DNA from: a virus
Virus record (IMG/VR): IMGVR_UViG_3300042988_000379
Coordinates: 1 to 33,492 of that record
Direction: 5' to 3' (one strand)
Length of the DNA: 33,492 nucleotides
In this document: piece by piece, positions 1 to 33,492 of the stretch
Numbering within the stretch: position 1 is the first letter of the stretch
How the letters are laid out: each line of letters starts with the position of its first letter
The notes under the pieces: model-generated
What the model was told of the DNA's origin: nothing
The model's database searches: none
Seen by the model: the letters and a program-made list of their open reading frames with translations, nothing else
Made by a program: the position numbers and the translations under genes

Positions 1-663
1 AGTTGCTGGATCGTACTCAAACCAACCAAACATATTATTAGCCGTGGGTGGTGCTGGGCTTCCTGCAGGATTTATGCCAAAAGCTGGAAATCTTAGGTCT
101 TCCCAATAAGTTGTATTAGCAACGAACCAAGTATTAGCTTGTGCTTTTGTTAGGTAATTATTAGCATTGGATAATGACAGGAATTGGTTATTAGCTTCTG
201 TTTTTGTGTAATAGAAATTTATTGCTGCATTAGAAGATAAATAAAGTACATTGGCGGTATTAGTGGTTAAGAATGTTGCATTTGCTTGATCTTTGGTATA
301 ATAGAAAGATGTTGCTGCATTGGATGATAAATAGAGTACATTAGCTGTATTTGGGGTTAAGAATAATAGGTTTGCTTCGTTTTTTGAGTATGAATTTGTG
401 GTAGTTGTTACGTTACCGGTTAATGCTGACATACCGTTTGAGAGAGTAATGTTTACGCCTTTCAGGAGAATAATTTCTGTATTACCAACATTCAATAGGT
501 TATTGATTATATAATCACCTGGGTAGCTGATATACCACGTACCAGAGTCTTTATCGACACACTGTTTAATGATATTATAATTTTGTTGAGGAGAATTTGT
601 TGATTTTAGGCCAAAGATTTCTCTAGAGTTATAGTCATTATTGGTATTGTTGAAAATTGACAT
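1..663 (-). CDS. Tail fibre or virion adhesin, N-terminal part (runs off left edge)
   Basis: A minus-strand frame starting MSIFNNTNNDYNSREIF stays open for 221 codons to the left edge, so the C-terminus is missing. Residues about 90-190 hold repeats of the type Y(S/T)KxxANxxFL and TANVLYLSSNAA, encoded by a 90-bp tandem unit. Such short Asn/Thr/Ala-rich repeats are typical of trimeric phage fibre shafts. After them comes WEDLRFPAFGINPAGSP, which resembles a segment common at the start of a C-terminal domain in phage virion proteins (from memory, not searched). A late promoter lies 34 bases upstream, as expected for a structural gene. Function as a host-binding fibre is inferred from repeats and promoter class; another decorated virion protein is possible. 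Confidence 0.7.
   Translation of the reverse strand, partial: MSIFNNTNNDYNSREIFGLKSTNSPQQNYNIIKQCVDKDSGTWYISYPGDYIINNLLNVGNTEIILLKGVNITLSNGMSALTGNVTTTTNSYSKNEANLLFLTPNTANVLYLSSNAATSFYYTKDQANATFLTTNTANVLYLSSNAAINFYYTKTEANNQFLSLSNANNYLTKAQANTWFVANTTYWEDLRFPAFGINPAGSPAPPTANNMFGWFEYDPAT
211..390. repeat. Two tandem 90-bp units in the fibre gene
   Basis: Bases 211-300 and 301-390 align without gaps as imperfect copies (for example ATAGAAA and TTGCTGCATT in each). Each encodes 30 residues containing TANVLYLSSNAA and a YTK/YSK..AN..FL core. The in-frame unit fits expansion or contraction of a fibre shaft. Confidence 0.75.
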
Positions 664-696
664 TTCTTTTATTCTCGATAAGGATGGTGATACTAA

Positions 697-704
697 TATT
701 TATA
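697..704 (-). promoter_or_regulatory. Late promoter (TATAAATA) for the fibre gene
   Basis: The minus strand reads TATAAATA, the T4 late promoter -10 element, 34 bases before the ATG of the fibre gene. It overlaps a plus-strand copy, forming the 12-bp palindrome TATTTATAAATA at 697-708. Confidence 0.8.
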
Positions 705-708
705 AATA
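701..708 (+). promoter_or_regulatory. Late promoter (TATAAATA) for the internal head protein genes
   Basis: The plus strand reads TATAAATA 29 bases before the ATG at 737. It shares four bases with the divergent minus-strand late promoter. Confidence 0.8.
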
Positions 709-736
709 CTATTATTTAGAGAGATATGGGGCAGAT

Positions 737-1315
737 ATGAAGACATTTAAGCAATTCATAACCGAATATCATGGGGAACACGAATCTCCTTGTAAAGAAT
801 CGGGGGCACCACTACATAATTTATCTGGTGTATATCCAGATGATATTTATAGTGCTGATGGTGTTAGACATTATGGTGATGGAACATCAATGGATCATTT
901 TTCAATGTCCATTATTCATAGTGCTAAAAACAAACCCAGGCAAAAAATTTCTATTTATAGAGCAGTTCCAAAAGTCCTTTCCAAAGATGAAAAAATTTCA
1001 GAATTACAATCTCACAAAGCCCATATTCTAAAATATGGGAAAATACCACGGAATGTGGATACCACTCTAAATCAAAATGATTATTATGATAAAATTTCTG
1101 ATGAATTAAATAATTTACAAAATAGCCCAGATACACCAGAAGAAAAATACACAATTAATCCTGGTGATTGGGTAACAACAAATAGGGATTATGCCAAAGA
1201 ACACGGAAAAGATAATTTAAATAATAATTATAGAATTCTGCGTAAAACCGTTTTAGCTAAACATTTATATACAGATGGTAATTCAATACACGAATATGGA
1301 TATCATCCACAATAG
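737..1315 (+). CDS. Predicted injected internal head protein, possibly an ADP-ribosyltransferase
   Basis: 192 residues if started at ATG 737. An upstream in-frame start exists at 641, but it precedes the late promoter at 701, and GGGGCAGAT sits just before 737. The N-terminus MKTFKQFITE closely matches the T4 capsid-targeting sequence MKTYQEFIAE of IPI, IPII, IPIII and Alt, which ends in an (L/I)xE site cut by the gp21 protease. The protein is therefore probably packaged with the DNA and injected. The body contains ISIYRAVPK, then GDWVTTNRDYAKEHG, then SIHEYGYHP. This Arg, Ser/Thr, Glu spacing resembles ADP-ribosyltransferases, and T4 Alt is an injected one. Packaging is well supported by the motif; the enzyme call is tentative because only one Glu of a usual ExE is present. 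Confidence 0.75.
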   Translation: MKTFKQFITEYHGEHESPCKESGAPLHNLSGVYPDDIYSADGVRHYGDGTSMDHFSMSIIHSAKNKPRQKISIYRAVPKVLSKDEKISELQSHKAHILKYGKIPRNVDTTLNQNDYYDKISDELNNLQNSPDTPEEKYTINPGDWVTTNRDYAKEHGKDNLNNNYRILRKTVLAKHLYTDGNSIHEYGYHPQ

Positions 1316-1322
1316 GTAACAA

Positions 1323-2747
1323 ATGAAATCATTTAAGCAATTCATAAAAGAAGAGTTAAATTCTTCACAGAAGAATACGGTTAGACGCTGGACAAATACA
1401 TATTATGGATCTGATTCGGATGTTCAGAGTCCCAAAGCAGTTCAAATATCTGGTCATGTAATTCCACCGGGACATCACCACATAATTATTCCCATTTCTA
1501 ATCCAAGAACACGGGAAGCCGTTGAATCACATTTAAACTCTAATGGAATTGAAATTCATGATTATGAAAATGGCAAGGCTCAAGATAAATATGGAAGAAG
1601 CGTAAACATCGGAAAAGCATTACAGAAAACCAAAGCTCCACAAGATTTGATTGACAAATATGCTTCTACTAATAAATCTGATTTGGGTAAATATGAAATT
1701 ATAATTTCCAGACACCCATTTCATGTTGCAGAAGGTTCGACAGGTAAGAAATGGTCATCTTGTGCAAAATTAACAAAAAGTGGTGACAATTTATCTATGG
1801 CAGCAAAGAAAATGCCAGATGAAATTAGAGAAGGAACTCATGTAGCATATCTTGTGCCAAAATCATCATCATCTAAACCTATGGATCTTCAGGAAAGAAT
1901 TGACAAAGCTGTTGGAAGGGTGTATATTAAGCCGCACGTATCTGAGTCTGGTCACACTGTAATTAGACCAGAAAATAAAATTTATCATTCACTAAAGAAC
2001 AAACCAGAAGAGTTTTATGATGCTGTAAATGATTTTTCAGAACAACATTTCCCAATGCACGATGGAGAATTATATAGAAAACACGATGATGTATATGATG
2101 ACGACAATAACACACTAAAGTTCAATATGAATAATAAGAACATAAAGAAGATATGGAATAAATTAGATTATAGAGGAAAACAGGTATTAACTTCTGATCC
2201 TAAATTGCATCCTAAGACATTAGATTTTCTTACAGATATGTTAATAAATTCTAATGAAGTAGATGATCATATGCACTTAAGTACCATTGCTGCTCGTTAT
2301 AATCTTCATAAAAAAGTAATTGACAAATTAATGAATACTCCAAAATTGGGGAATAAAAGTGAATTGGCATATAATCATAATTTAACATCAGATCATATAC
2401 ACAAAATATTGGATGATCATTTAGAACAAGATAAGAGTTTATCTAAAATATTTGCTGATAAATATTCCCATAATAAAAATTTATATAGTCATTCATCATA
2501 TCATAATATGAGAGCATTAGCAAATAGAAAAAGTTTTAATAATGATCACCTTAAAAAAATGTTACAATCCAACAATGCACAACTTCATAAATCATTACTT
2601 TGGTCTGCACCACATTTATTTAAAGATGAAGATCTAGATTTTGTTGAAAATAAGTTTAAAGACTACAAACCAAAGGGATATAATGATGATGTAATGGATG
2701 AGCTTAAAAAACACAGGAATGTGAAAACCGAGACATCGTTTGTTTAA
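1323..2747 (+). CDS. Predicted injected internal head protein with STGxxWSSC domain
   Basis: 474 residues, seven bases after the preceding gene and so co-transcribed from the same late promoter. It begins MKSFKQFIKEE, a second T4-type capsid-targeting sequence with a probable gp21 cleavage site after IKE. Residues about 125-240 contain SRHPFHVAEGSTGKKWSSC, then GTHVAYLVP, then GRVYIKPHV. I remember a similar STG..W(T/S)SC arrangement in unrelated phage proteins of unknown function, but cannot name the family. The conserved Cys could be catalytic. Residues about 270-460 are short helical repeats rich in Leu, His and Asn, suggesting an alpha-solenoid. No signal peptide or membrane segment is seen. 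Role after injection is unknown. Confidence 0.8.
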   Translation: MKSFKQFIKEELNSSQKNTVRRWTNTYYGSDSDVQSPKAVQISGHVIPPGHHHIIIPISNPRTREAVESHLNSNGIEIHDYENGKAQDKYGRSVNIGKALQKTKAPQDLIDKYASTNKSDLGKYEIIISRHPFHVAEGSTGKKWSSCAKLTKSGDNLSMAAKKMPDEIREGTHVAYLVPKSSSSKPMDLQERIDKAVGRVYIKPHVSESGHTVIRPENKIYHSLKNKPEEFYDAVNDFSEQHFPMHDGELYRKHDDVYDDDNNTLKFNMNNKNIKKIWNKLDYRGKQVLTSDPKLHPKTLDFLTDMLINSNEVDDHMHLSTIAARYNLHKKVIDKLMNTPKLGNKSELAYNHNLTSDHIHKILDDHLEQDKSLSKIFADKYSHNKNLYSHSSYHNMRALANRKSFNNDHLKKMLQSNNAQLHKSLLWSAPHLFKDEDLDFVENKFKDYKPKGYNDDVMDELKKHRNVKTETSFV

Positions 2748-2753
2748 AAGATG

Positions 2754-2761
2754 TATAAATA
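2754..2761 (+). promoter_or_regulatory. Late promoter (TATAAATA)
   Basis: TATAAATA lies 30 bases before the lipoprotein ATG at 2791, with the Shine-Dalgarno AAGGAGAA between. It gives this gene late expression separate from the two genes before it. Confidence 0.8.
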
Positions 2762-2790
2762 CTAATCCATAGTAACCAAAAGGAGAATCT

Positions 2791-3054
2791 ATGAAAACAT
2801 TAATTTTAATTCCATTTTTATTTTTAGTCGGTTGTGCAACTCAAAGTTCCGTTGAAAAACTAACTAAAGAAATTGACTTTTTAACAATTAAACATATGGA
2901 ACTTAAGACAGAACAAGATCAATTGGCATCTAAAGTTGACACACTTCAAGGTCGTGATGCTCTCATGCAACGAGAGATCGATGATGTTGAACTACAAGTC
3001 AAAGTTTTAACTAAAAATATGGACAATTTATTTTTGAAATTCCAACAAAAATAA
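2791..3054 (+). CDS. Small coiled-coil lipoprotein, late expressed
   Basis: 87 residues. The start MKTLILIPFLFLVGCATQ is a type II signal peptide with lipobox LVGC and acylated Cys at residue 15. The mature 72 residues are charged, with heptad-spaced hydrophobics (IDFLTIKHMEL, VDTLQGRDALM, VELQVKVLTKNM), so a long coiled coil, similar in style to Lpp-type or spanin lipoproteins. An AAGGAGAA ribosome site precedes the ATG. The late promoter points to a role late in infection, such as lysis (outer-membrane spanin) or surface modification. No partner inner-membrane spanin is adjacent, so function is not settled. Confidence 0.8.
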   Translation: MKTLILIPFLFLVGCATQSSVEKLTKEIDFLTIKHMELKTEQDQLASKVDTLQGRDALMQREIDDVELQVKVLTKNMDNLFLKFQQK

Positions 3055-3056
3055 AT

Positions 3057-3085
3057 TTGACATCCCATCGATGTTGTGGTATCAT
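3057..3085 (+). promoter_or_regulatory. Strong sigma70-type early promoter
   Basis: TTGACA, a 17-base spacer, then TATCAT, with TGG just before the -10 (extended -10). It begins two bases after the lipoprotein stop and lies 32 bases before the ATG at 3118. It heads the plus-strand run of small genes to 9892. Confidence 0.8.
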
Positions 3086-3117
3086 ATATCACAACATCCT
3101 TCTCAATTGAGGTTATT

Positions 3118-3432
3118 ATGAGAGATTACGCGAAAGAAATTCAAGATGAAATCAAATTTCTTAAGAAATTAAGCAAGTCTATTAAAGATCCAGTGATTTC
3201 TAATATCCTCATAACAGATAGAATTAAACATCTTCATAAGATCATTGAACAAAATGTAAATGAGTTTGTCTATAATGATGTGGTGGCAGAATATTATTAT
3301 TCTCCGCACGACTCATATTATTGGGGTAGATTTTATCATAATGATATTCCATTGGTCTTTAAAGGAAGAACATTAACAGAAGCAGAATTTTATTTCCACA
3401 AAATGGTGGATGAAATAGGAGTACCACAATGA
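3118..3432 (+). CDS. Unknown small early protein
   Basis: 104 residues, first gene after the early promoter. The start at ATG 3118 (MRDYAKEIQDEIKFLKK) is chosen over an in-frame start at 3076, which overlaps the promoter -10; TGAGG lies before 3118. The N-terminal half is charged and helical; the C-terminal half is aromatic-rich (VVAEYYYSPHDSYYWGRFY). No known motif recognised. It overlaps the next gene by ATGA, indicating translational coupling. Confidence 0.7.
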   Translation: MRDYAKEIQDEIKFLKKLSKSIKDPVISNILITDRIKHLHKIIEQNVNEFVYNDVVAEYYYSPHDSYYWGRFYHNDIPLVFKGRTLTEAEFYFHKMVDEIGVPQ

Positions 3433-3653
3433 AAAGACATGTATTTAAATGGTTTTCAATCGCTTTAGGTAAAAGATATTCGGAATTTACTGTATCAGTC
3501 TTCAATAAAGAAGTTGGAATTTATTATATGAATGCCATTGATGTTGAAGATTGGGAATATCATAAGCCCGAAACGATGACTCAATGGTGGGATCAAGAAG
3601 GCAAATATAACGGTAAATCAATTGGTTCTGAAATCTTTTATTCACCAGAATAA
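3429..3653 (+). CDS. Unknown small early protein
   Basis: 74 residues, starting in an ATGA overlap with the preceding gene. Begins MKRHVFKWFSIALGKRYSEF and is Trp/Tyr-rich (MTQWWDQEGKY). No signal peptide, cysteine cluster or known motif. Probably a host-directed early protein by position only. Confidence 0.65.
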   Translation: MKRHVFKWFSIALGKRYSEFTVSVFNKEVGIYYMNAIDVEDWEYHKPETMTQWWDQEGKYNGKSIGSEIFYSPE

Positions 3654-3810
3654 CCTAGTTTACGTCATTAAAACTGATGAAAATTATGTTTATTTATCAT
3701 CATGGATAAAAACCAAAGAAAAGTCCTGTTGTGGGAATTATATAAGAGAAAGGAAGAATTGGAAGGAAACACATGAATATTTCGAATCATATAAAAAGAA
3801 TTTTATCTAG
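3622..3810 (+). CDS. Possible small protein with TTG start
   Basis: A 62-codon frame overlaps the end of the gene before and the start of the gene after. The only start is TTG at 3622, without a clear ribosome site; the frame is closed by TGA at 3577. The product contains LVYVIKTDENYVYLSSWIK and ends in KNWKETHEYFESYKKNFI, which look like real protein. Either it uses the weak TTG start through coupling, or the upstream gene once read into it and a frameshift separated them. Confidence 0.4.
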   Translation: MVLKSFIHQNNLVYVIKTDENYVYLSSWIKTKEKSCCGNYIRERKNWKETHEYFESYKKNFI

Positions 3811-3949
3811 ACTTCATTTAAGAATTGACTGTTTTTTGGTTGGTCATAAATGGCGATTCTTTATGAATAAGGGGGATAAAAGCATTTGGTATTGTCTACA
3901 TTGTCGAAAGGTAGAATATCGAGAGTTTAACAAACATGCTGTGAGGTAA
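3773..3949 (+). CDS. Small zinc-finger-like protein
   Basis: 58 residues from ATG 3773 to TAA 3947-3949, with GGAAGGAAAC immediately before the start. The product MNISNHIKRILSRLHLRI continues with CFLVGHKWRFF and WYCLHCRKVEY. The GHKW..WYCxxC pattern resembles small zinc-binding proteins seen in many phages (family resemblance from memory). CxxC plus upstream Cys/His could bind one zinc. Function unknown. Confidence 0.65.
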   Translation: MNISNHIKRILSRLHLRIDCFLVGHKWRFFMNKGDKSIWYCLHCRKVEYREFNKHAVR

Positions 3950-3953
3950 GGTT

Positions 3954-4088
3954 ATGCCATATACATACAATCCTATGTTTAAAAATGAAGTATTTAACGT
4001 TCCCGTTGATGGACTTTATATTATTAAGAATATGTTTCAACTGTTTTGTGCATTTATTATGAGAAAATTTCATGAACGAAAAGGTTGA
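3954..4088 (+). CDS. Possible 44-residue protein
   Basis: A frame from ATG 3954 to TGA 4086-4088 encodes MPYTYNPMFKNEVFNVPV and ends FIMRKFHERKG. The stop-start region GAGGTAAGG ahead of it gives a good ribosome site. It overlaps the next gene by 17 bases. It fills the gap in an otherwise tightly packed operon. No motif is recognised. Confidence 0.45.
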   Translation: MPYTYNPMFKNEVFNVPVDGLYIIKNMFQLFCAFIMRKFHERKG

Positions 4089-4305
4089 AGCCAGACTACT
4101 TGAATTGAATGAAAAGGGATTTAAGCAAATGGGAAATGGAAATGGACTTTATTGGACTTATAATGAATTAGGTTGTAGAGTTTATTATTCTGATGAAGTA
4201 GGTGGTGGCGTATTAGTCTGGGATACTACTGTGGTTTCACCTTCTACAATGTTAGAAGCTGTTGTACAAGAAAATGAATTTCAACACTTGGAGAAATTTA
4301 AATGA
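4072..4305 (+). CDS. Unknown small early protein
   Basis: 77 residues, begins MNEKVEARLLELNEKGFKQM. It has a helical start followed by a beta-type stretch (CRVYYSDEVGGGVLVWDTT). No known motif. The stop overlaps the next start as ATGA at 4302-4305, so translation is probably coupled. Confidence 0.65.
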   Translation: MNEKVEARLLELNEKGFKQMGNGNGLYWTYNELGCRVYYSDEVGGGVLVWDTTVVSPSTMLEAVVQENEFQHLEKFK

Positions 4306-4496
4306 TTATTGAATTCTTCCATAATGGATCAGTTAAAGAATATGAATTGCCAGATTGTTGTACAAGAGTTCTTGTTGATTCTGATTGTACAATAAATAAT
4401 GCTTCGAATCAAATTATTTGGGGTTTTGATGAAGATGATGTTCAATATTTTGGTAAACTAATTTATCAGAATGATAATGTTGTCTTTTGGGGATAA
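4302..4496 (+). CDS. Unknown small early protein
   Basis: 64 residues, begins MIIEFFHNGSVKEYELPDCC. Acidic, predicted mostly beta, with Cys at three positions but no CxxC pair. Shares ATGA with the gene before; the next gene starts three bases after its stop. No function can be assigned. Confidence 0.6.
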   Translation: MIIEFFHNGSVKEYELPDCCTRVLVDSDCTINNASNQIIWGFDEDDVQYFGKLIYQNDNVVFWG

Positions 4497-4498
4497 TT

Positions 4499-4729
4499 AT
4501 GACTCATACAACGGTATTGGGTAAAGCAGTAGAATTCCCACACGAAGTTTCTGGTAAACCATCCATAAAATGGACAGAAATAGACAAACATTATTTATCA
4601 AAATATACCAGATTATTTGATATATTATTGGAAATTGAATATCAGTTTATTGCATTGCGTGAAGATAATAAAAGATTGAAATGTGAGAATGAATTCATGA
4701 TAAAATTAATAAATGAAAGAGAAATATGA
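4499..4729 (+). CDS. Unknown small early protein
   Basis: 76 residues from ATG 4499, preferred over a TTG at 4487 because GGGGATA lies just before it and it follows the preceding TAA by two bases. Begins MTHTTVLGKAVEFPHEVSGK; the C-terminal half (LLEIEYQFIALREDNKRLK) is a likely short coiled coil. Overlaps the next start by ATGA. Confidence 0.6.
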   Translation: MTHTTVLGKAVEFPHEVSGKPSIKWTEIDKHYLSKYTRLFDILLEIEYQFIALREDNKRLKCENEFMIKLINEREI

Positions 4730-5346
4730 TGTCATACATTTATGAAGATACTCCTTATAATATTTATAGAACCAATATTAGTTATGGTAAAGATTATTGG
4801 GATGCTGTAAAAGTTGAAATATTTGAACATACCACCAAAATTGGTGAGTATATTCGTGGTTATCATTCTTTTTCAATAGAAACTTTCCATCCGTTTCAAC
4901 TGGATGGAATTTGGTACGCATTATACTCCGATGAGTATACTGCAACTAAAATCGCCAAATTAACTGGTGGTTTCCAATACTGGTGTGGCGAAGAACCATC
5001 AGAAAACGGTTTCTGTCCAACAGAATTCTATGTACCAAAATTATATTTCTATAAAGATGAAGAACCAATACAATATTCTTCACCACACAAATATCCTGAT
5101 ATTGAACCTGTTGAAATGATATATACGAGATATGGGTTTATATCCGGTTGTCATTGGGGCGATGATTCATCTTGGAAATTAAGATATATTGATCTATCAG
5201 ATATCCATAATAAGAACTTTAAAATTGAAGAGAAATTTGGTCGTCTAGAATTATGTGAAGATCGATCATTAAAAGATTCAATTTATATTGATGAATATGA
5301 ATCAGGAATGATTCAAATAGATTGCACAAAAACCTTTACACTATAG
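4726..5346 (+). CDS. Conserved-looking phage protein of unknown function
   Basis: 206 residues, starts in ATGATG overlapping the previous stop; either Met is possible. Tyr/Trp-rich and predicted mainly beta. Contains FQYWCGEEP, then FISGCHWGDDSSWKLRYIDLS near residues 140-160. The GCxWGDDSSWK segment resembles conserved hypothetical phage proteins I have seen before, but no activity is known to me. No signal peptide or membrane segment. Confidence 0.7.
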   Translation: MMSYIYEDTPYNIYRTNISYGKDYWDAVKVEIFEHTTKIGEYIRGYHSFSIETFHPFQLDGIWYALYSDEYTATKIAKLTGGFQYWCGEEPSENGFCPTEFYVPKLYFYKDEEPIQYSSPHKYPDIEPVEMIYTRYGFISGCHWGDDSSWKLRYIDLSDIHNKNFKIEEKFGRLELCEDRSLKDSIYIDEYESGMIQIDCTKTFTL

Positions 5347-5353
5347 GAATAAT

Positions 5354-5941
5354 ATGAAATATACATTATTTGAATTGACAGAACTTAAAGGAATAACTGA
5401 TAGACTACGAGTTCTAGAAAAACCCAAAATTGCACCATTAACAGATAAATTATTAGAACAATTGGTAAAACGCGCAAAACGTGTAAAAAGAGTATATAAT
5501 GAAGAATATTTAAATAGACCACATTTTTTGGGATGTGCTTGTATTGGTCCAGATGAAGATGAATTATACTGTATGTGTAAAATGTCAGAATTACTATACG
5601 AATATAGATATGATGTTGCACTTAAATTATATGAGGAACAAATTCATCCAGACGACGATCTTGACTCTCGTAGAGAACATCCCATGTATATTTCTTCAAA
5701 TTATGAATTAATTGGAATAAAACATTGTGGAAATGGAAACGATGCATTATATTTTAAAGGTTCTTCATTAGAAGAATGTATTGATGAATATCTTGGTAGA
5801 CCATTTCATGAGGAATATGATTTGGTTATTGATGAAAAAATTAAAATATCAGAACCAGATTCAATACTGTTAACAATAGAATTTACATGTGTTTCTGATA
5901 GACGTTTTCGAATTAGAAAACTTAGCGTATCCAACTATTGA
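5354..5941 (+). CDS. Unknown early protein with Cys cluster
   Basis: 195 residues, starting eight bases after the preceding stop with AGGAATA as ribosome site. Contains a basic patch (VKRAKRVKRVYNEEY) followed by FLGCACIGPDEDELYCMCK, four cysteines that could bind a metal. The C-terminal 50 residues are acidic, then end in RRFRIRKLSVSNY. The basic and Cys segments hint at nucleic-acid contact, but this is inference only. Confidence 0.65.
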   Translation: MKYTLFELTELKGITDRLRVLEKPKIAPLTDKLLEQLVKRAKRVKRVYNEEYLNRPHFLGCACIGPDEDELYCMCKMSELLYEYRYDVALKLYEEQIHPDDDLDSRREHPMYISSNYELIGIKHCGNGNDALYFKGSSLEECIDEYLGRPFHEEYDLVIDEKIKISEPDSILLTIEFTCVSDRRFRIRKLSVSNY

Positions 5942-5951
5942 GGAAATAGAA

Positions 5952-6134
5952 ATGAGTGCATATAAGCATTTTGCAACAGCATTAAAAACCAGAACTAGAA
6001 GAAATTCTGGTCATGGAGATTGTTATTGTGATCATTGTGTTGGTCCAGGAAGTAAAAGATATGAGGAAAATAAGAGAAGAATGTCATCTCAAAACGCAAT
6101 TGAACAAGATAGAATTAGTAGAGGATTAAAATGA
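5952..6134 (+). CDS. Small basic Cys-containing protein
   Basis: 60 residues from ATG 5952, chosen because GAGGAAATAGAA precedes it; an in-frame GTG at 5889 would overlap the upstream gene by 53 bases. Sequence contains KTRTRRNSGHGDCYCDHCVG (CxCxxC plus His), a probable single metal site. Overlaps the YqeY-like gene by ATGA. Confidence 0.6.
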   Translation: MSAYKHFATALKTRTRRNSGHGDCYCDHCVGPGSKRYEENKRRMSSQNAIEQDRISRGLK

Positions 6135-6571
6135 AAGAATTACTTTTGTCCGACATAAAAAATGCTATGAAGAGTGGTGACAAAAAGGAATTGATGGTAT
6201 TACGAGGATTGTTATCTGCCATCAAAAACGAAGAGATTAAAGAACGTAATGAAAACTTGTCTAATCAGGTTCTTTATTCTATTGTGAAGAAACAAGTTAA
6301 ACAACGGAATGAATCTATTGATGCATATACCAAGGCAAATAGATTGGATCTGGTTGAAACCGAAGAATATGAGAAACGTATTCTGGAAGAATATCTTCCA
6401 ACACAGGTGTCTGAAGAAGATACTAAATTAATGGTGTTAAATGTTATTAAGGATCTAAATGTTACATCCATTAATGATATTGGTAAGGTAATGAAAGAAA
6501 TTAAATCTAAGAATATTGATAATATCGATATGGGTCTAGTTAATAAGTTTGTTAAGGAATTGTTGGTATGA
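6131..6571 (+). CDS. GatB/YqeY-domain protein
   Basis: 146 residues, close to the usual YqeY length. Begins MKELLLSDIKNAMKSGDKKE and carries the family pattern LRGLLSAIKNEEIKERN, then KKQVKQRNESIDAYTKANR, then LEEYLPTQVSEED and the Gly-Lys-VMKEI segment near the end. YqeY proteins resemble the C-terminal helical tail of the GatB subunit of the tRNA-dependent amidotransferase, a tRNA-contacting domain. In a phage it could alter charged tRNA use or translation, but no activity is established. Coupled to both neighbours by ATGA overlaps. Confidence 0.85.
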   Translation: MKELLLSDIKNAMKSGDKKELMVLRGLLSAIKNEEIKERNENLSNQVLYSIVKKQVKQRNESIDAYTKANRLDLVETEEYEKRILEEYLPTQVSEEDTKLMVLNVIKDLNVTSINDIGKVMKEIKSKNIDNIDMGLVNKFVKELLV

Positions 6572-7137
6572 ACATAGAAAAAGTTGTTGAAGAAATCATA
6601 TTATATTATGATAGAAATCGTCAGGTTGGGCACTCGTCATTACTGGTTAATGGTTTAATGTCATGGTCTAATTTTTCAGAAACAGGAGCAATTTTAGTAG
6701 TTACAAAAGAAGTACAGAAAAAGGAGTTTTCAAATGTACAATGGATGAATCCTAAAATTAAAATTTATACGTTATCACAAATCGAAAATTATGTTCTAAG
6801 AGGATCGCAATTGCCGCTTGTTATTGATAACGATCCATTATTTCTAATAATGCGCACAATGAAAAATAAATTAGATAAAAATGAACAGATAATGGATGAA
6901 TACCGAAATATGTTGTATAAAGATGAACCAAAATTTTGTAAAGACTGTAAACATCACTCAACATATACATATTATACTTTGGGGATTGGGATGGATAGGT
7001 GTTTTAGAAAAGGAATTAAAATATATAATCTTGTTTCTGGTGAAATTTCAAATCAATATTTAGATTGTGACAATGAAAGATATGGAAAAGATGATGATGT
7101 CTGTGGACCCAAAGGTAAATATTGGGAGGCAAGATGA
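6568..7137 (+). CDS. Two-part protein with C-terminal zinc-binding CGPKGKY domain
   Basis: 189 residues. The N-terminal 110 residues are an unknown alpha/beta domain (GAILVVTKEVQKKEF). The C-terminal 70 contain FCKDCKHHS, a middle Cys in MDRCFRKG, a Cys in YLDCDNERY, and end in CGPKGKYWE. The same CxxC...CGPKGKY(W/F)E arrangement recurs in the gene at 8114, so this is a transferable zinc-type module, also familiar from short phage proteins. ATGA overlaps on both sides. Confidence 0.7.
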   Translation: MNIEKVVEEIILYYDRNRQVGHSSLLVNGLMSWSNFSETGAILVVTKEVQKKEFSNVQWMNPKIKIYTLSQIENYVLRGSQLPLVIDNDPLFLIMRTMKNKLDKNEQIMDEYRNMLYKDEPKFCKDCKHHSTYTYYTLGIGMDRCFRKGIKIYNLVSGEISNQYLDCDNERYGKDDDVCGPKGKYWEAR

Positions 7138-7334
7138 TTAAATATATTTTACTATTACCTTTATTTCTATTATCATCTTGTGGTTATATTGCTACACCCA
7201 CAATGATTGAAAATGCGGAAAATCTTTGTAAAAATAATACAGGATTACAAAAAATATACCTTTATGGTTACACCACATTTAAAATTTATTGTAATAATGG
7301 TGCAATATTTTATCAAGATGTTCCAAAGGAGTAA
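7134..7334 (+). CDS. Small early lipoprotein
   Basis: 66 residues from ATG 7134, with GGAGGCAAG before it; a TTG at 7122 is in frame but unlikely. The start MIKYILLLPLFLLSSCGY is a lipoprotein signal with lipobox LSSC and acylated Cys at residue 16. The mature part has two further cysteines (NLCKNN and IYCNNG) that could form a disulfide in the periplasm. Because it lies in the early operon, it resembles phage superinfection-exclusion lipoproteins such as T5 Llp or T1 Cor in size and timing, but sequence similarity to them was not tested. Confidence 0.75.
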   Translation: MIKYILLLPLFLLSSCGYIATPTMIENAENLCKNNTGLQKIYLYGYTTFKIYCNNGAIFYQDVPKE

Positions 7335-7336
7335 AT

Positions 7337-7570
7337 ATGAATAAACAATACTTCGTAATAGCATATAAAAGTGGATATGTAATTCCGCATTATATGATTT
7401 ATTGTGATAAAGTAACCGAAACCGTTGATTCACTAGTATTAAAAATAGACGAAGACCATATTGAATTGCGAGATTATGATTATTATCATGTCTATGAATT
7501 CGAAAATGATCATGATGTGAAAATATTGGTCGATAAGATTCAGTATTTTGTTGAAAATTTGGAAAAATAA
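7337..7570 (+). CDS. Unknown small early protein
   Basis: 77 residues, begins MNKQYFVIAYKSGYVIPHYM two bases after the lipoprotein stop, with AAAGGAGTAAAT as a strong ribosome site. Tyr- and Asp-rich, beta-type first half and a helical C-terminus (ILVDKIQYFVENLEK). No motif recognised. Confidence 0.65.
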   Translation: MNKQYFVIAYKSGYVIPHYMIYCDKVTETVDSLVLKIDEDHIELRDYDYYHVYEFENDHDVKILVDKIQYFVENLEK

Positions 7571-7571
7571 C

Positions 7572-7988
7572 ATGATTACCGTAGATCATATAGGAGTTCA
7601 TGCCACACATTGTTGTCCTAATTGTGGTTGTAAATATGGCGATCCAAATTGCCCGGTACTAACAAAATTAGTTGAACCTGTTTATAAATGTGAAGAATGT
7701 GTGACAAACGTGAGGAATAAAATGACCAAATATTACTGGAATGATAAACCCCCAACCCTTAAAGAATTTACAGATCTATTTAATAAATATGTCTCAGAAA
7801 TATTAGTTCCAGGCGAATCAGAAGGATATATCCAATCCCATAAAATCATTGGTGATATATACATTGATTGTGTAAATGATAACTCAGATACAATCTATGA
7901 AATTGTTGATCTTGATATGAACCTTCTCGGTGGATGCGGTTGCCCATCAGATATCACTATTAAAATTAGGAAATGTGAAGAGGAATAA
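7572..7988 (+). CDS. Zinc-knuckle protein, probably two-domain
   Basis: 138 residues from ATG 7572; an in-frame TTG at 7548 would overlap the preceding gene. Residues 9-45 hold HATHCCPNCGCKYGDPNCPV and YKCEEC, a dense Cys set likely to bind one or two zinc ions and similar to a common short phage protein type. The remaining 85 residues (from MTKYYWNDKPPTLKEF) form a separate acidic domain ending in GGCGCPSD. The layout suggests a fusion of two small proteins. Function unknown. Confidence 0.65.
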   Translation: MITVDHIGVHATHCCPNCGCKYGDPNCPVLTKLVEPVYKCEECVTNVRNKMTKYYWNDKPPTLKEFTDLFNKYVSEILVPGESEGYIQSHKIIGDIYIDCVNDNSDTIYEIVDLDMNLLGGCGCPSDITIKIRKCEEE

Positions 7989-7989
7989 T

Positions 7990-8121
7990 ATGAGTTACAT
8001 GACCAAAGAAATATATGAACCGGGACCAGATAATGATACACGGTTCGCAACTATAGCACAAATACTTTTCGTATTAATTTACATTTTAATTATTGTTAGG
8101 ATATTTATTAATCATGTTTAA
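7990..8121 (+). CDS. Single-pass membrane miniprotein
   Basis: 43 residues from ATG 7990, with GAGGAATAAT before it. The first 18 residues are polar; residues about 19-39 (FATIAQILFVLIYILIIV) form one transmembrane helix, with a short basic or polar tail. No lipobox. Small early membrane proteins may perturb host membrane functions, but no specific role is visible. Confidence 0.6.
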   Translation: MSYMTKEIYEPGPDNDTRFATIAQILFVLIYILIIVRIFINHV

Positions 8122-8347
8122 TATATTCAAAAAATCAGAACCTAATTTTTGTGTTGATTGTATCTATAGTTCAACATTCGATAATCCGCTTCTAAAAAAT
8201 GAAAAATATTCTCTGTGTTTTCATCCAAAATTATCCATCATTTGCCCAGTAACCGGACAAAAAATAGCTCTATTGTGCTCAACTAATAGAACCAAAAGTG
8301 GCAAATGTGGACCTAAAGGAAAATATTTTGAATTGAAACAAGTGTAA
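8114..8347 (+). CDS. Small zinc-binding protein of the CGPKGKY type
   Basis: 77 residues from ATG 8114, overlapping the previous gene by eight bases. Contains FCVDC, LCFHPK, LLCSTNR and CGPKGKYFE, the same Cys order as the C-terminal domain of the gene at 6568, here standing alone. Four to six cysteines could bind zinc. It may be a paralogue made by duplication within the operon. Confidence 0.65.
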   Translation: MFNIFKKSEPNFCVDCIYSSTFDNPLLKNEKYSLCFHPKLSIICPVTGQKIALLCSTNRTKSGKCGPKGKYFELKQV

Positions 8348-8350
8348 AAT

Positions 8351-9892
8351 ATGAATATAATGGATCTAAAAGACTTTTGTAATACTGTTTCAACATCTAA
8401 ACTGGCAGTAACTAAAACTCTATCCGAATTGGAAATGAAAAGTATCATTTTCCAAGTTACCGATTTCCTTGATGTCTATGGAACTGTTCCAATCGCACTC
8501 AGATATTATTGTATTTTAAATGATGTAACAGAAATACCAAAATGTGTTTGCGGTAATATCACCAGATTCAATAAGAATCACCCAAAACTAGGGTTCGCCA
8601 AATTTTGCTCAGAACCTTGCTCACAAAAATATAAACATAAGGATAAACTCCACAACACAAAATTACCAGACCGTGACTGGCTTTATCACCAGAGAATTAC
8701 TCTGCAAAAATCTAAAGAACAAATTGCTAAAGAATTGGGCTGTTCCACAATACCAGTAACCAAATGGTTAGAAAAACATAATATCGAACAACGACAAACT
8801 GGTATCAAAAATACTAAAATTGATATGCCTCCAAAAGAAGAATTGGAATATTATCACTATACAAAGCAAATGAATATACTTGAAATTTCTGAACTTTATG
8901 ATGCTTCTAACGTAACAGTTAAAAAGTGGTTTGTTAAATATGGTATAGAAATTGTACCACATTATGTAAAATGGATCGAAGATAATTTCAAAAAATATAA
9001 TCTTGATTTGGAAAAACTATCAGATTTTGATTATTTGGAAACAATATGTCAAAATAGTACATACTATAAATTATCGGAAAATTATTTTAATAAAATGCCA
9101 ACAATGTCTATTTTTAGACACCTAAAAAGAATAGGCTTTGATCCTGGGTTTAAAAATAATAATTCTTCCATAGGAGAATTGGAAATTGGTGATTATGTTA
9201 GTTTTCTCGGATTTGATATTATTAGATGTGATAGAAATTGTCTTCAAGGTTTTGAATTGGATATCTATATTCCAAACCAAAATTTAGCAATCGAATTTAA
9301 TGGGTTATATTACCATCATTCAGATGAAAATAAACATTCTGATAAAATGTTAGCTGCACAAAATAAAAATATATTGTTACTTAATTTCTATGAAGATGAA
9401 TGGTATAATTCCCAGGATAAAGTTAAATCAATCATAAATTACCACCTAAAAATTTCTAACAACCTTAAAATAGAACATATCACAACAATAGATGAAAATA
9501 CTGCTAAATCGTTCTATGAAGAAAATTATATTAAATCGTATTTTCCAAGTGTCCATTATGCTGCATTCAGTAATAACAAAATTATAGCACTCTTATCCGT
9601 TACCGAAAATGGTGTTGTTAATTATGTTACTAAATTAAATTGTAACCCAATCGATGGATTACAAATAATGATTAATCATATTAAACAACATTATTCGAAA
9701 TTATATGCTATATTAGACTTAAGATTTAATAATGTAGATTATCAATCATGTGGAAAATTTATTTCGTACATAAAGTCAAAGTTTGAATGGACTAATCCAT
9801 CTAAATTAATAAGATTACCACAATCTTCCCAAGTAGATGAGACTTATTTAAAAATTTGGAATTGCGGTTATAATTTGTATGAAATCCAGTAA
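8351..9892 (+). CDS. EDxHD (Vsr-like) homing endonuclease
   Basis: 513 residues, the last gene of the early operon, three bases after its neighbour. Residues 55-95 form a treble-clef-like zinc finger (CVCGN...FCSEPCSQ). Two helix-turn-helix-like segments follow (KEQIAKELGCSTIPVTKWL and ILEISELYDASNVTVKKWF). The nuclease core near residue 295 reads FELDIYIPNQNLAIEFNGLY, then HSDKM and LLNFYEDEW, the pattern of Vsr-like EDxHD homing enzymes such as I-Bth0305I. The C-terminus resembles the GNAT-like domain often attached to them. It ends next to convergent gene 23, a plausible homing target. Confidence 0.8.
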   Translation: MNIMDLKDFCNTVSTSKLAVTKTLSELEMKSIIFQVTDFLDVYGTVPIALRYYCILNDVTEIPKCVCGNITRFNKNHPKLGFAKFCSEPCSQKYKHKDKLHNTKLPDRDWLYHQRITLQKSKEQIAKELGCSTIPVTKWLEKHNIEQRQTGIKNTKIDMPPKEELEYYHYTKQMNILEISELYDASNVTVKKWFVKYGIEIVPHYVKWIEDNFKKYNLDLEKLSDFDYLETICQNSTYYKLSENYFNKMPTMSIFRHLKRIGFDPGFKNNNSSIGELEIGDYVSFLGFDIIRCDRNCLQGFELDIYIPNQNLAIEFNGLYYHHSDENKHSDKMLAAQNKNILLLNFYEDEWYNSQDKVKSIINYHLKISNNLKIEHITTIDENTAKSFYEENYIKSYFPSVHYAAFSNNKIIALLSVTENGVVNYVTKLNCNPIDGLQIMINHIKQHYSKLYAILDLRFNNVDYQSCGKFISYIKSKFEWTNPSKLIRLPQSSQVDETYLKIWNCGYNLYEIQ

Positions 9893-9903
9893 ACATAAAA
9901 AAT

Positions 9904-9923
9904 GGGGGCCAATTCTGACCCCC
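9904..9923 (-). terminator. Rho-independent terminator after the capsid gene
   Basis: GGGGG and CCCCC arms with a short loop lie between convergent genes. On the minus strand the hairpin is followed by ATTTTTTATG, so it terminates gene 23; on the plus strand the downstream T-run is weak. Nearly the same hairpin follows gene 19. Confidence 0.75.
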
Positions 9924-9952
9924 GTAAGTTATTGTTTTTATTGAAGTTTTTG

Positions 9953-11242
9953 TTATGCGAGATTGCGAATGGTAAATATGCGATAATACACGTTCTTACG
10001 TGCTACAATCGCACCACCACCCTGTTCCAGACCATGAGCAAATGGGTTCGCCACGAGCCCGTATCTCGTTTTAAAACCTATCTTCGGCGCAAAAGTTCCT
10101 GGGTCTACAGCGCGTACCAATTGTAGTGGAATATAAGGACAATAGAACAAGCCGCAGTCATAAGGGGATGAGCCTTTATATCCAACGGTACAGAGTTCGG
10201 TTCCACTTGACATTCCGCCGAAGTATGGGTCGATATAGACTTTAATACGACCATGGAGCATACCAGCATAGGTATTACCGGTATCATCTACTTGCAGATC
10301 GGCAGAGAGTGCTGGAGTATATTGTAATACACCTGCCATTGCTAGAGCGGAAGCCACATCTGAAGAGACGATAAGGATATTGCCTTTCCCTCTACGGGTT
10401 TCTTTTGCAATCGCGTTTGCTTCTCTTTCGATTTGGTAGATAAGACCTTTGAATCTTTCAACCTGCCAGCGACCGTTTGAGTCGGTATCTAGATCGAAAA
10501 CGCCGGAAGTAACGGTACCCCATTGTGCGCCGGGTTTAGCGACGGTATAAATGGTTCGAACTACTTCACGGTTAATTTCCGCGAGGATTTCGGTTGAAAG
10601 GATATTGCTCAGTTCAGTTTCCGCATCCAGGCCATGGATCGCTTTTAAGTCTTGAGCGAGTTCCAGTGAATATTCGGCTTTTAGGGCACGAGTATTAGCT
10701 GTTACTGAGACTTTATCGATTGTGAGGGCCATTTCTGGGAAGGTAATGGTTTGGCCGAGAGTTTCTGCAGCGGCTGTTGAAAAACCTTTACCGGTACCAA
10801 AAAGAGAAGTATCTGCGACATTTGCTACTGGATTAGTAGAAGTATCGGCAGAGACGGAAGTGCCAACGATACCAGAGAAAATGGTATTAGCTTCATTATA
10901 GAATGCTTCATTACCAGATTGGTTGGTATAACGTGAGCGCATGGCGAAGATTAGGCCGGTTGGACCAGTCATTGGTTGAACACCAGCAACGTCATAAGCC
11001 ATTAAGTTAGGCATTGCGCGTCGAACCAGAGAGATTAGGACTGGATCAAAATTTGAGATACCGCCAGCAACGTTTGTTGGCAGACCTTCATTAAGAGCCA
11101 TTCTTTCTGAGTTCATTGCATTTTGTTGATTTTCCAGAATAAGTGCAGTTACTGCTTTCTTATATGGGTCTTTAATTGGTTCAAGTTCAGGATGATCTAG
11201 AACTGGACTCCATTTTTCTACGATTTGTTCATCTAGGTACAT
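9953..11242 (-). CDS. 23: Major capsid protein (gp23-like)
   Basis: 429 residues, shorter than T4 gp23 (521). Diagnostic segments are VTALILENQQNAMN near residue 30, GPTGLIFAMRSRY near 92, and the C-terminal RAVDPGTFAPKIGFKTRYG. It forms the hexameric lattice of the head on the gp22 scaffold and is normally trimmed by gp21. TAGGAGAT precedes the ATG. It lies 15 bases after the scaffold gene and is read with it; no TATAAATA is seen directly in front, only a weak ACTAAACAA at 11270-11278. A terminator follows. The codon use looks more GC-rich than the surrounding accessory genes, as usual for a highly expressed gene. Confidence 0.95.
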   Translation of the reverse strand: MYLDEQIVEKWSPVLDHPELEPIKDPYKKAVTALILENQQNAMNSERMALNEGLPTNVAGGISNFDPVLISLVRRAMPNLMAYDVAGVQPMTGPTGLIFAMRSRYTNQSGNEAFYNEANTIFSGIVGTSVSADTSTNPVANVADTSLFGTGKGFSTAAAETLGQTITFPEMALTIDKVSVTANTRALKAEYSLELAQDLKAIHGLDAETELSNILSTEILAEINREVVRTIYTVAKPGAQWGTVTSGVFDLDTDSNGRWQVERFKGLIYQIEREANAIAKETRRGKGNILIVSSDVASALAMAGVLQYTPALSADLQVDDTGNTYAGMLHGRIKVYIDPYFGGMSSGTELCTVGYKGSSPYDCGLFYCPYIPLQLVRAVDPGTFAPKIGFKTRYGLVANPFAHGLEQGGGAIVARKNVYYRIFTIRNLA

Positions 11243-11257
11243 TTGAGTTATCTCCTA

Positions 11258-12751
11258 TTAGAATTTTGTTTGTTTAGTGATAAGTGAGGCATATTTTTCG
11301 ATAACCGAATCAACAACTTTTGTTGACACTTCTTCATCCAATTCTACTGGGTCATTCAGAGAATCGGTTGGTGGGGTTTTAATCAGAGATGGGAAGTAAT
11401 TTTCACGGATAGTGATTAATTTACTTTCGTAGTCATCTTCTGAGATATATTCCACACCATTAGCTAAAGCTTTAATTTTCTCGCTTTGAGAAAGTGTTAA
11501 ACCTTCAGTTACAGAATGAATGATTTCTGACTGTTTATGTTCAGAAATTTTCTTCTTTAGTTCCACGTTCCTTGACATTTCAGAGTTTAAAGATTCTTCT
11601 AGTTCTTCAACCTTTTCAACTAATCCATCAACTAGATCAGCTTTATCTTCTGGAATATCGATATAATGTTCAACGAATACATTTCGAAGTGCTTCCATGA
11701 AATCTTCTGCAATTTCAGTTCGAAGACCTTTTTCAATCGCTAATTTGTTTTCTTCCATCCAATTTTCTACAACATAATCTAAATATGAATCTAATTTGTC
11801 TGCAAAATCTTCCTTAACAGATTCTAATGCAACTTCAAATTCTTCTACATATTGCTTCTCAATTTCTTCTTGAATGGCTTCAACACGAGCATTTACTGCT
11901 GCTTCGAAAATAACAGTTGCTTTTTCTTTGAACTCTTCTGACAGATCTTCACCTGCCAAAATTGCATCAATATCTTCCTTGCAACATGCCTTGTCAGTAG
12001 CAGGAACTTTCTTTTTCATATTAGAATCAATATTCTTTACTTGATCCTTAATTGGCTTCTGTTTGTAATTGTTAAATTTAACAGGAACTTTAAGATCATC
12101 ATGCTCTTTTTCAACTAATTCATCTTCTTCAATTTCGTCAGATTCATTACGTTGTGTTTGTTGTTGTGCTTGTAATTCCTTAATCTTCGCAATTACTTGC
12201 TTCTTAGATGCCCCATACTTCTTTTGAAATTCTTCATCAGATAACTCTTGGAGATCTTTCTGAACTTCTTCCATTGTGGCTTCTTCTAATTCATCTTCAT
12301 AATCGTCTTCTGGCTCAGATTCTGGTTCCCAATCTTCATCATCTTCTTCTGATTCTGGAACAACTGGATCTTTTGCACCTTTATTAGCCTGAAAAGTCTT
12401 TTTCGGTAATGGTCCTTTCTTACGATTAACCTTGTCTTGCTCTGGTGTTTCCCCGCCTTCTGGTGAACCTGCCAAATCTTTGCGTCCAGCAGTTTGTTGT
12501 GGCTCGCCAGATAATTTCTTCATCGGTTCAGAACCAACGGGAGGCGATTGACCGGGTGGAACGGCGCGTGGCGCATCTTTTGCTGCGTCATAATTTGAGT
12601 CTGTTGCTTTGTGTCCAGCAGTTCCAAGATCCGAAATCTTTTGACCTGGGGTTGTGCCTAATTTTTTGCCTGCGCCGAAATTCTCATGTCCAGCATTTGC
12701 AATGCTTTTTTGAAGAACTTCTGAGGCAGCTTCGCTTATGCTCTTAGCCAT
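11258..12751 (-). CDS. 22: Prohead core scaffold protein (gp22-like) with long N-terminal extension
   Basis: 497 residues against 269 in T4. Residues about 258-497 are the gp22 core: KEDIDAILAGEDLSEEFKEK, long coiled coils with many Glu, and SVTEGLTLSQSEKIKALA near the end. Residues 1-257 are extra: a Gly/Pro/Lys-rich disordered stretch, an acidic tract at about 133-158 (SEEDDEDWEPESEPEDD), and a helical patch DEEFQKKYGASKKQVIAKIK. gp22 is the main internal scaffold, degraded by gp21 at (L/I)xE sites during maturation. Its late promoter lies 38 bases upstream and TAGGAG precedes the ATG. Confidence 0.9.
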   Translation of the reverse strand: MAKSISEAASEVLQKSIANAGHENFGAGKKLGTTPGQKISDLGTAGHKATDSNYDAAKDAPRAVPPGQSPPVGSEPMKKLSGEPQQTAGRKDLAGSPEGGETPEQDKVNRKKGPLPKKTFQANKGAKDPVVPESEEDDEDWEPESEPEDDYEDELEEATMEEVQKDLQELSDEEFQKKYGASKKQVIAKIKELQAQQQTQRNESDEIEEDELVEKEHDDLKVPVKFNNYKQKPIKDQVKNIDSNMKKKVPATDKACCKEDIDAILAGEDLSEEFKEKATVIFEAAVNARVEAIQEEIEKQYVEEFEVALESVKEDFADKLDSYLDYVVENWMEENKLAIEKGLRTEIAEDFMEALRNVFVEHYIDIPEDKADLVDGLVEKVEELEESLNSEMSRNVELKKKISEHKQSEIIHSVTEGLTLSQSEKIKALANGVEYISEDDYESKLITIRENYFPSLIKTPPTDSLNDPVELDEEVSTKVVDSVIEKYASLITKQTKF

Positions 12752-12953
12752 TTTTGTTTACTCCTAAGTGTGATAGTGTACATATAACTATTTATAATTT
12801 CTCGAATTTTCACATTATTAATTGTCTAGCACACTTTGGCTTTGACATCAAGTACAACGGATATGTGGATATTAAACATATTCCCATAAATATCCTTTGA
12901 ATTCTCTTTTATTTATTATGGATTTTGCTATTGCTGTTCTACAAAATCCATTT
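12752..12953. other. Structured intergenic gap between gene 22 and the upstream endonuclease gene
   Basis: About 200 bases with no convincing ORF. It holds the gene 22 late promoter at 12789-12796, an inverted repeat GGATATT/AATATCC (12867-12873 and 12889-12895), and a perfect 10-bp inverted repeat ATGGATTTTG/CAAAATCCAT (12918-12927 and 12942-12951) three bases after the endonuclease stop. The hairpins lack a clear T-run on the minus strand, so terminator function is uncertain. Confidence 0.55.
12789..12796 (-). promoter_or_regulatory. Late promoter (TATAAATA) for genes 22 and 23
   Basis: The minus strand reads TATAAATA 38 bases before the gp22 ATG. No other full late element is seen between here and gene 23, so both genes probably depend on it. 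Confidence 0.8.
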
Positions 12954-13835
12954 CTATTGTCCAATAATATTTATATCATCATAGTTGCCATTAAAAATAT
13001 CTATTGTAAAAATTTCTGTGTTTCCAGATTTTAAAACAGATTCCCCCTTATATCTATATTCACCAAATTGATTCAGCAGTTTTTGTTCAAAATTATATGC
13101 ATGTTCACCCAAATCAAATTTAATATTGAATATTTCTTCCAATAAATTATATTCATTTCCAAATCTATATTTTATAGTATTGTTTGTAATACCTCCTTTA
13201 TATAAATTATGGCCAACTATTTTAACATAGTAATATATTGCTGGTTTGCCTTTATTAAACCCATATTTTGCACAATATGGACACCCTGATCCTCGTAGTA
13301 CATGGCTTGGTGATGTGCTCCACACATTTCCACAAACCAAACATTCATGATTAGCATTTGCTTTTGTTGTTATCAATTCATAACATATTATATTTCTATT
13401 ATTCTCTTCTAAATGTTTATTATATTTTTCTAGTGTCCATATAGCACATTTTGGACAACCACAACCATTGATAATATCACTTGGTTTTGGATTCCATTCA
13501 CCACCAGCACCATGATTACATACTAAACATTCGTGCTTAGTTTTAACGTTAACACTATAAAAATCATAACATATTATATTTCTATTATTCTCTTCTAAAT
13601 GTTTATTATAAGATTCTGGTGTCCAAAATTTATATCCAGAACATAATGGACAACTTTTCCTTCCAGTATCAATGGAATTTGGATATGCCTCAAAATAATG
13701 ATCATGTTCTTCACAATAAAATGTTGCCAAAGATCTATAATCATTAAAAGATACGCAATAGTATTTTATACCTCTATTTTTTAATTTTTTATTAAAAGAA
13801 TCTAAATTATGTGCAACACGTCCACCAGTTTTCAT
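12954..13835 (-). CDS. GIY-YIG homing endonuclease with three zinc modules
   Basis: 293 residues. Three modules of about 60 residues each carry two Cys pairs or near-pairs (Cys41..Cys62/65; Cys103/106..Cys127/130; Cys165/168..Cys185/188), each preceded by a helix such as YNKHLEENNRNIICY. After the linker CAKYGFNKGKPAI a GIY-YIG-like domain runs from about 197 to 278: YYYVKI, YKGGITNNTIKYRF, and a catalytic-type Glu in YNFEQKLLNQF. The same architecture and linker occur in the gene at 21592. The start ATG follows directly on the preceding TAA. The zinc modules are presumably the DNA-recognition part. Free-standing homing endonuclease is the best reading. Confidence 0.75.
   Translation of the reverse strand: MKTGGRVAHNLDSFNKKLKNRGIKYYCVSFNDYRSLATFYCEEHDHYFEAYPNSIDTGRKSCPLCSGYKFWTPESYNKHLEENNRNIICYDFYSVNVKTKHECLVCNHGAGGEWNPKPSDIINGCGCPKCAIWTLEKYNKHLEENNRNIICYELITTKANANHECLVCGNVWSTSPSHVLRGSGCPYCAKYGFNKGKPAIYYYVKIVGHNLYKGGITNNTIKYRFGNEYNLLEEIFNIKFDLGEHAYNFEQKLLNQFGEYRYKGESVLKSGNTEIFTIDIFNGNYDDINIIGQ
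13378..13610. repeat. 47-bp perfect direct repeat inside the endonuclease gene
   Basis: Bases 13378-13424 and 13564-13610 are identical, 186 bp apart. They encode the helix shared by zinc modules 2 and 3 (YNKHLEENNRNIICY). Perfect DNA identity with diverged flanks suggests recent duplication or gene conversion of one module. Confidence 0.85.
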
Positions 13836-14081
13836 TTATGCCGCCAATTTCCTTACCCAAACAATACACATCTTGATTAAAAATTCTACTACTGTTCCTG
13901 ACGCAGTATGAACCACTTCATGAACTATTTTTGCCACTTCCCCATACTTGACCTCATTGGGAAGGATTTTGTCCTCATAATAAATTACGGCATTTTTAAT
14001 TTTATCTAAATCTCTTGGGTCGATATCTACTAGTAATTTTGCTACTAATTTGATTGCATTATTAAGAATTGTTGTAAACAT
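13836..14081 (-). CDS. Unknown 81-residue late protein
   Basis: Begins MFTTILNNAIKLVAKLLVDI and ends VEFLIKMCIVWVRKLAA, with amphipathic or hydrophobic ends and a charged middle (YYEDKILPNEVKYGEVAKIV). ATAGGAGTTC precedes the ATG. It lies between two endonuclease genes in the 21-22 interval, so it is probably a small phage head gene rather than part of an endonuclease. In T4 the small core proteins gp67 and gp68 lie next to gene 21, but I see no sequence match. A membrane-associated protein is also possible. Confidence 0.6.
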   Translation of the reverse strand: MFTTILNNAIKLVAKLLVDIDPRDLDKIKNAVIYYEDKILPNEVKYGEVAKIVHEVVHTASGTVVEFLIKMCIVWVRKLAA

Positions 14082-14091
14082 TTTTGAACTC

Positions 14092-15120
14092 CTATATTAA
14101 TTTAAAATATTCCTCTATACTCACGTCTTTCCAATATAACCCATTATATTCTGTCTCTGATCTAATATGTTGTCTAAGAATATATCTATTTAAACCAATA
14201 CTCTTAACATCAGATATTGTTTCAAAAACATATTTAATTCCTTCGTCATCATATCCAATTACTGGTTTGGCAAAATTAGATTCAATTCCTTTATAAATCT
14301 TTCTTTCGGCATTTATGTTATTATCCTGGTGAGTTACCCATCTTAAATTAGATACATCATTATTTAATTTGTCTCTATCAATATGATCTACTACTGGTAA
14401 ATTATCAGGATTTGGTATAAATACTTCTGCAACAATTCTGTGTACAGGTATATTTTTCCTATGAATCTTAACTCTATAATGTCCAGTAGCAGCAACATGT
14501 GGTTTTAATAATCTGTTTACTTTTTTAGAATAAATTTGTCCTTCCTTAGATACCATATAATCATCTTGATATATAACAAATTCACTTAATTCAGTCTCAT
14601 CTTTTTTTCTGTAAAAAGTGTAATCTCTATAAATTTTGTTTTGTCTGATTCCAAATATTATTCTGTAAACAATAATGCTCAATCCATTTATTTTTATATT
14701 ATATTTATTTGCTAAAAATCTAGCAACTTCATTTGTGCTGGGTAGCACAATTTCTTCTTTAGTATGAATATTCACAACATAAACTTCTTTAGATCCTTTA
14801 TGATTAAGTGGATTAGTTTTTTTCAGAGTATTTATACAATGTAATCTATTTTCTTTTGATGTAATTAATTCTAAATTATTTATATTCCAATTTAATTTAT
14901 TTCCGTCCTTATGATTTACAATATCTCCTTCACCAGATAGTAAATGTAAAAATAATCTATGACAAGATAATGTTTTTTTCTTACCATCATTATTTTTTAA
15001 TGTTATCATCGGATACTCCATTAATTGTTGTTTCAATTCATATCCAGTAGTTTTGTTCCTTATAATACAATTAAACGGATCAACTTCGTAATTATCAAAC
15101 CCAGTTATATCATAAAACAT
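14092..15120 (-). CDS. Homing endonuclease with two HNH modules
   Basis: 342 residues. Module 1 has CHRLF (His54) and VNHKDGNKLNWNINNLE (His70, Asn78 and Asn82). Module 2 has VHRIV (His227) and VDHIDRDKLNNDVSNLRWVT (His246, Asn254 and Asn258). Each is followed by a NUMOD-like DNA-binding segment (VYVVNIHTKEEIVLPS; KPVIGYDDEGIKYVFETI). Both HNH sets look intact. The ATG shares a base with the gp21 stop (TAATG), so translation is coupled to the protease gene. Its TAG stop forms part of the next ribosome site. A TATAAATA at 14829-14836 inside it might be chance. Confidence 0.85.
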   Translation of the reverse strand: MFYDITGFDNYEVDPFNCIIRNKTTGYELKQQLMEYPMITLKNNDGKKKTLSCHRLFLHLLSGEGDIVNHKDGNKLNWNINNLELITSKENRLHCINTLKKTNPLNHKGSKEVYVVNIHTKEEIVLPSTNEVARFLANKYNIKINGLSIIVYRIIFGIRQNKIYRDYTFYRKKDETELSEFVIYQDDYMVSKEGQIYSKKVNRLLKPHVAATGHYRVKIHRKNIPVHRIVAEVFIPNPDNLPVVDHIDRDKLNNDVSNLRWVTHQDNNINAERKIYKGIESNFAKPVIGYDDEGIKYVFETISDVKSIGLNRYILRQHIRSETEYNGLYWKDVSIEEYFKLI

Positions 15121-15764
15121 TATTTAATCGACCCTATGAAATTTTTCCAAATTTCCAATGCCACTTCTTCTATCTGTTGTTGTGATGCCTTTCTGATTCT
15201 ATTCTGTGATTCTTCCAGATGTTTTTGTATCCATTCACCATTTTCCATAACCCATTCGGCTTCTTCCATCATTGCTTCAACCCAAGCATCCGGGGCTGAT
15301 GGGTCGATCACCGAGTCAATAGATCTAATACACAGATCTGGTTGAACAATTTTCACACCATTACTTTCCTTTAGGGAACCGAGTGATCGACTCGAAACCC
15401 CAAAAGACACTCCACCGTCAATCAATGCTTTTAATTGCTTTCCACAAGTTGTGTTAAGAACTTTAGCTTTGCCTATGACATTATTTCCTTCAAATACTAA
15501 ATCATTAACAACATGTGAAATTCTGTCTGGATTGATTGATGGTGTTGGATCATGGGATAAAGTTCCTAATGCTCTATTTTTTGACACATAATCTTCAATA
15601 TACTTGGAGACAGCGGATTCCATTACATTTTTTGGATACATTCTACCGTTTCTATTTTTTACTTCTGATTGGAGGAAGATACCTTTAATGAAGTAATCTT
15701 TTTTACCGTTATTGGATTCTTCTAAAATTTCGAAGTCTTGGATGTCTTCTATTAGTAATTTCAT
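15120..15764 (-). CDS. 21: Prohead core protease (gp21-like)
   Basis: 214 residues; T4 gp21 has 212. Family segments: GIFLQSEVKNRNGRMYPKNV near residue 28, GTLSHDP with likely catalytic His71, and GVSFGVSSRSLGS with the catalytic Ser in SSR at 124-125. It cleaves scaffold, capsid and internal proteins after (L/I)xE in the assembled prohead, so the two proteins at 737 and 1323 are expected substrates. The late promoter is 45 bases upstream. The stop overlaps the start of the double-HNH gene. Confidence 0.93.
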   Translation of the reverse strand: MKLLIEDIQDFEILEESNNGKKDYFIKGIFLQSEVKNRNGRMYPKNVMESAVSKYIEDYVSKNRALGTLSHDPTPSINPDRISHVVNDLVFEGNNVIGKAKVLNTTCGKQLKALIDGGVSFGVSSRSLGSLKESNGVKIVQPDLCIRSIDSVIDPSAPDAWVEAMMEEAEWVMENGEWIQKHLEESQNRIRKASQQQIEEVALEIWKNFIGSIK

Positions 15765-15808
15765 TGTTGTTCTCTATAATGGAATGGAATTAGAAATTGT
15801 GATATTAG

Positions 15809-15816
15809 TATTTATA
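15809..15816 (-). promoter_or_regulatory. Late promoter (TATAAATA) for gene 21
   Basis: The minus strand reads TATAAATA 45 bases before the gp21 ATG, in the 133-base gap after the GC-rich gene. It restores late transcription downstream of that insert. Confidence 0.8.
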
Positions 15817-15897
15817 AAATTAATGAAATGGGGGTGAATTTGTTTGCGTCTTCGAGTTGGTCGGCGGGTGTCTCCAAGACGGCGCTGTATGTGTAAC

Positions 15898-18786
15898 TCA
15901 TGGAACGATTACCTCGCGGACTGATATGTTATTCCAGTACGTTGTTGGGTATGCTGCGCCGTTATTGTTTTGTACTGTAATATACGAGGTTGTTGCCGTC
16001 GCTATAAATTCGAAAGAAGGAACCACACCCCCTGTAAATGAAGAAATCCCGACAACATTAGAACTAGTTCCAGTATCATCCGATTTTCGGAAAAACAACG
16101 GAGCAGTTGGTGATATCGCATAGCAAGAACAAAAGTATTTTTTACCTACAACAGTTGCAACAGATGTCGTTGCCCAGCTTGTCGATGTTTTGTAGATCGA
16201 GAGTTTCCCATCTACCGCACTTAAAGTAGCTGCATTACCTGCAGACCATCCGATAGTGTTTACTAGGTTTGTACCATTACTCACCAACTCCGGCCCAAGC
16301 TGATACGACCTGCCCCGCTTCGCATCCAGGTATTTGATGATCTTCGCGTCGTACTTGCTCTCCGCTGCCATCACGATCCGACCGTAATCGCCGGATGGGC
16401 GTTGCGGGAACTTGTAATCTGTTGCACCTGAAAGAATCAGGCCGGAATCTTTGGTTGTGTAGTCGCCGGTTGCGGTGTAGATGACGTTGGTGCCGGTGAC
16501 TTGTTTTACACTGACATTATCCACCTTTAACGGTCCTGCAGGAGAACCGAACGTAATATACATGGTCGTTGCTGTGGAAACCAATAACAGGGTTGTTGTT
16601 CCTGTCGATGCAATAGCAGCACTGTATGCGCTTCCAGTGGCTCCAGTCGAATCTACGCCAAACCGAAAAATACCTCCGTTCAGTAGGGACGACGAAAATG
16701 AAATTTTATAAACTGCCCCAATGCTGCAGGTAATGCCTTGAACAGCCCTACCGGCACTTCCTGCTAACCCGACAGACATCTCTCCAGATACAGCGGCAAT
16801 TTCCCCATTGGTTGCAGTCCACCCCGTCGTATCCGTGGTAAACGTCCCATTCGTAACCAACTCCGGTCCCAACTGACTTTCACTCAGAACAGTCGGCCAC
16901 GTTATCGGCAAATTATCATCCGTCGTATCCCGATCCAGATAGAACCTCCCGTTGCCGTCGAGTCGCAGTGTTGGACTGCCTGCGACGGATGGTGCGGTGG
17001 CGTGGTAGCCTGGGATTTCGCGGACGGAGATGTTGTCGAAGGATATTGTCGATCCGGCTGTGCTTGTGTTTGTGGTAACAAGGATATAAGAGGTTGTCGC
17101 CGTCGCTGTAAAAACCAGATCTCTACGCCCTATATTCAAGGACGAGTTCAGCACGTTATTGCCAACACCGTTAGAGGCATCCCCTTTCTCAATACGAACT
17201 AAGGTTGTCGTAGACGATATTGCTGTAAGGTTTGCGGAGTATCTGTAGGTTTTACCAACAACAGTTGTTATTGCTTGGTATACATATGTCAGTGACGCAA
17301 ATGTCAACGTAGCAACGCCGCCAGTCTCAGTCAGCGATGTTCCACCGGCACGTGTCCACCCTGTCGTGCCGTTGCTGAAGTCCCCATTCGTAACCAACTC
17401 CTGTCCCAGCGCCAGACCTTCACTCTGATCCAGCAACACACCCACCGGATCATCAGGCCCATACGTCGCCGTCGTCCCGGCGCGGTCGCTGTACAGGCTG
17501 ATCGGGTAGCCTGCGGCGAGGGCGAGGGCGGTGTAGGTTGCTGCCCACGATGCGTCTACTTTTTGATAATCCGCAACAACACCGGCGGTCAAATTTGGCT
17601 TAAACACTCCGTACACAGAACTTGTTCCTGTATGTACTTGGTTCGGGGTGTTCGAATGCGCAGTTGATATTCTTAATGTTGGAGCAGCACCGACAGAATG
17701 CGTAACAGATGCTTGAATGAATGACCACCCTGCACCAGCATCAGAGATACTAAAGGTCGACAACCCAACAACATTAGTATATTTAATAGACAGATCTGTT
17801 AAATCAATAATCACATTTACACTTTGTGATGTTCCTCCTGTAAACAAAACCTCTACGCGAGATTCGCCACTAATTGCCTTAAAGTACCCAGAAAAATACA
17901 CCTTTCCTGTCCCAGGCATTAAAGACGAAGCAACTAGATTATGTGTACTCGATGCCGTATTCTCTGTATACGTGTAGGCAGAGGTTCCGCCAAGTGGGTC
18001 CGCTAAACCAGACGCTGCCGTTCCTTGTGTTACTGTTGATCCAATCTCTGTCCCGTTTATTAAATTCCGCCTCAACCACGGTACATTCTTCGTCGCCGCC
18101 CAGGCGTATTGTTCGGTCGTCCAGTCGGTGATGAGCTGGTAGGATTGGTCGGTGGTGGAGGCGAGGTATATCCCGCAGTTTGATATGTTTAATCCTTTTG
18201 CTACGTCGCCTGTATAGGATGCTGTGCCGTCTGCCGTTGCCCCGTAAAAAATACAGCCGCCCGATGCATTAGCCGCATCAAACGAGCAAGTTATTGTCAC
18301 ATCAACAGTGCCAGACTGTACCAACGACGCAGAGACGCTTACGTTGGAGACCCCGGAACTAACAAGCTGACCGAGTGATCCGGTTGTTAGGTTTACGTAC
18401 CGCAAGTACCTTGCGTCTGCAAAGCCAGTTCCTGCGGTTATTGCAAAGGCAGCCCAATCCCGACCAACACCTGCAATTCTAGCTTTTAGAGTAACAAGCC
18501 TGCCTGCAACGACAGCACTCCCGGCGCTTGTCTGACCTAAAAAGTGCGTTCCACCGCCAGCGGACTCTAAAAAACCCGTTGCTGTTGCTGTTGAGACTGT
18601 TTTCGTCCACGCCGCATTACTAAAATCCTCCGAATACGTCAGAAGATTCCTTCGCGGAAGATGATCGGAGCCGCCCCAGATGGCGGAGGGGTCTTGGATT
18701 AGGACGCAGTTGGAATCGCGTTGTAAAGAGTTGAGATTAAATCCACTTGTTCTTGCACCAACTTGATAAGGAACGGCAGGAATCAT
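15898..18786 (-). CDS. GC-rich modular virion or adhesin protein with jelly-roll-type repeats
   Basis: 962 residues, with base composition near half GC, clearly above its neighbours; the GC-rich tract continues to about 15838. Two segments of RRNLLTYSEDFSNAAW type start near residues 45 and 239. Three modules of about 125-130 residues follow at about 461-591, 640-763 and 830-960, each opening ELV(T/S)NG and closing (D/N)N(I/V)SV(R/K)(E/Q). This layout is familiar from tail or surface proteins of phages of GC-richer hosts, and the modules resemble carbohydrate-binding jelly rolls. No signal or membrane segment. Its ATG overlaps the previous stop (ATGA), so it is expressed with the late operon. 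Probably a transferred adhesin or head-fibre gene. Confidence 0.75.
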   Translation of the reverse strand: MIPAVPYQVGARTSGFNLNSLQRDSNCVLIQDPSAIWGGSDHLPRRNLLTYSEDFSNAAWTKTVSTATATGFLESAGGGTHFLGQTSAGSAVVAGRLVTLKARIAGVGRDWAAFAITAGTGFADARYLRYVNLTTGSLGQLVSSGVSNVSVSASLVQSGTVDVTITCSFDAANASGGCIFYGATADGTASYTGDVAKGLNISNCGIYLASTTDQSYQLITDWTTEQYAWAATKNVPWLRRNLINGTEIGSTVTQGTAASGLADPLGGTSAYTYTENTASSTHNLVASSLMPGTGKVYFSGYFKAISGESRVEVLFTGGTSQSVNVIIDLTDLSIKYTNVVGLSTFSISDAGAGWSFIQASVTHSVGAAPTLRISTAHSNTPNQVHTGTSSVYGVFKPNLTAGVVADYQKVDASWAATYTALALAAGYPISLYSDRAGTTATYGPDDPVGVLLDQSEGLALGQELVTNGDFSNGTTGWTRAGGTSLTETGGVATLTFASLTYVYQAITTVVGKTYRYSANLTAISSTTTLVRIEKGDASNGVGNNVLNSSLNIGRRDLVFTATATTSYILVTTNTSTAGSTISFDNISVREIPGYHATAPSVAGSPTLRLDGNGRFYLDRDTTDDNLPITWPTVLSESQLGPELVTNGTFTTDTTGWTATNGEIAAVSGEMSVGLAGSAGRAVQGITCSIGAVYKISFSSSLLNGGIFRFGVDSTGATGSAYSAAIASTGTTTLLLVSTATTMYITFGSPAGPLKVDNVSVKQVTGTNVIYTATGDYTTKDSGLILSGATDYKFPQRPSGDYGRIVMAAESKYDAKIIKYLDAKRGRSYQLGPELVSNGTNLVNTIGWSAGNAATLSAVDGKLSIYKTSTSWATTSVATVVGKKYFCSCYAISPTAPLFFRKSDDTGTSSNVVGISSFTGGVVPSFEFIATATTSYITVQNNNGAAYPTTYWNNISVREVIVP

Positions 18787-19250
18787 CCTATATCTCCATA
18801 TAATATAAATGTATTAGGAGAATAACACATTAAAGATGCTGGGGAAAACTGGCTAGAGATATTAACTGAATTAGAAGTTGAATTAATAACCATTCCACCA
18901 TTAGCGAATGTAACGGTATTATTTAATCTAATGACAGAGCAAGAAAACCCAGGATCAACGGAAGACACAATTAAAACTGTAGGATAAGTATTATTAACCA
19001 ATAATATTTTACCATTATTATTAGCTTCGATTGTATGGGAATTAGCTGTTATTTGAATAAAGATATCATTAGATATAGCATATTGTTTAGATGTTAAATT
19101 TATAAAATTACCATTAGAAACACCGAAGCCGAGTTGGGACAGGGGCACTTTTACAGATTGGTCTGGGTCAGAATCCATATTTACAGCCAATACTAATGTA
19201 TCAGAAGAAGGATTATCATATTGTGGTAAGTCTGTTATTTTTATGCCCAT
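18783..19250 (-). CDS. Small structural protein, fibre-base type
   Basis: 155 residues. The start MGIKITDLPQYDNPSSDTLV matches a common N-terminal motif of phage fibre or structural proteins (ITDLP.....D.LV), followed by VKVPLSQLGFG. The rest is Asn/Ser/Val-rich beta (NGKILLVNNTYPTVLIVSS), as in small fibres. It is translationally coupled to the GC-rich protein, so the two may form one appendage, with this part as base. Location on head or tail is not shown by sequence. Confidence 0.6.
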   Translation of the reverse strand: MGIKITDLPQYDNPSSDTLVLAVNMDSDPDQSVKVPLSQLGFGVSNGNFINLTSKQYAISNDIFIQITANSHTIEANNNGKILLVNNTYPTVLIVSSVDPGFSCSVIRLNNTVTFANGGMVINSTSNSVNISSQFSPASLMCYSPNTFILYGDIG

Positions 19251-19267
19251 TGGGTTTCCTATATTCT

Positions 19268-19816
19268 TTATTGGTTAATTAGTAATGTATCATCATTTTC
19301 AGCATAAAACGTATTTCCATCTTCATCTGTAAAGGTATAATAAGTATAGTTAAATGCATTTGGATCGTTCATCCACCCAGCATCATAATCACGATTATTT
19401 TTATGTAATTCAAGAATAATTGTATAATGTGAATTTGGTTTACTATTATATGTTTTTATTCCGATATCACCAGTTGGAATTTCTGCATTATTATTGATTG
19501 TTAACCAGTTATTCATTTTATTATATTCATTATTATTATTTATAAAACAAATAGAAGATGCGGTATTACCGGACCAAAATAATTCCACTGAAGTATTTGA
19601 AGTTGAGTACCAAATTTTATTGACAGTAGTTTCATAGAAAGATTTTGAAGATCCACCAGAAGATAAATAATCGCCATCTGTATTTAATGCGCCCGAGAAT
19701 GTATTTGCTTTTATTTTAAATGGATTATTTTCTTCTGAGCCATCTAATTGACCAGTTAATTTTACAATTACTTTTCTGGTATCTTCTAGTGTTTGATATG
19801 AATAACTATTAGCCAT
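19268..19816 (-). CDS. Probable virion structural protein
   Basis: 182 residues, begins MANSYSYQTLEDTRKVIVKLTGQLDGS. The DTRKVIVKLTGxxDGS start and later VELFWSGNTASSI and TGDIGIKTYNSKPNSHYTII recall a virion protein of T4-like marine phages (from memory). Beta-rich and Asn-rich. Its start overlaps the preceding stop by eight bases. The gene lies in the late operon between gene 20 and gene 21. Confidence 0.6.
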   Translation of the reverse strand: MANSYSYQTLEDTRKVIVKLTGQLDGSEENNPFKIKANTFSGALNTDGDYLSSGGSSKSFYETTVNKIWYSTSNTSVELFWSGNTASSICFINNNNEYNKMNNWLTINNNAEIPTGDIGIKTYNSKPNSHYTIILELHKNNRDYDAGWMNDPNAFNYTYYTFTDEDGNTFYAENDDTLLINQ

Positions 19817-20201
19817 TTAAGCATTTGTCCAATATTAGTAAATAATTTTCTGATGATTGTTGAATAAATTCATTAAGTTCTTCTTTGTATTCGATACTTT
19901 CATATAGGTCAAGAATTGGTTGAGTACATTCTTTATTTAACATTAAAGTTGAGTTATCGAGGAATTTAATTTCTTCAACATCTTCTATATTTAAAGAGTT
20001 AATAAAATCTTCTGATATTGAGATTTCATCAAAAGTAAATGAGAAGTATTTCTTTAATTTTTCACAGTAATACAGAGCGACTTTAGGTCCACCAGAAAAC
20101 TTTTGTATTGATTTTCTATTTAATACAAGAGAATATGGTGGATCTTTAGATTCATTAAGATTATTTAAAATACTTTCTAAAATATCGTTTTCCTTTTCCA
20201 T
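19809..20201 (-). CDS. Unknown late protein of the head operon
   Basis: 130 residues, acidic, begins MEKENDILESILNNLNESKD. It has no cysteine cluster or membrane segment. AAGAGAAAAC precedes the ATG, which overlaps the end of the previous gene by 41 bases. The operon position between core-like proteins and structural proteins suggests a role in head assembly, perhaps a chaperone, but no family is recognised. Confidence 0.6.
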   Translation of the reverse strand: MEKENDILESILNNLNESKDPPYSLVLNRKSIQKFSGGPKVALYYCEKLKKYFSFTFDEISISEDFINSLNIEDVEEIKFLDNSTLMLNKECTQPILDLYESIEYKEELNEFIQQSSENYLLILDKCLNG

Positions 20202-20895
20202 GTTTTCTCTTAAATTGTGTTGGGGAAAGTGTATTCATATCAGAAGAAACGTCTTCATGAACTAATTCTTCTGGTAATCTTTTTGGATTAACTGATTTAA
20301 AATGAGCAGTTGCCTTTTTAACTCTAGAAAGAAGTTGATTAGATCGAACAATTCCTTCAGAACGTTTTACAGCTTTATTAATTGGTTCGGATGGATCTTC
20401 TTTTTTAAACATTTTGGCATTTGCTTTATCAACATTCTTGTCATAATCTTTTACTGCTGCTTTTTTATATTTATCATGTGTTTCTTTAGAGACTTCAGAA
20501 ATATCTTCGACATCTTCTTTACACATTTCAGATTTCAATTTATTTGGAACATGTACTGAAGTTCCAGATAATTCTGTATTCCAACCATCTTTCTTTACAA
20601 CAGCATTAAATTGTTTGGCATTATCGGGATGATCGAATGAAAATAGAACACCAACATTTCCGGCTCTAGAAACTTTACCACCAAGATTTTTTAGATGTGA
20701 AGAATATACATGATGATCAATAAGTTCTTCATCAATCTCTTCCTCAACTTTTAAATAATCTTTAGATAAATCTTGTTTAATTGCATCTAAAGATGTTGAA
20801 AGTTTATCTTTAATGGCAGCTTCAATTTCTTTTTGCATATCAGCAACTTTATTATCAAATGCGTAGTTAATTGCATTTTTAATATTCTCGTTCAT
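20161..20895 (-). CDS. Prohead core or internal protein candidate
   Basis: 244 residues. Begins MNENIKNAINYAFDNKVADM followed by a coiled coil (IEAAIKDKLSTSLDAIKQD), the form of core proteins in T4-like phages. A middle alpha/beta part has GVLFSFDHPDNAKQF. Then ISEVSKETHDKYKKAAVKD matches motifs in the neighbouring gene. The C-terminus is very basic (FKRKHGKGKRYFRKYFK). LPEELVHE contains LxE-type sites for gp21. Overlaps the upstream gene by ATGA. Position after gene 20 corresponds to T4 gp67/gp68, but I do not see enough identity to assign either. Confidence 0.65.
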   Translation of the reverse strand: MNENIKNAINYAFDNKVADMQKEIEAAIKDKLSTSLDAIKQDLSKDYLKVEEEIDEELIDHHVYSSHLKNLGGKVSRAGNVGVLFSFDHPDNAKQFNAVVKKDGWNTELSGTSVHVPNKLKSEMCKEDVEDISEVSKETHDKYKKAAVKDYDKNVDKANAKMFKKEDPSEPINKAVKRSEGIVRSNQLLSRVKKATAHFKSVNPKRLPEELVHEDVSSDMNTLSPTQFKRKHGKGKRYFRKYFK

Positions 20896-21560
20896 CTTTG
20901 TTTTCCTTTATGTGAATTTTTAAAAGCAGGAGCAACACCAATTTTATCTTTCTTAGGTGATGTGTCTTTTTTGGAAAGAGTTTTTAGTGCTAACCCAATT
21001 CCAGTTGTTCGATTTTCAATTTTGGGATCTACTGTTTCTGAATTTCTACTTTGATTTACAACACGTTTTGAACGATCACCAGATGCTTTTTGAACATATT
21101 CAGATGCAGTTTCTTTTGAGATTTCGGAAATAACTTCACCTCCAATTTCTTCTGATTCTGTTCCAAATACCTTTGCTTTTGGTTTTGCTACACCAGAACC
21201 AACAATTTTATCATGTGCTAAACCAATACCAGTTTTTCTATTTTGCATTTTACGTAATGCATTTTGTTGATCATTATTATGTTTTTCAAAATCAGTTTTT
21301 GCTGTTTCTAACCCAGTTTCTTTATGAGTATTCCAAGATTGTGTTGCTTTGGTTCCAGAAGATAATTGCTTATTAAATTGATTAGAAGAATCGGTTGATG
21401 CCTTTTTAATATATGAATGTAATGTAGAATTGGAAATCTCAGTTATGTTTTGTTTTTTCTGAGAAAGTGCGTCTAATACTTTTTTATTTAAAAGATCAAC
21501 AACTTCTTCCTTGAAGTTGCTAAGTTTTTCCGAAAGTGCGAAATTAAGTAGTTTTTTCAT
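20892..21560 (-). CDS. Prohead core or internal protein candidate, repeat-bearing
   Basis: 222 residues, basic, begins MKKLLNFALSEKLSNFKEEV, resembling the start of the next gene. Two internal repeats: ISNSTLHSYIKKASTDSS and ISKETASEYVQKASGDRS; also NRKTGIGLAH and NRTTGIGLAL. The same S.xT..Y..KA motif occurs in the following gene, so the pair is probably related by duplication. Such motifs occur in phage scaffold or internal head proteins. Its own late promoter is 23 bases upstream. Likely packaged or proteolysed core component. Confidence 0.65.
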   Translation of the reverse strand: MKKLLNFALSEKLSNFKEEVVDLLNKKVLDALSQKKQNITEISNSTLHSYIKKASTDSSNQFNKQLSSGTKATQSWNTHKETGLETAKTDFEKHNNDQQNALRKMQNRKTGIGLAHDKIVGSGVAKPKAKVFGTESEEIGGEVISEISKETASEYVQKASGDRSKRVVNQSRNSETVDPKIENRTTGIGLALKTLSKKDTSPKKDKIGVAPAFKNSHKGKQR

Positions 21561-21582
21561 ATTTGTTCTCTGTAAATAATAG

Positions 21583-21590
21583 TATTTATA
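21583..21590 (-). promoter_or_regulatory. Late promoter (TATAAATA) for the core-protein operon
   Basis: The minus strand reads TATAAATA 23 bases before the ATG at 21560 and only one base after the TGA of the endonuclease gene. It would drive the run from 21560 to 15898. Confidence 0.8.
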
Positions 21591-21591
21591 A

Positions 21592-22455
21592 TCAATAGAT
21601 TTTGAACCCCAGTTCTCTTATGTCCTTTGTGAATATTTCTGTGTTACCACTCGATAAAATTTGTTCGCCATTATACCTGTATTTATCATATTCAGATAAT
21701 ATATTTTGCTCTATTTTATATGCATCTATACCTAAATCAAATTGTTTTTCTAATATGGTGCTAATCTTATGTGTTTCACACTTTAAAAACCGGTTCTCTA
21801 CACTTCTGTTTGTTATACCAATTTTATAATATTTGTTGTTATTGTGATATATTTCAATGTAATATAAAATTGCTGGTTTAGTCTTATCAAAACCATATTT
21901 AGCACAAATTGGACAACCAGAACGATTTAATATCGCGTCAGGTCGAGCCATCCACGAGTGGTCACACACCAGACATTTAAACAACGAATTATCTTTATTT
22001 GTTATATAATCTCCAATTAATAATATATTTCTATTTGATTTCTCTAATCTGGAATTCACAATTTCTTTGGTAAGTTGTATTCTACAAGAACAACATGGGC
22101 ACCCAGTTTTAGCATTTAAAATAGAACTGGGTGCCGCAACCCATTCCCAATCACAAACTAAACATTTAAACAATGAATTTACATTTGCATTAATATATTC
22201 CCCAATCATAAGAATATTTCTAGTTTTCAACAATTCATTTGTAATTTCAACAGAAGATTTGTGTGTTCCAAAACAATGTGGGCAATTACTCCTGTTTAAT
22301 ACATTTGATGGTCTTGTCATCCATTCCAATCCACATATCAAACATTTAAACAACGAATTTTCATTAGCACCAAAATATTCACCAACTAATCGAACACTTC
22401 TATTTCCTTCTTCTAATCTTTTATTAACCTCTTCAAATGACAATTTCTTTCCCAT
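21592..22455 (-). CDS. GIY-YIG homing endonuclease with three zinc modules
   Basis: 287 residues, paralogue of the gene at 12954. Three modules at about 5-62, 66-123 and 128-185 each read helix, (V/L)xGEY or GDY, NSLFKCL(I/V)C, then CP.C; metal Cys pairs are 38/41 with 58/61, 98/101 with 119/122, and 161/164 with 181/184. The linker CAKYGFDKTKPAI leads to the GIY-YIG domain (about 194-277): LYYIEI, YYKIGITNRSVENRF and a catalytic-type Glu in YKIEQNILSEY. It starts nine bases after the portal stop with GAGAGGTAGT, so it is read with gene 20. The next late promoter begins right at its end. Confidence 0.8.
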   Translation of the reverse strand: MGKKLSFEEVNKRLEEGNRSVRLVGEYFGANENSLFKCLICGLEWMTRPSNVLNRSNCPHCFGTHKSSVEITNELLKTRNILMIGEYINANVNSLFKCLVCDWEWVAAPSSILNAKTGCPCCSCRIQLTKEIVNSRLEKSNRNILLIGDYITNKDNSLFKCLVCDHSWMARPDAILNRSGCPICAKYGFDKTKPAILYYIEIYHNNNKYYKIGITNRSVENRFLKCETHKISTILEKQFDLGIDAYKIEQNILSEYDKYRYNGEQILSSGNTEIFTKDIRELGFKIY

Positions 22456-22464
22456 ACTACCTCT

Positions 22465-24096
22465 CTATACATTGTAAGGATTCTTATTACTCATTCCTGG
22501 CTTGTTCTGGCTGGCCTGTTCATTACCTTGCTCAACTTGTCCGTCCATTCCTAATTGTTGCTGTACCTGCATTTGCATGGCCATTTTTTCTGCGTCTTTC
22601 TGAATGTCCGAAACCGCTTCTTCATCCATTTCTTTCTCAAGTTCTTTAATTTCTTCATCATTCAGTCTTAATACATTCTGTTGGACCCACGATCGTGAAT
22701 AATATCTGCCGACGAAAGGATCAATCAATGACAACATGCCCAAACGATTCTGGACCAGTTCGGCATCTCGCATTTCGACAAAGTTGTTATCGCGAATAAA
22801 GTCATAAAATACATTTTCTTTAAATTCATCCCATTCATCGGTAGTACAAATTCCTTTCAGGACCAATTGAATTCGTAATAATTGATCGAATAGTTCTGTA
22901 AATTTATTTCGAAGTCTATCAATAAACTTAGCAAATTTAAGTTCATCTCTAGTAATTTCATTAGATCTACCCATACTAAAAGCGGATTCTGGATTTAATC
23001 TACCTACTGGCACATTTAATGCTTTATATAATTTCTGTTCAAAATAATTGATCATATCCATATTTTGAAAAGAATCGGCACCTTCTAGAGTAGTAATTTC
23101 TGTTGCTTTAGAATCAGCACGTCTTGGAATCCAATAATCTTCTAGCATTGATAAATGTTTACCAGAAGAAGTTACTTCACCAGTAGAATAATTGTAAACC
23201 AATTTATTACGATATTTCTGCATCATTTCATTGATATAATTTTCCGCTTTCTGTTTTGGTAGATTAGAAACGTCGATATAGAAAATTCTTCTAATTGGTG
23301 AACGTACAATTTTATTGATTAATGCTGCATCTTCAATCATTCTCAATTGATTTAGTGGTCTAATTGCATTGTGCAGATAACTGATTACAACATTTTTCTT
23401 GGCATCCATTAACCCAGATGTAACAAATACAATTGATTCTGGAGCAATCTTTAATCCAGTCAATGTTTGTGTCGATATAACATTATTATTCATTGATGTA
23501 ATACTTTTATCATTGTAAATATAATACTCTTCAACACCAATAATCATGTCTACACCAGTATTGGGATCTTTAGCTTTCTTAACTTCCCGAACTTTCTTTA
23601 TCTTCCTTGGATCAATATACCTTAACTCAACTATCCCATTATTTAATTCATTAGAATCAATAATTACATGAAAAAATAATCTCCCATCAACGTAAAATCT
23701 CCTAAATATATCTGCAGCCATGTTGTTGTAATTTAACAACTTCAATATTGTTTGAAATTCTTCTTCTATAACAGATTTGATTTTATCAGATATCTCTAAA
23801 TCATCCAATACCAAATCAATGTTCTTACCGTTATCATCGAAACTAATTGACTCATTAATAATATCATCAATGGCTGACATAATCTCCGGTTGTAATGCCA
23901 TCTCACGATATCGCGTAATTAACTCAGTCTCATTCTTCGCTAACCCATCTACATCTAATGTCGATGCGAAAAAATTAGTCCCACTTACCGTTATCGCACC
24001 ATCTTCATTCTGTGGCTCCACAAATGATGGTATAATCGGTTCCTCATGCTTCTTCCCAAACTTAATCCCAAATAATGAAAATTTTGATTCAGCCAT
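22465..24096 (-). CDS. 20: Portal vertex protein (gp20-like)
   Basis: 543 residues; T4 gp20 has 524. Family segments: MALQPEIMSAIDDIINESI near residue 70, LLNYNNMAADIFRRFYVDGR near 120, IDPRKIKKVREV, the stem region SPIRRIFYIDVSNLPKQKAE and SGKHLSMLEDYWIPRR, and LNVPVGRLNPESAF with FIDRLRNKF. It forms the dodecameric ring through which DNA is packaged and where the neck attaches, and it initiates prohead assembly. The C-terminus is Gln/Glu-rich. The late promoter is 22 bases upstream. Confidence 0.95.
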   Translation of the reverse strand: MAESKFSLFGIKFGKKHEEPIIPSFVEPQNEDGAITVSGTNFFASTLDVDGLAKNETELITRYREMALQPEIMSAIDDIINESISFDDNGKNIDLVLDDLEISDKIKSVIEEEFQTILKLLNYNNMAADIFRRFYVDGRLFFHVIIDSNELNNGIVELRYIDPRKIKKVREVKKAKDPNTGVDMIIGVEEYYIYNDKSITSMNNNVISTQTLTGLKIAPESIVFVTSGLMDAKKNVVISYLHNAIRPLNQLRMIEDAALINKIVRSPIRRIFYIDVSNLPKQKAENYINEMMQKYRNKLVYNYSTGEVTSSGKHLSMLEDYWIPRRADSKATEITTLEGADSFQNMDMINYFEQKLYKALNVPVGRLNPESAFSMGRSNEITRDELKFAKFIDRLRNKFTELFDQLLRIQLVLKGICTTDEWDEFKENVFYDFIRDNNFVEMRDAELVQNRLGMLSLIDPFVGRYYSRSWVQQNVLRLNDEEIKELEKEMDEEAVSDIQKDAEKMAMQMQVQQQLGMDGQVEQGNEQASQNKPGMSNKNPYNV

Positions 24097-24117
24097 AATT
24101 TTTATCCTAAATAAAAG

Positions 24118-24125
24118 TATTTATA
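24118..24125 (-). promoter_or_regulatory. Late promoter (TATAAATA) for gene 20
   Basis: The minus strand reads TATAAATA 22 bases before the gp20 ATG. It overlaps the TAA stop of the endonuclease gene, whose last codons are GTA TAA. Confidence 0.8.
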
Positions 24126-24795
24126 CAAGTGCTACAGAATACCCTCTGTAACTTTTAATATTCCCTCTAAATAATTTACGTAAACATTCCAAATTTAATC
24201 CAGACTCCTCTGAAAACACTATCATATTCTTAATCACAATCACATCATTCTCTGGTGTTAATAATCTATATTCCCGCTCTGGTCTTGGTACATAATCAGG
24301 AAAATTAATGTTTCTATATCCATTAGCATATTTTCTACCACCTTTGCATACCTGTAGAATAACTGTAAACGTTAATCCTTTTTCTCTACAAAATTTTCTC
24401 AGATTTTTAATAGTTATAATGTTCCCATCTGGATCAATTAACTGAAACTCCTTTTTAGCATTACCTTCTGAACCAAAAAATCCTTCTCCACCTAATGTCA
24501 TATTATATCCATTACAATCTTCAAAACCATAAAAACTTTTATGCTCAGTAATGAAATGTCTCTCCATCTCGCTTAACGTGTGATCTTTGTCTTTTGATTG
24601 ATATAGAACGTCAAATTGAAAATTTTCCCACCCATACTTCCTTATCGCACAGTAAAAATGAGAATAATAACCAGCGTATTTTGGGTTCACTGAATTATAT
24701 TTGTGCTTCTCTTTTCTATTTGGCCATTTCGAATCAAATCCAATGTAAACCTTATCATTAACTAAATTTGTTGCTTTGTAAATCGTGTAAATCAT
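24121..24795 (-). CDS. GIY-YIG homing endonuclease (Seg type)
   Basis: 224 residues from ATG 24795 (MIYTIYKATNLVNDKVYIGF). An in-frame ATG at 24807 lies inside TATGGAGGAAGAT, which is the ribosome site for 24795, so the later start is chosen. The N-terminal 100 residues are a canonical GIY-YIG domain with AIRKYGWENFQFDVLYQS and catalytic Glu in LSEMERHFI. Behind it are two NUMOD-like helix motifs (LRKFCREKGLTFTVILQV; MIVFSEESGLNLECLRKLF). It is a free-standing enzyme between genes 19 and 20, downstream of the gene 19 terminator. Confidence 0.88.
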   Translation of the reverse strand: MIYTIYKATNLVNDKVYIGFDSKWPNRKEKHKYNSVNPKYAGYYSHFYCAIRKYGWENFQFDVLYQSKDKDHTLSEMERHFITEHKSFYGFEDCNGYNMTLGGEGFFGSEGNAKKEFQLIDPDGNIITIKNLRKFCREKGLTFTVILQVCKGGRKYANGYRNINFPDYVPRPEREYRLLTPENDVIVIKNMIVFSEESGLNLECLRKLFRGNIKSYRGYSVALV

Positions 24796-24814
24796 ATCTT
24801 CCTCCATATAAAAT

Positions 24815-24835
24815 GGGGGCCATTTTCAGACCCCC
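24815..24835 (-). terminator. Rho-independent terminator after the tail tube gene
   Basis: GGGGG/CCCCC hairpin followed on the minus strand by ATTTTATATGG. It separates gene 19 from the endonuclease gene. Its stem and part of its loop match the terminator after gene 23. Confidence 0.75.
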
Positions 24836-24867
24836 GCGTTCAAGTGTATTTAGACACGATTTTTTTA

Positions 24868-25392
24868 TTAGGTCGTATTGATAGATGTCCAATACTGATA
24901 AGCAAATACCACTTGGTAAGTTTCGATTGTATCGTTTGCGCCCCATGATAAGCCGATGGGACCAACTTCTACTGGCCAAGCCATAACCATATTGTAAGTC
25001 GCGATTGGAAAACCGGCCTTACTATAGTGTATGACTGTAGCATCTTGCATATAAGTAATTGGTGGCAGAGCGGAAGGATTTCTGATATTTAATTGGTGAG
25101 AATTAAGTTTATCTGACCATCTTTCAAGTGCTGCTCTTGGGCCAACTGCATAATCTTCTTCGTCCATAATGACTTCTACTTGCCACGGATCGAATCTTCG
25201 ATTACCAGCAAGTTTAACTTCACGACCGAAATAATAAGTGGAAGCAACGCCCATGGTAGAAGAAGGAACAGAAGCGGCTTGACAACGTAATGTAAATAAT
25301 GCTCCAAGTTCTGGAAAAATGATATCAAACAAATTTGGCCGTGACCCATCTCCTATTAAAGCCCCAATAAATGGTTGTACTGCGAAAGGCAT
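24868..25392 (-). CDS. 19: Tail tube protein (gp19-like)
   Basis: 174 residues; T4 gp19 has 163. Opens MPFAVQPFIGALIGDGSRPN and contains PFDxQ-like tube features: LRCQAASVPSSTMGVASTYYFGREVKLAGNR and FDPWQVEVIMDEEDY, with a closing QVVFAYQYWTSI. It polymerises into hexamer rings forming the inner tail tube inside the sheath. The late promoter lies 40 bases upstream; a terminator follows. Strong family match. Confidence 0.95.
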   Translation of the reverse strand: MPFAVQPFIGALIGDGSRPNLFDIIFPELGALFTLRCQAASVPSSTMGVASTYYFGREVKLAGNRRFDPWQVEVIMDEEDYAVGPRAALERWSDKLNSHQLNIRNPSALPPITYMQDATVIHYSKAGFPIATYNMVMAWPVEVGPIGLSWGANDTIETYQVVFAYQYWTSINTT

Positions 25393-25430
25393 AGTATTTA
25401 CTCCTTTGTAAATTAGAAAAATCTCTATTA

Positions 25431-26255
25431 TTATTTATAATTTCTGTAACCTTTAGAAGATTTTATTTTACCAGAAAGTAACATAGAAATATTAGATTCA
25501 TCTAATCCAAATATATAACAAAAATTTCGAATTGAATTAAATGTAACAACTTCGCCCTTTGGATTAATCAGTTTATATGTTCTAGCATTTCTGGGGGTGT
25601 AATCTGGATCATATTTATAGCCTTTATAAGATTTTTTCTTTTTAGCAACGACTTTTTGAAAATCTGGCTCTGATAAATTATGTTCTCTAGCAAACTGACC
25701 CATATTAGTGAATTCTATTCTATTATTATCTTTATCGTATACAACATATACTCTATTTCCTGGTTGAATATAATCTGGGAATTTAACATTTCGATAGCCT
25801 TTATGGGATATTCTTTTACCGACTAATACATTTTTCATAGTATCATATCTTAGGTCATTAATAGCACAGAATTCTAATAAATTATGCCCAGAGATATAAT
25901 TACCATTTGGGTCAATAAATTCATAAAATTTTATGGATAAGAATGAGTGGGTATCGCCGCCTAGTGTCATATTATAACCATTAGATTTTTTATTTCCGAT
26001 ATAGGTATTATATTCTTGAATAAAGTGTTTTTCCATTTCTTTAATATGGGATAATGAATAGGATTGATAGATTATTTCATGTTTAAAATTTTCCCAGCCA
26101 TGTTTTCTGATTGCCCGGTACAGAATGAAATCTTTTTTCTTGGAGTCTTCTTTATGTTTTCCAAATCTATATTTGATGTTTTTTGTGTAACCGATATAGA
26201 GTTTATTGTTGACTAAATTTGTGATTTTGTAGATGGAATAAATAATTGTTGACAT
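25431..26255 (-). CDS. GIY-YIG homing endonuclease (Seg type)
   Basis: 274 residues if started at MSTIIYSIYKITNLVNNKLY (ATG 26255); an in-frame ATG at 26276 adds seven residues but lies beyond the AGGATAC ribosome site. The GIY-YIG domain has KLYIGYTKNIKYRF, AIRKHGWENFKHEI and Glu in IKEMEKHFI. Three NUMOD-like repeats follow (LLEFCAINDLRYDTMKNVL; MGQFAREHNLSEPDFQKVV; IRNFCYIFGLDESNISMLL). It is related to the gene at 24121 (shared GYNMTLGG and repeat style). The start codon overlaps the -35 of the opposing early promoter; the final codons TAT AAA TAA form the late promoter of gene 19. Confidence 0.88.
   Translation of the reverse strand: MSTIIYSIYKITNLVNNKLYIGYTKNIKYRFGKHKEDSKKKDFILYRAIRKHGWENFKHEIIYQSYSLSHIKEMEKHFIQEYNTYIGNKKSNGYNMTLGGDTHSFLSIKFYEFIDPNGNYISGHNLLEFCAINDLRYDTMKNVLVGKRISHKGYRNVKFPDYIQPGNRVYVVYDKDNNRIEFTNMGQFAREHNLSEPDFQKVVAKKKKSYKGYKYDPDYTPRNARTYKLINPKGEVVTFNSIRNFCYIFGLDESNISMLLSGKIKSSKGYRNYK
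25432..25439 (-). promoter_or_regulatory. Late promoter (TATAAATA) for gene 19
   Basis: The minus strand reads TATAAATA 40 bases before the gp19 ATG. It is embedded in the last two codons and stop of the endonuclease gene. Confidence 0.8.
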
Positions 26256-26277
26256 GTTCGGTATCCTATGGTACAAT
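26249..26277 (+). promoter_or_regulatory. Sigma70-type early promoter for the two EDxHD endonuclease genes
   Basis: TTGACA, exactly 17 bases, then TACAAT, again with TGG directly before the -10, as in the promoter at 3057. It lies 30 bases before ATG 26307. The -35 overlaps the start codon of the divergent GIY-YIG gene. Confidence 0.8.
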
Positions 26278-26287
26278 GGTCATACAT

Positions 26288-26296
26288 TTATTTAGT
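26288..26296 (-). promoter_or_regulatory. Possible variant late promoter (ACTAAATAA)
   Basis: The minus strand reads ACTAAATAA 33 bases before ATG 26255, which has no TATAAATA. The same nine bases lie 43 bases before the sheath ATG. A degenerate late element is possible but unproven. Confidence 0.3.
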
Positions 26297-26306
26297 TGGA
26301 GTCATC

Positions 26307-27212
26307 ATGAAAAATTTAGAAGTTCTGACTGATTTTCTTATTGAAAATGGAATTTCGTTTCAAGAGAATTATGAGATATCAGATATTAGGGTTGACATTT
26401 ACATTGAGAAATTCAAGGTTGCTGTTGATTTACATTTACTTAAAGACATTTCATTTGGCAAGGAAAACAGAGAATTAGAGAACAGGAATCTATTATTAAA
26501 CAGGATGAAAACTTGTGTAGAGAAGGATATTAAGTTATATCAAATATATGAATCAGAATGGCAAGATCTTAGAAGAAAGGACATTTGGAAATCGATGATT
26601 TCATCCAAATTGGAAGTGAACAGAAGAATTTTTGCACGTAAATGTTCAGTCAGAGAATTAAATGTAAATGAATCCTCTACATTTCTAAATGATAATCATA
26701 TGCAAGGAACAGTTCCATCTACAATTAAACTTGGTCTTATTTATGAAGATGAATTAGTCGCGTGTTTTACTGCTGGATATTCCCGTTTCAATAAAAATTA
26801 TGATTGGGAAATTCTACGATATTGTAATAAGAAATTTACTAATGTGGTCGGTGGATTTTCGAAATTATTGAAATACTTCACCCGTAATTATGGTGGATCA
26901 ATGATTTCTTATGCCAATAAAAGATGGTCAGATGGATCACTCTATGAAAAAGTCGGATTTAATCTACTAGAAGACGCTTCCCCAAATTACTACTATTTCG
27001 TCCCAGGTACCTTTGTTCTGAAATCAAGAAATCAATACCAAAAACATAAATTACATAAGAAACTGGAAATATTCGACCCAGATAAAACTGAAGTCGATAA
27101 CTGCTTTAATAATGGATTATATCGCGTCTGGGATGTCGGTAATAAAGTTTATTATATTAAAGGCTCACCAAAAATAATTACTAAACCCGTAACAATTGAT
27201 GATTTTATATGA
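26307..27212 (+). CDS. EDxHD (Vsr-like) homing endonuclease, short form
   Basis: 301 residues from ATG 26307, chosen over an in-frame ATG at 26268 that lies inside the promoter; TTGGAGTC precedes 26307. The Vsr-like core is RVDIYIEKFKVAVDLHLL, then CVEKDIKLYQIYESEW. The C-terminal half has the GNAT-like companion domain: SSTFLNDNHMQG, LGLIYEDELVACFTAGYSRF, VVGGFSKLLKYF, SYANKRWSDGSLYEKVGF, ending YRVWDVGNKVYYI. Unlike the other two EDxHD genes, there is no N-terminal zinc finger, and the usual IEF/IEY Glu is Asp (VDLH). Early expression; shares ATGA with the next gene. Confidence 0.8.
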   Translation: MKNLEVLTDFLIENGISFQENYEISDIRVDIYIEKFKVAVDLHLLKDISFGKENRELENRNLLLNRMKTCVEKDIKLYQIYESEWQDLRRKDIWKSMISSKLEVNRRIFARKCSVRELNVNESSTFLNDNHMQGTVPSTIKLGLIYEDELVACFTAGYSRFNKNYDWEILRYCNKKFTNVVGGFSKLLKYFTRNYGGSMISYANKRWSDGSLYEKVGFNLLEDASPNYYYFVPGTFVLKSRNQYQKHKLHKKLEIFDPDKTEVDNCFNNGLYRVWDVGNKVYYIKGSPKIITKPVTIDDFI

Positions 27213-28795
27213 TAGATATAGATAAACTTTTCGCTAAAGATGGTAGCACAAATAAAAGATTGTTGAACTCTCTTTCAGATTCTGAAAGAGACGAAATAAT
27301 TGCAGCAACATCATTTCTTCAAGGTAATCCTAAATTATCTTGGAGATTGAAAGCAATTAAATTGGGAATAACAGAACATAAAAAATGTGTTTGTGGTAAA
27401 TATCAAAAATATTCGCCAATAAAAGGAATAATGTTTTCCAATTATTGTAGCATTTCTTGTGCTAAGAACAATATTAAAAATAATGCTGGAGAAAAACAAA
27501 AGATTACTAAACGGAACAAAAAGGAAAAATATTTTCAAAACGTTGAAAGTGGGGAAATATTACCAAAAGAAATAGTAACAGAATTTTTGTTGGAAAATTT
27601 AGACAAATTCAAAAATGGTGGATCTCAAGGAACATCGGTTTTATATGAAAACCCCAGTATAACAAAAACAATTATACATTATACCAAAGACCATGATAAA
27701 TTTAATGCAAGAATATATGAATTTTTATATGGAATGCCTGGGTGTGAAATTTGTGGAACCGAAACCTATTTTCTATCTTTAGAAAAGGGATTTTGTAGAT
27801 ATTGTGAAAAACACGCAAAAGAAATTGCCTCTGTTTCAAAAGGTGTTAACAGTGTTAACAAGGCACTAGAAAAACTGAACACATTTGAAAATTTTAACGA
27901 ATATGAAATATTATCAATTCCAACTAAAATAAATGATGCATTTCAGTTAAAGCATATTCCGTGTCAGCATGTGTTTGATTTAAATCTCAAAAATGGTCGA
28001 ACAGAACGTTATATTTTAAAATGCCCATGTTGTGAAAATCCAACAGTTTCAAAACCGGAAATAGAAATACATAACATATTGAAATCTCACAATATATCAT
28101 TTATACCACAATATCGAATAAACAACAAAAGAATTGATATAGTTATACCAGAATTCAATTTGGCAATTGAATATCATGGGATGATGGACCATTCATATGG
28201 AGTATCTAAATATACTAGATACAATACGGTATCATCAGAAACCCCAAATTTTCACCTGGATCGTTTTGATATTTGTAAAGATATTAACTTAAAACTATTC
28301 CAGATATTTGAGTACGAATGGCTTAATATAATAAAACATAAAATCTGGCTATCAATTATATCTAAATCTATTAATGTAACAAACATAATATCTGGTGATG
28401 AGTGCGAAAAGAAAATTATATCTAAAGATATTGCTAAAAATTTCATGAATAATAACCATTTAGAAGGATACTTTAATTCCAATATTCACCTTGGTCTATA
28501 TTATAGTGACACATTAGTTGCATGTTTAATATCAAACGAAAATATCAGATATTGTGAACATATGGAATATGTAGTTACAAACGGATTTGAGATTTTATCT
28601 CAAAATGTAACCGGAATAATACTCGATAACAAAAGATTTTTAAGTTACAATTTATCTGGAGAAGATGTTCCACCAAAACCATTCAAATTTGCAAAAAATA
28701 AAATGAAAATAACTGAATGTGATATCATTGAAAATTTATATCAAGTAGAATATAGAAGATTTTGGGACGCGGGATATATTAAATTCGTGATATAA
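27209..28795 (+). CDS. EDxHD (Vsr-like) homing endonuclease, long form
   Basis: 528 residues, starting in the ATGA overlap with the previous endonuclease gene. The N-terminus has a treble-clef finger (CVCGKYQKY...YCSISCAK), a second Cys set at about 180-205 (CEICGTET...FCRYCEKH), and another near 270 (KCPCCENP). The nuclease core near residue 310 is RIDIVIPEFNLAIEYHGMMD, then FDICKDINLKLFQIFEYEW. The GNAT-like C-terminus has NFMNNNHLEGYF and ends RRFWDAGYIKFVI. It is similar in layout to the gene at 8351. Two nuclease genes in one early operon between genes 18 and 19 suggest serial insertion. Confidence 0.82.
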   Translation: MIDIDKLFAKDGSTNKRLLNSLSDSERDEIIAATSFLQGNPKLSWRLKAIKLGITEHKKCVCGKYQKYSPIKGIMFSNYCSISCAKNNIKNNAGEKQKITKRNKKEKYFQNVESGEILPKEIVTEFLLENLDKFKNGGSQGTSVLYENPSITKTIIHYTKDHDKFNARIYEFLYGMPGCEICGTETYFLSLEKGFCRYCEKHAKEIASVSKGVNSVNKALEKLNTFENFNEYEILSIPTKINDAFQLKHIPCQHVFDLNLKNGRTERYILKCPCCENPTVSKPEIEIHNILKSHNISFIPQYRINNKRIDIVIPEFNLAIEYHGMMDHSYGVSKYTRYNTVSSETPNFHLDRFDICKDINLKLFQIFEYEWLNIIKHKIWLSIISKSINVTNIISGDECEKKIISKDIAKNFMNNNHLEGYFNSNIHLGLYYSDTLVACLISNENIRYCEHMEYVVTNGFEILSQNVTGIILDNKRFLSYNLSGEDVPPKPFKFAKNKMKITECDIIENLYQVEYRRFWDAGYIKFVI

Positions 28796-28823
28796 ACAAT
28801 TTTTGATCACATACAAAAATAAA

Positions 28824-28849
28824 GGGTTGTGAGATTTCTCCCACAACCC
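28824..28849. terminator. Terminator between convergent genes
   Basis: GGGTTGTG and CACAACCC form a perfect 8-bp stem. On the minus strand it is followed by TTTATTTTTG, so it serves the sheath gene well; on the plus strand the T-run is poor, giving weaker stopping for the endonuclease operon. Confidence 0.75.
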
Positions 28850-28875
28850 TCATCAAACTAAATTTTCACAAATTT

Positions 28876-30663
28876 TTATGATGCGCCAGTTAAGGTCTTG
28901 TAAACATATGTGAAGTCAACTCCGGTCCTAGTGATCACGAAGTTCAATTCAATGAAATTGATTGACTTCGTGGGTTGTAGGAGAACGTGGGCAACAAATG
29001 CATTTCGGTCAATAATATCTGGAGTATTGTTGGTCTCATCGCAGATTACTTTATACGAGTAGAGGCCACGACGGGATTGGACGGTACGGAGGTATGGTTC
29101 TACCATTGATACGAAAGAAGACCTAGTGAACTGGTCATTAAATTCGAACAATTGATATTTTGCTGCTCTTGAGATAGCTTTTTCCAGTACGATGAGTAGT
29201 CTACGGACATTTATGCGGTCTAGGGCACTAGGTTTAGCTTGGAGAGTTTTATCGCCGAACAGGACAGTACCTTCGCCGGTAAATTGTACAATTGAATTCA
29301 CGCCATTTTTATATAGTTGGTCGCGGTAGGTTAGGGACGGATTCCATGCTAGTTTAGTAACATTTTTGATATGACCGCGATTAAAACCTGCTGGAGAGTA
29401 CCAAGGTTCGGCAACGTAGTCTGTGTATGCACATAGGCCAGCGACATCGGCATTACAAGGAACCCAGCGATATACATTATTGTATTGGTCGAACTGATAT
29501 TTCCAGTTGCAGTCTACAACGATGTAAGATGAACTTCTATTTAATTGGTATAAGAAAGAAGTTGGTCCTGTAACGATATTTGTTGCTTCTGAGCCTGACT
29601 GGAAGACTACATCTGAGTAACGTGGTGATAAGAATAACATTGTGTCACGTCTTGCTACAGTTGGGGATTCAGAAGATGAGCCAGAGATAACGTTATCGAT
29701 AACATATTGAGGGATAGTCATTGACAGGTCAGCGGAGGCACCAACGAAAGCTAGTGAGATTTCATATTTATCTTTGTCATTGAATATCGCCCAGTTTTGG
29801 TTAATATTAGAAGCTGGTGGGATTGCACCATCAGCACCACCGGTTAGAGTAACAGTTTGGTTAGTTGCTGGTTGGTGATAAGCGGTTGTATCTGAACAGA
29901 GTTGACCCCAAGTTCCGATCGCATTACCATAATCTACTGGATCGAAAGCATATACAAAGTTTGATTTTTGTCGAATGACTTCTTTATAGTAATTTGATTG
30001 ACCGTTCATATCTTGTGCATCGATAGCTTTTGACACGAAAGGATATTTTTCGATAACGGTATTAGCGGTACCTGAGAATTTACCAGTGGTATCAACTACT
30101 ACGATGTGCATTTCATCATTTGATAATTTACCTGACCGAGTTTGGACAAATTCAGAAGTTGATGGTGCATTATCGAAATAATTTTTATATGCCCAAGATG
30201 AGAAAGTCATGGTATTAGCACAAACAGAAACGGTTAAACTATTTCCAAGTTGACCTGGGAATTTAGCAACGAAAGAACCATATCTATTAGCATTATTAGC
30301 TTGTGCATAAGTATAATCAAATACATCTTCATTCTTAATCAAAATTTGATTACCAGAATTAGCTACTGCATTATTAGCATTAGCAGAAACAGTTCTTACT
30401 ACATAAAGACTTGCAGAATATGATAAGAAATTAGCACATGAGAAAAAGCTTGTTCCAATAAATGAATCTCTTGTTAATCCGGTTGGAACTCCGAAGGTTC
30501 GAACTAATGTGTCTTCATTGTCAAGTAACATGGCTTTGTCTGATGGACCCCATGAGAATTGGCCCACATAGGCCCCGACTGATGAAGATACGGAGGGTAT
30601 AATGCCTGATAAGTCGATTTCTCGGACTAGTACACCAGGACTTAGTAGACTTAGGACTCCCAT
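28876..30663 (-). CDS. 18: Contractile tail sheath protein (gp18-like)
   Basis: 595 residues; T4 gp18 has 659. The N-terminus MGVLSLLSPGVLVREIDLSG and SSVGAYVGQFSWGPSDKAML are typical. The C-terminal domain has RGHIKNVTKLAWNPSLTYRD, VLFGDKTLQAKPSALDRINV with RRLLIVLEKAI, and NFVITRTGVDFTYVYKT. The middle (about 80-420) is the variable surface insertion region. It assembles around the gp19 tube and contracts on infection. TAGGAGAAAATT precedes the ATG. It is transcribed away from gene 17. No TATAAATA is seen in front, only ACTAAATAA at 30706-30714. Confidence 0.95.
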   Translation of the reverse strand: MGVLSLLSPGVLVREIDLSGIIPSVSSSVGAYVGQFSWGPSDKAMLLDNEDTLVRTFGVPTGLTRDSFIGTSFFSCANFLSYSASLYVVRTVSANANNAVANSGNQILIKNEDVFDYTYAQANNANRYGSFVAKFPGQLGNSLTVSVCANTMTFSSWAYKNYFDNAPSTSEFVQTRSGKLSNDEMHIVVVDTTGKFSGTANTVIEKYPFVSKAIDAQDMNGQSNYYKEVIRQKSNFVYAFDPVDYGNAIGTWGQLCSDTTAYHQPATNQTVTLTGGADGAIPPASNINQNWAIFNDKDKYEISLAFVGASADLSMTIPQYVIDNVISGSSSESPTVARRDTMLFLSPRYSDVVFQSGSEATNIVTGPTSFLYQLNRSSSYIVVDCNWKYQFDQYNNVYRWVPCNADVAGLCAYTDYVAEPWYSPAGFNRGHIKNVTKLAWNPSLTYRDQLYKNGVNSIVQFTGEGTVLFGDKTLQAKPSALDRINVRRLLIVLEKAISRAAKYQLFEFNDQFTRSSFVSMVEPYLRTVQSRRGLYSYKVICDETNNTPDIIDRNAFVAHVLLQPTKSINFIELNFVITRTGVDFTYVYKTLTGAS

Positions 30664-30705
30664 AATTTTCTCCTATATTGTTAATGAAAAGGGTTCTTCA
30701 TATAA

Positions 30706-30714
30706 TTATTTAGT
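30706..30714 (-). promoter_or_regulatory. Possible variant late promoter (ACTAAATAA) for gene 18
   Basis: The minus strand reads ACTAAATAA 43 bases before the sheath ATG, a spacing within the 22-45 bases seen for the clear late promoters. It differs from TATAAATA at the first two bases. Confidence 0.35.
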
Positions 30715-30747
30715 AAATTCGAGATTTTTAGGAAGAACTTTTTTGTG

Positions 30748-30755
30748 TATAAATA
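30748..30755 (+). promoter_or_regulatory. Late promoter (TATAAATA) for the endonuclease gene and gene 17
   Basis: TATAAATA lies 28 bases before ATG 30783, with AGAGGAT as ribosome site. No further late element is seen before gene 17, so both genes probably use it. Confidence 0.8.
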
Positions 30756-30782
30756 CTTTTATATGGCTTTATAGAGGATCAC

Positions 30783-31877
30783 ATGATAAATTTATATGAT
30801 AACAAAACTGTATTTGATGTGGTGTTAGAAGATAGAATGTGTTATGGGTATATTTACATCACGACAAATTTGGTTAATGGTAAGAAATACATTGGTAAAA
30901 AGTCTGGGAAATTCAAACCGAGTTATTATGGCTCCGGAAAACATATCAAACAAGCATTAAAGAAATATGGAAATCATAATTTTGTGGTGCATATATTAGA
31001 ATTGTGCAATAAAGAAGATCTTGATGATAGAGAAATTTATTGGATCAATTTATTTGATGCCAAAAATTCAAGTCGTTTTTATAATTTGATTGACACAGTT
31101 ACACCGATTTTTGTAGGTGAAGAAAATCCATTTTATGGTAAAACCCACACTGAAGAAACGAAAGAAAAAATTCGTAATACATGGAATTCTATTTCTGATG
31201 AAATTAGACAAGAAAGGTCCGACGCGCAAAGTGAAAAATTGAAATTATTTTATCAATCAGAAGATGGTATTAGATTAAAAGAAAAACAAAGTAGAGAACG
31301 TAAAAATCGAAAACCAACTCCAGAATCAATTGAAAAATGTAAAAATACTAATTCTTTGAAAAGTGAAGAAGAAAAACAGCGAATTAATAATCAGGTTAGA
31401 GAGTCATTATTAGCGTTTTATGAAACAGAAGAAGGCTTAAAAATAAAACGCGAAAATTCTGAAAGAATGTCTGGAATGGTATATTCTCAAGAACGTAATA
31501 AAAAAATAAGTGAAACTTTAACTGGTAAACCGCACCCATGGCAAGATAAAGTTAATAAAAATCCAGAAAAAATCGAAAAAACCGCACAAAAACATCGTGG
31601 TATGAAAAGAAGTGAAGATTCGAAAAGAAGAATGAGTGAGGCATCAAAAAATAAAGGGAAGCCCGCGAGAAATAAAACTGAACAATGGTTTCATGATCCA
31701 ACAAACAAAGTTAACGCATCTTTTATGCCAGGAGATGAAATTCCAGAAGGTTGGATAAAAGGTAAAGGAATGAAATGGTTTCATGATCCAGTGACGGGTA
31801 AAAATATGATATTTTGGGAAGATGAAGCACAAAAAAATTTAATAATTGGTAGAAAAGTTAATAGGAAATCCAAATGA
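30783..31877 (+). CDS. GIY-YIG homing endonuclease with NUMOD3 array
   Basis: 364 residues. The GIY-YIG domain is at about 20-105: YGYIYITTNLVNGKKYIGKK, QALKKYGNHNFVVHILE and Glu in LDDREIYWI. NUMOD3-like motifs follow (GKTHTEETKEKIRNTW, RKPTPESIEKCKN, GMVYSQERNKKISETLTGKP, GMKRSEDSKRRMSEASKNKG), typical DNA-binding parts of phage homing enzymes. The C-terminus has two WFHDP segments around PEGWIKGKG, another module often seen in such proteins. It is inserted between the late promoter and gene 17 and overlaps gene 17 by ATGA. Confidence 0.85.
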   Translation: MINLYDNKTVFDVVLEDRMCYGYIYITTNLVNGKKYIGKKSGKFKPSYYGSGKHIKQALKKYGNHNFVVHILELCNKEDLDDREIYWINLFDAKNSSRFYNLIDTVTPIFVGEENPFYGKTHTEETKEKIRNTWNSISDEIRQERSDAQSEKLKLFYQSEDGIRLKEKQSRERKNRKPTPESIEKCKNTNSLKSEEEKQRINNQVRESLLAFYETEEGLKIKRENSERMSGMVYSQERNKKISETLTGKPHPWQDKVNKNPEKIEKTAQKHRGMKRSEDSKRRMSEASKNKGKPARNKTEQWFHDPTNKVNASFMPGDEIPEGWIKGKGMKWFHDPVTGKNMIFWEDEAQKNLIIGRKVNRKSK

Positions 31878-33492
31878 GTAAAAATGCGGCGGTATATAGA
31901 GCTAACCCATTATTAAAACGTGTTGGGGTACAAATTGAATTTACACAAGAGCAAATTGAGGAATATATCAAGTGTTCACAATCACCGATATATTTTATTG
32001 AGAATTATGTAAAAATTATTAACATTGATATTGGTGAAATGTTATTTAAATTAAGAGATTATCAGAAAGAATTAATTGAAGCAATTCATACGCATAGACG
32101 TGTGGTTGGAAGGATTGGAAGACAGTCTGGTAAAAGTCAGACAACGATAGCATACATTCTTTGGGCCACATTATTTAATGAAAATTATTCTGTTGCAATA
32201 TTGGCGAACAAAGGCTCGTTGGCAAAAGAATTGATCGACAGATATCAGAAAAGTTATGCAAGCTTACCACACTGGCTTCAGCAAGGTGTTGTTGTTTTCA
32301 ATAAAACCAGTGTTGAATTGGAAAACGGATCAAAAATTATCGCAGCAGCAACATCTTCTTCTGCCATCAGAGGGAATTCCTGCTCGCACGTAATTTTGGA
32401 TGAATATGCGCACATATCTAATAATATCGCAGAAGAATTTTTCACATCGGTATATCCAGTAATTTCTTCTGGTGAAAATTCCAAAATTACAGTTATTAGC
32501 ACTAGTAAGGGCATGAATCATTATTACAAATTATTTACGGATGCGATAGCCAAACGTAATGATTATTTTCCGATTGATATACCTTGGACAAGAATACCGG
32601 GAAGAGATGCAAAATTTAAGGAAGATTTTATAAGAAATACTTCTTTAACGCAATGGATGCAAGAAATTGAATGTGCATTTCTTGGTTCATCGAATACATT
32701 GGTATCTGGTGAAAAATTAGCATGTTTGGCATATCATGAACCTATTAATAGTTTTTCAGAAATGAAGATATTTGAGGAACCTATTAAGGAGGGGTATGAT
32801 GATGATGGAAATCCGATTGGTAAAGATCATATTTATACTATTACTGTAGACGTATCGGAGGGAAAGAATTTAGATTTTTCAGCATTTTCGGTATTTGATT
32901 GTTCAGTAATGCCATATAGGCAGGTAGCGGTATATAGGAGTAATAGTATTCCGCCAATGTTATTTCCAACAGTTTTGAAGGCATGTGGAGAGTATTACAA
33001 TAATGCATATATGTTAATTGAGGTTAACAATAATCCATCTGTTGCTGTAGATTTAATTGAAGATTTGGAATATGAGAATGTATTTAAGGTATATGCTGGG
33101 AATCAGCAATCACAGAGTTTAACTCCATATGGGTCTGCGCGAGCCGGATCTACTAGACCGGGATTAAACATGTCACCATTAGTTAAGCGTGTTGGATGTT
33201 CGACATTAAAGACATTGATTGAGAATGATAAATTAGTAATTAATGATTTTACAACCATATCGGAGTTAACTACATTTGTTCAGTCTAGAAATAGTTTTCA
33301 TGCTGATGATGGTGCGAATGATGATATGGTGATGACATTAATTATATTTTCGTGGTTAACGTGTCAGAATAGATTTAAGGAGATGGTTGAGCGTGACATT
33401 AGGTTAATGTTACAGAAGGAGAGATTTAATATTATTGAGGAAGAGACTTTACCTATTGCAAAACTTTCGAAAGGCACTGATAAGCAATATTT
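31874..33492 (+). CDS. 17: Terminase large subunit (gp17-like), cut at right edge
   Basis: 539 codons are visible; T4 gp17 has 610, so the C-terminus is missing. Begins MSKNAAVYRANPLLKRVG. ATPase: Walker A GRQSGKS at 82-88, Walker B VILDE at 173-177, coupling motif STSKG at about 209-213. Nuclease: Asp326 in TVDVSEGKNLD, Glu383 in LIEVNN, and Asp pair in ANDDMVM at 483-484. It is the packaging motor and headful nuclease that docks on the gp20 portal. The start shares ATGA with the endonuclease stop. It is on the opposite strand to the sheath gene. No small terminase (gp16) gene is visible next to it. Confidence 0.95.
   Translation, partial: MSKNAAVYRANPLLKRVGVQIEFTQEQIEEYIKCSQSPIYFIENYVKIINIDIGEMLFKLRDYQKELIEAIHTHRRVVGRIGRQSGKSQTTIAYILWATLFNENYSVAILANKGSLAKELIDRYQKSYASLPHWLQQGVVVFNKTSVELENGSKIIAAATSSSAIRGNSCSHVILDEYAHISNNIAEEFFTSVYPVISSGENSKITVISTSKGMNHYYKLFTDAIAKRNDYFPIDIPWTRIPGRDAKFKEDFIRNTSLTQWMQEIECAFLGSSNTLVSGEKLACLAYHEPINSFSEMKIFEEPIKEGYDDDGNPIGKDHIYTITVDVSEGKNLDFSAFSVFDCSVMPYRQVAVYRSNSIPPMLFPTVLKACGEYYNNAYMLIEVNNNPSVAVDLIEDLEYENVFKVYAGNQQSQSLTPYGSARAGSTRPGLNMSPLVKRVGCSTLKTLIENDKLVINDFTTISELTTFVQSRNSFHADDGANDDMVMTLIIFSWLTCQNRFKEMVERDIRLMLQKERFNIIEEETLPIAKLSKGTDKQY

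What the first reader, a model, noticed from the sequence alone, without database searches (positions are those of the whole stretch)
737..2747. Two new candidate injected proteins with T4-type capsid-targeting sequences
Both genes begin with nearly the same ten residues, MKTFKQFITE and MKSFKQFIKE, matching T4 MKTYQEFIAE, which directs internal proteins into the prohead core and is cut by gp21 after the Glu. The bodies are unrelated to IPI-III as far as I can see. They share one late promoter. They would be delivered into the next host cell with the DNA and are good candidates for anti-defence or takeover effectors.
Basis: partly seen in the sequence, partly recalled or inferred. Interest (0 to 1): 0.78.

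Follow-up and report, generated by a model that had tools for sequence, protein, structure and literature searches.

The report
Two phage proteins tagged for injection
Two neighbouring genes of an uncultured T4-like phage carry the same short address tag that sends T4's own "internal proteins" into the virus head, so their products are very probably injected into the next bacterium with the DNA; this adds two new cargo proteins to a known delivery system, and the same tag sits on dozens of unrelated, often enzyme-like, proteins in other T4-like phages.

Summary
ORF A (737-1315, 192 aa, MKTFKQFITE...) and ORF B (1323-2747, 474 aa, MKSFKQFIKE...) are the only genes in this 33.5-kb T4-like contig with this start. 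They match T4's internal proteins at the residues mapped for targeting (4, 7) and cleavage (8, 10). Chance is excluded: per-ORF probability is about 4e-7, and a permuted pattern gives 0 hits in IMG/VR against at least 120 stretches. The contig encodes gp21 (T4's conserved His and Ser regions present), gp22 and gp23. A T4-type late promoter lies 36 nt before A. By profile comparison the two bodies share only the ten-residue tag. A's body is a mobile domain also found inside phage polyvalent proteins next to ADP-ribosyltransferase domains; its conserved R...T/S...E order hints at an ADP-ribosyltransferase, unconfirmed. B's body is a conserved His/Trp/Ser-Cys domain plus a variable alpha-solenoid, known from jumbo phages without the tag. 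In other contigs the tag precedes 46 unrelated body families. Best explanation: capsid-targeted, gp21-cleaved, injected effectors. This is a new pair of members of a known kind; packaging itself is not shown.

The parts
701..708 (+). T4-type late promoter element TATAAATA for A and B, 36 nt before A's start codon
697..704 (-). Overlapping TATAAATA on the other strand, 41 nt before the divergent tail-fibre-like gene (1-663, minus)
737..766 (+). Capsid targeting sequence of A, MKTFKQFITE, predicted gp21 cut after Glu10
   Evidence: disordered in the model
767..1315 (+). Body of A (182 aa mature, 20.9 kDa); domain shared with polyvalent proteins; invariant R75, E186, T/S at 147
1323..1352 (+). 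Capsid targeting sequence of B, MKSFKQFIKE, predicted gp21 cut after Glu10
1353..2747 (+). Body of B (464 aa mature, 53.5 kDa): conserved domain about residues 50-265 with invariant H131 P132 W144 S146 C147 R199, then alpha-solenoid about 267-474
15120..15764 (-). gp21 prohead protease (Peptidase S77), the predicted processing enzyme
   Evidence: Pfam PF03420 3e-41, alignment to T4 gp21
11258..12751 (-). gp22 prohead core scaffold, the predicted docking partner of the tag
   Evidence: Pfam PF25623 1.9e-66, PHROG head scaffolding
9953..11242 (-). gp23 major capsid protein
   Evidence: Pfam PF07068 2e-139

Best explanation
A and B are internal head proteins of a T4-like phage. They are made late from one promoter. 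Their ten-residue N-terminal capsid targeting sequence binds the growing gp22 prohead core; gp21 then cuts after Glu10, which frees the mature proteins inside the head, and they enter the next host cell with the DNA. In the cell they act as early effectors: A as a small compact enzyme-like domain shared with polyvalent proteins, B as a putative catalytic or binding domain with a variable alpha-solenoid that probably selects its target. Shown here: the tag, its statistical reality, the protease and scaffold, the late promoter element, and the swapping of bodies behind the tag. Inferred: packaging, cleavage, injection and effector function.
For: Tag matches T4 IPs at the positions mapped by mutation (PMC9026906). 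Only two such starts in the contig, adjacent, in unrelated genes. Permuted control 0 hits against at least 120 stretches; 126 of 127 sites are plausible gene starts; 46 body families behind the tag. A relaxed pattern in the T4 genome returns ipI, ipII, ipIII and gene 61.1 only, and nothing in six jumbo phages of other types. gp21, gp22, gp23 present, gp21 with T4's His and Ser regions. Late-promoter element 36 nt before A, as before gp22, gp21, portal, tube and fibre genes. In the A model only residues 1-10 are disordered and the conserved domain starts at residue 11. In S77-positive records A's domain is mostly stand-alone with a tag-like peptide, elsewhere mostly embedded in longer proteins.
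Against: No virion proteomics. P1' residues (Tyr in A, Glu in B) differ from the Ala of T4 IPII and IPIII. Several T4-like isolates lack any match to the T4-type pattern, so the tag is not universal. Some tagged proteins elsewhere look like lysis or structural proteins, so the tag alone does not prove an effector role.
Confidence: 0.8

Rival explanations
1. A and B are packaged through the tag but serve head assembly or DNA condensation, and any effect on the host is incidental.
For: T4 IPIII mutants have head-assembly defects (PMC9026906). Some tagged proteins are conserved across many cyanophages (135 records for one), which suits a structural role. Mature B is basic, pI 9.0.
Against: Both bodies exist without the tag in phages of other types, so their function does not depend on a T4-type head. 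A's invariant polar residues and its fusion next to ART domains suit an enzyme or binder. Mature A is not basic (pI 6.7).
Confidence: 0.12
2. The shared start is a recombination or translation-start module without a packaging role, and A and B act only in the cell that makes them.
For: The 5' ends of A and B are also very similar at DNA level. No packaging data.
Against: Conservation is at protein level and position-specific: across 43 tagged proteins only M1, K2, F7 and E10 are invariant, F4 and K5 nearly so, with differing codons between A and B. The motif belongs to T4-type phages in the isolates tested and in T4 picks out the known IPs.
Confidence: 0.06
3. Specific sub-hypothesis on activity: A is an R-S-E-type mono-ADP-ribosyltransferase, a functional analogue of T4 Alt.
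For: R75 and E186 are invariant in 49 diverse members and T or S follows the near-invariant GDWV at 147, in the order R (strand IYRAVP), T/S then a helix, E. A is often encoded in the same frame as PF18760 ART domains. Other tagged bodies are ARTs: PF18760 and PF03496 and four neighbouring PF03496-like genes in the L032 contig.
Against: No Pfam ART hit in 49 members; no ART in the Foldseek or VIA-align lists despite pLDDT 91; no significant profile alignment to two ART families, though the same test also fails between those two ART families. The protein ends six residues after E186.
Confidence: 0.3

Closest known systems
T4 internal proteins IPI, IPII, IPIII
   Same: Ten-residue N-terminal capsid targeting sequence with aromatic 4, Phe 7 and (IPII, IPIII) Ile 8, Glu 10; late expression; gp21 and gp22 in the same phage
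   Different: Bodies unrelated; A and B occur in a phage far from the T-even group; IPI has a longer leader (MKTFKEFTSTTTPVSTITE)
T4 Alt (head-packaged ADP-ribosyltransferase)
   Same: Idea of a head-packaged modifying enzyme; A has a similar R...T/S...E residue order
   Different: No sequence or fold match to Alt; A is 192 aa against about 690; A carries an IP-type tag
Polyvalent proteins of phages and conjugative elements (PMC5512222)
   Same: A's domain is embedded in such long proteins, often in frame with an ART-PolyVal domain
   Different: In T4-like phages the domain stands alone behind a short tag
Vibrio phage VH7D CF80_gp301 (MKTYTEFLSEYH..., annotated 'ParB C-terminal domain')
   Same: Same body as A and a T4-type tag, in a cultured Schizotequatrovirus with gp21
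   Different: 145 aa, lies between regA and DNA polymerase; 27% identity over the matched stretch
B-type proteins of jumbo phages (Dickeya JA29, Pseudomonas Lu11, Erwinia Yoloswag, Agrobacterium Atu_ph07)
   Same: Conserved HPYDIAGMSTxRGWTSCM domain and variable helical-repeat C-terminus
   Different: No T4-type tag; in S77-negative members the residue before the first helix is Ser or Ala, in S77-positive ones Glu

Membership tests
T4-type capsid-targeted internal proteins | N-terminal ten-residue tag with aromatic at 4 and Phe at 7 | tested here: met
   A: F4, F7; B: F4, F7
T4-type capsid-targeted internal proteins | gp21-type site [IL]-x-E at 8-10 | tested here: met
   ITE in A, IKE in B
T4-type capsid-targeted internal proteins | Phage encodes gp21 protease and gp22 core scaffold | tested here: met
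   gp21 His and Ser regions conserved with T4
T4-type capsid-targeted internal proteins | Late-promoter element upstream | tested here: met
   TATAAATA 36 nt before A; transcription itself not measured
T4-type capsid-targeted internal proteins | Present in the virion with the tag removed | not testable with these tools
   Needs virion mass spectrometry
T4-type capsid-targeted internal proteins | Injected into the host with the DNA | not testable with these tools
   Needs infection experiments
ADP-ribosyltransferase superfamily (A body) | R-S/T-E active-site residues in order | tested here: inconclusive
   R75 and E186 invariant, T/S at 147, but correspondence to ART strands is not established
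ADP-ribosyltransferase superfamily (A body) | Sequence-profile match to a known ART family | tested here: inconclusive
   No Pfam hit in 49 members; hhalign not significant, positive control also failed
ADP-ribosyltransferase superfamily (A body) | ART fold | tested here: inconclusive
   No ART listed by Foldseek or VIA-align; rows dominated by the helical hairpin 81-135
Polyvalent-protein domains (A body) | Occurs within long multidomain phage proteins alongside other effector domains | tested here: met
   Embedded in proteins of several hundred to about 4,000 aa; PF18760 in the same open frame in several records

The most novel reading that the evidence does not exclude
T4-like phages well beyond the enterobacterial ones use the ten-residue capsid tag as a general delivery address for modular islands of effector enzymes. 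They draw on the same domain pool that other phages package as giant polyvalent proteins, so that 'tag plus single domain' replaces the polyprotein. A and B would be one such island, and scanning for the tag would list injected effectors across uncultured phages.
Probability: 0.55. Interest if true: 0.68.

Novelty: new member of a known kind. Interest (0 to 1): 0.5.

Why it matters
Targets are known for only a few injected T4 internal proteins (Ip1-3, each blocking a different GmrSD restriction enzyme, PMC12373910). The tag gives a sequence-only handle on injected proteins; here it marks 46 unrelated body families in a capped sample of environmental contigs, including ADP-ribosyltransferases, a methyltransferase and cytidylyltransferase-like proteins. 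A and B are two testable cases whose bodies recur in many phages with and without the tag, so delivery and function can be separated experimentally.

Tried and rejected
Pfam found no confident family for A or B. PHROGs gave only phrog_2579 for A, labelled 'ParB C-terminal domain'; the best stretch is the last part of that 472-position profile and A itself shows no ParB motif that I could see, so the label was not adopted. A single-sequence search for B in IMG/VR found nothing; a profile was needed. Foldseek and VIA-align listed no convincing solved relative of A and only generic alpha-solenoids for B's C-terminal half; weak GNAT rows for B cover about 90 residues at low probability and were not accepted. 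hhalign between A and two ART families was uninformative because the positive control also failed. A regular-expression reading of the residue before B's first helix was unreliable, so that comparison rests on starts that can be read plainly. No paper in the library prints these peptide starts. The relaxed T4-type pattern is absent from several other T4-like isolates (Melnitz, DLP6, HTVC008M, phiN3, S-PM2, Mosig): the exact consensus depends on lineage.

Full report
WHAT IS THERE. The window is a whole IMG/VR record of 33,492 bases from a T4-like phage: gp23, gp22, gp21, a portal-like protein and the tail sheath are encoded on the minus strand. Its gp23 is closest, at about 62-63% identity, to Methylophilales phage Melnitz, Stenotrophomonas DLP6, Pelagibacter Mosig and HTVC008M, Synechococcus S-SKS1 and Sinorhizobium phiN3. 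ORF A (737-1315, 192 aa) and ORF B (1323-2747, 474 aa) lie on the plus strand, 7 nt apart, divergent from a tail-fibre-like gene.

THE TAG IS REAL. A starts MKTFKQFITE and B starts MKSFKQFIKE. Read from the T4 record, ipII and ipIII start MKTYQEFIAE and ipI starts MKTFKEF. In T4 IPIII residues 4 and 7 matter most for targeting, and 8 and 10 for processing (PMC9026906); A and B have F4, F7, I8 and E10. From the contig's own amino-acid frequencies the chance of this start at one ORF is about 3.7e-7. No other gene of the contig has it. A relaxed pattern run over the whole T4 genome returns ipI, ipII, ipIII and gene 61.1 only, and nothing in six jumbo phages from the B search or in the spring-water phage that carries A's body untagged.

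THE TAG IS WIDESPREAD AND MODULAR. Of 127 sites read, 126 have an in-frame stop within 60 codons upstream and 120 open a frame of at least 60 aa or run off the stretch, so they are gene starts. With the first 12 residues removed, 121 ORFs fall into 46 single-linkage families. Across 43 tagged proteins only M1, K2, F7 and E10 are invariant, with F4 and K5 nearly so. Of 35 tagged contigs of at least 20 kb, 10 hold the S77 protease and 12 hold gp23, although most are fragments. Tagged genes come in clusters: L073 has four genes with MKTFKQFI plus MISFKQFINES on an ART-PolyVal protein; L189 has two neighbours with MKTFKQYFLES and different bodies. Tagged bodies with Pfam matches include ART-PolyVal, ADPrib_exo_Tox, DUF3990, cytidylyltransferase-like, methyltransferase, lysozyme, GH19 and DPBB. 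A 168.5-kb contig with S77 and gp23 (L032) holds four neighbouring PF03496 (ADP-ribosyltransferase-like) matches in a stretch whose ORFs start MLNFKEFVTE, MKTFSEFKQHLITEA, MKTFKQMFGD, MKTFKQFILE and MKTFRQFLEE; three aligned ones keep an E-x-E motif.

EXPRESSION AND PROCESSING. TATAAATA lies 36 nt before A and, on the other strand, 41 nt before the divergent fibre gene. The same element lies 29-52 nt before gp22, gp21, the portal, the tube and a gene in the gp67 position, and before none of the small plus-strand ORFs checked between 3121 and 8351. gp21 aligns to T4 gp21 with the conserved His and Ser regions and LIE near the N-terminus. In the A model (mean pLDDT 90.8) the segment under 50 is residues 1-10, and the conserved domain starts at Tyr11, so the predicted cut falls at the domain boundary.

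BODY OF A. Tblastn finds it in Schizotequatrovirus (VH7D, 1.081.O), a spring-water phage and mycobacteriophages. A profile search finds at least 388 loci. In many it is embedded in proteins of several hundred to about 4,000 aa, in several in the same open frame as a PF18760 ART domain. Of 50 records tested 11 have S77; nine of those carry a copy with only a short N-terminal extension, such as MKSFNQFLKED, MKSFKQFIVEED, MKTFKQYFLESED and MKTYTEFLSEY. Records without S77 include fragments, so this is a tendency, not a rule. Thus T4-like phages carry as a tagged single protein what other phages carry inside a long multidomain protein. R75 and E186 are invariant and T/S147 conserved, in the order of an R-S-E ADP-ribosyltransferase, but no profile or fold match supports this; it stays a hypothesis.

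BODY OF B. B's residues of about 50-265 match a family of jumbo and other large phages with invariant H131, P132, W144, S146, C147, Y176, R199 and F231. The C-terminal part is a variable alpha-solenoid; relatives match HEAT, LRV or DUF4116 repeats. Where the start can be read plainly, S77-positive phages have Glu before the first helix (ELLE-A, DLIE-A, IINE-T, LLNE-K, EFSE-A, MMAE-A), while S77-negative jumbo phages have Ser or Ala (SLS-A, VAA-V). This suggests a gp21 site even where the tag consensus differs. The counts (8 of 8 against 1 of 13 by my reading; 4e-5 if independent) come from few clades and are indicative only.

INTERPRETATION. The best reading is that A and B are targeted to the core by the tag, cut by gp21 and injected. 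For T4, Ip1-3 are packaged by this leader and each blocks a different GmrSD restriction enzyme, and ip genes had been recognised by the leader before (PMC12373910); head-packaged ARTs are a proposed general theme of myoviruses (PMC9503650; PMC5512222). What is added here is the statistical test, the identity of the bodies, the link to polyvalent proteins, and the breadth of the tag beyond T-even phages. Not shown: packaging, cutting, injection or any activity.

Noticed in passing
T4 NC_000866 18966-19130 (gene 61.1; L303): T4 gp61.1 starts MKTFKEFIKED, a full capsid-targeting-type start on a 54-aa protein of unknown function; short tagged proteins with basic C-termini in L026, L043, L063, L075 and L108 look similar. 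It may be an overlooked T4 internal protein.
   Followed up: partly
L032 contig (G103) 125265-128422: Four neighbouring ADP-ribosyltransferase-like (PF03496) matches in genes with mostly tag-like starts, in a 168.5-kb T4-like contig: a candidate island of injected ARTs.
   Followed up: partly
L003:10582-10983: A tagged (MKTFGDFLIEE) protein that looks ParB-like by eye overlaps the end of the tagged A homologue by one base; in L210 a similar stretch seems fused in front of the A domain, which may explain phrog_2579's ParB label.
   Followed up: no
L131, L058, L029, L030: The tag also precedes lysozyme-like, DPBB-like and cytidylyltransferase-like bodies; whether these are injected is unclear.
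   Followed up: no
window 8351-9892, 12954-13835, 14092-15120, 21592-22455, 24121-24807, 25431-26276, 27209-28795, 30783-31877: Unusually many homing-endonuclease-like genes, several between the essential head genes (for example two between gp22 and gp21); some assigned by profile, others only by eye.
   Followed up: no
window 15898-18786: A 962-aa ORF without Pfam or PHROG match whose G+C (up to 0.495) is far above the surrounding 0.27-0.40, suggesting recent acquisition.
   Followed up: no
window 2754-3054: A small predicted lipoprotein (87 aa, MKTLILIPFLFLVGCATQ...) directly downstream of B with its own late-promoter element 37 nt upstream.
   Followed up: no
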